A DNA stretch of 53,304 bases from Lentisphaerae bacterium GWF2_38_69 (GTDB lineage: Bacteria; Verrucomicrobiota; Lentisphaeria; Victivallales; GWF2-38-69), in contig MHBE01000061.1 in the NCBI GenBank assembly GCA_001803205.1, forward strand, positions 1-53,304, read 5' to 3'. Under the pieces are notes generated by a model. That model was not told the DNA's origin. It did no database searches and saw only the letters and a list, made by a program, of their open reading frames with translations. Shown here piece after piece: positions 1 through 53,304 of this stretch. The first letter of the stretch is position 1, and each line of letters starts with the position of its first letter. Made by a program: the position numbers and the translations under genes.

Positions 1-43
1 GTTCTTCTTTAAAATTTTTTGTCGAATCTTAAAATGAACTCTT

Positions 44-2803
44 ATGAATATTTTTAAACCATTTTTATATCAAGTCCACAATTTGTTACGCTGGCACAAA
101 TTTAATAAGCGGGTGAGGGCTTTTAATATGGAAGATGACAATGTTTTTGAAAATATGAATTATTGCGGCGCGCCTCGTGAGGAAAGCGAAATTTCAGGAA
201 GAGAAATTTTGAAAGAACCCACTCCCAGAGTTAAAAAAAATAGAGACCTCTATTTTGATGCGAAATCCTCTGCGTCTGTTGAATTTCCTTACTGGTACAC
301 AAGAAGATGGAATGAGTTAGATGGAGAGATTCCTATTGTGCGTAGAGCTGAGGCTTTGAAAGCCTCTTTCAGCCATTCGACTCCGGTTATCTATCCAGGC
401 GAACTGCTGGTTATGGGCAAAGCCTCCTATCTGAGGGGCTCTTATCCTATGCCATGGTTATCAGAGTCATATTTTATGGCGTCTGAAGACAAGATGTATA
501 AAGAGGCTCTTGAGTCGGGAAAACTCAGCGCCGATAAAGTGACAACCTGGGGCAAAGGCGGCGGAAATGTAACGAAAAGTACAGGCAATGTTATTTCTAT
601 AGCCGGTAAATTTGGAATTCGCAAGGAAGAGCTTGCCATCCTTATGGAAACAGCCCGCAAATGGCAGAATAAATCAGTTGATGATGTGGGACATAAATAT
701 GAGCAGGAAGTACCGGGATACAAAGAGAAAGAAGCAATAATGCGCTCAGTCATCTGTATGTTCGACTCAGGCTATACCCTTCCTCAGGGAAGAGAAGTAG
801 TCAATTATTATTATCCTCTCCAGTACGGAATAGATGGAATAATCGAAATATGCCGGAAAGCAATTGCAGAAGTTGCAGGATGCCCCGATATGGACAGACT
901 CTATTTCTATAAATCGGTAATAATAGTTCTAGAAGGTATTAAGGCATGGTTTCTGAACTATGCGAAGGAAGCTAGCTTCCTTGCTTCGATAGAATCTGAT
1001 CCCAAACAGAAAAAAGAATATCTCGATATTTCTGACAGACTCAAGAGACTTTCTTTCGAACCGCCACAGAGTTTTCATGATGCATTGCAGATGGTTTGGA
1101 CCTTCCACTGCGCCATACTCAATGAGGATTCTATTTCCGGTCTCTCTCCGGGAAGACTCGGGCAGGTGCTTTATCCTTTCTGGGAACATGATATGGAGAA
1201 GGGATTAATCGACAGGGAAAAAACTGTAGAGCTACTTGAGTGCATGAGAATGAAGTTCACCGAACTTGATTGTTTTGCGTCTATGGGAGTCGTGGGAGGT
1301 GTTCTTTCCGGAAATACATTTAACAACTTATGTGTCGGTGGACTAACCAAAGATAACAGGAGCGCTGCAAACGAGCTGGAAATGCTGATTCTTGAATCAG
1401 GAATGACCTGTGCTACTCCTCAGCCGACTTTATCGCTTCTCTACGATGAGAAACTGTCTGAAGATTTTTTGCTGAAGGGAATCGAATGCGTTAAAACAGG
1501 AGCTGGTTATCCAGCATGGGTAAATAATCATGTGGCAATGGAATTCCTTCTCAATAATTACTCGGATGAAGGAATGAAAAGCGAGGAAGTCAGAGCGTGG
1601 TCTATAGGAGGCTGCCTTGAAACCTCTCCGGGGTCATGGATGTCTCTAGACTACAACGGCAAAAAATACTATATTCCTGGCGGTTCTGCTCCGGCAACAA
1701 GTGTTGGAGTCCACTTTATTTCCCTGCCAAAATTGCTTGAAGTTGTCTTGTATAATGGAACAGATAAGCGAACAGGACAAAAAATATTTGAACCTCATAA
1801 TTGTGATTTGAGTTCATATGAAGGCCTCTGGTCTGCATTTCAGAAATATTTCAGACGAACAGTTGAAGTGCTTACTCTGACAAACAATATCCAGCACGAT
1901 GCCTGGCGGAAGGTGTCACCTTCACTTGTTAATTCGTTTATGAAACCTGACTGCCTTGACAAAGGGAAAGGGATTGGGGAAATGGGGTGCCGTTACAATA
2001 CTACTTTCAATGTTGAAATCTGCGGCGGGGTTAACCTTGTAAATTCTCTGGCTTCATTAAAGAAAAATGTCTATGAGGATAAGAAATTTTCACTGGAAGA
2101 TTACAAGAAAGCCATTGAATCAAATTTTGGATTTAAAACAGCTCAGGAATCAGGTTCTTATTCCCTCGTAGATCAGATACAGACAGAGGCTTATGATAAA
2201 TGGAAATTCATTCATAAAGCATCTCTCGAAGCTCCGAAATTCGGTAACGACGATAAATATGTCGATTCGATTTACAAAGAGTGGCAGGAGTGGTTCTGTC
2301 TAATGTGCCATGATTACAAATCATTATACAACAAACCACTGTATGCTTGCGAAATATCAGTTTCGACTCACGCTCCGATGGGAGCTGTGACTTTAGCTAC
2401 CCCTGACGGAAGGCTTTGCGGAACAACCTTTTCAGACGGTTCTGTTTCTGCTTATCCCGGAACAGACAAGAATGGTCCATATGCTCTCTTTAATTCGGCT
2501 CTTTGCTACAATCACTCGCTTGCCCAGAATTCACAACTTAATATGAAAATTCATCCGACAGTTATTGCCGGAAGACAGGGCGCTAAAAAATTCCTTGAGA
2601 TGATAAAAGCATACATGAGAAAAGGCGGTTTCCATGTCCAGTTTAATATTGTTGATTCCAGAATGCTCAAAGATGCTCAGCTTCATCCTGAAAACTATCA
2701 AGGCTTGATGGTCAGGGTGGCAGGTTTTACTCAGTACTGGGCTGAACTCGGCAAACAGATCCAGGACGAAGTAATCGCCAGAACCGAATACGGCAAAATA
2801 TGA
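44..2803 (+). CDS. hpdB: 4-hydroxyphenylacetate decarboxylase, large glycyl-radical subunit
   Basis: Glycyl-radical enzyme that decarboxylates 4-hydroxyphenylacetate to p-cresol. Visible features are the thiyl/acid pair in GGCLETS (Cys524, Glu526), the following IPGG and SVGVHFI segments, and the C-terminal radical loop RVAGFTQYW with Gly894, then IQDEV and RTEYGK. N-terminal stretches such as FPYWYTRRW, IPIVRRAEALKA and SGYTLPQGREV read like clostridial HpdB as I remember it. The 919-residue length is slightly above the roughly 900 usual. ATG 128, with GTGAGG upstream, would give 891 residues and is a credible alternative start. An indoleacetate or phenylacetate decarboxylase is possible, but an HpdC-like small subunit and an HpdA-like activase at 20.2-21.4 kb favour the 4-hydroxyphenylacetate enzyme. 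Partner genes normally follow directly; here a 17 kb island intervenes. The stop codon overlaps the next start (ATGA). Confidence 0.87.
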   Translation: MNIFKPFLYQVHNLLRWHKFNKRVRAFNMEDDNVFENMNYCGAPREESEISGREILKEPTPRVKKNRDLYFDAKSSASVEFPYWYTRRWNELDGEIPIVRRAEALKASFSHSTPVIYPGELLVMGKASYLRGSYPMPWLSESYFMASEDKMYKEALESGKLSADKVTTWGKGGGNVTKSTGNVISIAGKFGIRKEELAILMETARKWQNKSVDDVGHKYEQEVPGYKEKEAIMRSVICMFDSGYTLPQGREVVNYYYPLQYGIDGIIEICRKAIAEVAGCPDMDRLYFYKSVIIVLEGIKAWFLNYAKEASFLASIESDPKQKKEYLDISDRLKRLSFEPPQSFHDALQMVWTFHCAILNEDSISGLSPGRLGQVLYPFWEHDMEKGLIDREKTVELLECMRMKFTELDCFASMGVVGGVLSGNTFNNLCVGGLTKDNRSAANELEMLILESGMTCATPQPTLSLLYDEKLSEDFLLKGIECVKTGAGYPAWVNNHVAMEFLLNNYSDEGMKSEEVRAWSIGGCLETSPGSWMSLDYNGKKYYIPGGSAPATSVGVHFISLPKLLEVVLYNGTDKRTGQKIFEPHNCDLSSYEGLWSAFQKYFRRTVEVLTLTNNIQHDAWRKVSPSLVNSFMKPDCLDKGKGIGEMGCRYNTTFNVEICGGVNLVNSLASLKKNVYEDKKFSLEDYKKAIESNFGFKTAQESGSYSLVDQIQTEAYDKWKFIHKASLEAPKFGNDDKYVDSIYKEWQEWFCLMCHDYKSLYNKPLYACEISVSTHAPMGAVTLATPDGRLCGTTFSDGSVSAYPGTDKNGPYALFNSALCYNHSLAQNSQLNMKIHPTVIAGRQGAKKFLEMIKAYMRKGGFHVQFNIVDSRMLKDAQLHPENYQGLMVRVAGFTQYWAELGKQIQDEVIARTEYGKI

Positions 2804-3393
2804 ACTGCGATTCTGAAAATCATCATCGTCGGTCGATTCGATTGAAAGGGTATGATTATTCGCAGGATGGTGCGTATTTTGTGACAATATGCACATGCGA
2901 TAGGGCGTGTTTGTTTGGAAAGATTTCGAATGAGAAAATGACATTAAATGAATGCGGGGAAGTTGTTGATCGATATTGGAATGAAATACCACAACATTTT
3001 CTGGAGGCGGATTTGGATGAATACATAATTATGCCGAATCATATTCATGGGATTATTACGATTAAACAATTCGTAGGGGCGAAAGATTTTTCGCCCGATA
3101 CAAATCATTCGGCACAATCGATTTATTTTCCCGATACAAAAGGGGCGAAAGATTTTTCGCCCCTACATGCGACGGCACATGGCACATCAAAAACAATAGG
3201 TTCAATAATCCGCGGATTTAAAATTGGCGTTACAAAATGGGTTCGCAATGCCATGGATATTCGTGATGCTTGGCAACGCAATTATTACGAACATGTTATC
3301 AGGGATGATGACGATTTAACCAGAGTTCGGGAATATATAATTGAAAATCCCGCAAATTGGGCAATAGACAAAAACAACCCGAAACGGATATAG
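2800..3393 (+). CDS. REP-associated tyrosine transposase (RAYT, IS200-like Y1 family)
   Basis: Single-strand DNA transposase of the HUH/Y1 class, the type that handles REP palindromes. The N-terminus (HHRRSIRLKGYDY, then YFVTICT) is characteristic. The metal-binding HUH motif is in IMPNHIHGI. The catalytic tyrosine is expected in WQRNYYEHVIR, followed by the family tail REYIIENPANW. The start overlaps the hpdB stop as ATGA, so the gene sits exactly at the end of hpdB and could be translationally coupled to it. Between the HUH motif and the conserved GSIIRGFK segment the gene carries two in-frame copies of a REP-like palindrome, each encoding GAKDFSP. At 197 residues it is otherwise full length with no visible frameshift, so it may be active. 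Confidence 0.9.
   Translation: MNCDSENHHRRSIRLKGYDYSQDGAYFVTICTCDRACLFGKISNEKMTLNECGEVVDRYWNEIPQHFLEADLDEYIIMPNHIHGIITIKQFVGAKDFSPDTNHSAQSIYFPDTKGAKDFSPLHATAHGTSKTIGSIIRGFKIGVTKWVRNAMDIRDAWQRNYYEHVIRDDDDLTRVREYIIENPANWAIDKNNPKRI
3073..3166 (+). repeat. REP-like palindrome pair inside the RAYT coding sequence
   Basis: Two hairpins have stems GGGCGAAA (3077-3096) and GGGGCGAAA (3142-3163), each with a GATT loop and a perfect reverse-complement arm. The pair starts with GTAGGGGC and ends with GCCCCTAC, so the whole block has inverted ends like a BIME. A shorter repeated string, CCCGATACAAA, lies between them. Both copies are read in frame. Confidence 0.85.
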
Positions 3394-3399
3394 AAATTA

Positions 3400-6099
3400 A
3401 TGAAAGAACCTGAGAACAATCATTGTGAACTTAATCTGATTTTGCTTGAGAATGGAAATCTTGCTCCATCTTTTGAGGCTAAAAAAGAACTTTCATCTCA
3501 GCAGTTATCAACTCAGGAAAAGTTTTACAATTCATTTAAAGAAAATCCTGTAGAGGCATTGTTTCAATTGGGTTTTATGGAAACAAAGGGGATACTCTCT
3601 TCCACGCTGAATTTCTGGCACTGTTTTTCTCTGTTATTTGTCAATGCTCTAAGGTTAACTGAACATCTTGATATAAAAAGAGATAAAGTCGTAATACCCT
3701 TTGATGAAGAACTTTGTCTTAAACTGCTCTCCGATGCGCCATTTTTTACAGGAAGCGAGTTCCTGAACATAGAACTTTTAAGAAGATATTGGATTGAACT
3801 TGAGAAGTTTTATAGAGAGAAAATTAAAGACTATAAAGGATCAGCAGCAGACTTGCTCCGTAGTTATTCTGAACAGATAAATATTGCGGATAAAATCTAC
3901 TTTCACATGGTAGAAAATAAAAAAGGTTCATCAACTCCATTTGCATTTCTTGCGACTTACTCTTCAGGCTTAAACGATAAGGGAATTGCCACGCATAAAC
4001 CGCTCAAAGGAGTGATGGATGAATACTCCGGAAAGCAGTCAAAACTTGTGCAAATGTTGGGTTCTGTTTACAGAGTTGCCGGCAAAAGCTCTTATATTAA
4101 AAGCCTTCTGGATAATGGAGAGATTTTTTATCCAGTGGGAGTGGATACTTCTGAAGCTTTTACTTTTCTGAGCGAAACGCCGCTCTACGAAGAGTGCGGA
4201 ATTTTGTGCAGGATCCCAAACTGGTGGAAGAGCGCTAAAAAGGGCGTCAGGATCAAGGCAAAGTTTGGAAGCAAAGGCAGGTCTTTTCTCGGCAAGGAGG
4301 CGTTAGTGGATTTTAGCGCTGAATTGACATTTGACGGAATGCCTCTAACTCCCGAAGAGATTGAAAAGATTATTTCAGATTCCTCGTCCCTAGTCCTTAT
4401 AAAGGGCAAATGGGCGGCGATGGACAAAGACAAACTAAAAAGTACTCTCGATAAGTGGAAAGAGATACAATCCTTGATGAGCGATGGCGATTTATCTTTT
4501 GCGGAAGCCGCAAAAATAGCCTCTGGAATGGATGAAAACATTTCTTCGACTTTTTATGATGAGGGAACTCCTGTTGATTTTGAATTTGGAGATTGGATGC
4601 AATCTGTTCTTCAAAAAATGAAGAATCCGTCGGAGATATCATCCTTTAAGACAGGTGAAGGGTTTAAAGCTCAATTGAGACCATATCAGACTGACGGAGT
4701 CAACTGGCTTGGGTTTCTCTCTTCGATGAATTTCGGAGCGTGCCTGGCGGATGATATGGGATTGGGAAAAACTGTACAGGTAATAGCACTTCTTTCAGCT
4801 GAGTGTGAGAGCCAACTCAAAAAGGAAAGAGGCGTTAGCCTGCTTGTGGTTCCGGCTTCACTCATGCACAACTGGTCAGCAGAAATAAAGAAGTTCTGCC
4901 CTTCAATGAAATTTGTAATAGCCCATCCTTCAAACAAAGATCAATTCAATATTGAAAATCCCTCCGAAGATGAGATAAATAAATATACTTTAATCATAAC
5001 AACTTACGGTTTTGTCAGGAAATACAAACATTTTCAGGAACGGAAATGGAAATATGTGATTATTGACGAAGCTCAGGCGATAAAAAACCATTCCTCACAG
5101 CAGACAAAAGCAGTTAAAACCCTGAAAGCAGACAAACGCATAGCCTTGACAGGTACTCCGATTGAAAACACGCTCTGGGATTTGTGGAGCATCTTTGACT
5201 TCCTGAACCCGGGTCTGATGGGAAGCGCTGCTCAATTTAAGAGGCTGACTTCTGAAAAGAGCGAGCATGTTTATGGCAAAATTAGGAAAGTTATATCGCC
5301 ATATATTCTGAGAAGACTCAAATCGGATAAAAAAATAATTTCCGATCTGCCGGATAAGATTGAAATGGATACATTTACTAGACTCTCTAAGAAGCAGTTG
5401 ATTCTATACAGAAAACACCTTGATGAACTTACTTATTTGTTAGAAGAGAATGTTGAAGGAATTGAGAAAAAAGGTTTGGTTCTGGCAGCTATTATGAAAT
5501 TTAAGCAGATATGCAACCATCCTTCTCAACTAACTGGAGACAAAGAATATAGCGAATCAGACAGCGGCAAGTTTGAGAGGCTGCGCGAAATTTGCGAGGT
5601 TATTAGAGATAAGCGCGAAAAAGTACTTGTCTTTACGCAGTTTAAGGAAATGACAGAACCTCTGGATAATTACCTCTCATCTGTTTTCGGAGCTAAAGGT
5701 TTTTCTCTTCACGGAGCAACATCCATAAAGAAGAGGAAAGAGATGGTTGATTCCTTTCAGAGCGACGAATACTATCCTTATTTCGTGCTTTCGCTCAAAG
5801 CCGGCGGAACGGGTTTGAACCTGACAAAAGCTAATCATGTAGTGCACTTTGACAGGTGGTGGAATCCGGCTGTGGAAAACCAGGCTACAGACAGGGCTTT
5901 CCGAATCGGGCAAAAAAAGAGCGTGGTGGCTCATAAATTTATATGCGAAGGTACTTTTGAAGAGAAAATCGACGAGATGCTCAAGGAGAAAAGCAAACTC
6001 TCAAGAAGCATTCTCTCCGATGCTGACGGCCTGAATCTTACAGAATTAACTAACGATGAAATAATTAAACTATTTAAACCTGGAAATATTTATGAGTAG
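3400..6099 (+). CDS. SNF2-family DEAD/DEAH helicase
   Basis: Swi2/Snf2-type double-stranded DNA translocase of 899 residues. The N-terminal 400 residues resemble the bacterial SNF2-associated region. The motor starts near residue 430 with Walker A DDMGLGKT (451-458), then DEAQ (556-559), LTGTPIEN, and the C-terminal helicase motifs GGTGLNL, DRWWNPAVE and ATDRAFRIGQ. No nuclease or methylase domain is fused. It overlaps by 8 nt the SWIM zinc-finger gene that follows, a pairing common in bacteria. It is the first island gene after the transposase and is probably co-transcribed with 6092-6988. A chromatin-like remodelling or defence role is inference. Confidence 0.92.
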   Translation: MKEPENNHCELNLILLENGNLAPSFEAKKELSSQQLSTQEKFYNSFKENPVEALFQLGFMETKGILSSTLNFWHCFSLLFVNALRLTEHLDIKRDKVVIPFDEELCLKLLSDAPFFTGSEFLNIELLRRYWIELEKFYREKIKDYKGSAADLLRSYSEQINIADKIYFHMVENKKGSSTPFAFLATYSSGLNDKGIATHKPLKGVMDEYSGKQSKLVQMLGSVYRVAGKSSYIKSLLDNGEIFYPVGVDTSEAFTFLSETPLYEECGILCRIPNWWKSAKKGVRIKAKFGSKGRSFLGKEALVDFSAELTFDGMPLTPEEIEKIISDSSSLVLIKGKWAAMDKDKLKSTLDKWKEIQSLMSDGDLSFAEAAKIASGMDENISSTFYDEGTPVDFEFGDWMQSVLQKMKNPSEISSFKTGEGFKAQLRPYQTDGVNWLGFLSSMNFGACLADDMGLGKTVQVIALLSAECESQLKKERGVSLLVVPASLMHNWSAEIKKFCPSMKFVIAHPSNKDQFNIENPSEDEINKYTLIITTYGFVRKYKHFQERKWKYVIIDEAQAIKNHSSQQTKAVKTLKADKRIALTGTPIENTLWDLWSIFDFLNPGLMGSAAQFKRLTSEKSEHVYGKIRKVISPYILRRLKSDKKIISDLPDKIEMDTFTRLSKKQLILYRKHLDELTYLLEENVEGIEKKGLVLAAIMKFKQICNHPSQLTGDKEYSESDSGKFERLREICEVIRDKREKVLVFTQFKEMTEPLDNYLSSVFGAKGFSLHGATSIKKRKEMVDSFQSDEYYPYFVLSLKAGGTGLNLTKANHVVHFDRWWNPAVENQATDRAFRIGQKKSVVAHKFICEGTFEEKIDEMLKEKSKLSRSILSDADGLNLTELTNDEIIKLFKPGNIYE

Positions 6100-6988
6100 A
6101 TACGAAAGATATTCAAATTATGGTTATCCTGAATATGAGTCTGCAGCAGAACGCAGAGAAAAAGCAGTCAGGAATCTGGCTAAACTTCAATCAAAAGGTA
6201 AGCATGGAGATTTGTCTCCGATTGTTATTGAGGGAACGAAAATAGCTAAAAGCTGGTGGGGCAAGGCCTGGTGCGAAAATCTCGAAAGCTATGCTGATTA
6301 TTCTAATAGGATAGGCAGAGGCAGAAGTTATGTCAAGAACGGATTGGTTATAGATTTAAAAATATCCAAAGGACTTGTAACAGCGCTTGTTATGGGTTCA
6401 AGCTCAACTCCGTACAAGATTGAAATCAGCATAAAAACTCTAGAATCAAAGGTCTGGTCTAACCTCAAAGAAAAATTGAAGAATAAATTCGATTCGCTTC
6501 AGACTCTTCTTTGCGGAGAATTTCCTGAAGATCTAAAGCATGTCTTTTCTTCAAAAGACTTTGGTTTTTTCCCATCACCTAAAGAGATAAAAATGGATTG
6601 TTCTTGCCCTGATTATGCTAGCTTGTGCAAACATCTTGCCGCAGTTTTGTATGGAGTGGGAGCAAAACTCGACAGTAAATCCGAGCTCATCTTCACACTT
6701 CGCGGAGTAGATGTAAATGAGCTTACTGCATCTGTCATGGAAGAACAGAAAAAAGTCATAACCGAAAAAGTTACTAAAGCAAAGAAAAGCAAGAAGATAA
6801 TAGAAATAGAAGATACAGAAATGAGTGCTGTTTTCGGTATCGATATTCAAGTAGAGACACAAAATATTGCGTCTCCACCCGCAAAAAAGAAAGCTGCTCC
6901 AAAAAAGAAAGTCTCGGCGGCAAAAATAGAGGAAAAGAAAACAAAAGAACCCAAAATCAAACCAAAACGAACAGTAAAAAAGAAGTAG
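6092..6988 (+). CDS. SWIM zinc-finger protein with lysine-rich tail
   Basis: 298-residue partner of the upstream SNF2 helicase, overlapping it by 8 nt. The SWIM motif is visible as Cys170-x-Cys172, Cys179-x-His181 (DCSCPDYASLCKHLAAVLY), a DNA- or protein-binding zinc module. The N-terminal part contains AKSWWGKAWCENLE and a YVKNGLVIDL segment usual in this family. From about residue 262 the protein turns into a lysine/alanine/proline-rich tail (AKKKAAPKKK and similar), which looks histone-H1-like and should bind nucleic acid non-specifically. The function of bacterial SNF2-SWIM pairs is not well established; the pairing and motifs are what I can see. Confidence 0.9.
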   Translation: MSRYERYSNYGYPEYESAAERREKAVRNLAKLQSKGKHGDLSPIVIEGTKIAKSWWGKAWCENLESYADYSNRIGRGRSYVKNGLVIDLKISKGLVTALVMGSSSTPYKIEISIKTLESKVWSNLKEKLKNKFDSLQTLLCGEFPEDLKHVFSSKDFGFFPSPKEIKMDCSCPDYASLCKHLAAVLYGVGAKLDSKSELIFTLRGVDVNELTASVMEEQKKVITEKVTKAKKSKKIIEIEDTEMSAVFGIDIQVETQNIASPPAKKKAAPKKKVSAAKIEEKKTKEPKIKPKRTVKKK

Positions 6989-7015
6989 ACGCAACATTTT
7001 GCGTCTAAATTCAAT

Positions 7016-7459
7016 ATGAACAACCATAAAAACACTATGAAAATGACAAACAAACCTGCTAAAAGATGGATATTTACTGGACGAAAACCTGATAAGTTTA
7101 AAGCCGATGACTCTCTTAAGGAAAGAATCTCAAAGATGGCGAATGAACTGATCGATAAGAAGCTGAAACCAGAGTATGTAAAAGAATCGAATGTACACAA
7201 AGAATTCAACTATATTGTGGATTTATATTCAAAATGGGTAAGTGGGCGTTTCTACCTATGCGCAAAATACAGGTGTCCGTCAGAGAGAGCTATCAGCGAA
7301 TTCTTTGAAAGTAAATTTGCCAGAATAGAAGTTGTTAGTCCGGATAATTTTAATTTGTCTTACATGAGATATACCGGTCAATGGATTGAGCTGTATCCGA
7401 ACATAACTATTGAAGAATGTTTTCTAAACATAGAAACTGACCCATGGTTTCAACCTTAG
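7016..7459 (+). CDS. hypothetical protein (147 aa) following the SNF2-SWIM pair
   Basis: I cannot assign a named family. The protein is soluble, with a basic N-terminus (KPAKRWIFTGRKPDKF) and conserved-looking blocks FNYIVDLYSKWVSGRFYLCAKY, MRYTGQWIELYP and a C-terminal ETDPWFQP. No signal peptide or membrane segment is seen. It lies 27 nt after the SWIM gene in the same direction and may belong to the same transcription unit. The clean ORF and its ending in a tidy aromatic motif argue for a real gene. The initiator could be Met1, Met8 or Met10. Confidence 0.7.
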   Translation: MNNHKNTMKMTNKPAKRWIFTGRKPDKFKADDSLKERISKMANELIDKKLKPEYVKESNVHKEFNYIVDLYSKWVSGRFYLCAKYRCPSERAISEFFESKFARIEVVSPDNFNLSYMRYTGQWIELYPNITIEECFLNIETDPWFQP

Positions 7460-7490
7460 ATAGAAAGAATTCAAAGGAAGGTGTCTTAAA

Positions 7491-7604
7491 ATGACAAAAC
7501 ACAAATCAGCTGAATGCTGGGGTTTAAACGACTCTCTGTGTGTACAATGCATTATTAGGCGAAAGCGCGGATTGAATAAACGCACCGAATACGGCAAGTT
7601 ATAA
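7491..7604 (+). CDS. small ORF (37 aa), element/hpdB junction
   Basis: A short ORF with an upstream purine run (AAGGAAGG) encodes a peptide with cysteines at C9, C17 and C20 and ends in RTEYGKL. The last seven codons mirror the hpdB C-terminus (RTEYGKI), with 14 identical nucleotides. It may be a genuine small protein, or it may be a junction in which the original hpdB tail survives downstream of an insertion. I favour the second reading. Confidence 0.35.
   Translation: MTKHKSAECWGLNDSLCVQCIIRRKRGLNKRTEYGKL
7584..7597 (+). repeat. 14-bp direct repeat of the hpdB 3' end
   Basis: ACCGAATACGGCAA here is identical to 2783-2796 inside the last codons of hpdB. In both places it is read in the same frame (TEYG) and is followed within two codons by a stop. 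The two copies bracket the RAYT/SNF2/SWIM segment (about 4.8 kb), like a target duplication or attachment repeat. Confidence 0.5.
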
Positions 7605-7647
7605 GAGAACAAAGGCAAAGCTATGGAAGAAAAATGAAGAATTAAGA

Positions 7648-8625
7648 ATGAAAAGCAAAGAATTAAAGAGCGAAATACTAATTTATAAGACGGCTGATAA
7701 TAAGACTGAAATAGAAGTCCAGTTCGATAAAGATACTGTGTGGCTTACTCAGCAGCAAATGGCAAGTCTATTCAACCAGACCAAGCAGAACATAAGCCTT
7801 CATATCAACAACTGTTTTAAAGAAAAAGAGTTAAATAATATTTCAGTTGTCAAGGAATCCTTGACAACTGCTTCTGACGGGAAAAATTACCTTACAAAAT
7901 ACTACAACCTTGATGTGATAATTTCTGTAGGATATAGAGTTAAATCAATCAGAGGTACTCAGTTCAGACAGTGGGCGACCCAGAGGCTTAAAGACTATCT
8001 TCTTCAAGGATATGCTTTGAACGAAAAAAGGCTCAAAGAAAAGCAGCAGGAAATAGAGTATCTGAAGACTGGCATCCGTATTTTAAATCGAGCCATGGAA
8101 GAGCAGGTTCAGGAAAAGGATAGTTCAGAACTGAAACTTTTCTCAAAAGGCCTTGAGTTGCTTGACGACTATGACCATGAAAAACTTGATGCAAAAGGAA
8201 AAACTATCGCTACTAATGTCATATACCCTACAGTTTCTGAGTATTTGGATATTGTCTTTGAGATGAAATCAGAGTTTTCCTCGGATGTTTTTGCTAAACT
8301 AAAAGACGAGAGTTTTAATAGTTCAATTAACCAGATTGGACAAGGTTTCGGAGATAATGATTTATATCCTAGTCTTGAGGAAAAAGCAGCAACACTGCTC
8401 TATCTGATTGTCAAGAACCATAGTTTTGTTGACGGCAATAAAAGGATAGGAGCTGCATGCCTCATTTACTTCCTGAAAAGGAACAATTTGCTTCTTAATG
8501 ACAAAAATGAGCCGATTATCAGCAATGAGGCTCTGGCTGCTCTTACTATTTTCGTAGCCTCAAGTAAAAGCAAAGAGATGGACACTGTTAAAAAATTAAT
8601 AATAAGCATATTAAACAGAAAATAG
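7648..8625 (+). CDS. RhuM N-terminal / Fic domain fusion protein
   Basis: A 325-residue two-part protein. Residues 1-130 are RhuM-like: a winged-helix-like stretch VWLTQQQMASLFNQTKQNI, then YYNLDVIISVGYRVKS and RGTQFRQWATQRLKDY. Residues 215-325 carry a Fic/Doc fold with HSFVDGNKRIGA starting at His258; the last motif residue is Ala rather than the usual Arg (HxFxDGNxRxxR). Fic enzymes transfer AMP or related groups to protein hydroxyls, so the variant may be weaker or Doc-like. RhuM-Fic proteins are often found inside type I restriction loci, as here. Codons 66-75 contain a perfect 27-nt palindrome (see 7844-7870). Confidence 0.88.
   Translation: MKSKELKSEILIYKTADNKTEIEVQFDKDTVWLTQQQMASLFNQTKQNISLHINNCFKEKELNNISVVKESLTTASDGKNYLTKYYNLDVIISVGYRVKSIRGTQFRQWATQRLKDYLLQGYALNEKRLKEKQQEIEYLKTGIRILNRAMEEQVQEKDSSELKLFSKGLELLDDYDHEKLDAKGKTIATNVIYPTVSEYLDIVFEMKSEFSSDVFAKLKDESFNSSINQIGQGFGDNDLYPSLEEKAATLLYLIVKNHSFVDGNKRIGAACLIYFLKRNNLLLNDKNEPIISNEALAALTIFVASSKSKEMDTVKKLIISILNRK
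7844..7870 (+). repeat. 27-nt perfect palindrome (13-1-13) within RhuM-Fic gene
   Basis: Left arm CAGTTGTCAAGGA at 7844-7856, centre A at 7857, right arm the exact reverse complement at 7858-7870. It encodes SVVKESLTT, between the HTH-like part and the YYNLDVIISVGYR motif. The odd length with a single central base is typical of operators bound by homodimers. As RNA it would give a 12-bp stem with a 3-nt loop. Confidence 0.9.
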
Positions 8626-8662
8626 CATAAGTATAATCGAGGAAGAAAAGGATTGGATGTAA

Positions 8663-8932
8663 ATGAGTAAAATTACTGTAACGCAATTAAAGAAATATTT
8701 GGAGGCGAGGTCAAAGGAAGAATTGCTTAAAGAGATTACTGAACTATTTGGCAAATCAGAGAATGTGCAGGACTATGTCAACAGAACTTATAAATACTAC
8801 TATATCAGGAAGGCCATATCAGATAGAGGCAGTACGATCGATTTTGGAGGTTGTGGAAAAGAAAAGGAGAAAGTTTCTTCTTGTGATGGCCACGGGGACA
8901 GGCAAAACCCGTACATGTATGGCTCTGATTGA
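8663..8932 (+). pseudogene. 5' fragment of a DUF6155-like gene fused out of frame to hsdR
   Basis: The first 45 residues (KITVTQLKKYLEARSKEEL and LFGKSENVQDY) resemble, from memory, the N-terminus of DUF6155-type small proteins. After about codon 37 the reading frame simply runs over hsdR sequence in the wrong frame, giving a low-complexity tail to a stop at 8932. The best reading is a deletion junction near 8755-8785: the start of this gene remains, and its 3' part and the 5' part of hsdR are lost. Whether the 89-residue product is made is unknown. Confidence 0.6.
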
Positions 8933-11126
8933 TGTGCTTATGCGTTCAAACTGGGTTCAGAAGGTTCTGTTTCTTGTTGATAGAATAGCATTAAGAGAAC
9001 AGGCTTTAGATGCTTTTAAAGAGCATCTTCCAAACGCTCCGATCTGGCCAAAGCAAGGAGAACCTGAGTTTGCATCGGACAGGCGAGTTTATGTAGCTAC
9101 ATATCCATCAATGTTGAATATCATAGAATCTGAAGAGTGTCCAATTACTCCGCATTACTTTGATCTTATTGTTGCAGATGAGAGTCATAGGTCAGTTTAT
9201 AATATTTATAAAAATATCTTTGATTATTTTGATGCTCTTCAGTTAGGATTAACTGCAACACCAAAAAACTGTATTGATCATAATACATTCAAATTATTTA
9301 ATTGTGATGACGGTTTGCCTACTTTTGCATATTCCTATGAAGAAGCAATTAATAATGTTCCACCTTACTTATCAGATTTTGAAGTTATTAAAATCAGGAC
9401 ACGATTTCAGCAGGAAGGGATAAACAGTGCTACGATTGCTGAGGTTGATAAGAAAAAGCTTCTCTCTGATGGTAAAGATCCGGATGAAATAAGTTTCGAA
9501 GGTACCGAACTAGAAAAGAAAGTATCCAATAAAGGAACTAATGTTTTAATAGTCCGGGAATTTATGGAGGAGTCTATCAAGGATCCTAATGGAGTTTTAC
9601 CCGGTAAGTCAATATTCTTTGCGCTTTCCAGAAAGCACGCATATCGATTATGTGAAGTATTTGATTCGCTGTATCCCGAATATATGGGGAAATTAGCGGA
9701 AGTTATCATCTCTGATGTTAAAGGTGTTCACGGGAAGGGCGGAATTCTGGATCGCTTTAAGAATTCAGATATGCCCAGGATTGCTATTAGCGTTGATATG
9801 CTTGATACTGGAATAGATGTCAGAGAGGTAGTTAATCTTGTATTTGCCAAGCCAGTCTTTTCCTACACTAAGTTCTGGCAGATGATTGGAAGAGGAACAA
9901 GAGTTCTCGATCCAAGTAAGATAAAGCCGTGGTGCCCGGTGAAAGACAAATTCCTCATCATGGATTGCTGGGAGAACTTCGAGTATTTTAAAATGCAGCC
10001 TAAAGGAAAGGAAGCTAAACCAACTATTCCGCTGCCTGTAAGACTTTTTACTGCACGCCTTGATAAGCTTACTGCGGCTCTTGAGAATGCTGACAAGGTA
10101 ATAGAAAGCAAAACAGTTGTTAAAATACGAACTGACATAAATACCCTGCCTGAAAATTCTGTAGTTGTCCTTGATAACCGCAAATACCTCGATACTCTCA
10201 AAGAGGACACATATTGGAGTAGTATCACACCTGAAAAAATAGGCTATCTCAGATCCAATATAGTGCCGATAATGAGGGTTAAGTCGGATTCAGATTTCAA
10301 AGCTATGCGATTTGAGTTAGATATTGTGGAACTATCTACAGCAAAGCTTCGTGAGGATAAAGACCGTTTTGAATATCTAAAGGAAGGTGTTCTTGAAACG
10401 ATTCAAAAGCTTCCTTTAACAATTAACATTGTAGCAAAAGAAAAAGCGTTTATTGATAAGTTATCAGCTCCTTTATTCTGGTCTTCATGCACTGATGAAG
10501 ATCTTGACGAGGTTGTGATACGCCTTGCGCCCCTAATGAAATTCATAGATACTGCGTCTTTGCCTGAAACAACGCTCAACCTTTTAGATCTGCTGACAGT
10601 TAAAGACTATATAGAATTCGGCCCCGAACATGAGCGTCTGGCTGTAAATAAATACCGCCTTAAGGTCGAGGAGATAGTTTATAATCTTGTTAAGACAAAT
10701 AGGCCGCTTCAGAAACTTCTCAATGGTGAGGAGCTAACAGAATCAGAAATAGAAGCTCTTGCAGACACGCTAAAAAACAGTCATCCGAATATCACCGAAC
10801 AGGATCTCAGAGAAAGTTATGATAATAAGAGAGCAAAGTTTATTCAATTCATTAAGCATATACTTGGAATTGAACCCCTTGCTACTTTTACTGAAACAGT
10901 CTCTTTTGCATTTGAAGAATTTATAAGAGAGCATAACAACTACAGTCAACAGCAGATTACATTCCTTCTTACTTTAAAGTCTTTTATTATGCAAAAAGGT
11001 AAAGCTGAAAAGAAAGATCTAATAGATGCTCCATTTACTCAATTGCACCCCCAGGGAATCAGAGGCATTTTTAATGCCCAGGAAATTAATGAGATAGTCC
11101 AACTCATTCAGACCTTAGCCGCATAA
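8748..11126 (+). CDS. hsdR: type I restriction enzyme R subunit lacking its N-terminal nuclease domain
   Basis: EcoEI-like HsdR motor subunit. Present are SGRPYQIEAV, Walker A MATGTGKTRT beginning at codon 47, VLFLVDRIALREQAL, DESHRS, GLTATP, DTGIDV, QMIGRGTRV, and a C-terminal domain to residue 792. Only about 46 residues precede Walker A. Full-length HsdR has some 150-300 residues there, including the D/ExK nuclease, and these are absent. The start is weak (TTG 8748 or ATG 8763) and lies inside the overlapping out-of-frame remnant at 8663. As it stands the protein could at most be an ATP-driven translocase, so the locus probably methylates but does not restrict. The rest of the ORF is clean, so the lesion is recent or the shortened protein is kept. 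Confidence 0.85.
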   Translation: MANQRMCRTMSTELINTTISGRPYQIEAVRSILEVVEKKRRKFLLVMATGTGKTRTCMALIDVLMRSNWVQKVLFLVDRIALREQALDAFKEHLPNAPIWPKQGEPEFASDRRVYVATYPSMLNIIESEECPITPHYFDLIVADESHRSVYNIYKNIFDYFDALQLGLTATPKNCIDHNTFKLFNCDDGLPTFAYSYEEAINNVPPYLSDFEVIKIRTRFQQEGINSATIAEVDKKKLLSDGKDPDEISFEGTELEKKVSNKGTNVLIVREFMEESIKDPNGVLPGKSIFFALSRKHAYRLCEVFDSLYPEYMGKLAEVIISDVKGVHGKGGILDRFKNSDMPRIAISVDMLDTGIDVREVVNLVFAKPVFSYTKFWQMIGRGTRVLDPSKIKPWCPVKDKFLIMDCWENFEYFKMQPKGKEAKPTIPLPVRLFTARLDKLTAALENADKVIESKTVVKIRTDINTLPENSVVVLDNRKYLDTLKEDTYWSSITPEKIGYLRSNIVPIMRVKSDSDFKAMRFELDIVELSTAKLREDKDRFEYLKEGVLETIQKLPLTINIVAKEKAFIDKLSAPLFWSSCTDEDLDEVVIRLAPLMKFIDTASLPETTLNLLDLLTVKDYIEFGPEHERLAVNKYRLKVEEIVYNLVKTNRPLQKLLNGEELTESEIEALADTLKNSHPNITEQDLRESYDNKRAKFIQFIKHILGIEPLATFTETVSFAFEEFIREHNNYSQQQITFLLTLKSFIMQKGKAEKKDLIDAPFTQLHPQGIRGIFNAQEINEIVQLIQTLAA

Positions 11127-11185
11127 AATAGGGCAATTATTTTGATAAATAGGGTAAAATAGAATTGACATTACCCTATTATAAT
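11127..11185 (+). promoter_or_regulatory. operator-like half-site array upstream of fic
   Basis: Three related 10-mers occur: AATAGGGCAA (11127-11136), AATAGGGTAA (11148-11157) and the exact inverse TTACCCTATT (11171-11180). The first two are 21 bp apart as direct repeats; the second and third form an inverted repeat with a 13-bp spacer. A TATAAT (11180-11185) abuts the last half-site. This suggests a promoter repressed by a dimeric protein, perhaps the Fic protein itself through its C-terminal winged helix. Confidence 0.6.
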
Positions 11186-11224
11186 GATTTAATGCCCCAA
11201 TTAGATTTACAGGAGATTATTTTT

Positions 11225-12274
11225 ATGCAATCATTGAAAACATTATATTTAGAAGGTTTAAAATTTACAGAGCCACAAATTTCCACGCTTAAAACCTTAG
11301 GTGAATACAAGGGGAAACAGGCTCTCTTCTTCCATCAAACTCCGGAAATTCTCAATTCCCTGAAGCAGATAGCTATTATTGAATCAAGCGAGTCATCAAA
11401 TAGACTTGAAGGTATAACTGCCCCACATAAAAGGATTGAAGGGTTAATCGTTAAAAATACAGAGCCAAGAAACCGTTCGGAACAGGAGATCGCCGGATAT
11501 AGGGACGCTCTAAATCTTATCCATGAATCATCCATCCACATGGGCTTTTCAATAAATGTGATTTTGCAGCTGCATTCTATGCTTTACCGCTATATGAACA
11601 TTAATGCCGGGTGCTGGAAGCTTTCGGAGAATGAGATTGTAGAAAAGAATCCTGACGGCACAATTAAAAGAGTAAGGTTTAAACCTGTCTCTGCCTTTGA
11701 TACTCCCCGGGCGATGGACGAACTTGCAAAAAATTATGATACTGCAATCAATTCAAACAAAGAGCCAGCCGTAATACTTCCTCTTGCAATATTGGATTTT
11801 CTTTGCATCCATCCATTCAGTGACGGCAATGGAAGGGTTTCCAGACTGCTTACTCTTATGATGCTTTATCACTTTGGATATGAGGTTGGAAGATTTATAA
11901 GCCTGGAAAGGATTTTTGAAGAATCCAAAGAGACATATTATGAAACTTTGGAGAAGAGTTCATTTAATTGGCATGAAGGAAAACATGATGTGATGCCCTG
12001 GCTTAATTATTTCTGGGGTGTGATGCTTAGAGCGTATAAGGAATTCGAAGAAAGAGTTGGAGAAATCAGGACGGGAAAAGGCTCAAAGACTGAGCAGATC
12101 AAACAAGCTGTATTACGCAGAATAGGTCCATTTTCCATATCAGATATAGAGCACGATTGCGCAGGTATCAGCAGAGATATGGTCAGACTTATTCTCAGAC
12201 AGCTTCGTGATGATAATATTATTGTTCCTCAGGGTAAAGGCAGAGGGGCAAAATGGATAGTAGTTTCTAAATAG
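11225..12274 (+). CDS. Fic family protein with N-terminal inhibitory helix and C-terminal winged HTH
   Basis: A 349-residue Fic AMP-transferase-type protein. The active motif HPFSDGNGRVSR starts at His196 and is complete. The inhibitory motif S-x3-E-G is present at Ser58-Glu62-Gly63 (SNRLEG), the intramolecular class. The C-terminal 50 residues (ISDIEHDCAGISRDMVRLIL) look like a winged helix. I chose ATG 11225 because AGGAG sits nine bases upstream (11211-11215). An upstream TTG at 11165 would lie inside the inverted-repeat operator. The gene sits between hsdR and hsdM, a frequent place for Fic genes in type I loci. Its targets are unknown. Confidence 0.87.
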   Translation: MQSLKTLYLEGLKFTEPQISTLKTLGEYKGKQALFFHQTPEILNSLKQIAIIESSESSNRLEGITAPHKRIEGLIVKNTEPRNRSEQEIAGYRDALNLIHESSIHMGFSINVILQLHSMLYRYMNINAGCWKLSENEIVEKNPDGTIKRVRFKPVSAFDTPRAMDELAKNYDTAINSNKEPAVILPLAILDFLCIHPFSDGNGRVSRLLTLMMLYHFGYEVGRFISLERIFEESKETYYETLEKSSFNWHEGKHDVMPWLNYFWGVMLRAYKEFEERVGEIRTGKGSKTEQIKQAVLRRIGPFSISDIEHDCAGISRDMVRLILRQLRDDNIIVPQGKGRGAKWIVVSK

Positions 12275-12297
12275 TAATAAGGCATTGAAGGTAAATT

Positions 12298-13854
12298 ATG
12301 TTGACTTCAAATATGAAATCTCTGATAAACTCGCTCTGGAATAAATTTTGGAGCGGTGGTATAGCAAATCCTCTGACTGCTATTGAACAAATATCATATC
12401 TTCTTTTTCTCCGTCGTCTGGATGAATTGGATGCAAAACTCATTAGTGATGCAGAGTTCACCGGAGAGAAATATTCATCTATTTTTGATGGGAAGTTTAA
12501 GATCCCAAACACTAATGAAGAAATTGATAGAGCCTCTCTCAGGTGGAGTTATTTTAAACAGATGGAAAGCGGCGAGATGCTTCATCATGTCCAGATGAAA
12601 GTATTTCCTTTCATAAAGCAGCTTAACGGTACTAATACAGCCTTTGCAAAGCATATGCAGGATGCTGTTTTTATAATTCCGAAACCATCTTTGCTTGTCG
12701 AAGCTATCAGCATCATAGATCAGCTTTACGGAGAGATTGAGAAACAGATGAAGAAAGGACAGATGTTCCATGATACACAGGGGGATATGTATGAATTCCT
12801 TCTTTCTGAAATAGCATCAGCAGGGAAAAACGGGCAGTTCAGGACACCAAGACATATAATTCAGTTAATGTGCGAACTTGTTAATCCACAGCTTCCGGAG
12901 ACAGTCTGCGATCTCACAAGCGGCACAGGCGGTTTTCTCCTCGGGGCATATCAACACATACTAACTCAATACACTTCTGAGAAATATCAGCAAAAAGATG
13001 AAAATGGATTTATCAGAGGTACTCTTGGCGACAAGATAACAAATGAAAAACTCTGGAAGCATCTTAAGGAAAATACATTCTTCGGTTATGACTTTGATTC
13101 AACCATGGTCAGGATATGCCTGATGAATCTGCTTTTGCATGGTATATCTAACCCTAATATTGAAAGAAGGGATACGCTCTCAAAGAACTATAATGAAGAT
13201 TCCAAATACAATGTCATCCTTGCCAATCCTCCATTTAAGGGAAGCATAGACAAGGGAGACATTAATGATACGCTTTCACTGAAGACAACCAAAACAGAAC
13301 TTCTATTCGTCAACCGCATAATTAATTCTCTCTGCTCCGGCGGAAGGGCAGCCGTAATTGTGCCGGATGGTGTTCTTTTCGGTTCAAGCAATGCCCACAA
13401 GGATTTGCGGAAAATGCTTCTTGAAAAGTGTGAACTCCAGGGAGTTATTTCGATGCCTTCAGGAGTATTCAAACCCTATGCCGGAGTCAGCACTGCTATA
13501 CTGGTATTTGTCAAAGGCGGAACGACTGAAAAGGTCTGGTTCTATGATATGCACTCAGATGGATACTCTCTTGATGATAAAAGAGATAAACTCGAAACTA
13601 GCGATCTGCCCGACATCGTTAAGGATTGGAAAGTCAGGCATAAATCAGATAATAGTGATCGCAAAGCTAAACACTTCTTCATTCCAATAAAAGAAATACT
13701 TGACAATAACTATGATTTGAGTATCAACCGCTACAAGGAAATCGCCTACGAACAGCCTGTTTACGATAAACCGGAAGTGATACTGGATAAATTGGAGAAG
13801 ATTGAGGAAGAAATTTCCTCTGATCTCAAACAATTAAAGGAAATGATTGGATGA
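12298..13854 (+). CDS. hsdM: type I restriction-modification system methyltransferase subunit
   Basis: N6-adenine DNA methyltransferase subunit of a type I system, 518 residues, full length. The N-terminal HsdM helical domain is present (NPLTAIEQISYLLFLRRLD). The SAM-binding motif I is DLTSGTGGF at residues 205-213 and the catalytic NPPF is at 310-313. It forms M2S with HsdS and methylates the asymmetric target. Its stop overlaps the hsdS start (ATGA), indicating translational coupling. It shows no damage, in contrast to hsdR. Confidence 0.95.
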   Translation: MLTSNMKSLINSLWNKFWSGGIANPLTAIEQISYLLFLRRLDELDAKLISDAEFTGEKYSSIFDGKFKIPNTNEEIDRASLRWSYFKQMESGEMLHHVQMKVFPFIKQLNGTNTAFAKHMQDAVFIIPKPSLLVEAISIIDQLYGEIEKQMKKGQMFHDTQGDMYEFLLSEIASAGKNGQFRTPRHIIQLMCELVNPQLPETVCDLTSGTGGFLLGAYQHILTQYTSEKYQQKDENGFIRGTLGDKITNEKLWKHLKENTFFGYDFDSTMVRICLMNLLLHGISNPNIERRDTLSKNYNEDSKYNVILANPPFKGSIDKGDINDTLSLKTTKTELLFVNRIINSLCSGGRAAVIVPDGVLFGSSNAHKDLRKMLLEKCELQGVISMPSGVFKPYAGVSTAILVFVKGGTTEKVWFYDMHSDGYSLDDKRDKLETSDLPDIVKDWKVRHKSDNSDRKAKHFFIPIKEILDNNYDLSINRYKEIAYEQPVYDKPEVILDKLEKIEEEISSDLKQLKEMIG

Positions 13855-15032
13855 ATATCAGAGAAGTAAAGCTTAATGAAATTGTAAATATATATTCCGG
13901 ACAAGGAGCCCCAAAAGAGTTTAGTGAATATGGTAGACCATTTATACGAGCAGGCTCTTTAGAAAAATTACAAAATGGAGATAGTGAGTTTACATGCGAG
14001 CTACTAAATAATGAATTGGCAGAAAAATATAAAATGAGTTTATATCCTAAAAATTCAATTGTTTTCCCCAAAAGCGGCATGTCTGCAAAAATTGGTAGAA
14101 TTTATAAGCTAAAAAATGATTGCTATGTAGTTAATCATTTAGCTGTTGTAGTATCTAACAATAAAAACAAAGTGGATCCTTCGTATTTGGGAAAATGGTT
14201 TTACTACAATCCGCCTTCTAGATTAATTGCAAACGATTCTTATCCATCAATAAAGTTATCGCAACTTAACAATATTCAAATTCTACTCCCAACTTTACCC
14301 GAACAAAAGCAAATAGTTGAAATTCTCGATCGTGCCGATTCTTTGCGACAAAAACGCCGCGAATCAATAAAACTCCTCGATGAATTTCTCCGCTCCACCT
14401 TCCTCGAAATGTTCGGCGAATTTGAAAAGAAAAAATGGCCTCAATTAAAAATGATAGATCTGGCTAAAAGAAAGAAAGGAAGCATGAGAACTGGTCCCTT
14501 TGGAAGTTCTTTGCTTCATAGTGAGTTTGTTAAAGAGGGTATTGCAGTTTTAGGAATAGATAATGCTGTAGAAAATTACTTTACTTGGAAGGAACGAAGA
14601 TTTATTACTCCTGAAAAATACGAAAAATTGAAACAATATACAGTTTATCCCGAAGATATAATTATAACAATTATGGGTACTTTAGGTCGTTCTGCTGTCG
14701 TACCTGACAATATACCAACAGCAATTAATACAAAACATCTTGCGTGTATTACTATTGATAAAAAAATTGCTAACCCATATTTTGTTGTTTATTCAATCCA
14801 GTCTGATCCTGATGTTGTACATCAACTCAATAACAAACGAAGAGGTGCAATAATGGATGGATTAAATCTTACAATTATCAAACATCTCAAATTTAATCTG
14901 CCTCCATTAGCTTTACAGGAAACATTTGTTGGAATAATGAAACAGACTGAAGCCCTCAAGAAAAAGCTAGAGACAAGCCAGATCGAACTCGATAATCAAT
15001 TCAACGCCCTCATGCAAAGGTACTTTGGATAA
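13851..15032 (+). CDS. hsdS: type I restriction-modification specificity subunit
   Basis: 393-residue DNA-recognition subunit with the expected two target-recognition domains. TRD1 spans about residues 1-145. The central conserved helix begins at LPTLPEQKQIVEILDRAD and runs to LDEFLRSTFLEMF. TRD2 spans about 200-345 and starts with a TGPFGSSLLHSEF motif. The C-terminal conserved helix begins LPPLALQETF. Overlaps hsdM by 4 nt. Intact, so the pair should still produce a methylation pattern. Confidence 0.94.
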   Translation: MNIREVKLNEIVNIYSGQGAPKEFSEYGRPFIRAGSLEKLQNGDSEFTCELLNNELAEKYKMSLYPKNSIVFPKSGMSAKIGRIYKLKNDCYVVNHLAVVVSNNKNKVDPSYLGKWFYYNPPSRLIANDSYPSIKLSQLNNIQILLPTLPEQKQIVEILDRADSLRQKRRESIKLLDEFLRSTFLEMFGEFEKKKWPQLKMIDLAKRKKGSMRTGPFGSSLLHSEFVKEGIAVLGIDNAVENYFTWKERRFITPEKYEKLKQYTVYPEDIIITIMGTLGRSAVVPDNIPTAINTKHLACITIDKKIANPYFVVYSIQSDPDVVHQLNNKRRGAIMDGLNLTIIKHLKFNLPPLALQETFVGIMKQTEALKKKLETSQIELDNQFNALMQRYFG

Positions 15033-15035
15033 CTT

Positions 15036-16457
15036 ATGGATTGGATTAAGATATCAAAGATTTTATTGAAATATTGGTATGCCAAAACTACTTATTGGTT
15101 TTTGATGTTTTGTCTCGTTATATGGAGTGTTGCTTTGTATTTATTTTATATTTCAATATCCCAAATTATATGCGAAGCGATACAGTCTATAAGTAAGTCA
15201 ATTCTGATTAAGACAACAGGTATAGTATTTATAGTCGGTATCTTGTTAATAGTATTATTTTGGTTTAGATCGAGAAAATTGCCAAAATACAAAAAGGGTG
15301 AAATTGGAGTTTTATTTGCGCCATTTAAGGCTAACGGAGAATGTGATCCTGAGATTGTAGATTTATCCAAGAGACTACAGTTCGATCTGTTATCTAGAGA
15401 AGGAATGGATAATGTCATATGCAATAGACTTCCATTTAATCATATGATAACAAACGATAATGAAGCAAAAAAATTATTGGAAAACACAAAGGCATCAATA
15501 ATCATTCACGGTAAATTTGACCATGGGAATTTAAATAATAAAGAAGTCAAAGGATTTTTAAGTATCAGCTTTACTGTTTGGGGATTGAACTGGGGAATAC
15601 TCAAAGAGTCTGAAAGATCTTTTATTATAGGCAGCATTGGGCCAAGACAATTTATCTCTTTTAATGAGAATAGTTTTAAAGATGAAGACATTGTTGTTAA
15701 TAATATAAATGACTTAAGCTTATATCTTATTTCATTGAGCTTTATTCTTAATAGAGACGTTAATAAAGCCATAGAAATTCTAGATGGGTTAAGAAATAAA
15801 CATATCGCATCGAATAATCGGAATATTAAAAGGTTTATTATAGGGATTAATTCTCACTTGACATTCTGTTATGACTTTTTGATTAACAAGTTATATAAAG
15901 ATCAAATCATAGTCAATATTACTCAATCTCATATCAATAATCATATGAGTCAGTTTCTTGAATTTACTAGAAAGAGATTAGCTGTATCTAATGATAACAT
16001 TTCTTATCATTTAGCCATGTCCATCTACAACTTTCATTCTATGAATATAGACAAAGCCAAAAGCAGCTTATCTAGAATAGAAATTACAGATAAAAGTGAT
16101 AATAATTTCCATCTAAAAAATATCTCTTTAGCTTTTTTGCATATGTGGGAAATAAACTACAAGAGAAGCCTTGAGTTTTATAGGAAAAGTAGCTATTGGA
16201 TGAAGAAAATTTCCAAGGATGAAAATCTCAAAAAGATAACAGACGATGTTCTTATATTTATTGAGTCAGTTTTACTGGTTAATCCAGACAAATATTATTT
16301 GTATTTTTCGATGGGTTTCATTAGTGAACATTGTAACAAGGAAGAAATAGCTCTTTCCAATTATCGAATTTTCTTAGAAAAAAATCAAGGCGTGGATAAT
16401 GCATTAAAGCAACATGCAGATAAATATTTAGCAAAACATGTTACTCTTATAGAATAA
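15036..16457 (+). CDS. membrane-anchored helical-repeat protein, candidate defence component
   Basis: No named family recognised. Two hydrophobic segments near the N-terminus (about residues 20-41 and 56-77) predict a hairpin anchor. A mixed alpha/beta domain follows from about residue 88 (GEIGVLFAPFK, later ASIIIHGKFD), faintly like the TolB/FlgO-type N-terminal fold. Residues 230-473 are helical and TPR-like, for example the block ending EIALSNYRIFLEKN. It starts 3 nt after hsdS and ends 8 nt before an Abi_C gene, so the three are probably co-transcribed. I infer a membrane sensor or effector partnered with the Abi_C protein; this is not established. The coding sequence is more AT-rich than its neighbours. 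Confidence 0.75.
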   Translation: MDWIKISKILLKYWYAKTTYWFLMFCLVIWSVALYLFYISISQIICEAIQSISKSILIKTTGIVFIVGILLIVLFWFRSRKLPKYKKGEIGVLFAPFKANGECDPEIVDLSKRLQFDLLSREGMDNVICNRLPFNHMITNDNEAKKLLENTKASIIIHGKFDHGNLNNKEVKGFLSISFTVWGLNWGILKESERSFIIGSIGPRQFISFNENSFKDEDIVVNNINDLSLYLISLSFILNRDVNKAIEILDGLRNKHIASNNRNIKRFIIGINSHLTFCYDFLINKLYKDQIIVNITQSHINNHMSQFLEFTRKRLAVSNDNISYHLAMSIYNFHSMNIDKAKSSLSRIEITDKSDNNFHLKNISLAFLHMWEINYKRSLEFYRKSSYWMKKISKDENLKKITDDVLIFIESVLLVNPDKYYLYFSMGFISEHCNKEEIALSNYRIFLEKNQGVDNALKQHADKYLAKHVTLIE

Positions 16458-16465
16458 GGTATCAA

Positions 16466-17221
16466 ATGAATATCTATGATGGAATAAATACTGATTATGA
16501 TAAGGCCGTAGCTTTAGTTAGAATTCTAGAGTCATGTGCTACGGGTGGGGAAAGGCACGAAAATAAGTTTATTGAAATTCGGGGATATTTTTATCAATCA
16601 CCGAAATATAAGAATTATATGCCAAGATGGATGAATTCTATTTTTACAATTAATAATTTTTGGAACTTCATCAAACCCAAATTTAATCACTATTTCGAGA
16701 GAAGAGATTTTATATCGTCAGAGTTTACTCCTCTAATAAATCACTGCAATGAGCAGAGTTCTTTAATCCAAAATCAAAATGTGATAATAACTGATTTCAA
16801 TAGCTATGTTATTAATGAGAACTGGACAAATATGTTAGCCAGAGTAGAAAATGATCCTAAAGGAGCAATTACTTTAGCTAGGTCTTTGGTTGAAAGTGTT
16901 TGTAAACACATTCTTGATGATCTATTGGAAAACTATACAAAAGATGAGTTGCTTGCATCGTTATATAAAAAAGCCGCTAAAATATTAAACCTTACTCCAG
17001 AACAACATGATATTCAGATTATTAAAAACATCTTAGGTGGATGTAGTAGTATTGTGAAAGGTTTAGAAGAGTTTAGAAACATCTATGGAGATGCTCATGG
17101 AAAAGGCCAAAATCAATCAAATCCTCTTTCTAGGCATGCCCGTCTTGCAGTGAATGCATCCGGCACATTATGCTTATTCCTAATAGAAACTTTCAATCAT
17201 AACAAAGCCAGTAGGGAATGA
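16466..17221 (+). CDS. Abi_C (abortive infection C-terminal) domain protein
   Basis: 251-residue protein. Its second half (about 112-251) matches the Abi_C pattern: ITLARSLVESVCKHILDD, a LYKKAAKILNLTPEQHD block, ILGGCSSIVKGLEEFRN, GDAHGKG, and a C-terminal RHARLAVNASGTLCLFL. This domain is associated with phage abortive-infection proteins, but its biochemistry is not settled. The N-terminal 110 residues are of unknown type. It is 8 nt downstream of the membrane/helical-repeat gene with the same low GC, so the two look like one unit inserted after hsdS. Confidence 0.82.
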   Translation: MNIYDGINTDYDKAVALVRILESCATGGERHENKFIEIRGYFYQSPKYKNYMPRWMNSIFTINNFWNFIKPKFNHYFERRDFISSEFTPLINHCNEQSSLIQNQNVIITDFNSYVINENWTNMLARVENDPKGAITLARSLVESVCKHILDDLLENYTKDELLASLYKKAAKILNLTPEQHDIQIIKNILGGCSSIVKGLEEFRNIYGDAHGKGQNQSNPLSRHARLAVNASGTLCLFLIETFNHNKASRE

Positions 17222-17256
17222 TATGGATCCAATAACGGGCATAAGCTTAATCCTAA

Positions 17257-17278
17257 CTTTGATACCTTTCTATCAAAG
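17257..17278 (+). other. inverted repeat between abi and rhuM genes
   Basis: CTTTGATA (17257-17264) and its exact reverse complement (17271-17278) are separated by 6 nt. No T-run follows, so it is more like a protein site or mRNA hairpin ahead of the RhuM gene than a terminator. Confidence 0.4.
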
Positions 17279-17315
17279 AGAAAGGGATAGCTTTGATTTA
17301 ACTTAAATTAATAAT

Positions 17316-18308
17316 ATGAAAAGAAAAGAAAATAAATCTCAGATTGTTATTTATCAGACTGAAGACGGACAAACAAAAGTAAATGTCCAGATCCAGGATG
17401 ACACTGTTTGGCTTACACAGGATCAGATGGCTGCGTTGTTTGATAAATCCAAGTCAACAATTAACGAACATATACAGAATGTTTACGAAGAGAAAGAGCT
17501 TGGTATTGAAGAAACTATGAGAAAATTCGGAATTTCCGAATTTTCTACCAAGCCTACAAACTTTTATAACCTCGATGTGATTATTTCCGTTGGTTATAGA
17601 GTCAAGTCTCAGAGAGGCACACAGTTTCGTATCTGGGCTACGCAGAGGCTTAAGGAATATATCATCAAAGGATTTACCCTTGATGACGAAAGGCTTAAAC
17701 AGGGCGGACAAAAGGCTAGGTATTTTGAGGAACTCCTGCAGAGAATTAGGGATATTCGTTCCAGTGAAAGGAATTTCTATCAGAAGGTTACAGATATTTA
17801 TGCTACAAGTATTGATTACCGTAAGGATGATGAACTGACGAAAGAGTTTTTTGCCACAGTTCAGAACAAGATGCATTTTGCAATTCATGGCAAAACTGCA
17901 GCTGAAATAATTAACGAACGGGCGGACAGTTCCAAACCAATGATGGGGCTTACCAACTTCGGCCGGAAATACATAACAGCCCATGATGTAAAAATCGCAA
18001 AGAACTACCTGAATGAAAAAGAGTTAAAACAGCTTAACCTTATTGTTTCACTCTTTCTGGATTTAGCCGAATTGCAGGCTACAAACGAAATCCCTATGAC
18101 AATGAAAGAGTGGATTCAGAAGCTGGATGACTTTCTGAAACTCAGCGGCAAGAAACTTCTTTTGAATGCAGGGAAAGTTAGCCATAGTGAAGCTGTCCTG
18201 AAAGCCGAATCAGAGTTTGAAAAATTTCGTTTGGAGCGAGACAAGAGCTATGTTTCCGACTTTGACAGAGCCGTAAAAGAACTTATGGAGAAGGAAGGTA
18301 ATGTTTAG
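17316..18308 (+). CDS. RhuM family protein
   Basis: 330-residue RhuM-type protein, named for a Salmonella pathogenicity-island gene of unknown biochemistry. The N-terminal HTH-like part is VWLTQDQMAALFDKSKSTI. The shared core is FYNLDVIISVGYRVKS and RGTQFRIWATQRLKEYI. The C-terminal half is the full RhuM domain (FYQKVTDIYATSIDY, FFATVQNKMHFAIHG, AEIINERAD). It shares the first 130 residues' plan with the RhuM-Fic protein at 7648 but has no Fic motif. A perfect 27-nt palindrome lies at codons 69-77, at the position equivalent to the one in the RhuM-Fic gene. Confidence 0.9.
   Translation: MKRKENKSQIVIYQTEDGQTKVNVQIQDDTVWLTQDQMAALFDKSKSTINEHIQNVYEEKELGIEETMRKFGISEFSTKPTNFYNLDVIISVGYRVKSQRGTQFRIWATQRLKEYIIKGFTLDDERLKQGGQKARYFEELLQRIRDIRSSERNFYQKVTDIYATSIDYRKDDELTKEFFATVQNKMHFAIHGKTAAEIINERADSSKPMMGLTNFGRKYITAHDVKIAKNYLNEKELKQLNLIVSLFLDLAELQATNEIPMTMKEWIQKLDDFLKLSGKKLLLNAGKVSHSEAVLKAESEFEKFRLERDKSYVSDFDRAVKELMEKEGNV
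17520..17546 (+). repeat. 27-nt perfect palindrome (13-1-13) within rhuM
   Basis: Left arm AGAAAATTCGGAA at 17520-17532, centre T at 17533, right arm the exact reverse complement at 17534-17546. It encodes RKFGISEFS, just before the NFYNLDVIISVGYR motif. The sequence is unrelated to the 7844 palindrome, but length, centre and position in the gene are the same. Confidence 0.9.
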
Positions 18309-18313
18309 AACAA

Positions 18314-18457
18314 GTGCCGCCACACCCTGCAGTAGGCTCACGGAAAGGGACAAAGTTTTTAACTAAGATTGATACAGGTGCAAAAAAGACAGCGAAATAT
18401 AGATTGCCATCAGGTGAGATGACAGACTTTTTATTTGCAGAAGGCAAATGCAAATAA
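18314..18457 (+). CDS. possible small GTG-start ORF (47 aa)
   Basis: Begins 5 nt after the rhuM stop and encodes a basic peptide containing GSRKGTKFLTKIDTGAKKTA and LPSGEMTDF. The codon pattern looks coding, but there is no clear ribosome site and I do not recognise the family. It could be the 3' remnant of a larger gene. Confidence 0.3.
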   Translation: MPPHPAVGSRKGTKFLTKIDTGAKKTAKYRLPSGEMTDFLFAEGKCK

Positions 18458-18638
18458 ATATTAAAGTATTTAATAATAAATATATACAATTAATTTATTT
18501 GCAAATGGTCGGATAATGCTAAACAATAGAGCAGATTTTTAAGAGGATTACTATTGCTCCGGTTTTTGCGGGAAGGTTTAGGCAATTAAATAAGTTGTCT
18601 TTTTCCTTATGAATAAAATAAAAATGAAAAGAAATTGA
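18458..18638. other. non-coding AT-rich stretch in the relic zone
   Basis: No convincing ORF, hairpin or promoter is seen. It separates two gene relics downstream of rhuM and is itself probably debris. Confidence 0.3.
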
Positions 18639-18935
18639 AGGGGAAAGATAATCGACAAAGAGATAAGAGAGCTGGCCGGAAATCTTGTAAGCCTTGGCGC
18701 GAAAGCTGTTTGTCTCTATTCCAAAGAGGTAGATGCAGTCATTGATTCGGACAGTAAAGATAAACATCTGATAGAGATGCTTCTGGACGGGATGTTGGGG
18801 TTCTGCTGGGATAAAAATATGCTCAAATTGTATAAAAAGTTATGCCGGTATTATTACGGCATAGATTCTTATGCCATTGCAAGTTATGTTATTGCATACA
18901 GAGAAATGTGGGACAGTGAGAGTTTGAGAAAATAG
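18639..18935 (+). pseudogene. hypothetical gene remnant without a normal start codon
   Basis: An open frame follows the in-frame TGA at 18636 and ends with TAG at 18933. The protein-like reading runs KEIRELAGNLVSLGAKAVC, then DKHLIEMLLDGMLGFCW and KLYKKLCRYYYGID, ending REMWDSESLRK. That composition looks coding. The purine-rich AAGGGGAAAG at 18638-18647 is placed like a ribosome site, but it is followed by ATA-ATC, with no ATG, GTG or TTG until codon 45. Either it initiates at a rare codon or the start has been mutated. The family is unknown to me. Confidence 0.5.
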
Positions 18936-18989
18936 TATATTAGAGACAAAGTGAAATATTTTTATAGATAAATATTTGAGAAAGTTAAG

Positions 18990-19955
18990 ATGAGATTAGA
19001 TGAACTTTTTGAAGACTTGCCTAATAAAGATTGTAAGCTTTCGGAAATCTCAATTAGGAAAGTTCAGGCGTTCCTTGTGGAATCGGGCACGAAATTCAAG
19101 GTAAACAGAAAGAATCTTGATGCGTTTCTGACCAGTATTGGCGTTTACAAAAATGGCAGTGTGAATAATGCCGGAGTTCTTATGTTTGCCGGCAATGGTA
19201 ACAAACTTATGCCTCATTCCGAGATTATCTGCGGTGCATTCAAGGGAACGACTAAGACTTTTATATATGACCGCAAAGATATTCGTGATGACCTTTTGTC
19301 TCAGCTGAACGAAGCTATGGCTTTTATTCAGAGGCAGCTTAACATTCGCAGCGAAATCAGGGGACTTGACCGCTTTGATATTTATGAGCTTCCCATTGAT
19401 GCATTGCGTGAGGCTCTGGTAAATGCCATTATTCATAGGGATTACAGCTTCAGAGGAGCAAGTATTTCAGTGGAAGTGTACGATGATCGCGTGGAAATTG
19501 TTAGTCCGGGAACCCTGCCAGCCGGCCTTGAAGAAAAAAATTTAGGAAAAATCTCTGTTAGAAGAAATCTGATCTTAGGAGATCTTTTTCATAGAATGGG
19601 CAAGGTGGAGCGTATTGGTTCGGGTATAGGCAGGATGAAGGAGTTTATGGCAGAGGCCAGACTAGAGCCGCCTAAGTTTGAGATTACGAACTTCTTCAGG
19701 GCTGTTTTTTACCGTAATACAGATTACTCTTTGAAGAAAAGTTCGGGAGAAAAGGTCGGAGAAAAATTATCGGGAAACCAGCGCAAAATACTTGAATTAA
19801 TTACTAATGATCCGGTAATTTCCGCACGGCAATTAGCTGATATTATAGGAATATCCCACAGGAAAACCGAAGAAAACATTGCCAAGTTGAAAACCAAAGG
19901 GTTCCTTCGTCGCGTCGGCTCTGCCAAAGGCGGCCGCTGGGAGATAGTGAAATGA
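18990..19955 (+). CDS. RecG-like/AlbA-type ATP-binding protein, N-terminally shortened
   Basis: Resembles the group often annotated as 'ATP-dependent DNA helicase RecG-related' or AlbA_2/Schlafen-like. The GHKL-type ATPase C-terminal domain is visible in LREALVNAIIHRDYSFRG, DDRVEIVSPGTLP and RIGSGIGRM. A C-terminal winged helix follows (ISARQLADIIGISHRKTEENI). Family members usually have about 130 more N-terminal residues forming the AlbA_2 domain. Here the protein begins directly at the linker (KLSEISIRKVQAFL), so that domain is missing. It may act as a transcription regulator or be a decaying relic. Relics flank it on both sides. Confidence 0.75.
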   Translation: MRLDELFEDLPNKDCKLSEISIRKVQAFLVESGTKFKVNRKNLDAFLTSIGVYKNGSVNNAGVLMFAGNGNKLMPHSEIICGAFKGTTKTFIYDRKDIRDDLLSQLNEAMAFIQRQLNIRSEIRGLDRFDIYELPIDALREALVNAIIHRDYSFRGASISVEVYDDRVEIVSPGTLPAGLEEKNLGKISVRRNLILGDLFHRMGKVERIGSGIGRMKEFMAEARLEPPKFEITNFFRAVFYRNTDYSLKKSSGEKVGEKLSGNQRKILELITNDPVISARQLADIIGISHRKTEENIAKLKTKGFLRRVGSAKGGRWEIVK

Positions 19956-19965
19956 GGGAAAATGA

Positions 19966-20196
19966 TTTTATTCCCGCGCATGGAAATTGTCTGATGAGTC
20001 CTATGAGACTTATAGGGAATTCTTTGAGGCAAGACCTCCGGAAACTGTGGCAAACATTCTTATCTGCATTATCTATCAATGCAATTACCTGCTGGATCGT
20101 CAGATAAAACGGGTTGAGCAGGATTTTATAAAAGAAGGCGGACTCAGGGAACGCATGTTTAATGCAAGATTGAATTTCAGAAACAAAAAAACTTAA
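19966..20196 (+). pseudogene. 3' remnant of a four-helix-bundle suffix domain protein
   Basis: The open frame after a TGA at 19963 reads SDESYETYREFFEARPPE, VANILICIIYQCNYLLDRQI and FIKEGGLRERM. From memory this matches only the C-terminal part of the 'four helix bundle suffix domain' family, which are normally near 180-200 residues. No start codon precedes the conserved part except TTG 19987. It ends 16 nt before hpdC, so it marks the right edge of the island. Confidence 0.6.
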
Positions 20197-20212
20197 TGGA
20201 GCTAAGAGGAAT

Positions 20213-20473
20213 ATGATGACTACTAAGTACACATGTAAGGACTGTAAGTTTTATTTACCGGTGGATGTTTTCAAAGGAATGTGCAAACTCTCGAAGGAAG
20301 CAGTTTCACCTGATAAAGAAGCAACGGCAAATTTTCAGAAGAATCAGAAGTGCAAGTTCTGCGCTAACTTCAGCAGTTCAGAGAGCAATGAATTTTTAGG
20401 AAAATGTAAGAATAATTATGATGCATATCCCGATATGATTGCTGTGACATGCGACCTTTTCAAATGGAAATAG
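20213..20473 (+). CDS. hpdC: 4-hydroxyphenylacetate decarboxylase small iron-sulfur subunit
   Basis: 86-residue cysteine-rich protein, the size of HpdC (about 85). In characterised decarboxylases this subunit carries two [4Fe-4S] clusters and regulates the large subunit. Cysteines are at 8, 11, 24, 47, 50, 65 and 80. The C47-x2-C50 / C65 / C80 set fits cluster two. For cluster one, C8, C11 and C24 are present, but the fourth ligand expected near residue 40 is missing (ATANFQ). AAGAGGA precedes the start; Met1 or Met2 may initiate. It overlaps the activase gene. hpdB is 17.4 kb away, unlike the contiguous hpdBCA order known elsewhere. Confidence 0.82.
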   Translation: MMTTKYTCKDCKFYLPVDVFKGMCKLSKEAVSPDKEATANFQKNQKCKFCANFSSSESNEFLGKCKNNYDAYPDMIAVTCDLFKWK

Positions 20474-21405
20474 ATAGAAAAATCTACGGGACGATTTTTG
20501 ATATTCAGGGGCACTCGGTGCATGATGGGCCTGGTAGCAGAACCCTGATTTTTCTGAAAGGATGCCCGATGAAGTGCCGCTGGTGCTCAAATCCTGAAGG
20601 ACAGAATTTATTTCCTGAACCGCTGTATCTAAAACAGAAATGCATTTATGACTCTCTATGTGTCAGAGGTTGCCCCGAGAGAGCAATAAAAATAGATAAC
20701 GATATTTTACTTGTTGACAGGAAAAAATGTGCCAATTGCAAAGAATACCTATGTGCGAAGGTTTGTTGCAGCGGAGCATTGAGAATAGCTGGACGAAGAG
20801 TATCTATTGATGAAGTTTTTACAATAATTCAAAGAGACAGAGCTTTTTGGGGTAATGATGGAGGCGTAACTCTTACAGGAGGAGAACCTCTTATGCAAGG
20901 TGAATTTACTTTGAATTTGCTCAGGAAATGTTATGATTCATACATTCATACTGCAATAGAGACCTGCGGCTATGTAAGTAATAAGACCGTAAAGAGTGTT
21001 TTGCCGTATCTGGACTGGATATTTTTTGACCTTAAACATATAAATGAGAAGAAACATATTGAGGCTACAGGAGTTTCCAATAAACTTATTCTTGATAATG
21101 TGAAGCTTGTTGCGTCTGAATTTAAAGGCAGACTTATTTTCAGGATAGTGATTATTCCGGACTACAATGATTCTGATGAGGAGACAAAAGCTTTTGCAGA
21201 TTTTATTAACTCTTTGCCTCTTAAAATAAAAGAGGTAAATATTCTTCCTCTTCACCATATGGGAAAGGAAAAATATGCGATGTCAGGAAGAGATTATTAT
21301 TTTTCTGATATTATATACGAAAATGAAGAGAGGCTTTTTGAGATTAAAAGAATTTTTAACAAAAATAATATAGAATGCAATATAGGGGCAGATACGCCTT
21401 TTTAG
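20464..21405 (+). CDS. hpdA: glycyl-radical enzyme activase for the decarboxylase
   Basis: Radical SAM enzyme that installs the glycyl radical on HpdB (Gly894). The SAM-binding cluster motif is Cys34-x3-Cys38-x2-Cys41 (GCPMKCRWCSNPEG), just after FDIQGHSVHDGPGSRT. Two further ferredoxin-like cysteine groups follow (CIYDSLCVRGCPE and CANCKEYLCAKVCC), as in the longer activases of this subclass. GGVTLTGGEPL is the conserved GGE segment. ATG 20464 gives 313 residues and overlaps the hpdC stop; ATG 20449 would add five residues. Confidence 0.88.
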   Translation: MEIDRKIYGTIFDIQGHSVHDGPGSRTLIFLKGCPMKCRWCSNPEGQNLFPEPLYLKQKCIYDSLCVRGCPERAIKIDNDILLVDRKKCANCKEYLCAKVCCSGALRIAGRRVSIDEVFTIIQRDRAFWGNDGGVTLTGGEPLMQGEFTLNLLRKCYDSYIHTAIETCGYVSNKTVKSVLPYLDWIFFDLKHINEKKHIEATGVSNKLILDNVKLVASEFKGRLIFRIVIIPDYNDSDEETKAFADFINSLPLKIKEVNILPLHHMGKEKYAMSGRDYYFSDIIYENEERLFEIKRIFNKNNIECNIGADTPF

Positions 21406-21420
21406 ATATAGGAGAGAAAA

Positions 21421-22629
21421 ATGTTTTTTAAAGATGTGGTATGGACACCGGACGATCCTATTCTCGGGCTTTTTGACATTTTCAAAAAGGATCCAAGACA
21501 GGATAAAGTAAATCTAATAGTAGGAGTTTATAAGGATGCTGAAGGAAATACTCCGATTCTAGAATCGGTCAAGCTGGCTGAAAAATATCTTTTTGAGAAT
21601 GAAAAATCTAAGGCATACCTGGGTATTTCAGGTTCCGTTGAGTATTGCGAATTAGTTAAAAGGCTGGTTCTAGGCAATGATCATGACTTAATTAAAGAAG
21701 GATGTGTAGAAGCAATTCAGACACCGGGAGGGAGCGGCGCGCTGAGACTGGCTGCTGACTTTCTTTACGAAAATAATCCCAAAGCCAAAATCCATCTCAG
21801 CGACCCTACATGGGATAATCATGCTAATGTCTTTCATCATGCCGGATTGGAAATAGCATATTATCCATATTACGATACTGAAACAAAAGGCATCAAATTT
21901 GATGAACTTATCTCTTACCTGAAAAAAGTACCAAATGGCGATGTCGTTCTATTTCACGCATGCTGTCATAACCCTACCGGAACTGATCTTAATGAGGAGC
22001 AGTGGAAAGAGATTTCCAGATTATCCTCAAAAAAGAAGTTTCTTGTATTCTTTGACTTTGCTTACCAGGGAATGGGCGATTCTATGGAAGAAGATTCTTT
22101 TGCAATTAGAATATTTGCAGAGGAAAACAGAGCTTTCATGGCAGCTTATTCATGTTCTAAGAATTTTGCTATTTATAATGAACGAACCGGAGCGCTTGTG
22201 ATATCAGCAGAAAAGCCTGAGCATGCTAGAAATGTCATGTCACAGCTCAAATTATGCGCCAGGGGCAATTATTCAAACCCTCCTTCTCATGGAGCAGCAG
22301 TAGTAACAACTGTTCTGAAAATTCCTGAAATAAGATCTTTATGGAAACAGGAACTAATAGCGATGTGCGGAAGGATAAAGACATATAGACAGATATTTGT
22401 AGATACTCTTAAAAATTATGGTTCAAAACGCGATTTCAGCTTTATCACCAAACAAAAGGGTATGTTTTCATACTCTTCCCTTTCTCATGAACAGGTTATG
22501 AAACTGCGTGAAGATTATGGCGTGTATATGCTGCTGTCAGGCAGGATTAATATAGCAAGTTTGAATCATCACAATCTTGACAGAGTCTGTACATCAATCG
22601 TTGATGTTCTGAGCGACGGCGAGGGATAA
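21421..22629 (+). CDS. class I aminotransferase, aromatic/aspartate type
   Basis: PLP enzyme of the AspC/TyrB group, 402 residues. Seen are KVNLIVGVYKDAEGNTPIL, YLGISGSVEY, the HNPTG motif and the PLP lysine in SCSKNFAIYNERTG (Lys247). It begins 15 nt after hpdA with GGAGAG upstream. Beside a 4-hydroxyphenylacetate decarboxylase the natural role is tyrosine transamination to 4-hydroxyphenylpyruvate, the first step toward p-cresol. Aspartate aminotransferase activity cannot be excluded. The oxidative decarboxylation step that would link the two is not encoded in the window. Confidence 0.88.
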   Translation: MFFKDVVWTPDDPILGLFDIFKKDPRQDKVNLIVGVYKDAEGNTPILESVKLAEKYLFENEKSKAYLGISGSVEYCELVKRLVLGNDHDLIKEGCVEAIQTPGGSGALRLAADFLYENNPKAKIHLSDPTWDNHANVFHHAGLEIAYYPYYDTETKGIKFDELISYLKKVPNGDVVLFHACCHNPTGTDLNEEQWKEISRLSSKKKFLVFFDFAYQGMGDSMEEDSFAIRIFAEENRAFMAAYSCSKNFAIYNERTGALVISAEKPEHARNVMSQLKLCARGNYSNPPSHGAAVVTTVLKIPEIRSLWKQELIAMCGRIKTYRQIFVDTLKNYGSKRDFSFITKQKGMFSYSSLSHEQVMKLREDYGVYMLLSGRINIASLNHHNLDRVCTSIVDVLSDGEG

Positions 22630-22633
22630 GCTA

Positions 22634-23866
22634 TTGACAGTTATTGTAATAATCTTTTCAATAGTTTATCTGGGCATGATGCTTGGAGGAATTCCGTATC
22701 TTAAAGTGAATCGTGCTGCTATTGCGCTTATCGGGGCGGTAATTCTCATTGCCTGGCACCTGATTTCTCCTGCCAACGCTGTATCAAGCGTTGATTTTGA
22801 GACGCTAGCACTTCTTTTTGGGTTAATGCTTATTTCCGTTCAATTTGATATGTGCGGTCTCTATACCGAGATTTCCAGGTTTGTCGGAAATTTTAAGGTT
22901 TCTCCTCCTGTCTTCCTTGCTCTGGTGACAGCTCTTGCCGGAATCTTATCGGCTTTTCTTACCAACGATGTAGTAGCCGTTGCTATAACTCCAGTCATAT
23001 TAAGTATCTGTATCAATAGAAAGTTAAACCCTGTTCCCTTTATGCTAGGAATAGCCTTTGCCACAAACTCAGGAGCCATAGCAACTTTTGTCGGAAGCCC
23101 TCAGAATATGCTTATAGCTGAAAAGCTTCAATTAAGTTTTGTCTCATTTTTTACCTATACTGCTGTGCCATCGGTTTTAGCCCTTATAACAGGCTGGGCA
23201 ATTCTGGTATATTTCTATAGAAAATCATGGGACTTACCGGATTCCATAATAAATACAAGAATGAAACTTCCGGAAGTTTTATTTATGAAGTCTGAATCAG
23301 TTAAGGGACTTGTTACAATAGTTATGGTTATAGGATATTTTATTTTTACCAGTGACGACAGAGGGATTGTAGCAATTACAGCTGGAGCTTTTCTGCTGAT
23401 GAATGCCCACTATAAATCTCAGGAAATGATAGAGAAAGTTGACTGGAACCTCCTGATATTGTTTTTCGGGCTTTTTATAGTCAATGGAGCAATGAACACG
23501 ACGGGTATTCCTCAGTCGATAGTAGAAACTTTGGGCAGGCATGGTTTTGATCTTCATGAATCTGTCCCTCTCTTTATTACTACTGCTGTTCTTAGCGATA
23601 TTGTTTCAAATGTCCCAAGTGTTATGCTTCTTCTTCCTTACGCAAGTGATCAGTTTTCAGGACCGCTAATGGCAATCGCCAGCGGTTTATCAAGTAATCT
23701 TATAGTTATTGGGAGCCTGGCAAATATTATTGTTGTGGATGCGGTAGCTTCAAGAGGATTAAAAATTTCATTCTGGGAGTTTGCAAAATCGGGCATTCCG
23801 GTAAGTATTATATCAATGCTGATTGGAGCGGCATGGATATATCTTATAGCTGTGTTTGCTCGCTGA
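22634..23866 (+). CDS. SLC13/ArsB-superfamily permease
   Basis: Integral membrane protein of 410 residues with about ten hydrophobic segments. The signature AFLTNDVVAVAITP and a second half-repeat (DIVSNVPSVMLLLP) are the paired transport motifs of the ion-transporter superfamily that includes ArsB, NhaD and SLC13 carriers. GSPQNMLIA is also typical. The start is TTG 22634, four nucleotides after the aminotransferase stop; ATG 22676 is the alternative. Position in the operon suggests import of an aromatic acid or export of an acidic product, but the substrate cannot be read from sequence. Confidence 0.82.
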   Translation: MTVIVIIFSIVYLGMMLGGIPYLKVNRAAIALIGAVILIAWHLISPANAVSSVDFETLALLFGLMLISVQFDMCGLYTEISRFVGNFKVSPPVFLALVTALAGILSAFLTNDVVAVAITPVILSICINRKLNPVPFMLGIAFATNSGAIATFVGSPQNMLIAEKLQLSFVSFFTYTAVPSVLALITGWAILVYFYRKSWDLPDSIINTRMKLPEVLFMKSESVKGLVTIVMVIGYFIFTSDDRGIVAITAGAFLLMNAHYKSQEMIEKVDWNLLILFFGLFIVNGAMNTTGIPQSIVETLGRHGFDLHESVPLFITTAVLSDIVSNVPSVMLLLPYASDQFSGPLMAIASGLSSNLIVIGSLANIIVVDAVASRGLKISFWEFAKSGIPVSIISMLIGAAWIYLIAVFAR

Positions 23867-23894
23867 ATAAATATATAAATAAAGAAGATAACCT

Positions 23895-24599
23895 ATGCAA
23901 AAAGTAAATATATCTCTTGTGGCATTTGATGCCGATGACACGCTGTGGGACAATGAACCAAAGTATAAGAAAGCAGAAAAGTTTTTCGTAGAGATACTCT
24001 CAAAATATGTCGACGAGAAAGTAATATCAGATGAACTGCTAAAAACTGAAATACAAAACCTTCCCATATGCGGTTATGGAACAAAATCATTCTGCATGTC
24101 TATGATGGAAACTGCTATGAGGATAACGGATTTTAGGATTTCTACAAAAGAACTATCCAAAATCTATGATCTAGCCAAATCTCTCTTAAAACACCCTGTT
24201 GAGGTATATGAAGGAGTAGCCGAAACTCTTGAATATATGGCAAAAAAATATCCTCTTGCGCTAATAACCAAAGGTGATACACTTGAGCAGGAGAGAAAAC
24301 TCTTAGGCTCAGGATTGATGGCTAAATTCGACTTTATAGAAATTGTGAATGAAAAGGATGAAAAGACTTATTCTGACCTTATCAGAAAATTCAGAGTTCA
24401 GCCTTCTAATTTTCTCATGATAGGCAATTCTCCCAAGTCGGATATTCTGCCGGTTTTAAAAATTGGTGGAAATGCTGTCTATATTCCTTCAGCGGAGCTT
24501 TGGACTCACGAATCGACTGACGAGGCAAAATTTAATTCTTTTGGCAGCTGCTACAGAAAAATCGATAAAATAAGAGACCTAATGACCCTTACTATCTAG
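23895..24599 (+). CDS. HAD-superfamily hydrolase
   Basis: Haloacid-dehalogenase-type phosphatase, 234 residues. Motif I is Asp12-x-Asp14-x-Thr16 (FDADDTLWDNE), motif II is LALITKGD and motif IV is MIGNSPKSDI. The middle insert forms a helical cap (C1). The substrate is unknown. It is 28 nt downstream of the permease and may be the last gene of the tyrosine unit. Its stop abuts the next gene. Confidence 0.88.
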   Translation: MQKVNISLVAFDADDTLWDNEPKYKKAEKFFVEILSKYVDEKVISDELLKTEIQNLPICGYGTKSFCMSMMETAMRITDFRISTKELSKIYDLAKSLLKHPVEVYEGVAETLEYMAKKYPLALITKGDTLEQERKLLGSGLMAKFDFIEIVNEKDEKTYSDLIRKFRVQPSNFLMIGNSPKSDILPVLKIGGNAVYIPSAELWTHESTDEAKFNSFGSCYRKIDKIRDLMTLTI

Positions 24600-24600
24600 C

Positions 24601-25272
24601 ATGGCGCACTTCCGGAAAACTCTTTTTATATTTAACTTCATTTTGCTGTGCTCTACTGTTTCTTTCGCGGGAAAATTTGCCGAACTTGATTCTCCTGATA
24701 CAGAACAGGGATATCTGGCATATTTGCTAATTAACGAAAATCCATTTCCCGGAGAAAAAGGATATCAGAGTATCGAGGATTCTAAAAAAGGAATGAGGCA
24801 AATCCTTTGGGTTATAAACAATAGATTAAATGAGATACCTGAAGGGTATACCCAGTTTCAGATAGCCAATGTAAAAACAAAGAGTGTAACAAATATAATT
24901 ACGGCTAAAGGGCAGTGCGAGGGTTTTCATATGGATGACAAAGGAAAACCCTCATTTGAAAACAGAGTTCAGGAAAGGATAAATTACCTTCTTAAAATAG
25001 CCAATAGCGGAAAGGGACCAGGGAAATTCGCTGAACTCCTGAATTATGCAAAAACTATTTCACGCAACTATATTGATTACTTAAAAATATATAAACCTGA
25101 CATATTTATGGACTTGTTTGTGATTAACAGGATAGATGTAACAGGAAGAGGTTATTCATGGATGACAAATCGTGATTATTACAATCCTGGAGGAGATTAC
25201 ATTTCCATTCCTGATAAATACGACGGATCGATTAGCGGCAATAGGTTTTTTACACTCAAAAAGAGGAATTGA
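24601..25272 (+). CDS. exported hypothetical protein (223 aa)
   Basis: A signal peptide is evident: basic start, hydrophobic FIFNFILLCSTVSFAG, with cleavage likely after SFA. The mature part contains YLAYLLINENPFPGEKGY, WVINNRLNEIPEGYTQF and a C-terminal SGNRFFTL. This gives a faint impression of the SleB/cell-wall-hydrolase-like fold, but I cannot support it with catalytic residues. It begins one base after the HAD stop and its stop overlaps the region of the next start. Confidence 0.6.
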   Translation: MAHFRKTLFIFNFILLCSTVSFAGKFAELDSPDTEQGYLAYLLINENPFPGEKGYQSIEDSKKGMRQILWVINNRLNEIPEGYTQFQIANVKTKSVTNIITAKGQCEGFHMDDKGKPSFENRVQERINYLLKIANSGKGPGKFAELLNYAKTISRNYIDYLKIYKPDIFMDLFVINRIDVTGRGYSWMTNRDYYNPGGDYISIPDKYDGSISGNRFFTLKKRN

Positions 25273-25277
25273 GATAT

Positions 25278-26141
25278 ATGAGAAGTTTTTTATTGATTTT
25301 TATATCATGTTTGGTATTGAGTTACTCATTATCTGCTGAAAGTTCTGATGATAAGGCTTCTCAAAAAGGTTATATGAGTGATTATACGAGTGAAATATAT
25401 CTTTATAATGTTGTCAGGTATTTATATAGGTGGTATCTGGATGAGATAGACATTGAGAAAAATACTTCAGCTAAAGATATTGAGTTTTTTATTCGAAAAC
25501 TAAACCCGGAATTGGATAAAGATGATAGGAGCCTATATGCGGAGATTATTATTCCAATGTTTAATATTTCAGTTAAACTTAAGAAATCTGACTATATTAT
25601 CGAAGAAACTGGACAGGAGATAAAAAGCAATGGTTTTAAGATAATAAATGTTTCCAGAATCTCCACGGAAAATTTTGATTTTACAGACTATTCCAGGACG
25701 ACCATAGAGATAGAGAAAATGAGAGAATACCTTTTTAAAACCCGCAACCATGAAGAATACCCCAGTGAAGATTTGCTAGACAAAATCAGAAAGAGTTTCA
25801 AGAATCAGATTGTTAAGCTCCAAAAAGAATATCCCAATGAGTCTTTCAATAAGAACACTGTCCTTTTTTTAGCTCCGATGTCTCCGATAGGCAATGATTT
25901 CTGGGCGTATTGGGAAAACGGCAAACTTGCTTTTCATTGCAATGCCGATATAGATATTTCAAATGAAAAAATCTGGGATAATGAGAATTTCTATTTCGAT
26001 TACTATGATGTTTATAAAAACACTGTTGTTTCTCTCAGCGAAACAGCTTTGAGCAATGAATTTTTAACCAGAGACCAGGTAGGCAGAATTCTTTTTAATT
26101 GTATGGTTCTTGGGAAAAGAGTAACCATGCAGGAGGAATGA
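25278..26141 (+). CDS. exported hypothetical protein (287 aa)
   Basis: Signal peptide FLLIFISCLVLSYSLSA at the N-terminus, no lipobox. The mature protein is acidic and tyrosine-rich (YMSDYTSEIYLYNVVRYLY, FWAYWENGKLAFHC). No family recognised. I chose ATG 25278 because GAGG lies 11-12 nt upstream; TTG 25269 overlaps the previous stop and sits too close to that site. Probably co-transcribed with the preceding secreted protein, and the two may act together in the periplasm or outer surface. Confidence 0.6.
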   Translation: MRSFLLIFISCLVLSYSLSAESSDDKASQKGYMSDYTSEIYLYNVVRYLYRWYLDEIDIEKNTSAKDIEFFIRKLNPELDKDDRSLYAEIIIPMFNISVKLKKSDYIIEETGQEIKSNGFKIINVSRISTENFDFTDYSRTTIEIEKMREYLFKTRNHEEYPSEDLLDKIRKSFKNQIVKLQKEYPNESFNKNTVLFLAPMSPIGNDFWAYWENGKLAFHCNADIDISNEKIWDNENFYFDYYDVYKNTVVSLSETALSNEFLTRDQVGRILFNCMVLGKRVTMQEE

Positions 26142-26167
26142 TATTCCTGTCAGATGAAAAAGTAATT

Positions 26168-26183
26168 AGACCAGGTCTTTTTT
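26168..26183 (+). terminator. weak terminator between convergent genes
   Basis: AGACC-A-GGTCT followed directly by T-run. The stem is short, so termination would be weak. It sits between the exported-protein gene and convergent cysS. Confidence 0.35.
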
Positions 26184-26209
26184 CCCATTCATCTCTCTGA
26201 CTGATGCAA

Positions 26210-27619
26210 TTAATTTTTCTTGAGAGTATAGGCATTTGCTTTATCTTCCACTGTCCAGCCAAGTTCGGAAAGCTGTTTCCTTATCGCATCTGATTTGGCG
26301 AAATCCTTTGTTCTTCTTGCTGCAAATCTTTCTTCTGCAAGTTTTTTGATATCGGCAGGTATTTCTTCTTCATGAGTTTCATCCAAGTTGAAAACCCCCA
26401 GAATTGAGTCGAAATTGTGGAATGCTGCAATGATGATTTCAGCTCCTTTTGACCCGAGTTCTTCTGAAGCTATGAGTTTATTGGATTCTCTTAAGAGATT
26501 GAAAACCGAAGCGAGCGCTTCTGAAATATTCAGGTCATCAGCAAGTGCGCTTCCGAAATTGCCTACATAATCGTTTACAATATCCGATACAGGTTTTCCA
26601 TCTTTTTTTGATTTAATAATTTCATTCAGATTATTAAAGAGGGTTTGGAAGCTTTTAAGCGATTCTCTGGAATGCTTAAGAGCATCCATAGTGAAGTTGA
26701 GTTTTCTTCTATACTGTGCAGAAATCAGAACCCATCTAATTTCCTGAGGAGTATAACCCTTTGAAATTAGGTCTCTGACTGTATAGAAATTACCCATAGA
26801 TTTGGACATTTTCAGACCGTCAACAATAAGATATTCGCAATGCATCCAGTAGTTTACAAATTTCTGTCCATTTGCTGATTCGCTCTGAGCTATCTCATCT
26901 TCATGGTGAGGAAACATATTATCAATTCCGCCAGTGTGAATATCGAAAGTTTTCCCAAGATATTTCATGCTCATCGCGCTGCATTCGATATGCCAGCCCG
27001 GGCGGCCTTTTCCCCATGGACTGTCCCACCAGACATTTCCGTCCCGTTCATCCCAGGCTTTCCAGAGAGCGAAATCTGCGACAGAATCCTTGTCATATTC
27101 ATCAGAATTAACCCTAGCACCGGAGCGCTGGTTATCCATGTCGATTCTGGCAAGTTTTCCGTAATCCTTGAATTTTGAAATCGAAAAGTAAATGGAGTTA
27201 TCTTCGCTTTTATATGCATAACCTTTTTCTACCAGAGTTTGGATCAGAGTTATCATTTCCTCAATGTGGGCTGTGGCAGCGGGATAATATTCGGCTTTTT
27301 CGACATTTAATTTATTCAGGTCTTCAAAGAATGCATCGACATACTTTTTTGTGTATTCCTTGAGAGGAATTCCTGCAGCTATTGAATCTCTAATTGTTTT
27401 ATCATCCACATCAGTCAGGTTCATAACCTGTATTACTTTATACCCATGATATTCAAGAGTTCTCCTAAGTATATCTTCAAAAAGGTAAGCCCTGAAATTG
27501 CCTATATGGGCAAAATTATAAACGGTCGGTCCGCAGGTGTACATTCTGACAATTTTATTTTTTATAGGAGTAAATTTGCGCTTTTTGCGCTCCATTGTAT
27601 CAAAAAATTGAATATCCAT
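26210..27619 (-). CDS. cysS: cysteinyl-tRNA synthetase
   Basis: Class I synthetase charging tRNA-Cys, 469 residues, normal length. YTCGPTVYNFAHIGNFRAYL contains the zinc cysteine and the HIGH-type signature. The other zinc ligands are in GRPGWHIECSAMS and FPHHEDEIAQSE. The KMSKS motif is LKMSKSMGNF. The C-terminal anticodon-binding part ends AYTLKK. Last gene of the minus-strand group that begins with rarA; 11 nt separate it from the ATP-cone gene. Confidence 0.97.
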   Translation of the reverse strand: MDIQFFDTMERKKRKFTPIKNKIVRMYTCGPTVYNFAHIGNFRAYLFEDILRRTLEYHGYKVIQVMNLTDVDDKTIRDSIAAGIPLKEYTKKYVDAFFEDLNKLNVEKAEYYPAATAHIEEMITLIQTLVEKGYAYKSEDNSIYFSISKFKDYGKLARIDMDNQRSGARVNSDEYDKDSVADFALWKAWDERDGNVWWDSPWGKGRPGWHIECSAMSMKYLGKTFDIHTGGIDNMFPHHEDEIAQSESANGQKFVNYWMHCEYLIVDGLKMSKSMGNFYTVRDLISKGYTPQEIRWVLISAQYRRKLNFTMDALKHSRESLKSFQTLFNNLNEIIKSKKDGKPVSDIVNDYVGNFGSALADDLNISEALASVFNLLRESNKLIASEELGSKGAEIIIAAFHNFDSILGVFNLDETHEEEIPADIKKLAEERFAARRTKDFAKSDAIRKQLSELGWTVEDKANAYTLKKN

Positions 27620-27630
27620 TTAAAACCTCA

Positions 27631-28605
27631 CTAAATCTTTATTATTTTTATCTGGACACCATCTTTTAAATTCTCTGCAAATGTAGTGGCAAGTTCCTTG
27701 CAGAATCTTTCTCCTGCAGAGAGTTTTACGCCAAAGTATTTTTCGGCGAAAAAGTATATATCTGAAAACTTCAGGTAAATGGGTATCATATCATTTTGTT
27801 TTATGTCAGAATGGAATTTGGAAAGGTTTTCCCTGATTACAGAAATGATTTCATTCAGAGCGTCAACTGCTACAGGAAAACATGGGAAAAGCTGAAGTTC
27901 AGTGATAACTCCTTCGATCTGATAGTATTTTGCAATCTGAGAAAGTTTAATTTCAAGTTTTACTGAAGGAAAAATAGAACCAATTCCTGAAAAATCTATC
28001 ATTCCAAAAGATATGAGTTCTTTAGTTTTAGCTGATAATTTATCCAGAATTTCTACTCTGGTTGCAATCCATTTAGTGTCTTTTCCGGGGTTTACTATGA
28101 TATTCGGAATTGTAGGGAGTTCTTTGTTTTCATTTCTATAGAATTTGGCAAGCTCAAACAGAAGGTTTTCAGGAGCATTGTTTATGCCAAGATTTCTGCA
28201 GGCATTATAAACTTTGTCTGAAATACGATAAAGCTCATCATTAGAGATGTTAAGCCCTTTTTCAATCGACTTTCTGATGCTGTGCTCTTCAGTCATGTTG
28301 ATATCGCTGAAACTTCCTTCCGTTGTAGTTCTAAATGCTGCTCCGATATCATGATTGCCTGAATCATTGAGCATTTGGGAAATTAATATATTAATCTCCT
28401 TATCGGTAAAAAAAATGCCTTTCTCTGCCTGATAAGATAGAGCATTCTCAACGGCGTTTGTCAAATCTTCTGCAATCCAGAATTCCTTGACACCGGCCAT
28501 AAGACAGCATTTGATGAGCTTTGTTTGAAGTGCTTCTGTATCAAATTGCATTCTCGTACCGTCTTCTTTTAATATCATTATTGTTTTGGAGCTTAGGCAG
28601 ATCAT
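27631..28605 (-). CDS. ATP-cone domain protein of unknown function
   Basis: 324 residues. The first 100 form an ATP-cone (ILKEDGTRMQFDTEALQTKL, then FFTDKEINILISQML), the nucleotide-sensing module of NrdR and ribonucleotide reductases. There is no NrdR zinc finger in front and no reductase domain behind. The remaining 220 residues (VNPGKDTKWIATRVEILDKL and so on) are unrecognised. An internal Met at residue 10 may be the true start. Located between ymdB-like and cysS in the same direction. A nucleotide-responsive regulator is a reasonable guess only. Confidence 0.7.
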   Translation of the reverse strand: MICLSSKTIMILKEDGTRMQFDTEALQTKLIKCCLMAGVKEFWIAEDLTNAVENALSYQAEKGIFFTDKEINILISQMLNDSGNHDIGAAFRTTTEGSFSDINMTEEHSIRKSIEKGLNISNDELYRISDKVYNACRNLGINNAPENLLFELAKFYRNENKELPTIPNIIVNPGKDTKWIATRVEILDKLSAKTKELISFGMIDFSGIGSIFPSVKLEIKLSQIAKYYQIEGVITELQLFPCFPVAVDALNEIISVIRENLSKFHSDIKQNDMIPIYLKFSDIYFFAEKYFGVKLSAGERFCKELATTFAENLKDGVQIKIIKI

Positions 28606-28617
28606 GGGTTTAGTTTA

Positions 28618-29406
28618 TTAAATATCTGTTAATATGGATAAAGGTTTAATTGCGGTAGCCTTTCCTGTTTTATTGTCATAAGAAATTACGACTGCGTCCA
28701 TTCTCATCTTGCCGGTTTCTACAACTTCGAGCCTTGTCGGAAGATCTGTTGTAAATTTATGAATCACGCTGCTTATTTTCCTGCCGATAATAGATTCATG
28801 GCCGCCGACCATTCCCACATCAGTCATAAATGCGGTTCCTCCAGGAAAAACCTGTGCATCAGCTGTCTGTACATGAGTGTGGGTACCGAGAACAGCAGTT
28901 ACTTTTCCGTCAAGATATCTTGCCATTGTTATTTTTTCACTGGTAGCCTCAGCATGAAAATCTACAATGATTGTTTTTACATATGTGGGCAGTTCTTCAA
29001 GAATTTTTGTGACCTGCAGGAAAGGACAGAAAGCAGGCATCTTCATAAATGTTTTGCCCATAAGACTGATAACCGCAACTTCTCCGGCGGCTGGATTTTT
29101 GAAAACTCCAAAGCCTTTTCCTGGTTGAGCCGGATTTAAATTTGCCGGTCTGATTATATTGCTGAAAGATCTAATCTCATTTTCGAAATTCTTCTGATCC
29201 CAGACATGATCTCCAAGAGTTATCACATCGACATATCCTGAGAGCTCTTGTACGCATTTATCTGTTATTCCTGAACCTGATGCGGAATTTTCCCCATTTG
29301 CTATCACAAATGTACAGGAATAATCCCTTTTTATATCAGGAACAAGCGCCCTAAGCGCTTTTCTTCCTCCTTTGCCAACTATGTCACCTATAAAAAGTAG
29401 ATTCAT
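28618..29406 (-). CDS. ymdB: YmdB-like metallophosphoesterase
   Basis: 262-residue dimetal phosphodiesterase of the TIGR00282/YmdB group; the Bacillus enzyme acts on 2',3'-cyclic nucleotides. Metal and phosphate-binding motifs are visible: FIGDIVGKGGRKAL, IANGENSASGSGIT, TLGDHVWDQ, VDFHAEATSEK and LGTHTHVQTAD. It follows rny by 19 nt, the same order as rny-ymdB in Bacillus, which suggests a conserved RNA-turnover and signalling pair. Confidence 0.93.
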   Translation of the reverse strand: MNLLFIGDIVGKGGRKALRALVPDIKRDYSCTFVIANGENSASGSGITDKCVQELSGYVDVITLGDHVWDQKNFENEIRSFSNIIRPANLNPAQPGKGFGVFKNPAAGEVAVISLMGKTFMKMPAFCPFLQVTKILEELPTYVKTIIVDFHAEATSEKITMARYLDGKVTAVLGTHTHVQTADAQVFPGGTAFMTDVGMVGGHESIIGRKISSVIHKFTTDLPTRLEVVETGKMRMDAVVISYDNKTGKATAIKPLSILTDI

Positions 29407-29425
29407 TTATTTTTATGCCTTTATG

Positions 29426-30973
29426 TTATTTGGCATAATCTACGGATCTGGTTTCTCTTATTACCGTGACCTGAATTTTGCCTGGGTAGGTAACTTCTTT
29501 TTCCACTCTAAGGCAGATATCTCTTGCCAGACTTTGGGCTTTTTCGTCAGTAATTTTTTCAGGTTCGACTACAACTCTTATTTCTCTACCTGCCTGTAAC
29601 GCGTAGGATGATTCTACTCCAGGATAACTATTTGCAATCGCTTCAAGGTGTTCAAGTCGTTTGAGATAAAGTTCAGTTGTTTCGCTTCTTGCACCAGGCC
29701 TTGAAGCGCTCAAAGCGTCACATGCATTGGCAAGTATGGCATAAACACTTGTCGGTTCTACTTCGTCATGGTGGGAAGCTACAGCATTTATCACGATCGG
29801 ATCTTCATTATTTTTTCTAAGAATATCAGCACCTATCGCAGCATGAGTGCCCTCTACTTCATGGTCTACGGCCTTGCCAATGTCATGCAGTAGCCCGATT
29901 CTTCTTGCTTTTTGCTGATCCAATCCTAGCTCAGCAGCGATCATTCCCATAAAGTAAGCTGTCTCAAGAGAATGCTTCAAAACATTCTGCGAGAAACTAT
30001 ATCTATATTTAAGCCTGCCGATAAGTTTTATTATTTGAGGAGATATTCCCTGAATGCCTACTTCAAGAGCTGCTTGCCCTCCGACATCCATAATGTCTTT
30101 TTCTACATCTTTCCTGATTTTTTTTGTTACTTCTTCAACTCTTGTAGGATGAATTCTGCCATCTGATATCAATCTTTCCAGCACCTGTCTGCCTATTTCT
30201 TTTCTGACAGGGTCAAAACATGATATTACCACTGCTTCAGGAGTATCGTCAATAAGTATATTTACGCCCGTTGCAGCTTCAAGAGCTCTGATGTTTCTGC
30301 CGTCTCTTCCTATGATTCTTCCTTTCATCTCATCATTGGAAATTGGAATCGTTGCCGTCGTTCTTTCATAAGTACACTCAGAAGCGTAACGCTGTATAGC
30401 TGAGATGATAATTCTATGCGCTTCAGTTTCCGCAGTTTCCTTTGCTCTTTCCTGTGAATCCCTTATCATCTGTCCCATTTCCTGTTTGAGCTCATATTCA
30501 AGTTTTTCCAGCAAAACTTTTTTTGCTGCATCTTTGCTCATTTCGGAAATTCTCTGAAGTTCCTCTATCTGTAGATTAATCTTCTGCTGGAGCTCAAGTT
30601 CTTTGGCATCAAGTTTTTCCTTGGTCTTTATAAGTTCCTTCTCTTTCTTTTCGATAGAATCGTATCTTCCTTCAAGGGCATCGAGTTTTTTATCAAGACT
30701 CTCTTCCTTGGATTCAAGTCTCTGTTCGATTTTACTTAATTCTTTCCTTCTGTTCCTGCATTCATCTTCAAATGCTTCCTTGAGCTTAAGCACTTCGCTT
30801 TTTGCAGTTATTCTTGCATCTTTGAGGATGTGTTCACTCTCTTTTAAAGCATCATTTTTAACTTTCGAAGAGTAATAGACTGCATTATTTTTTCTGATTA
30901 AAGATATTATCCAGAATAAAGAAAACCCGATTAATAATCCGAGAAGAATAAATGCTACTGCTGAAAACAACAT
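29426..30973 (-). CDS. rny: ribonuclease Y
   Basis: Membrane-anchored endoribonuclease that initiates mRNA decay, 515 residues. One N-terminal membrane segment (FILLGLLIGFSLFWIISL), a long charged coiled coil (about 30-200), a KH domain (GRIIGRDGRNIRALEAATG) and an HD domain (RIGLLHDIGKAVDHEVEG) occur in the standard order. The C-terminus ends GKIQVTVIRETRSVDYAK, as usual. A strong purine-rich ribosome site (AAGGAGAGAGAGG on the minus strand) precedes the ATG. Confidence 0.97.
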   Translation of the reverse strand: MLFSAVAFILLGLLIGFSLFWIISLIRKNNAVYYSSKVKNDALKESEHILKDARITAKSEVLKLKEAFEDECRNRRKELSKIEQRLESKEESLDKKLDALEGRYDSIEKKEKELIKTKEKLDAKELELQQKINLQIEELQRISEMSKDAAKKVLLEKLEYELKQEMGQMIRDSQERAKETAETEAHRIIISAIQRYASECTYERTTATIPISNDEMKGRIIGRDGRNIRALEAATGVNILIDDTPEAVVISCFDPVRKEIGRQVLERLISDGRIHPTRVEEVTKKIRKDVEKDIMDVGGQAALEVGIQGISPQIIKLIGRLKYRYSFSQNVLKHSLETAYFMGMIAAELGLDQQKARRIGLLHDIGKAVDHEVEGTHAAIGADILRKNNEDPIVINAVASHHDEVEPTSVYAILANACDALSASRPGARSETTELYLKRLEHLEAIANSYPGVESSYALQAGREIRVVVEPEKITDEKAQSLARDICLRVEKEVTYPGKIQVTVIRETRSVDYAK

Positions 30974-31038
30974 ATCCTCTCTCTCCTTTTTTTATTTTAG
31001 TTGTTAAGATATTTATAAATTTATCAAAAGGCTCAACC

Positions 31039-32433
31039 TTAAGAGATTCTTTTGAACTCTTTCAGGCTGCTCCAATAGTTTAATCTTTCCTTGATTTTTG
31101 CTTCGAACCCTATCTCATTAGGTTGATAGAAACATTTTTTAACACCTATGTAAGACTGTTCTACAATTTTATTTTCATGGTCATGCGGATATATATATGA
31201 CTCTTTTCTTTTTTCATCTGAACTTGGACAATATTTTGATCTCAGGTAAATCGGAATCTCCTCGGTTCTATTGTTTTCCACATCGTTAATTGCCTGGTCT
31301 ATGGCCAGATACGAAGCATTGCTTTTAGGTGCTGTTGCGCAATATGTGACTGCCTGAGATAGTATTATCCTTGCTTCCGGCATTCCAATCATCTCTATTG
31401 CCTGCATGGCAGAAGTAGCCAGCTGAATAGCCCTGGGATCTGCATTTCCTATATCTTCTGAGGCAAAAATGACTATTCTTCTGGCTATAAACATTATATC
31501 TTCGCCGGCATTGAGCATTTTCGCTAGCCAATAGATTGCAGCATCAGGATCGCTGCCTCTCATGCTCTTGATAAATGCACTTATTGTATCGTAATGATCA
31601 TCTTTACCGTAGTTAACTGATTTTTTCTGAACGGTTTCCTGAACAATTTCCAGTGTGATATTGGCAACTGGTTCTTTATTTGGAGTAAGAGCTGCGGCAA
31701 GTTCCAGTGTGTTAAGCGCTCTTCGGGCATCACCTTCGCAGATTTCGCAAATAAATTCCAAAGCTTCATTGCTCAGGGTAACTTTATAACCTTCAAAAGC
31801 TTTTGGAACAGTTACTGCTCTTTCAATAAGGCTTTTTATTCCTTGTTTGGATATAGGTTTTAATTGAAAAACCAACGATCGAGAGAGCAGGGGGGAAACA
31901 ATGAAGAAATAAGGATTCTGAGTGGTGGCGCCTATAAATCTAATATTGCCGTTTTCTATGTCTGGCAAAAGTGAGTCCTGTTGAGCTCTGTTGAAACGGT
32001 GAAGTTCATCTATAAAGACAATGGTTTTTCTTTGTGATATTCCTCTTCTTGTTGTGGCAGAAATTATTTCACCTCTTAAATCGCTCTTTTTTGAAGTGAT
32101 CCCTGAAAGTCTGACGAAAGCTGAATTAGTAGTTCTTGCGATGATTTCAGCAAGGCTTGTTTTTCCCACTCCGGGCGGGCCGTAAAGGATAACTGAAGAA
32201 AAAGTGTCGCTCTCAATGGCTTTTCTTAGCAGTTTGCCTTTTGATACAAGGTGTTCCTGCCCGAAGAATTCATCTAGACTTTGCGGCCTTAATCTTGCTG
32301 CAAGAGGTGCATAACTGGGAGCTTCCGTATTATTGGAAACTTCTCCATTAATGTTGTCAATATCTAAAAACAGAGAATCCAAACTTTTACCTGAACCTTT
32401 ACGGATCGGGAAAGAGATTCTGCTAAGGAGCAA
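31039..32433 (-). CDS. rarA: replication-associated recombination protein A (RarA/MgsA AAA ATPase)
   Basis: AAA+ ATPase related to clamp loaders that acts at stalled replication forks; 464 residues. Motifs: LAARLRPQSLDEFFGQEHL, Walker A YGPPGVGKTSLA, Walker B FIDELHRFNRAQQD, sensor I IGATTQNP, and the C-terminal MgsA part (DEKRKESYIYPHD). The start is TTG at 32433-32431 with about 45 extra N-terminal residues before the conserved part; no ATG is available. It leads the minus-strand cluster, 65 nt upstream of rny. Confidence 0.94.
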   Translation of the reverse strand: MLLSRISFPIRKGSGKSLDSLFLDIDNINGEVSNNTEAPSYAPLAARLRPQSLDEFFGQEHLVSKGKLLRKAIESDTFSSVILYGPPGVGKTSLAEIIARTTNSAFVRLSGITSKKSDLRGEIISATTRRGISQRKTIVFIDELHRFNRAQQDSLLPDIENGNIRFIGATTQNPYFFIVSPLLSRSLVFQLKPISKQGIKSLIERAVTVPKAFEGYKVTLSNEALEFICEICEGDARRALNTLELAAALTPNKEPVANITLEIVQETVQKKSVNYGKDDHYDTISAFIKSMRGSDPDAAIYWLAKMLNAGEDIMFIARRIVIFASEDIGNADPRAIQLATSAMQAIEMIGMPEARIILSQAVTYCATAPKSNASYLAIDQAINDVENNRTEEIPIYLRSKYCPSSDEKRKESYIYPHDHENKIVEQSYIGVKKCFYQPNEIGFEAKIKERLNYWSSLKEFKRIS

Positions 32434-32738
32434 TTATTTTGGGACAAAAGATTTAACTCAATAAACTAAACAAAGGGAATATCCCCATTCTATCTCTAAT
32501 TATCAGATTAATAAACCTCATATCTGAACTGCATTTCTCCAAGCAGGCTCAACCGATCCAATTTATTATAAAACTATATTAAAGGAACCATTTCATTCCT
32601 ACTACCGTAGTATATTGGCTAAGTCTATCTTTTTAAAATCAGGACAGGATTTTTTCTTATTTTTATTTTTCAGGTTTTTGGTGTTTTGTCTTATTCGAAC
32701 TATTCTTGAATATCAAACAGAATCTATTGAGAGGGTAT
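32434..32738. promoter_or_regulatory. divergent intergenic region between rarA and the RsmB-like gene
   Basis: About 300 bp, AT-rich, must hold promoters for both directions. A 13-bp palindrome, TACTAC-C-GTAGTA at 32600-32612, is the only structured site I see. AT-rich -10-like strings (TATATT, TATTAT) occur on the plus side near 32560-32615, but I cannot assign a promoter with confidence. Confidence 0.4.
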
Positions 32739-34079
32739 ATGAGTTCGAATTTATTCAGAGCGAAAACATTCAGCTGTCTAGAGATGCTTAAAAATACAGT
32801 AAAGCCAGTTCTTGCTGAGAATAAACCGGCAGACAGAATTGTTGCTTCCTATTTTAAATCCAACAAAAAATATGGCTCGAAGGACAGGAAATTCCTTTAT
32901 GAAGTTGTTTTCAGTTTTTTTAGATGGCTCGGTTGGTCTAAGGCAATCATAAATTCAAAGGATCTGGAACCAAAAGAGTTATTTTCAAATCTTAATGATA
33001 AACAGCTTTTATTGATGGTGCTTGCCTCATCTCTTCTTGATTCTCTGCCGGAGAAAGACATCATCTTATACTGGATAGATGAATTTGGAATAGATCGTTC
33101 TTTTGTTAGAGAGTTTGCATCAGCAACAGGTACTCTCAAATTGAAAGCTGCCGTATTTAACCGGTTTCTCAAAGTTATTGCAATAGATAAAAATGTGAAC
33201 ATTTCAAATCTTGTTCCCGATTGGCTGCATTCAATAATTCCTGAGGATATAGATAGAGAAAAATTCATAGAATATTGCCAGATCCGTCCTCCTATATGGC
33301 TCAGACTTCAGGCTAAAGACCACTCTGAATTTATACAGGAATTAAAAGATAATAATGTGAAATACGCTTTTCATGACTCCATAAAGAACGCTGTAAGTAT
33401 TATCGAATCGCAAAAAAGCCTCTACAATTACGAAACATTTAAGAAAGGATGTTTTGAAATTCAGGACATAGCCTCTCAGATAATAGGTCTGACTGCCGCT
33501 CCAAAAGCTGGCGAAAGATGGTGGGATTGCTGTGCCGGAGGAGGAGGAAAGACTCTTCAACTAGCCCAGATAATGGAAAACAAAGGAAGGATTATTTCCT
33601 CTGATATCAGAGAGTATAAACTTGAAGATCTTAAAAAAAGAGCAAGAAGAGATGGTTTTTTCAATATAGAATGCAGACCATGGGACGGCTCTTTGTTAAG
33701 AAAGAAGAAAAGCGAGTCATTTGATGGAGTTTTAGTTGATGCTCCATGCAGCTGTTCCGGGACATGGCGAAGAAATCCAGATGCTAAATGGCTCCTGGAA
33801 CCTTCGGAAATTGAAGAAATAAATGCTATACAAAAACAGCTTATAAGAAATGTAGTCTCTGCTGTTAAGAAAGGAGGCGTTCTTGTTTACGCAACCTGCT
33901 CATTTTTTCATGAAGAAAACCTATCAGTCATCAATGGCTTTCTCGCAGAAAATCCGGACTTTAAGCTGGAACCATTTACAAATCCTCTAAACGGGAAACT
34001 CACTCCTGGTTATTTGCAGGTATATCCATGGGATGCTGACTGTGATGCGATGTTTGCTGCTCGTCTCAGAAAGCTTTGA
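32739..34079 (+). CDS. RsmB/NOL1-Sun family m5C RNA methyltransferase
   Basis: SAM-dependent RNA cytosine-C5 methyltransferase. An N-terminal NusB-like helical part is followed by the catalytic domain. Motif I is WWDCCAGGGGKTLQLAQ, and the two reactive cysteines are in DAPCSCSGTW and VYATCSFFHEEN. Length from ATG 32739 is 446 residues, near RsmB size. I preferred this start to TTG 32706 because GAGAGGG lies just upstream. The target (16S C967 in E. coli RsmB, or another base) cannot be told from sequence. Confidence 0.9.
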   Translation: MSSNLFRAKTFSCLEMLKNTVKPVLAENKPADRIVASYFKSNKKYGSKDRKFLYEVVFSFFRWLGWSKAIINSKDLEPKELFSNLNDKQLLLMVLASSLLDSLPEKDIILYWIDEFGIDRSFVREFASATGTLKLKAAVFNRFLKVIAIDKNVNISNLVPDWLHSIIPEDIDREKFIEYCQIRPPIWLRLQAKDHSEFIQELKDNNVKYAFHDSIKNAVSIIESQKSLYNYETFKKGCFEIQDIASQIIGLTAAPKAGERWWDCCAGGGGKTLQLAQIMENKGRIISSDIREYKLEDLKKRARRDGFFNIECRPWDGSLLRKKKSESFDGVLVDAPCSCSGTWRRNPDAKWLLEPSEIEEINAIQKQLIRNVVSAVKKGGVLVYATCSFFHEENLSVINGFLAENPDFKLEPFTNPLNGKLTPGYLQVYPWDADCDAMFAARLRKL

Positions 34080-34233
34080 AGTTTGAATTTATTTTAGCAT
34101 AACAATTCAACATTTAGAAAAACTATAGCCGATAATAAATAGTGTCTTCAAGGTTACTTCCTTGATTTTCTTCGACATCTGTATAAAATCTTTAAACAGA
34201 AAGAACTTGTCTAACTTGAAGCAGAGGGCACAT
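34080..34233. other. intergenic spacer downstream of the RsmB-like gene
   Basis: No gene or clear hairpin. With the atpD relic that follows it makes up a 300-bp gap without an intact gene. Confidence 0.3.
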
Positions 34234-34364
34234 ATGTCTGAAGACAAATCATTAAATTATGGACTTGTTACTGCTGTCCGCGGAAATATAATTGATGTTT
34301 TTTTGAAACTGACCTTCCTCATATTTCTACAGTATTAAGAACTGGCAAAGACAAAAAAATCTAA
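34234..34364 (+). pseudogene. relic of an ATP synthase beta subunit gene (5' end)
   Basis: Reads SLNYGLVTAVRGNIIDVF from ATG 34234 with GAGGG upstream. After a run of seven T (34298-34304) the sense continues in the next frame as ETDLPHISTVLRTGKDKKI and then a stop. Joined, this matches the start of F1 beta subunits (GxVxAVRGxVVDVxF...LPxIxxxLRxG). One missing T and truncation after about 43 residues leave only a fossil. No other ATPase gene is nearby. Confidence 0.65.
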
Positions 34365-34383
34365 ACAAATGAATTAAACAGAA

Positions 34384-34590
34384 ATGGATGTTACTTCTTT
34401 ACTTATATGGGGCATGCTCTTCGGAGCTGCAGGGATTGGCTTTATTGTATATGGAAGAAAGCAAAAGGCTGTCATTCCTTTGCTTACAGGGATTGCTTTG
34501 CTTGTTGTGCCATACTTTATTTCGTCTGTTTATGTTCTTGTAATTACGGGTTTGGTGCTTCTTGCAATTCCCTATTTCATACGAGTATAA
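34384..34590 (+). CDS. small two-to-three-helix membrane protein
   Basis: 68 residues, almost entirely hydrophobic: LLIWGMLFGAAGIGFIVYG, then KQK, a second segment LLTGIALLVVPYFISSVY and a third ending LLAIPYFIRV. The pattern GMLFGAAGxGFxVYGxKQ...PYFIS...PYFIR belongs to a widespread small membrane protein, sometimes labelled 'amino acid transport protein' without evidence. The function is unknown. Confidence 0.75.
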   Translation: MDVTSLLIWGMLFGAAGIGFIVYGRKQKAVIPLLTGIALLVVPYFISSVYVLVITGLVLLAIPYFIRV

Positions 34591-34640
34591 TTTTTAAAGA
34601 TTTAATGTTTTTATATAACAGTAAACCATAGGTTGTTGAA

Positions 34641-35255
34641 ATGCTTAAGATAGTACAGATTTATGTAGATGGTTTTGATTCTAATTTTTCATATCTGATT
34701 TATGATGCCATTTCATACGATGCAGCTATAGTTGATCCATGCGGTGATGTAGAATTAATAGCAGAAGAATGCCGTAAACTGCCAGGAATGAAACCTAATT
34801 TTATCCTTTTGACACATGGACACAGTGACCATGTATCAGGGCTGGATTCTGTAAAAAAATTCTTCAGCGCTTCTGTTGCGGCTCATCCGAACTCACTCAT
34901 AAAACATGACATTAGCCTCTTACACAAGCAAAAGCTGAAACTGGGCAATTCATTCATTGAATGCCTGCACGCCCCCGGTCACACTAAAGACAGTATCATA
35001 TATCACCTTTGTGATGATTCAGCAATATTTACTGGAGATACTCTTTTTATCGACTGCTGCGGATACTGTGAAGCAGAATCAATGTTTAAAACTATGAAAG
35101 AAGTGATTTATCCTTTGGCAGATTCAAATATCGTATATTCAGGGCATGATTATGGGCGCGTTCCATTTGCTGCTCTTGGGGAAGAGAAGATAAAAAATCC
35201 TTATTTATCCGCAAAAACACTAAAAGAATTTAAAGAAGAGCTTAAAGATCTCTAA
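34641..35255 (+). CDS. metallo-beta-lactamase-fold hydrolase (glyoxalase II-like)
   Basis: 204 residues. The metal motif LTHGHSDHVSGLD, then APGHTKDSI, FTGDTLFIDCCG and SGHDYGR supply the HxHxDH, His, Asp and His ligands of a binuclear enzyme. Length and layout match the short glyoxalase II-like MBL proteins (YcbL type). Hydrolysis of a thioester is likely, the substrate unknown. Confidence 0.9.
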   Translation: MLKIVQIYVDGFDSNFSYLIYDAISYDAAIVDPCGDVELIAEECRKLPGMKPNFILLTHGHSDHVSGLDSVKKFFSASVAAHPNSLIKHDISLLHKQKLKLGNSFIECLHAPGHTKDSIIYHLCDDSAIFTGDTLFIDCCGYCEAESMFKTMKEVIYPLADSNIVYSGHDYGRVPFAALGEEKIKNPYLSAKTLKEFKEELKDL

Positions 35256-35368
35256 CTGAGAAATTTTATTAAATGTATTTGAATTGAATATGTGGTTTTG
35301 AAAAGCTTTAAAGGTAGAATCTATTTAAAAAGTTTCAATAAATCAAATCTAAAGCAGGATTAAACCCA

Positions 35369-35770
35369 ATGAGCAAACTTTCCAAATTCTTTATAGCTAT
35401 CATTTTAGGAGCTTCAATGCTTATGACAAGCGGATGCTTGTTTTTAGTTGCCGGAGCTGCTGCCGGAGGCGCTGTTGCAGGAACCGCATATTATATGGGA
35501 AAACTTAAAGGCAATATGAAAGCAACACCTCAGGAAATTGAAGCAGCAACATTAAAGGCATTCAAGAAGTTAAATATTAATGTAAAATCACAGTATTCTT
35601 CGAATAATAGCACTGAAGTTGAAGGGGTTTCTACATTTAACGGTGATAAAATTGATGTTTATGCAAAACTAAATGAAGGTGGCACATCCGATATTTCTAT
35701 AAGGATAAATACTTTCGGAGATCAGGAGGAAAGCCAGAGAATATACGACGAAATAGAAAGCAATCTTTAA
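35369..35770 (+). CDS. DUF3568 lipoprotein
   Basis: 133 residues. The lipobox SGC puts the modified cysteine at residue 23 after a hydrophobic signal. A glycine/alanine-rich GAAAGGAVAGTAYYMGKLKG segment follows, then a small alpha/beta domain (ATLKAFKKLNINV, TSDISIRINTFGD). This is the DUF3568 pattern as I remember it; the role is unknown. Followed by a strong terminator. Confidence 0.83.
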   Translation: MSKLSKFFIAIILGASMLMTSGCLFLVAGAAAGGAVAGTAYYMGKLKGNMKATPQEIEAATLKAFKKLNINVKSQYSSNNSTEVEGVSTFNGDKIDVYAKLNEGGTSDISIRINTFGDQEESQRIYDEIESNL

Positions 35771-35780
35771 TAATTCAGTT

Positions 35781-35826
35781 AAGTTAACAGGCGATTTTAT
35801 TGAGTTTCTCCTGTTAACTTTTTTTA
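35781..35826 (+). terminator. intrinsic terminator
   Basis: Perfect 11-bp stem: AAGTTAACAGG (35781-35791) with its reverse complement (35810-35820), 18-nt loop, followed by seven T. It ends the DUF3568 transcript. Confidence 0.85.
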
Positions 35827-35951
35827 ATTTATCTGCCTAATAATATCTCTTCCAGCCGATTCTCCTATACAAAAAGAGCAAAGTAATAATTTCTCTTATT
35901 GTTGATTAAGCTCATGAATTGTAAAACTTAAATCTGCATCTTGTTAAATTG

Positions 35952-36181
35952 CAAAAAACAAAAAAGCTTTCTGCTCTTTAGAACAGAAAGCTTAAAAAAA
36001 ATTCGGTTTTCCCGTAATGGGACATATGTGGTGGGGATAGGGAGATTTGAATAAGGTTACAGGAAAACCGAAAATATTAAAAACTGAGTTTAACCTCAGG
36101 TTTTTTCTTGTCATTTCAATCAGCATCTCTGATTTTATTTCAGAGAATGCTTTTAGGATATCATAGAAATCCTAAAAGCAA
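35952..36181 (-). ncRNA. hairpin-rich intergenic region; candidate minus-strand structured RNA
   Basis: Five hairpins in 230 nt. On the minus strand two are followed by T-runs and look like tandem terminators: arms at 36002-36012/36062-36072 (11 bp, 49-nt loop, then eight T), and 35964-35973/35984-35993 (10 bp, then T-rich). Upstream on that strand are GCTTTTAGGAT at 36149-36159 with its exact inverse at 36170-36180, a stem at 36123-36132/36139-36150 with one bulge, and CTGAG/CTCAG at 36084-36098. There is no ORF. No RNA family recognised; it could also be only transcription stops and repeats. Confidence 0.35.
36029..36051 (-). tRNA. possible tRNA 3'-end fragment (relic)
   Basis: On the minus strand the 23 bases read as a T-loop TTCAAAT, a 3' half T-stem CTCCC, an acceptor strand TATCCCC, a discriminator A and CCA. 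The 5' half of the T-stem and everything before it do not pair, so this is not a working tRNA. Such a footprint is usually left by an element that integrated at a tRNA 3' end. Confidence 0.35.
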
Positions 36182-36360
36182 AACTAAAAACTCTAAATTT
36201 AGATCATATTAACATAAACTTAACATTTCTTTTCTAAAATGCAACATTATAATGACACTAATATAGTGAAAATAATTATTTTTTTATACTTTTAAAATGT
36301 GAAATTTAGAAGAAGATATTAGATTAGAGTTTTCTTTAAAAGTAAATATTAAGGAGCTAT

Positions 36361-37599
36361 ATGTCAGAAAGCTATATACAGCAGATTTTTGCTGACAGGA
36401 TCGGTGCTAACAAGTTTGGTAAAGATGATAAAATATATAAATTTGAAAAGATAAAAAGAGCGAAAAGAGCCGCTTTGCAGGCTAATCCTGGCGCTGAAAT
36501 TATAGATATGGGAGTTGGCGAGCCCGATGATATGGCTCACCATGATGTTGTTAAAGCTCTTTCCTTAGAAGCTGAGAAATGGGAAAACCGGCAATATACC
36601 GATAACGGGATTCAAGAATTTAAAGTTGCAGCATGCAAATATATGAAGGATGCTTTCAATGTTGATGTCGATTCAGAAAATGAGATTATTCATGCAATAG
36701 GCAGTAAATCTGCTCTTTGCCTTCTTCCTTCTGCTTTTATTAATCCAGGTGATGTAACTATTATGACAATCCCAGGATATCCTGTGCTTGGGACATGGAC
36801 AAAATATTTAGGTGGAGAAGTAGTGAATCTTCCTCTATATGAAAAGAATGACTTTTATCCTGATCTTGATTCGCTCACTCCTGATCAGAGGAAAAGAGCA
36901 AAACTTCTTTACCTCAACTATCCCAATAATCCTACTGGAGGAACGGCAACTGAGGAGTTTTTCTCAAAGGCTATCAGATTTGCAAAGGAAAATGATATTC
37001 TGATTGTTTCAGACGCGGCTTATGCTCCTTTAACTTTCAAGGGAAAACCCCTCAGCATACTTTCTATGCCTGGAGGAAAAGATTGTGCGATTGAACTGCA
37101 GAGCATGTCAAAGGGCTTTAATATGACAGGATGGCGTCTGAGTTGGGTTTGCGGAAATGCGCTTGCGGTTAAAGCATTTGCTCATCTTAAAGACAATGCA
37201 GACAGCGGGCAGTTTGGAGCCATACAGAAAGCTGCTATTAAAGGGCTGGAGAACTGGACGCATATAACTCCTTATATTAATGCCAAATATGAAAGGAGAC
37301 TTACTAAGCTTGTTGAGACTCTTCAGAAGCTGGGTTTCCCTGCAAGAATGCCTAAAGGAGGTTTTTACCTTTATTTTCAGATACCTAAGGCTGTAAAGAA
37401 CGGGCCTAAATTTGAAAATGCCGAAGAATTTACCCAATGGCTTATAAAAGAAAAGCTTATCAGTTCTGTGCCATGGGATGATGTTGGTAATTACGCAAGA
37501 TTTAGCGCTACATTTGTTGCCAGAAACGGAGTAAAAGATGAAGAAAGAGTTCTTCATGAAATTGAAAATAGATTAAAAACATCGGAATTTATCTTTTAA
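36361..37599 (+). CDS. dapL: LL-diaminopimelate aminotransferase
   Basis: PLP enzyme converting tetrahydrodipicolinate directly to LL-diaminopimelate for lysine and peptidoglycan; 412 residues. The N-terminus (ADRIGANKFGKDDKIYKF, KIKRAKRAA) and IDMGVGEPDDMA are specific to DapL. NYPNNPTGG and the PLP lysine in QSMSKGFNMTGWR (Lys251) are in place. AAGGAG precedes the start. DapL is typical of PVC bacteria, Chlamydiae, plants and some other phyla, and hints at the lineage. Confidence 0.93.
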   Translation: MSESYIQQIFADRIGANKFGKDDKIYKFEKIKRAKRAALQANPGAEIIDMGVGEPDDMAHHDVVKALSLEAEKWENRQYTDNGIQEFKVAACKYMKDAFNVDVDSENEIIHAIGSKSALCLLPSAFINPGDVTIMTIPGYPVLGTWTKYLGGEVVNLPLYEKNDFYPDLDSLTPDQRKRAKLLYLNYPNNPTGGTATEEFFSKAIRFAKENDILIVSDAAYAPLTFKGKPLSILSMPGGKDCAIELQSMSKGFNMTGWRLSWVCGNALAVKAFAHLKDNADSGQFGAIQKAAIKGLENWTHITPYINAKYERRLTKLVETLQKLGFPARMPKGGFYLYFQIPKAVKNGPKFENAEEFTQWLIKEKLISSVPWDDVGNYARFSATFVARNGVKDEERVLHEIENRLKTSEFIF

Positions 37600-37624
37600 A
37601 TACCATAACAAAAGGAAATTATTT

Positions 37625-37849
37625 ATGGAAAGTAAAATCAGAGCAAGGCTAGAGGAAATAAGAACTTTTCTCCAGAATGATGGAGGAGATTTGGAGATAG
37701 TTTCAATTGAAGGGAAAAATGTTAATCTCAAACTTGTTGGTGCCTGTGGATGCTGTCCTCACGCAATGGTTACGCTAAAGAGTGGCATTGAGCGCGACCT
37801 CAGAGAACAGATAGATCCGGAAATAGTCGTCAATAGAGTTACAGAATAA
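37625..37849 (+). CDS. NifU C-terminal-type iron-sulfur scaffold
   Basis: 74-residue stand-alone Nfu domain: LQNDGGDLEIVSIEG, then Cys41-Gly-Cys43-Cys44-Pro and the end VVNRV. The CxxC pair holds an Fe-S cluster for transfer to apoproteins. It is shorter than NfuA because there is no degenerate A-type domain. It lies 26 nt after dapL. Confidence 0.92.
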   Translation: MESKIRARLEEIRTFLQNDGGDLEIVSIEGKNVNLKLVGACGCCPHAMVTLKSGIERDLREQIDPEIVVNRVTE

Positions 37850-37871
37850 TATTTTTAATTATTTAAGTTTA

Positions 37872-37928
37872 GAGTGTTTTTCTCTTACACTGGTATAATA
37901 TAATTCCAGTAAGAAGAGAAAAGCACTC
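37872..37928 (+). promoter_or_regulatory. long hairpin upstream of HPr gene
   Basis: Left arm GAGTGTTTTTCTCTTACACTGG pairs, with one mismatch and small bulges, with a right arm ending GAGAAAAGCACTC at 37928. The loop is AT-rich and contains TATAATATAAT. It could end the nfu transcript, or be a leader hairpin with a promoter-like loop for HPr. Confidence 0.5.
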
Positions 37929-37945
37929 CTTAATTTTTAGCTTCA

Positions 37946-38224
37946 ATGAAGTCAAGAAAAGTAATAGTTGCCAATAAAGCAGGAATCCATTGCCGTCCTG
38001 CCAGCAAGATTATGCAGAAGGCCCTTGAATTCAAGGGATGCCAATTCAGCCTGAAAAGTTCAAAAGGGAATATTGACCCAAGCAGTATTCTAAACCTCAT
38101 AAGCATAGGACTGGAAAGATGCGATGAGGTAGAAATTATCGCCTCAGGCGATAATGAAGAAAAAGCCTGTAATGAGTTGGCTGAACTCTTTACTTTTGAA
38201 TTTGATTTTCCTCCACGAGAATAA
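37946..38224 (+). CDS. HPr-family phosphocarrier protein
   Basis: 92-residue PTS phosphocarrier. The phospho-histidine is His15 in KAGIHCRPASKI. The regulatory-serine region reads DPSSILNLISIGL. The C-terminus is longer and acidic. No EI or EII gene is in the window. It may serve PTS sugar transport or a regulatory chain, as in other Gram-negatives with an incomplete PTS. A long hairpin precedes it. Confidence 0.88.
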   Translation: MKSRKVIVANKAGIHCRPASKIMQKALEFKGCQFSLKSSKGNIDPSSILNLISIGLERCDEVEIIASGDNEEKACNELAELFTFEFDFPPRE

Positions 38225-38253
38225 TAAATAAATTTAAATTATGATGTATTATT

Positions 38254-38763
38254 ATGACAAATAAAGCCAATAGAGAAACTGTTAAGATTCATTACAGGCG
38301 ACATGCCAGAGAATGGGTAATGCAGTTTTTATTCCAGAGAGATATTGCAGACTCATTAGACGAGACTCCAGTTTTGGATAGTTTTGCCTTTCAGTTAAGA
38401 GAAACCGAACTCTACGAATTGCCCGAAAAAGATATTTTTAAAAAAGCTTATAAAGCAGCAGTGAAACTCCTTTCTGGAATTCTTGAAAAATTGCCTCAAA
38501 TAGATGAAATGATTTCCAGATTTTCTTTAAAATCAGACTGGCCCATAGAGAGAATTGATCCGGTGGATAAAAATATTATGAGAGTAGCTGTATATGAGAT
38601 GCTTTATTGTGATAATGTTCCTCCAATAGTCAGCATAAATGAAGCTGTTGAAATTGGCAAGGAATTCGGTTCGAGCCATTCACCATCTTTTATAAACGGA
38701 ATTTTGAACTCAATTAAAGATTCCTTACCGAAAATCGAAAAGGAATCAGCTCAACAGCAATGA
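38254..38763 (+). CDS. nusB: transcription antitermination factor NusB
   Basis: 169-residue all-helical protein binding BoxA RNA with NusE/S10. RRHAREWVMQFLFQRDI at the N-terminus and the C-terminal PPIVSINEAVEIGKEFG and FINGILNSI are diagnostic. The stop overlaps the ftsY start (ATGA), so the two are translationally coupled. Confidence 0.93.
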   Translation: MTNKANRETVKIHYRRHAREWVMQFLFQRDIADSLDETPVLDSFAFQLRETELYELPEKDIFKKAYKAAVKLLSGILEKLPQIDEMISRFSLKSDWPIERIDPVDKNIMRVAVYEMLYCDNVPPIVSINEAVEIGKEFGSSHSPSFINGILNSIKDSLPKIEKESAQQQ

Positions 38764-39686
38764 AAAAACTTTTTGATATTTTTCATAATGGCCTGAGAAA
38801 GACAGCTGTTTCGATTTCCAGAAAAATATCTTCGTGCTTAACAGGCAAGTATCTTTGGTCTGAAGCTGATTATGAGCAGCTAGAAGCTGCTCTAATCAAT
38901 GCTGATTTTGGCACATCTATTTCTCACAAAATAAGTTCAGAAATCAAAGATTCCTACGAGCAAGGGCATATAACAAATGAAGATGATATACTTAAAATAG
39001 CAAAAAGCGCAATCCTTAAAATTTTCCCTAAAGAAGAGAAGTTCACTCTTTTAGATAGGAACGCAGGATTGAATGTTCTTCTTCTTGTAGGAGTAAATGG
39101 ATGTGGAAAAACTACTACGGCAGGAAAGCTTACGGCATATTACAAAGAACTTGGATTTAAAGTTATGCTTGCGGCCTGCGATACATTTAGGGCTGCCGCA
39201 ACTGAACAACTTAAACTTTGGGGAGAAAAAAATAACGCATATGTTGTTTCAGGAGTCCCCGGAGCTGATTCAGCATCCGTAGCATATGATGCAGTAAATG
39301 CAGCAAGAAGCAGAGGATATGATTTGCTGATTGTTGATACGGCAGGCCGTCAGCATGCGAAGAAAAATCTGATGGAAGAATTAGGGAAAATATACAAAAC
39401 CATCGAGAAACTCAATCCGGGGAAGATCAGGACAGCCATAATCATTGACGGCAGTATGGGGGCAAATGCTCTTTCTCAGGTAAGAGAATTCGCGAAGTTC
39501 TGTAAACTAGATGGTTTTATTTGTACTAAATTAGACGGATCATATAAAGGCGGCATGGTCGTGGCAATAAAAGAAAAATTCAACCTTCCCGCCTTTTTTA
39601 TAGGTTTGGGAGAAAAAATTGAAGATCTTCAGGAGTTTGATGCTGAACTTTTTGCTGAAGCGGTATTTGAGAAAATTAAAGAATAG
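38760..39686 (+). CDS. ftsY: signal recognition particle receptor FtsY
   Basis: SRP-family GTPase that docks ribosome-SRP complexes to the membrane; 308 residues with N and G domains and no long acidic A domain. GTP motifs: VGVNGCGKTTTAGKL, DTFRAAATEQL, DTAGRQ and TKLDGSYKGG. The C-terminus has FIGLGEKIEDLQEFD. Ends 2 nt from a convergent lipoprotein gene. Confidence 0.96.
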   Translation: MKKLFDIFHNGLRKTAVSISRKISSCLTGKYLWSEADYEQLEAALINADFGTSISHKISSEIKDSYEQGHITNEDDILKIAKSAILKIFPKEEKFTLLDRNAGLNVLLLVGVNGCGKTTTAGKLTAYYKELGFKVMLAACDTFRAAATEQLKLWGEKNNAYVVSGVPGADSASVAYDAVNAARSRGYDLLIVDTAGRQHAKKNLMEELGKIYKTIEKLNPGKIRTAIIIDGSMGANALSQVREFAKFCKLDGFICTKLDGSYKGGMVVAIKEKFNLPAFFIGLGEKIEDLQEFDAELFAEAVFEKIKE

Positions 39687-39688
39687 CT

Positions 39689-40447
39689 TTATTTCTTGCT
39701 GCTAATAGAATTAACAAGAAAATCTCTGAGATCTGTCATTACATCTGGAAACATTTCTGCAAGTTTAAACTCAGAAATAGGAGGCATGTAGTAAAGTTGA
39801 TCATATACCCATTCAGTGCAAGAGATTTTTTTGGTAATTGTAGTTTCTGACATAGCCTTTTTTCGATTTTCAGGGGAGTAAAGTTTAAAGTCCAAAGTGA
39901 CAATTACACTTCCGTATGATTCAGGAAGGAAAATCCATAGAAAAGAACCTGGCAGGGACAAACCATAGGCAGTAGTATATTTAGACCAAACAGCGTTTTT
40001 TACTTCTACATTGAGAATGTATGCATTTTTTGGTATCCTGGTTGAGCTTTCAATTTCTTTTTCTCCTACTGCGCCATATGTTTCAGTAGTAACATAACTA
40101 AATATTCCTGAAGCCCTCAGGTCAGATGCAATGAGATGTTTCACTGTGTTGAGCATATCTCCTTGCACGAATGTATATTTCAATACTGGACTTGTTTCCG
40201 TATAAACATAAGGCCAGAGCGGGAGAAGGAGTAAAGGGCTCCCGCTTGGATCGATAATTACTTTTTCATTAACGGTTCTTTCATCAATGACATTCGATAT
40301 AAAGATCGGGTTTTTTATTGGAAATCCATCCTTTTTTATGGCTGGCTGAGGGGTATAAGCAGTCTGGTAACTGTCTAGCAAATTACATGATGACAATAGT
40401 ACAGACATAGTAAAAAAGGCAGAATAGACAATAAATTTAGTCTTCAT
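39689..40447 (-). CDS. lipoprotein of unknown function
   Basis: 252 residues with a signal and lipobox LSSC (Cys21). Segments such as PIFISNVIDERTV and LNTVKHLIASDLRASGIF resemble outer-membrane assembly or transport lipoproteins that act with ABC systems (GNA1162-like fold), but I cannot place it in a family. Convergent with ftsY and separate from the methyltransferase genes upstream on the same strand. Confidence 0.68.
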   Translation of the reverse strand: MKTKFIVYSAFFTMSVLLSSCNLLDSYQTAYTPQPAIKKDGFPIKNPIFISNVIDERTVNEKVIIDPSGSPLLLLPLWPYVYTETSPVLKYTFVQGDMLNTVKHLIASDLRASGIFSYVTTETYGAVGEKEIESSTRIPKNAYILNVEVKNAVWSKYTTAYGLSLPGSFLWIFLPESYGSVIVTLDFKLYSPENRKKAMSETTITKKISCTEWVYDQLYYMPPISEFKLAEMFPDVMTDLRDFLVNSISSKK

Positions 40448-40493
40448 AATTTCCTTAAATATTTAAGTTGTTATATGATTTAATAATTATAAC

Positions 40494-41315
40494 TTAGATG
40501 TGACTATGAGCAAGCCGTCTTTGTCTTGCAGCTTCGAAAAGAATAACACTTGTAGCAATAGCTACATTAAGAGAATCTATTTTGCCATTCATAGGGATGA
40601 GTGTTTTGATTGTTGAATTATTCATCCAGAAGTCTGTTAACCCGACTTGTTCTGTGCCTACTACTATTGCTATTGACTCTGTGAGGTTTATTTTGTCGTA
40701 ACTCTTGTCAGTGTGGGGAGTAGTAGCCAGAGTTTGGATTTTATTTTTAGTGAGCCATTCAAGTGCTTCTTCCGAAGAACACTCCGCAAAAGGTACATAG
40801 AAAATTGCGCCTGTACTGGCTGTCAGGACATTCGGATTATATATATCTGTTCTTTTATCGCAAATTAAAATTCCATCTACGCCTGATGCATCTGCCGCAC
40901 GCATGATTGAACCCAGATTGCCAGGTTTTTCTATTGATTCAAGCACCAGATAAAGACCATTTTTTTTGGCTTCTACTGAATGAAGATAATGTTTTTTAAT
41001 TTTGCTTACTGCAATTAGTCCCTCTGGTCGATCCCTATATGCCATTTTAGTTAGGATGCTGGGATTAACTTTTATTAACTTTACTCCGTTTTCAGAAAGA
41101 GCGTTCAATAGAGAGTTTTCATTGGAACCCAGGAATTGCTCGGGACAAAAGTAACATTCTTCAATTGGAAATTTTGCATCAAAAGCCCTGCTTATGAGTC
41201 TGTATCCTTCCAGGAAAGTTTTGCCTAGCTTATCTCGGGTTCTCCTGTCTTTGAGTTTAATTATCTCTTTTATCCTCTCATTATGTAAACTGCTAATTTC
41301 TAAAATATTATTCAT
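40494..41315 (-). CDS. SpoU/TrmH-family RNA 2'-O-methyltransferase
   Basis: 273-residue SPOUT enzyme with an N-terminal RNA-binding part (IIKLKDRRTRDKLGKTFLEG) and the knotted SAM domain: LVLESIEKPGNLGSIMRAAD, VVGTEQVGL and IPMNGKIDSLNVAIATSV. It likely ribose-methylates 23S rRNA (RlmB-like); tRNA is possible. 14 nt downstream of the next methyltransferase gene on the same strand. Confidence 0.92.
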   Translation of the reverse strand: MNNILEISSLHNERIKEIIKLKDRRTRDKLGKTFLEGYRLISRAFDAKFPIEECYFCPEQFLGSNENSLLNALSENGVKLIKVNPSILTKMAYRDRPEGLIAVSKIKKHYLHSVEAKKNGLYLVLESIEKPGNLGSIMRAADASGVDGILICDKRTDIYNPNVLTASTGAIFYVPFAECSSEEALEWLTKNKIQTLATTPHTDKSYDKINLTESIAIVVGTEQVGLTDFWMNNSTIKTLIPMNGKIDSLNVAIATSVILFEAARQRRLAHSHI

Positions 41316-41329
41316 AAGTTTTTCTTCTG

Positions 41330-42181
41330 TTATTTAAAAGTGAGTCTGGCATAAGAACCGGCATCAATATTCTTTCCTGTCGATTCAGTTAAAATCATTT
41401 CGCCACAATCGACCTGGTTTTTTTCACCGAAAACAAATTGAAGTATTCTTTTGAGCGTATTATCTGAAAATCCATGACTGTGAAGGCTAAGAAGAATGAA
41501 TTTAGGATTGGGAGAGAGGACATTTTTGCATTTTTCCAGAAGAGGTATGATATCGTTTTCTATTTTCCAGACTTGCCCATTGGGACCTCTTCCGAAAGAC
41601 GGAGGATCCAGAACGATTCCATCATAAGTTTCTTTTCTTGCTGCTTCCCTGTGAAGAAATTTACTTACATCATCTACTATCCAGCGGATAGAAGTGTTGA
41701 TTTCTGTATTATTAGAAAGATTCATTTTCGCCCAGTCAACCATTCCTTTAGCAGCGTCAACATGGCAGACTTTTGCTCCTGTTTGAGCCATGGCAAGAGA
41801 ACTTCCGCCCGAATACGCGAAAAGATTTATTGTTTTAAGATTACTGCATTTATTCAGAATAGACCTTAACCATATCCAATTGTTTTTCTGTTCGGGGAAA
41901 AAGCCTAGATGCCCGAAATTTGTTGGCTTAATTAGAAAGGTAATTGAGTTATAAAGAATAAGCCACTCCTGGGGAAGTTTGTTTCTCCAAGTCCATTTTC
42001 CTCCTCCAGATGAATTTCTCTGAAAGATTGCGTCTGCGTTATCCCACTCTTTTTTAGGCAAGGAAATTGGCCAGAAAGCATTAAGAGCAGGTCTTATTAA
42101 TCTGTATGAGCCTACTTGTTCAAGTTTCTGTAAATTTCCAGAATCCAGAATTTGATATTGATCTTTTGATTTATTTTCCAT
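41330..42181 (-). CDS. class I SAM-dependent methyltransferase (RlmI/RlmK-like)
   Basis: 283 residues. FGHLGFFPEQKNNW, NLFAYSGGSSLAMAQ (motif I), VDAAKGMVDWAK and VLDPPSFGRG follow the Methyltrans_SAM pattern of the RlmI/RlmK group, but the N-terminal PUA domain is absent. An RNA target is likely. It abuts nagA with only one base between them. Confidence 0.85.
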   Translation of the reverse strand: MENKSKDQYQILDSGNLQKLEQVGSYRLIRPALNAFWPISLPKKEWDNADAIFQRNSSGGGKWTWRNKLPQEWLILYNSITFLIKPTNFGHLGFFPEQKNNWIWLRSILNKCSNLKTINLFAYSGGSSLAMAQTGAKVCHVDAAKGMVDWAKMNLSNNTEINTSIRWIVDDVSKFLHREAARKETYDGIVLDPPSFGRGPNGQVWKIENDIIPLLEKCKNVLSPNPKFILLSLHSHGFSDNTLKRILQFVFGEKNQVDCGEMILTESTGKNIDAGSYARLTFK

Positions 42182-42182
42182 A

Positions 42183-43433
42183 TTAGGTGTGATTTCGGGA
42201 GAGAACTCCCGGATTAGATATGTGTGAATTAAAGGTATAAGCCTTATCGATATAAACGATTTTTCCTTTCCTTACTGTCATAACTGCTTTATTTATTTCC
42301 TTACTGAAAAAAGATATATCAGCATTTCTACCAGGGAGGAGTTCTCCCTGCTGATTCAATGAAAGAAGTTTTGCCGGATTGATTGTAAGGCATGCAGCTG
42401 CATCAGTGATGTCTAATTGGGAATACTTTACAAGATGGTTCCATCCTTGCTCAAGAGTTAATGTAGTTCCTGCGATAATTCCCTCATCAGTAAGAGCTTT
42501 ACCATCTTTTACATTAATTTGTGTTGATCCCAGATGATAAACTCCATCAGATAAGCCTGCCCCTTGAATTGCATCGCTTATGCCGATTATTTTATCTTTT
42601 GGTTTTGTCCTGCAAACAATGTCAATCATTCTAGGGTGGATATGAAAACCATCCAGAATAATTTCTGTTGTAACTCTGTCATCTGTTAAGGAAACTCCTG
42701 CAATTCCTACTGATCTGTGGTGAAGCACAGGCATACCATTATAGAGGTGAGTACAGTGATGGGCTCCGGCGTCAATAGCATTAATTACAGCATTTTCATC
42801 AGCCATGGAGTGCCCCATTGACGGGATGATTCCATTTTCTTTAAGAATTTCCACAAGCTTTATAGAATTATCAAGTTCGGGAGCAAAAGTCATAATTTTA
42901 ATCTTACCTTGACCGGCAGATATAATTTCCTTAAGTTCACCGATGTCTATTGAACGGATATACTCCTCGTTCTGAGAACCTCTTTTGACTTTATTGATAT
43001 ATGGTCCTTCCACTCTTATGCCCTCAGGCGCTGCCCCAAGGTATTCTTTTGCTACTAGTTCTGCCAGAGTTGAAATAGTTGAAAGCATTCTTTTCCTAGG
43101 GATAGAAACAATAGTTGGAAGAAAAGAAGTTATTCCGTGACTTACAAGAGTTTTAGACATTAATTTGAAATCTTCTTTACCTTCTTCAGCTGTACTAGAG
43201 TCAAACCCGCCAGCCCCATGAATATGTGTATCAATGAAACCTGGAACAGCATAAGTGCCTTGAAGATGAAAAATATTTGTGTTTTTGTCGACATTAAACG
43301 AAGAAGTATTTCCTATAGCAACTATTTTCTCATCTTCGCATAGTATTGACGCATCTACAATTTTTTTGTTTGGAGTGTAGCAATAATCGGCAGTGAAAAG
43401 TATTCTTTGGATGCTTGTAGGCTTTACAGACAT
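42183..43433 (-). CDS. nagA: N-acetylglucosamine-6-phosphate deacetylase
   Basis: Amidohydrolase of amino-sugar and peptidoglycan recycling, 416 residues. Metal motif DTHIHGAGGFD, substrate loops GPYINKVKRGSQN, SMGHSMADENAV, the HHCTHLYNGM stretch, catalytic Asp in IGISDAIQG, and a C-terminal beta strand NADISFFSKE. No nagB in the window. It is transcribed away from dnaA. Confidence 0.92.
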   Translation of the reverse strand: MSVKPTSIQRILFTADYCYTPNKKIVDASILCEDEKIVAIGNTSSFNVDKNTNIFHLQGTYAVPGFIDTHIHGAGGFDSSTAEEGKEDFKLMSKTLVSHGITSFLPTIVSIPRKRMLSTISTLAELVAKEYLGAAPEGIRVEGPYINKVKRGSQNEEYIRSIDIGELKEIISAGQGKIKIMTFAPELDNSIKLVEILKENGIIPSMGHSMADENAVINAIDAGAHHCTHLYNGMPVLHHRSVGIAGVSLTDDRVTTEIILDGFHIHPRMIDIVCRTKPKDKIIGISDAIQGAGLSDGVYHLGSTQINVKDGKALTDEGIIAGTTLTLEQGWNHLVKYSQLDITDAAACLTINPAKLLSLNQQGELLPGRNADISFFSKEINKAVMTVRKGKIVYIDKAYTFNSHISNPGVLSRNHT

Positions 43434-43869
43434 ATGATTTATAATTTTTCTTTTTTGCTCTTTTTTAACAGAAATTATATCATCCTATTCTTTTTTAACA
43501 ATCAGGAAAACCAATGCTTTTGGATCGAAAACAGGCTGTTGATATTTATTTGTTTACTGTTTTATCTAAAAGGTGCGAATATCAAGCTCAAATTTATCGA
43601 ATTAAAGCTTGTTGATAAGCTGTTAATAAGTGTTAATAGAATATACAAAAAGATATTAACAGGTTGCTCAAATATGTGAAGGATCAAAAGATAAAAATGA
43701 GGCTAAAAAGAGGGGGTGTTGGTAGTATTTTACATTAGATGTTTCTTCAAATTTATTAGTTAGTTTTCCAAAAAAAGATTGTAAATAATTTTTAAAGTTG
43801 AAAGTTATATCTTTCATTTTAAAATGAAGTGATAGTCTATTTAATAATCATTTAAAATTCGAATTAGTT
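43434..43869 (+). other. probable chromosomal replication origin (oriC) upstream of dnaA
   Basis: A DnaA-box-like cluster: TGTTGATAA at 43610-43618 (one mismatch from the inverse of TTATCCACA), TGTTAATAA at 43621-43629 and TGTTAATAG at 43631-43639, spaced 11 and 10 bp so they face one side of the helix. ATATTAACA in the other orientation is at 43653-43661, and TGTTGATAT at 43537-43545. Two TTTTTTAACA copies lie at 43461 and 43491. The stretch 43740-43868 is very AT-rich, like an unwinding element. Genes diverge from this spot. Confidence 0.7.
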
Positions 43870-45225
43870 ATGGAACAAATTCTCGCTAAAGACAAGATTT
43901 GGCTAAATGCAAGGAATACTCTAAGAGTAATACTGAATGACGATAATCTTTATAATCGCTGGATAAGCACAATCAAAGCGGTTTCCTTTGAAGATGATTT
44001 TGTGCTGGGTGTTTCTGATGAGTTTTTTGCCGATTGGCTTGAAGACCATTACATGGAAGACATTAAGAATGCCATTAGAGATGCCGCAGGCAATGATAAA
44101 ATCAATGTCAAAATTGAAATTGGATTTGTTCCTTCTGTTGAAAATTTAACTGTTGCAAAAGATAAGACTTTCTCTGCGCTACTTCCTGAACCGGTTCATA
44201 TTGTGAACTGTAATCCCAAATTTACTTTTGATAAGTTTGTTGTTGGAGATGGTAATGACTTTGCTTACTCAGCTGCTGTAGCTGTAGGGCAGGCGCCGGG
44301 TATTTCTTTTAACCCGTTATTTATTTATGGAGGAACGGGCTTAGGAAAAACGCATATTATTCAGGCTTCTGCTCATGAAGCTATAAAAAATAATAAAAAG
44401 CTTAAGATAGAATATTATACTTGTGAAGAATTTCTCAATGCCTACACTGAGGCTCTTCAAAATAACAAAATCACTGATTTTAGAAAAAAGTTCAGAAAAG
44501 TCGATATGCTACTGATTGATGATATTCAGTTTTTGACCGGCAAAGAGAAACTACAGGAAGAATTTTTTAATACTTTTAATGCTCTTTATAATGACAATAA
44601 ACAGATTGTTCTGACATCAGATCGTTCTCCGAGAGAGATAAACGGGCTTGAAGTAAGGCTTATTTCCAGGTTTGAAAATGGTCTTATTACGGACATACAA
44701 CCTCCAGGTCTTGAAATGAGAGTTGCTATCCTGAGAAAAAAACAGGAAGAACAGATTGTTAAGCTAAGCGACGATGTTCTGTATTTCATAGCAAATAAAA
44801 TAACTTCCAATGTAAGAAGACTGGAAGGTGCTCTAATCAGGCTAACAGCTTTGACCTCTATGACAGGTGCAAAAATAGACCTTAATGTCGCTGAAAGAAT
44901 ACTTCATCCGATAATTATTCAGGAAGCAGCAGCGAAAGTCACTATAGATATGGTGCAGAAAAAAGTTGCGGATCATTTTGACCTGAAAATAAGTGAACTT
45001 ACGGGTGAGAAGAGACCTAAAAATATAGCCTATCCAAGAATGATAGCTATGTATCTTTCCAGAGAGTTGACTGAGAATTCCCTTCCCGAAATCGGTGAAG
45101 CATTTGGCGGAAGAACCCATGCTACAGTAATTAATGCTATCAATAAAATCAGGAAAGAACGCTCTAAAGATAAATCAGTAGATCACTCTGTATCTTTTAT
45201 TCAGAGACAATTGCAAAATAATTAA
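43870..45225 (+). CDS. dnaA: chromosomal replication initiator DnaA
   Basis: 451-residue AAA+ initiator. Domain I at 1-80 (WISTIKAVSFEDDFVLG), AAA+ domain with NPLFIYGGTGLGKTH, DDIQFLTGKEK and SDRSPREINGLEVRLISRF, and C-terminal DNA-binding domain with the signature GGRTHATVINAINKI. A short linker domain II is present. Domain IV recognises the boxes proposed upstream. It is followed by lpxA after 20 nt rather than by dnaN. Confidence 0.98.
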   Translation: MEQILAKDKIWLNARNTLRVILNDDNLYNRWISTIKAVSFEDDFVLGVSDEFFADWLEDHYMEDIKNAIRDAAGNDKINVKIEIGFVPSVENLTVAKDKTFSALLPEPVHIVNCNPKFTFDKFVVGDGNDFAYSAAVAVGQAPGISFNPLFIYGGTGLGKTHIIQASAHEAIKNNKKLKIEYYTCEEFLNAYTEALQNNKITDFRKKFRKVDMLLIDDIQFLTGKEKLQEEFFNTFNALYNDNKQIVLTSDRSPREINGLEVRLISRFENGLITDIQPPGLEMRVAILRKKQEEQIVKLSDDVLYFIANKITSNVRRLEGALIRLTALTSMTGAKIDLNVAERILHPIIIQEAAAKVTIDMVQKKVADHFDLKISELTGEKRPKNIAYPRMIAMYLSRELTENSLPEIGEAFGGRTHATVINAINKIRKERSKDKSVDHSVSFIQRQLQNN

Positions 45226-45245
45226 ACCGGACATTGTTTTTTTAA

Positions 45246-46037
45246 ATGATCAATATACACCCTACGGCGATTGTAAATCCGAAAGCCGAGATAGCAGATG
45301 ATGTGGTAATAGGCCCGTTTTCCATCGTAGGGCCAAATGTATGCATCGGAAAAGGAACCAGATTTATTTCCCACTGCAATGTTTCAGGATATACAAGAAT
45401 TGGCGAGAACAATACAATGTTCCCATTTGTATCTGTTGGTACCGAGCCGCAGGATAATGGATACAAAGGTAATGAATCTTATTTAAATATAGGTAATAAT
45501 AATATTTTCAGAGAAGGATTTACTGCTAATGTAGGAACTAAAGAGTATTCGACTACGACCATAGGAAACGGTTGTTATTTTATGATGTCTACTCATGTAG
45601 GGCATAACTGTAAAATTGGAAATAATGTTATAGTTGCAAATGGTTCTGTTTTTGGAGGATACAGTGAAATAGCTGATTACTGTGTAATTTCAGGAGTTTG
45701 CGCTGTTCACCAATTTGTCAGAATAGGAAGATTTGTCATGATGAGCGGAGGATCCGTAACTGCCGTAAATATCCCCCCGTTCGTTATAACAGTGGGAAGG
45801 AATGATTCTGGATCAATAAGAGGTTTAAATACAATAGGATTAAAAAGAAATGGTTTTGATAACAAGACAATAAAAGCTCTTAGAGACCTTTACAAGATAT
45901 TTTTTCTCTCCGGGTTAAATGTAAGCAACGCCATAGCAAAAATTGAAAGCAGCATTGAACCTATTCCTGAAGTAAAAGAATTTCTCGATTTTGTAAAGAC
46001 GAGCAATAGGCCTATAGCTACGGGAAAGCGATTATAA
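45246..46037 (+). CDS. lpxA: acyl-[ACP]-UDP-N-acetylglucosamine O-acyltransferase
   Basis: First enzyme of lipid A synthesis, 263 residues, left-handed beta-helix of hexapeptide repeats (for example IHPTAIVNPKAEIADDVVIG). The catalytic histidine is in MSTHVGHNCKIGNNV, and the signature VGRNDSGSIRGLNTIGLKR follows. The C-terminal helices are complete. It proves an LPS-type outer membrane. Its position next to dnaA is unusual. Confidence 0.94.
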   Translation: MINIHPTAIVNPKAEIADDVVIGPFSIVGPNVCIGKGTRFISHCNVSGYTRIGENNTMFPFVSVGTEPQDNGYKGNESYLNIGNNNIFREGFTANVGTKEYSTTTIGNGCYFMMSTHVGHNCKIGNNVIVANGSVFGGYSEIADYCVISGVCAVHQFVRIGRFVMMSGGSVTAVNIPPFVITVGRNDSGSIRGLNTIGLKRNGFDNKTIKALRDLYKIFFLSGLNVSNAIAKIESSIEPIPEVKEFLDFVKTSNRPIATGKRL

Positions 46038-46062
46038 TAAATTATTAAATTAATGAAGTATT

Positions 46063-46947
46063 TTGCTTCATTCTAAAAAAATAAAAAAGATGTTTTCAGA
46101 CAGAAGATATAACAGAAAATTTTCAAACTACAGAGCAGGGAACTATGCGGTTCCTACTATTATTCTTATAAATGTAATAGTTTTTATCCTCCAGCAGATA
46201 ACAACGACCAAAGGGAGTTATGGATTTTCATACAGCTCAGTTACATACTCTTTTGCTCTTATTCCTGAAGTGGTTGTAAAAAACTATGAAATTTGGAGGT
46301 TGTTTACATACATGTTTCTTCATGGCGGTTTCTGGCATATTGCTCTAAATATGTGGGGTGTATACCTTTTTGGTTCTATGCTCGAGCAATACATGGGAAG
46401 CAAAAAGTTTATCATGTTATATTTAGTCAGCGGTGTTTTTGCCGGAATTTTTTGGATGCTTTTCAATCTGGGCGCTATGTCGGTATGTATAGGAGCAAGC
46501 GGAGCCTTGTTCGGCGTACTCATAGGCGCAGCAATGCTCTTCCCTAATTCTATGATTATGCTTCTGATACCCCCAATACCTCTAAAACTCAGAACATTTG
46601 CCATTATTTATGCATTAATAGAAACTTTTTCTGCTATTTCGGGTTTTGATGGACAGGTGGCACACCTTGCCCATATCGGAGGTCTTATTGCAGGTTATAT
46701 AATTATGCGTATTATGTATCCAAAAGAAGTGTTTGATATATTTAAGTTCATAAAATTTCCCTCTATAAAAGGAGTTCAAAAAAATACTTCTGTTAAGGCT
46801 CCAAAAGGCTGGAAAATGACAAGCGCTTCAGCTACTTCAGTCGATGAGATTTTGGACAAAATTTCCAAAAACGGAGTTAATAGTCTTACTGAAGAAGAAG
46901 TAACAGTTTTGAAACAGGCACGCGAGAAAATGCGTTCCTCAAGATAA
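46063..46947 (+). CDS. rhomboid family intramembrane serine protease
   Basis: 294 residues with six or more membrane segments. The catalytic serine is in CIGASGALFGVL, the histidine in VAHLAHIGGLIAGY, and the amphipathic HGGFWHIALNMWGVYLFG loop is present. The C-terminal tail with ILDKISKNGVNSLTEEEV is the small cytoplasmic module (DUF6576-like) often found behind bacterial rhomboids. The start may be TTG 46063 or ATG 46090; neither has a clear ribosome site. 5 nt ahead of queA. Confidence 0.9.
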   Translation: MLHSKKIKKMFSDRRYNRKFSNYRAGNYAVPTIILINVIVFILQQITTTKGSYGFSYSSVTYSFALIPEVVVKNYEIWRLFTYMFLHGGFWHIALNMWGVYLFGSMLEQYMGSKKFIMLYLVSGVFAGIFWMLFNLGAMSVCIGASGALFGVLIGAAMLFPNSMIMLLIPPIPLKLRTFAIIYALIETFSAISGFDGQVAHLAHIGGLIAGYIIMRIMYPKEVFDIFKFIKFPSIKGVQKNTSVKAPKGWKMTSASATSVDEILDKISKNGVNSLTEEEVTVLKQAREKMRSSR

Positions 46948-46952
46948 TTCTT

Positions 46953-48011
46953 ATGGATCAGCTTTCTTCTTATGACTACACTCTGCCGGAAGAGCTTATA
47001 GCCTATTATCCAACCCCCGAAAGAACCGCATCCAGAATGCTGGTGCTTGAAAGAGATTCGGGGCATATGGAAATTAAAAAATTTTCTGAAATTTGTACTT
47101 ATTTAAATAGAGGCGACTGTCTTGTTCTTAATAATACACAGGTTATAAAAGGTCGAATCTATGGTAAAAAAGAAATAACAAATGCAAGTGTCGAAGTGAT
47201 GCTGATATCTCCTGTGTCAACTGATTCCAAGCAATGGTCTTGTTTGCTGAAACCCGGGAAAAGAGTCAAACCAGGAACAAGAGTGTATATTTCACCTACA
47301 AGAAATTCTTCATATGTTTCAGATATTTATTTCACCGTAAAAACAACTCAGAATGACGGGAGCTATATCATAGAGTTTAATTATGATAATATTTATGAGC
47401 TTATGGAAAAATTCGGTCATATCCCCCTTCCTCCCTATATCAAACGGGAAGATGAATTTTCAGATCTTGAACGCTATCAGACAGTTTATTCAAAAATTAA
47501 AGGCGCTGTAGCAGCTCCTACTGCGGGACTGCATTTCACAAAAGAAATTCTAGAAGCTCTTGCCCTTTCTGCTGTTAATATAGCTGAACTTACTCTACAT
47601 GTCGGGGCAGGGACATTTAGACCTGTCAGTTCTGATAATATAATCGAACATAAAATGCATTCTGAGGAATATTTCATTAATTCTGAAACTGCTGAGTTGA
47701 TTAATAAAACTAAAGCGGCGAATAAGAAAGTATTTGCTGTGGGTACAACAACTGTAAGGGTACTTGAATCAGTAGCTTCTTCTGATGGCTTTATTGAAAG
47801 CCGGAAGGGATGGACAGATATTTTTATTAAGCCGAAATATAAATTCAAAACAGTTGATGCGATGCTGACTAATTTTCATCTTCCCAAAAGCACCTTATTA
47901 ATGTTAGTTTCAGCTTTTGCGGATTTGAACCTGATAAAAGAAGCTTACAGATACGCTATTAGTGAGAGAATGAGATTTTATTCATATGGCGACTGCATGC
48001 TTATTATCTAG
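46953..48011 (+). CDS. queA: S-adenosylmethionine:tRNA ribosyltransferase-isomerase
   Basis: Queuosine pathway enzyme that uses SAM as a ribosyl donor, 352 residues. The opening motif LPEELIAYYPTPERTASRM, KGRIYGKK, GHIPLPPYIKR, AVAAPTAGLHFT and LHVGAGTFRPV are diagnostic, as is the C-terminal NFHLPKSTLLMLVSAF. It lies next to the SAM-synthesis genes and shares their substrate economy. Confidence 0.96.
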   Translation: MDQLSSYDYTLPEELIAYYPTPERTASRMLVLERDSGHMEIKKFSEICTYLNRGDCLVLNNTQVIKGRIYGKKEITNASVEVMLISPVSTDSKQWSCLLKPGKRVKPGTRVYISPTRNSSYVSDIYFTVKTTQNDGSYIIEFNYDNIYELMEKFGHIPLPPYIKREDEFSDLERYQTVYSKIKGAVAAPTAGLHFTKEILEALALSAVNIAELTLHVGAGTFRPVSSDNIIEHKMHSEEYFINSETAELINKTKAANKKVFAVGTTTVRVLESVASSDGFIESRKGWTDIFIKPKYKFKTVDAMLTNFHLPKSTLLMLVSAFADLNLIKEAYRYAISERMRFYSYGDCMLII

Positions 48012-48084
48012 ACAAGAATTTGAAATCTCGATTTTAGCCATAATATTAGACAGTCCTATAAATTATTAAATAAAGGAAAGAGAA

Positions 48085-49290
48085 ATGAGTAAGATAAGAG
48101 CGGAACATGTTTTTACTTCAGAATCTGTTTCAGAAGGCCATCCTGATAAAGTTTGTGACCAGATTTCAGATGCAGTTCTGGATGCATGCATTGAACAGGA
48201 TCCTGACAGCAGGGTTGCTTGTGAATCTTTAGTAACTACTGATATGATTGTGGTTTCAGGAGAAATTACAACGCATGCCGATGTCGTATGGGAAACAGTT
48301 ACAAGAGATGTTGTTAGATCAATAGGATATAATGATGAAGCTCTGAAGTTCAGCGCAGACGGCGCAAAACTGATGATATGCATACATAGTCAGTCTGCAG
48401 ATATTTCTATGGGCGTAACTGAATCTACCAATAAGGAAAAAGAGCAGGGCGCAGGTGACCAGGGAATGATGTTTGGTTATGCTACCAACGAAACGGAAGA
48501 GTTAATGCCGGCTCCAATTGTATACGCGCACAAGATAGTTCAGGAATTTGCAAGACTTAGAAAACAGGAAGGAAGTAAATATCCTTTTCTTAGACCTGAC
48601 GCAAAGAGCCAAGTTTCTATCCGTTATATCGATGGAAAACCTGTTTGCGTGGAAGCTATAGTTGTTTCGCATCAGCATACGCCAGAAGCTAAAATGGAAG
48701 ACCTTGAAGCTTTGGTTAAAGTAGTTTCTCAAAAAGTGATTCCTGCTCCATTACTTGGTAAAGATGTAAAATATTTTGTTAATCCAACAGGAAGATTTGA
48801 GATTGGCGGACCTCACGGAGATACAGGGCTTACAGGCAGAAAGATTATAGTTGATACTTATGGAGGAGTCGGATCTCATGGAGGCGGAGCTTTTTCAGGA
48901 AAAGATCCTTCAAAAGTTGACCGCTCTGCTGCTTATATGTGCCGTTATGTAGCTAAAAATATTGTAGCTTCAGGTCTTGCTGAAAAATGTGAAGTTCAGG
49001 TTGCTTACGCCATAGGTGTAGCTAAACCTCTCAGTTTAAATGTTGATACTTACGGAACAGGCAAACTTGATAAAGACGAAGATTTAGAAAAAATAATTAG
49101 AGAAGTTTTCGATATGAGACCTTCTTCAATTATAAAAACACTTGAACTTAAACATCCTCATAAGAACGGCTGGTGCTATAAGCAGACTGCTGCATATGGA
49201 CATTTTGGTAGATCACAGTTTCCATGGGAAAAAACAAATCAGGCACAAGCCCTACTCGATGCGGCAAAACGCCTCGGTTTTAAAATTTGA
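48085..49290 (+). CDS. metK: S-adenosylmethionine synthetase
   Basis: Makes SAM from methionine and ATP; 401 residues. [32 protein letters not shown], the P-loop-like [16 protein letters not shown] and KHPHKNGW are all present. Slightly longer than E. coli MetK. GGAAAGAG precedes the start. It is followed directly by the kinase and ahcY, giving a methyl-cycle cluster. I looked for a SAM riboswitch in the 73-nt leader and saw none. Confidence 0.97.
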
Positions 49291-49314
49291 TAAATTCGTA
49301 TATCATCTAAAACT

Positions 49315-50343
49315 ATGCAGAAACCTGAAAGTGAAATAAAAATACTTGGCTTTGGTTCGCCTCTTGTTGATATTCTTGTTAATATCGGCGATAGCTTTCT
49401 AGCTGAAAATGTAGAAGGCATGAAAGGAGGCATGGAACTGGTCGATATATCTGTTATAGACAATATTCTTAACAAAACTCCCATGGAAAAGTCTATGGTT
49501 CTTGGAGGATCTGCATCAAATACTATTGGAGCATTGGCAAAACTTGGAGTTAAAACAGGTTTTCTTGGTAAAGTCGGCAAGGACGATATGGGTGAATTTT
49601 TCAAGAAGCATTTTGCCGGTATGGGAGGAGATATATCAAGATTTAAAACAAATCCTGATGTAAGGACTGGATGCTGTCTTAGTATGGTAACCCCAGATTC
49701 TGAAAGGACAATGCGTACATATCTAGGAGCTGCGTTAACTATTACTGCCGACGAGATAAGTGATGCTGACTTTCAGGGGTATAGCCATCTGCATATGGAG
49801 GGGTATACTCTTCAGTATAGTCCTGGAGTTGCTCTGAAAGTTTTTCAGTGTGCTAAAAGGAATAATCTCGTGGTTAGTTTAGACATGGCTTCATTTGAAG
49901 TTGTAAAACAATTCAGAAATCAACTTCCTGAACTGCTTAAAAATTATGTAGACATTGTATTCTGCAATGAAGACGAGGCCATGCAGTATACCGGAACAAA
50001 AAATCCAGAGGATATATTTAATGTTCTGGATGGAGTTTGTGATGTTATTGCTCTCAAGCTGGGCAAAAAAGGTGCTGTTATTAAATGTGGTGAGCTTAAA
50101 GTAAGTGTTCCAGCTCTTCTTGTTAAGGCTGTAGATACAACTGGCGCAGGAGATTTCTGGCAGGCAGGATTTCTGTATGGCTATATGCCAATAAAACAGC
50201 TTACAGGCAAACTCCTGGAAGAATCTGGTGGATTTGCGGCCAGGCTCGGAGCAGAAGTTGTTCAGGTAATGGGCGCTTCTATACCGGGCCATAAATGGAC
50301 TGAAATCATTTCAGATTTCAGAAAAATTGAAAATGCAAGATAA
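49315..50343 (+). CDS. PfkB-family kinase, probably adenosine kinase
   Basis: 342-residue ribokinase-fold sugar/nucleoside kinase. GGSASNTIGALAKLGVKTGFLGKVG is the N-terminal signature and DTTGAGDFWQAGFLYG contains the catalytic Asp280. Placed between metK and ahcY it most likely phosphorylates the adenosine released by S-adenosylhomocysteine hydrolysis and so pulls that reaction forward. Family resemblance alone would also allow a fructokinase-like enzyme; the context decides. Confidence 0.85.
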   Translation: MQKPESEIKILGFGSPLVDILVNIGDSFLAENVEGMKGGMELVDISVIDNILNKTPMEKSMVLGGSASNTIGALAKLGVKTGFLGKVGKDDMGEFFKKHFAGMGGDISRFKTNPDVRTGCCLSMVTPDSERTMRTYLGAALTITADEISDADFQGYSHLHMEGYTLQYSPGVALKVFQCAKRNNLVVSLDMASFEVVKQFRNQLPELLKNYVDIVFCNEDEAMQYTGTKNPEDIFNVLDGVCDVIALKLGKKGAVIKCGELKVSVPALLVKAVDTTGAGDFWQAGFLYGYMPIKQLTGKLLEESGGFAARLGAEVVQVMGASIPGHKWTEIISDFRKIENAR

Positions 50344-50364
50344 AATGAAAAAGGATAAAAGACA

Positions 50365-51756
50365 ATGGATTATAAAATAGCTGACATGTCTCTTGCCGAA
50401 TGGGGCAGGAAAGAAATAGAAATAGCCGAAAAGGAAATGCCGGGCTTGATGGCAATAAGAGAAAAATACGGCAAAGAAAAACCTTTGGCAGGAAAAAGGA
50501 TAATGGGCAGTTTGCATATGACAATTCAAACTGCAGTATTGATTGAAACATTGGTAAAGCTTGGTGCAGAAGTCAGATGGTGTTCTTGTAATATATTTTC
50601 TACACAGGATCATGCGGCAGCAGCAATAGCAAAAGCTGGTATACCTGTATTTGCCTGGAAGGGAGAGACTCTTGAAGACTATTGGTGGTGCACCAGGGAA
50701 GCACTGAACTTCAATGGAAAAGGGCCTAATCTGATCGTTGACGATGGCGGAGATGCCACAATGATGATTCATAGAGGGTATGCTGCAGAAAAGAATGCTT
50801 CTATTCTTGAAGTCCCTGCAAGTGGAGACGATGAACAGGAACTAAATAATATTCTTAAAAAGATTTTAGTTCAGGAGCCAGAACGCTGGCATAAAGTAGT
50901 AAAGGAATGGGAAGGTGTTTCAGAAGAAACAACCACCGGAGTCCATCGCTTGTATCAAATGATGGAGAAAGGTGAGCTACTAGTTCCTGCAATAAATGTA
51001 AATGACTCTGTAACTAAATCAAAATTCGACAATTTGTATGGATGCCGTGAGTCTCTTGCAGACGGTATAAAAAGAGCTACTGATGTAATGATAGCAGGTA
51101 AAATTGTATTGGTATGCGGTTATGGAGATGTAGGAAAAGGCTGCTGTCAGTCAATGAGAGGTTTTGGGGCAAGAGTTCTTGTAACAGAAATTGATCCAAT
51201 TTGCGCTCTTCAGGCTGCTATGGAAGGCTTTGAAGTTACTACTACAGAAGATGCACTTTCTGAAGCTGATATTTTTGTTACTACCACAGGCAATAAAGAT
51301 ATTATTACTATCGAACACCTGAAAAAAATGAAAGATCAGGCAATTGTTTGTAATATCGGTCATTTTGATAATGAAATACAAGTTTCAAAACTTGAAAAAT
51401 TCTCAGGAATAAAAAAAGTAAATATCAAACCTCAAGTAGATAAATATATATTTCCTGATGGGCACGCAATATACCTTTTAGCAGAAGGCCGTTTGGTAAA
51501 TTTAGGTTGTGCTACTGGACACTCAAGTTTTGTTATGAGCAACTCTTTTACTAATCAGACGCTTGCTCAGATTGACCTGGCTATCAATAAAAAGCCCATT
51601 GGCGTTTATTGTTTGAGTAAAAAACTTGATGAAGAAGTAGCTCGTTTGCATTTAGAAAAGCTTGGAGTTAAATTGACAAAATTAACTTTGGATCAAGCAT
51701 CTTATATTAGTGTTCCTGTTGAAGGTCCATATAAACCAGAATACTATAGATACTAA
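50365..51756 (+). CDS. ahcY: adenosylhomocysteinase (SAH hydrolase)
   Basis: NAD-dependent hydrolysis of S-adenosylhomocysteine to homocysteine and adenosine; 463 residues. Opening [42 protein letters not shown], the NAD loop [21 protein letters not shown] and the C-terminal [20 protein letters not shown] (complete, ends in the family's KPxxYRY). It follows the kinase by 21 nt and completes the metK-kinase-ahcY set. Confidence 0.97.
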
Positions 51757-51775
51757 TTTATAGTTTCTGATAGCA

Positions 51776-51864
51776 GCCCGGGTGGCGAAATGGCAGACGC
51801 AACGGACTTAAAATCCGTTATCCCTTATACGGATGTGGGGGTTCGAGTCCCCCCCCGGGCACCA
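51776..51864 (+). tRNA. tRNA-Leu (anticodon UAA)
   Basis: Acceptor stem GCCCGGG (51776-51782) pairs with CCCGGGC (51854-51860), followed by A and an encoded CCA. The D arm starts GGCGAAATGGCAGACGC. The anticodon arm ACGGA-CTTAAAA-TCCGT gives UAA. The long variable arm (ATCCCTTATACGGATG) marks a class II tRNA. T-loop GTTCGAGTC. All arms pair well. Confidence 0.95.
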
Positions 51865-51894
51865 CTTAAATAAGCTGATAATAAGCAAGTTAGA

Positions 51895-51937
51895 GCCTCT
51901 GAAGGAAGTAAAAATTCTCAGAGGCTTGTTTCTTTCT
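51895..51937 (+). terminator. terminator after tRNA-Leu
   Basis: Stem GCCTCTGA (51895-51902) with its exact inverse (51918-51925), 15-nt loop, followed by TTGTTTCTTTCT. It is positioned to end the tRNA transcript. Confidence 0.7.
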
Positions 51938-52089
51938 GATACCCTCTGAAATGCCTTGTTTTTCATTATAAAGCATACATAAAGCATACAAAACTTTTGA
52001 GGCTGTCGCTTTTTGCTGATGAAATATTTTTCTGATATGCTATTATTCCGGAAAGTTAATTTGAATCAAGCAATAACTAAGGGAACAAA
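51938..52089. other. spacer between tRNA-Leu terminator and ORF6N gene
   Basis: Contains a short tandem direct repeat of AAAGCATACA (about 51968-51990). No integrase gene or copy of the tRNA 3' end is seen. AAGGGA just before 52090 serves the next gene. Confidence 0.35.
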
Positions 52090-52593
52090 ATGAATAGCAT
52101 TATACCGGTTGAAAGCATAGAGTCTAAAATAATCGTATTGAGAGGTAAGAAAGTATTACTTGATAGAGACCTTGCAATCCTTTATGGGGTAGAGACAAGA
52201 AGCCTCAATCAGGCAGCTAAAAGAAATATCGAAAGATTTCCTGATGACTTCATGTTTAGGCTTAATAAAGAAGAGGTTAATAGCTTGGTATCACAATTTG
52301 TGATACCTTCAGTTCAGCATTTAGGCGGTTCAATGCCTCATGTCTTTACTGAGCAGGGTGTGGCTATGCTTTCAAGCGTCCTAAAGAGTGAAAGAGCTAT
52401 TCAGGTTAATATTATGATTATGCGGGCGTTTGTTAAGATAAGAGAAGTTATTTCTTCTCATTCGGAAATTGCCAGGAGAATATCTGAACTTGAAAGCAGA
52501 GTAGATAATCATGATGAAACTATTGTTGAGATTATCAATGCCCTCAAGAAACTCATTCCGATCTATTCCGATAAGCCGAAGATTGGATTCTAA
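52090..52593 (+). CDS. ORF6N domain protein
   Basis: 167-residue phage-type DNA-binding-like protein. ORF6N core: SKIIVLRGKKVLLDRDLAIL, YGVETRSLNQAAKRN, RFPDDFMFRLNKEE, and FTEQGVAMLSSVLKSERAI with the RAFVKIRE helix. Residues 145-158 look coiled-coil. ORF6N proteins are common in prophages and mobile regions; this one lies just after a tRNA gene. A perfect 21-nt palindrome sits at codons 66-73, the position matching the palindromes in the two RhuM genes. Confidence 0.9.
   Translation: MNSIIPVESIESKIIVLRGKKVLLDRDLAILYGVETRSLNQAAKRNIERFPDDFMFRLNKEEVNSLVSQFVIPSVQHLGGSMPHVFTEQGVAMLSSVLKSERAIQVNIMIMRAFVKIREVISSHSEIARRISELESRVDNHDETIVEIINALKKLIPIYSDKPKIGF
52287..52307 (+). repeat. 21-nt perfect palindrome (10-1-10) within ORF6N gene
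   Basis: Left arm GGTATCACAA at 52287-52296, centre T at 52297, right arm the exact inverse at 52298-52307. It encodes VSQFVI and flanking codons, between the DNA-binding-like part and the FTEQGVAML motif. Confidence 0.9.
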
Positions 52594-52906
52594 CTCTACC
52601 GCAAAAGTTTATCTATCAATCGGAAAGACCGAAGGTTTATTAAACTTTCAGGCTTCCTATCTATCTTATAATTCTTTTTTCTATTTATTTGGCTATAATT
52701 CCTTCAAGGACATACCCCCCATACACCATTTGCGGAGAAGTAACCAGGGGGGGGGTGGGAATCATATAAGTAGTGCGTTTACACACAATTTACATATGAG
52801 CTATAACAATATTAAGTTATTGATGGCCATAGAATAAAGGTCGATTTGCTTGTTTTGTTATCTATATGTAGAGACATATAAATAATTTTTATATGGAGGT
52901 ACGAAA
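52594..52906. other. intergenic region with C/G-tract inverted repeat
   Basis: The only structure is ACCCCCC (52714-52720) against GGGGGGT (52750-52756), inside a run of nine G. Otherwise AT-rich and non-coding in appearance. The last 60 bases should hold the promoter for the next gene. Confidence 0.4.
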
Positions 52907-53140
52907 ATGATTGCAGTATTCAATGACATGAATGTTATGAAAGATGAAACTATTAACGAATTAGACTTTACAGAAGTAATTGCCTGGATGCACAAAGAAC
53001 AGAAGCTTAGGATTAATGTTAATTATGATGTCGAAGAAGACAAGCTTAACTACTATGATTGCAATACAAAGAAATATAAGCCTATGAATCAAATGGAGAT
53101 AGCAGCTCCTTATGCTATGAAATACTTAAAAGGAAGGTGA
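52907..53140 (+). CDS. hypothetical protein (77 aa)
   Basis: Not recognised. Small acidic protein, for example LDFTEVIAWMHKEQKL and NVNYDVEEDKLNYYDC, ending AMKYLKGR. No signal peptide or membrane segment. A very good ribosome site (TGGAGG, eight bases before ATG) supports expression. It starts a run of closely packed short genes to the window edge. Confidence 0.6.
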   Translation: MIAVFNDMNVMKDETINELDFTEVIAWMHKEQKLRINVNYDVEEDKLNYYDCNTKKYKPMNQMEIAAPYAMKYLKGR

Positions 53141-53141
53141 A

Positions 53142-53219
53142 GTGATATATTGGCAGTGGAAGGATGAAGAAATAATGATGATGATGTTATTGGATTTCAG
53201 GTATAAAGAAGAGAGGTAA
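53142..53219 (+). CDS. possible 25-aa ORF
   Basis: GTG start directly behind AGGAAGG and one base after the previous stop. The peptide is VIYWQWKDEEI plus a Met-rich middle and FRYKEER. The tight spacing suggests translation; the function is unknown and the call is tentative. Confidence 0.3.
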   Translation: MIYWQWKDEEIMMMMLLDFRYKEER

Positions 53220-53227
53220 GATAAAAA

Positions 53228-53304
53228 ATGGATAGAAAAATGAATATAGTTCCATTCGTAATCAGCATAATTATATTGGCATTAGCAGTATTTATTAAAT
53301 TTCC
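53228..53304 (+). CDS. membrane protein, partial (runs off window)
   Basis: ATG 53228 preceded by AGAGG. The first 25 residues are a short charged start and one hydrophobic segment (IVPFVISIIILALAVFIKF). The rest lies outside the window. Confidence 0.5.
   Translation, partial: MDRKMNIVPFVISIIILALAVFIKF

Follow-up and report, generated by a model that had tools for sequence, protein, structure and literature searches.

An EcoEI-type hsdR lacking its nuclease domain, fused out of frame to the start of a DUF6155 gene

Positions 8663-11126 of the window (the whole 53,304-nucleotide stretch of DNA analysed here, from Lentisphaerae bacterium GWF2_38_69) contain the start of a DUF6155 gene and, fused to it out of frame, an EcoEI-type hsdR gene that lacks ~147 N-terminal residues. 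The missing part includes the D...ExK nuclease (PF04313). We consider it likely that a recent deletion produced this arrangement, leaving a type I system that would have lost restriction (R-) with modification retained (M+), and an HsdR remnant that may not be translated. The features of the locus are:

7648-8625, plus strand: RhuM/Fic-domain protein, directly upstream with a 37 bp gap (PF13310, 8.6e-27; PF02661, 1.6e-10; PADLOC candidate PDC-S23, 1.7e-118)
8663-8776, plus strand: DUF6155 gene start, 38 codons long and with a plausible ribosome site of its own; the remainder of the gene is missing (identity over codons 1-40; ribosome-site energy)
8776-8778, plus strand: putative deletion junction; TAT 8774-8776 is the last DUF6155-homologous codon and TCA 8778 the first hsdR-homologous codon (alignments on both sides)
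8777-8932, plus strand: out-of-frame tail of the DUF6155 frame, crossing the first hsdR motor codons to TGA (8930) (translation)
8775-11126, plus strand: hsdR with a complete SF2 motor and a complete EcoEI-type C-terminal domain but no nuclease domain (PF04851, 3.8e-41; PF08463, 9.6e-28)
11165-12274, plus strand: Fic protein between hsdR and hsdM (PF02661, 5.8e-14)
12298-13854, plus strand: hsdM, intact, NPPF at residue 310 (PF02384, 3.5e-61; PF12161, 1.2e-15)
13851-15032, plus strand: hsdS, full length, two target-recognition domains (PF01420, 2.2e-24, two stretches; PADLOC Specificity_I, 8.6e-74 over 6-392)

Extent of the hsdR truncation

The hsdR frame (8748-11126) has no stop codon inside it; its translation opens with MANQRMCRTMSTELINTTISGRPYQ, and the Walker A motif, ATGTGKT, is at codon 48. 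Alignment to full-length HsdRs shows that the hsdR-homologous stretch runs from S-T-E-L-I-N-T-T-I-S-G-R-P-Y-Q (TCA 8778) to the stop codon. The gene has the SF2 motor and EcoEI_R_C domain of a type I EcoEI-type HsdR, with the motifs ATGTGKT, DESH, TATP and QMIGRGTR all present, and neither the gene nor the window encodes the N-terminal PD-(D/E)XK nuclease; a search of the window for traces of a nuclease domain found none left.

We compared the gene with HsdR homologues from eighty close relatives (one genome per species) and three from related genomes; 80 could be scored, and these are 56-71% identical to the window hsdR. The N-terminal part (~140-170 residues) is in frame in 78 of the 80. As for the two exceptions, one homologue (L050) is cut by a contig end, and the other (L090) carries its N-terminal part in another frame. 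We considered L090 as a second deletion and rejected it, as it has a single frameshift at the nuclease-motor linker; among the 80 homologues there was no second case of a nuclease-removing deletion. The L090 frameshift lies near 5977-5986, the N-terminal part is 77% identical to L116, and the interruption may be a sequencing error or a real separation. The loss of the nuclease from hsdR, which had been proposed in a preliminary description of this DNA, is borne out by the alignment to full-length EcoEI-type HsdRs.

The nearest relative (L038; Candidatus Omnitrophota, JAHFFM010000037.1; 71% identical) shares with the window the arrangement of the EcoEI-type family, in which hsdM and hsdS lie downstream of the SF2 motor and EcoEI_R_C in the same orientation. 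In L038, homology to the window hsdR begins at about residue 147, HSDR_N (PF04313) occupies residues 57-123 (E 5e-11) and the motor runs from residue 160, whereas the window gene is without this nuclease-bearing N-terminus and has the DUF6155 start in another frame instead. The counterpart of window residue 20 in the Vibrio vulnificus HsdR fragment 3h1t is residue 178. The L038 domain layout and the 3h1t alignment together show that the missing segment is the nuclease domain and that the break lies very close to where nuclease and motor meet.

Across 205 near-invariant columns of the motor and C-terminal domain, the window differs from the 80 relatives at one (I to V), which is also the median of the intact relatives. 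A structure model of the truncated HsdR, of moderate confidence only (mean pLDDT 78, pTM 0.47), matches HsdR and other SF2 motors.

The junction and its probable origin

The homologies to DUF6155 and to hsdR meet within ~2 bases, between 8776 and 8778. The upstream frame (8663-8932) opens with MSKITVTQLKKYLEARSKEELLKEITELFGKSENVQDY. Its codons 1-40 are about 48-53% identical to DUF6155 proteins from cyanobacterial plasmids and one related genome, and past about codon 38 it resembles DUF6155 no further. In tblastn searches, the DUF6155 start gave E-values down to 1e-9 against single loci and 3e-4 across all plasmids. The Pfam match covers only the first 38 of 170 DUF6155 (PF19652) positions rather than the full domain of ~170 residues, with a score under the cut-off, as is expected of a fragment. 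Where the preliminary description had a DUF6155-like start of 45 codons, the fusion itself stands and its length by homology is ~38 codons.

The best explanation is a single deletion, which would have started at codon 39 of the DUF6155 gene and ended near codon 147 of a downstream hsdR. It would have taken the PD-(D/E)XK nuclease domain together with hsdR's own start, and joined the remainder out of frame. The resulting system would be unable to cut (R-), with HsdM2-HsdS still methylating its target (M+), and the HsdR remnant, translated or not, would keep an intact motor and C-terminal domain. DUF6155 and hsdR would have adjoined before the deletion; the fetched flanks of the hsdR homologues contain no DUF6155, and no type I genes were found near two DUF6155 genes of related genomes. 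The whole genome has no intact DUF6155 gene, and the junction sequence had no match in viral contigs.

The deletion is probably recent, since decay of the motor has not begun. Had the protein drifted freely after the deletion, the one change observed (95% upper limit 4.7/205) would correspond, by our own estimate, to at most ~2% amino-acid divergence. This leaves two readings of the undecayed motor, a recent deletion or continuing selection. We favour the former, and regard the fusion as a type I system in ordinary, probably recent decay.

The main alternative, which we regard as unlikely, is an assembly or binning artefact: DUF6155 and hsdR would in reality both be intact, and the piece between them would have been dropped or mis-joined. 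The junction is known from one draft assembly of one sample (66 contigs, 95% complete), and such a truncation is rare among the homologues. However, a chimeric join would usually leave the missing halves elsewhere in the assembly and neither was found there, and an artefact would need the whole piece to have been lost exactly at the junction.

We also searched the whole genome with PF04313, PF13588 and the N-terminal part of a relative (L043). PF04313 matched inside three full-length HsdRs (contigs C43, C1 and C5) and in a short piece on C17; PF13588 had no match anywhere in the genome. No segment matching the lost nuclease occurs elsewhere in the genome, which we count in favour of the deletion. 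Nor did the genome-wide search find a free-standing nuclease subunit, the observation that the preliminary description had named as contrary to its reading, and the truncation stands.

The short piece (G000 C17:34349-34522, minus strand; L124 3350-3523) is an HsdR remnant of 46 residues, closed by a stop codon, and lies upstream of a RhuM gene. It is of the same HsdR subfamily and 80% identical to a Pelosinus HsdR (L068). We rejected it as the missing half: it stops after residues 1-46, and its clade is a different one, the window motor being nearest to L038. It is another decayed type I locus of the same genome.

Expression of the remnant and the neighbouring genes

The possible hsdR starts that are left (TTG 8748, ATG 8763 and ATG 8775) all lie inside the DUF6155 frame, and ribosomes starting at DUF6155 pass them out of frame. 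The ribosome-site energy is fair for the DUF6155 start (-5.4 kcal/mol), whilst the three hsdR starts (-1.5 to -2.9) are near the median for random positions (-2.2). Because these internal starts have no convincing ribosome site, the HsdR remnant is probably made poorly. Weak ribosome sites are also seen on other genes here, and a promoter and terminator scan gave nothing exceeding chance.

A second alternative is that HsdR, though without its nuclease, still works as a motor and is selected as such: it would block invading DNA by non-cutting translocation from unmethylated sites, or serve the neighbouring Fic/Abi genes. The motor is fully conserved, and there is a precedent for motor activity having consequences of its own: the nuclease point mutant of EcoKI does not cut, yet hydrolyses ATP and translocates, and it is toxic to hosts lacking ClpX, killing them by motor activity alone (PMC4231737). 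A motor-only HsdR would therefore not be inert, if made. Nevertheless, we think a selected motor very unlikely here: its conservation is explained equally well by a recent deletion, the internal start is without a good ribosome site and is read across by the DUF6155 frame, and the 80 homologues offer no second such deletion. In particular, continued production of the truncated HsdR, under selection for its action as a non-cutting, methylation-guided translocase that hinders foreign DNA by its motor alone, is highly improbable.

A role for Fic finds no support in the relatives. A homologous Fic between hsdR and hsdM is present in L050 (61% identical) and in L078 (47%), and in L078 the nuclease domain is intact beside it. 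Since the L078 Fic adjoins a nuclease-bearing hsdR, the hsdR-Fic association is independent of nuclease loss. Neither reuse of the motor by the neighbouring Fic/Abi genes nor an anti-restriction device, both suggested earlier, is supported.

The type I genes belong to a defence-type run (2800-20212) that also includes a SNF2 and SWIM pair, two RhuM genes, Fic, and AbiJ-like and AlbA-like genes. It is flanked by a glycyl-radical enzyme (44-2803) and by small-subunit/activating-enzyme-like genes (20213-21405), an arrangement that looks like the insertion of an island into the operon of the glycyl-radical enzyme. The gene directly after hsdS (15036-16457; 473 residues) has no Pfam or PADLOC match.

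That another HsdR in the genome provides the nuclease in trans, and the system still cuts, is extremely unlikely: three more full-length HsdRs are present (C5, C43 and C1), but they have their own motors, the two that match the window motor are only ~27-34% identical to it, and the genome searches found no free-standing nuclease subunit.

Modification genes and known parallels

The recent deletion that we favour would leave modification untouched. By their Pfam matches, the conserved columns of hsdM and the PADLOC match of hsdS, both sequences look intact, as first described; of 98 near-invariant columns, hsdM differs at one, like its intact relatives, and the hsdS start overlaps the hsdM stop. 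The locus thus encodes both the HsdM N6-adenine methylase with NPPF and the two-domain HsdS of a type I system. Type I cleavage requires the HsdR nuclease, and M2S1 methylates without HsdR (PMC6158711, PMC12707154); with the nuclease domain lost, an R-M+ state is expected. The window system is probably cleavage-null, judging from the absent nuclease domain, and methylation-proficient, judging from the intact-looking hsdM and hsdS. Methylation without cutting, as the preliminary description supposed, is supported as an expectation from these features.

Nuclease-dead EcoKI (D298E/D298A, PMC4231737) is comparable in that the motor of the window HsdR would be expected to be active without cleavage. 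The EcoKI proteins, however, are laboratory point mutants in which the domain is present and translation is normal, whereas in the window the domain is missing. Natural R-M+ systems have already been reported. In Staphylococcus epidermidis, natural interruption or truncation of hsdR accompanies loss of restriction; in strain BPH0736, hsdR is interrupted by IS elements, hsdMS is intact and restriction deficiency was confirmed (PMC6918075). There, as in the window, a natural event broke hsdR, and BPH0736 likewise keeps its hsdMS; the S. epidermidis genes are IS-interrupted or truncated, whereas the window deletion takes the nuclease domain alone and leaves the motor frame open.

For the source genome, one should not conclude from type I methylation at this locus that restriction is active. 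The locus is one more case of restriction lost before modification, and would be of greater importance only if the undecayed motor proves to be expressed, given the toxicity of EcoKI translocation (PMC4231737).
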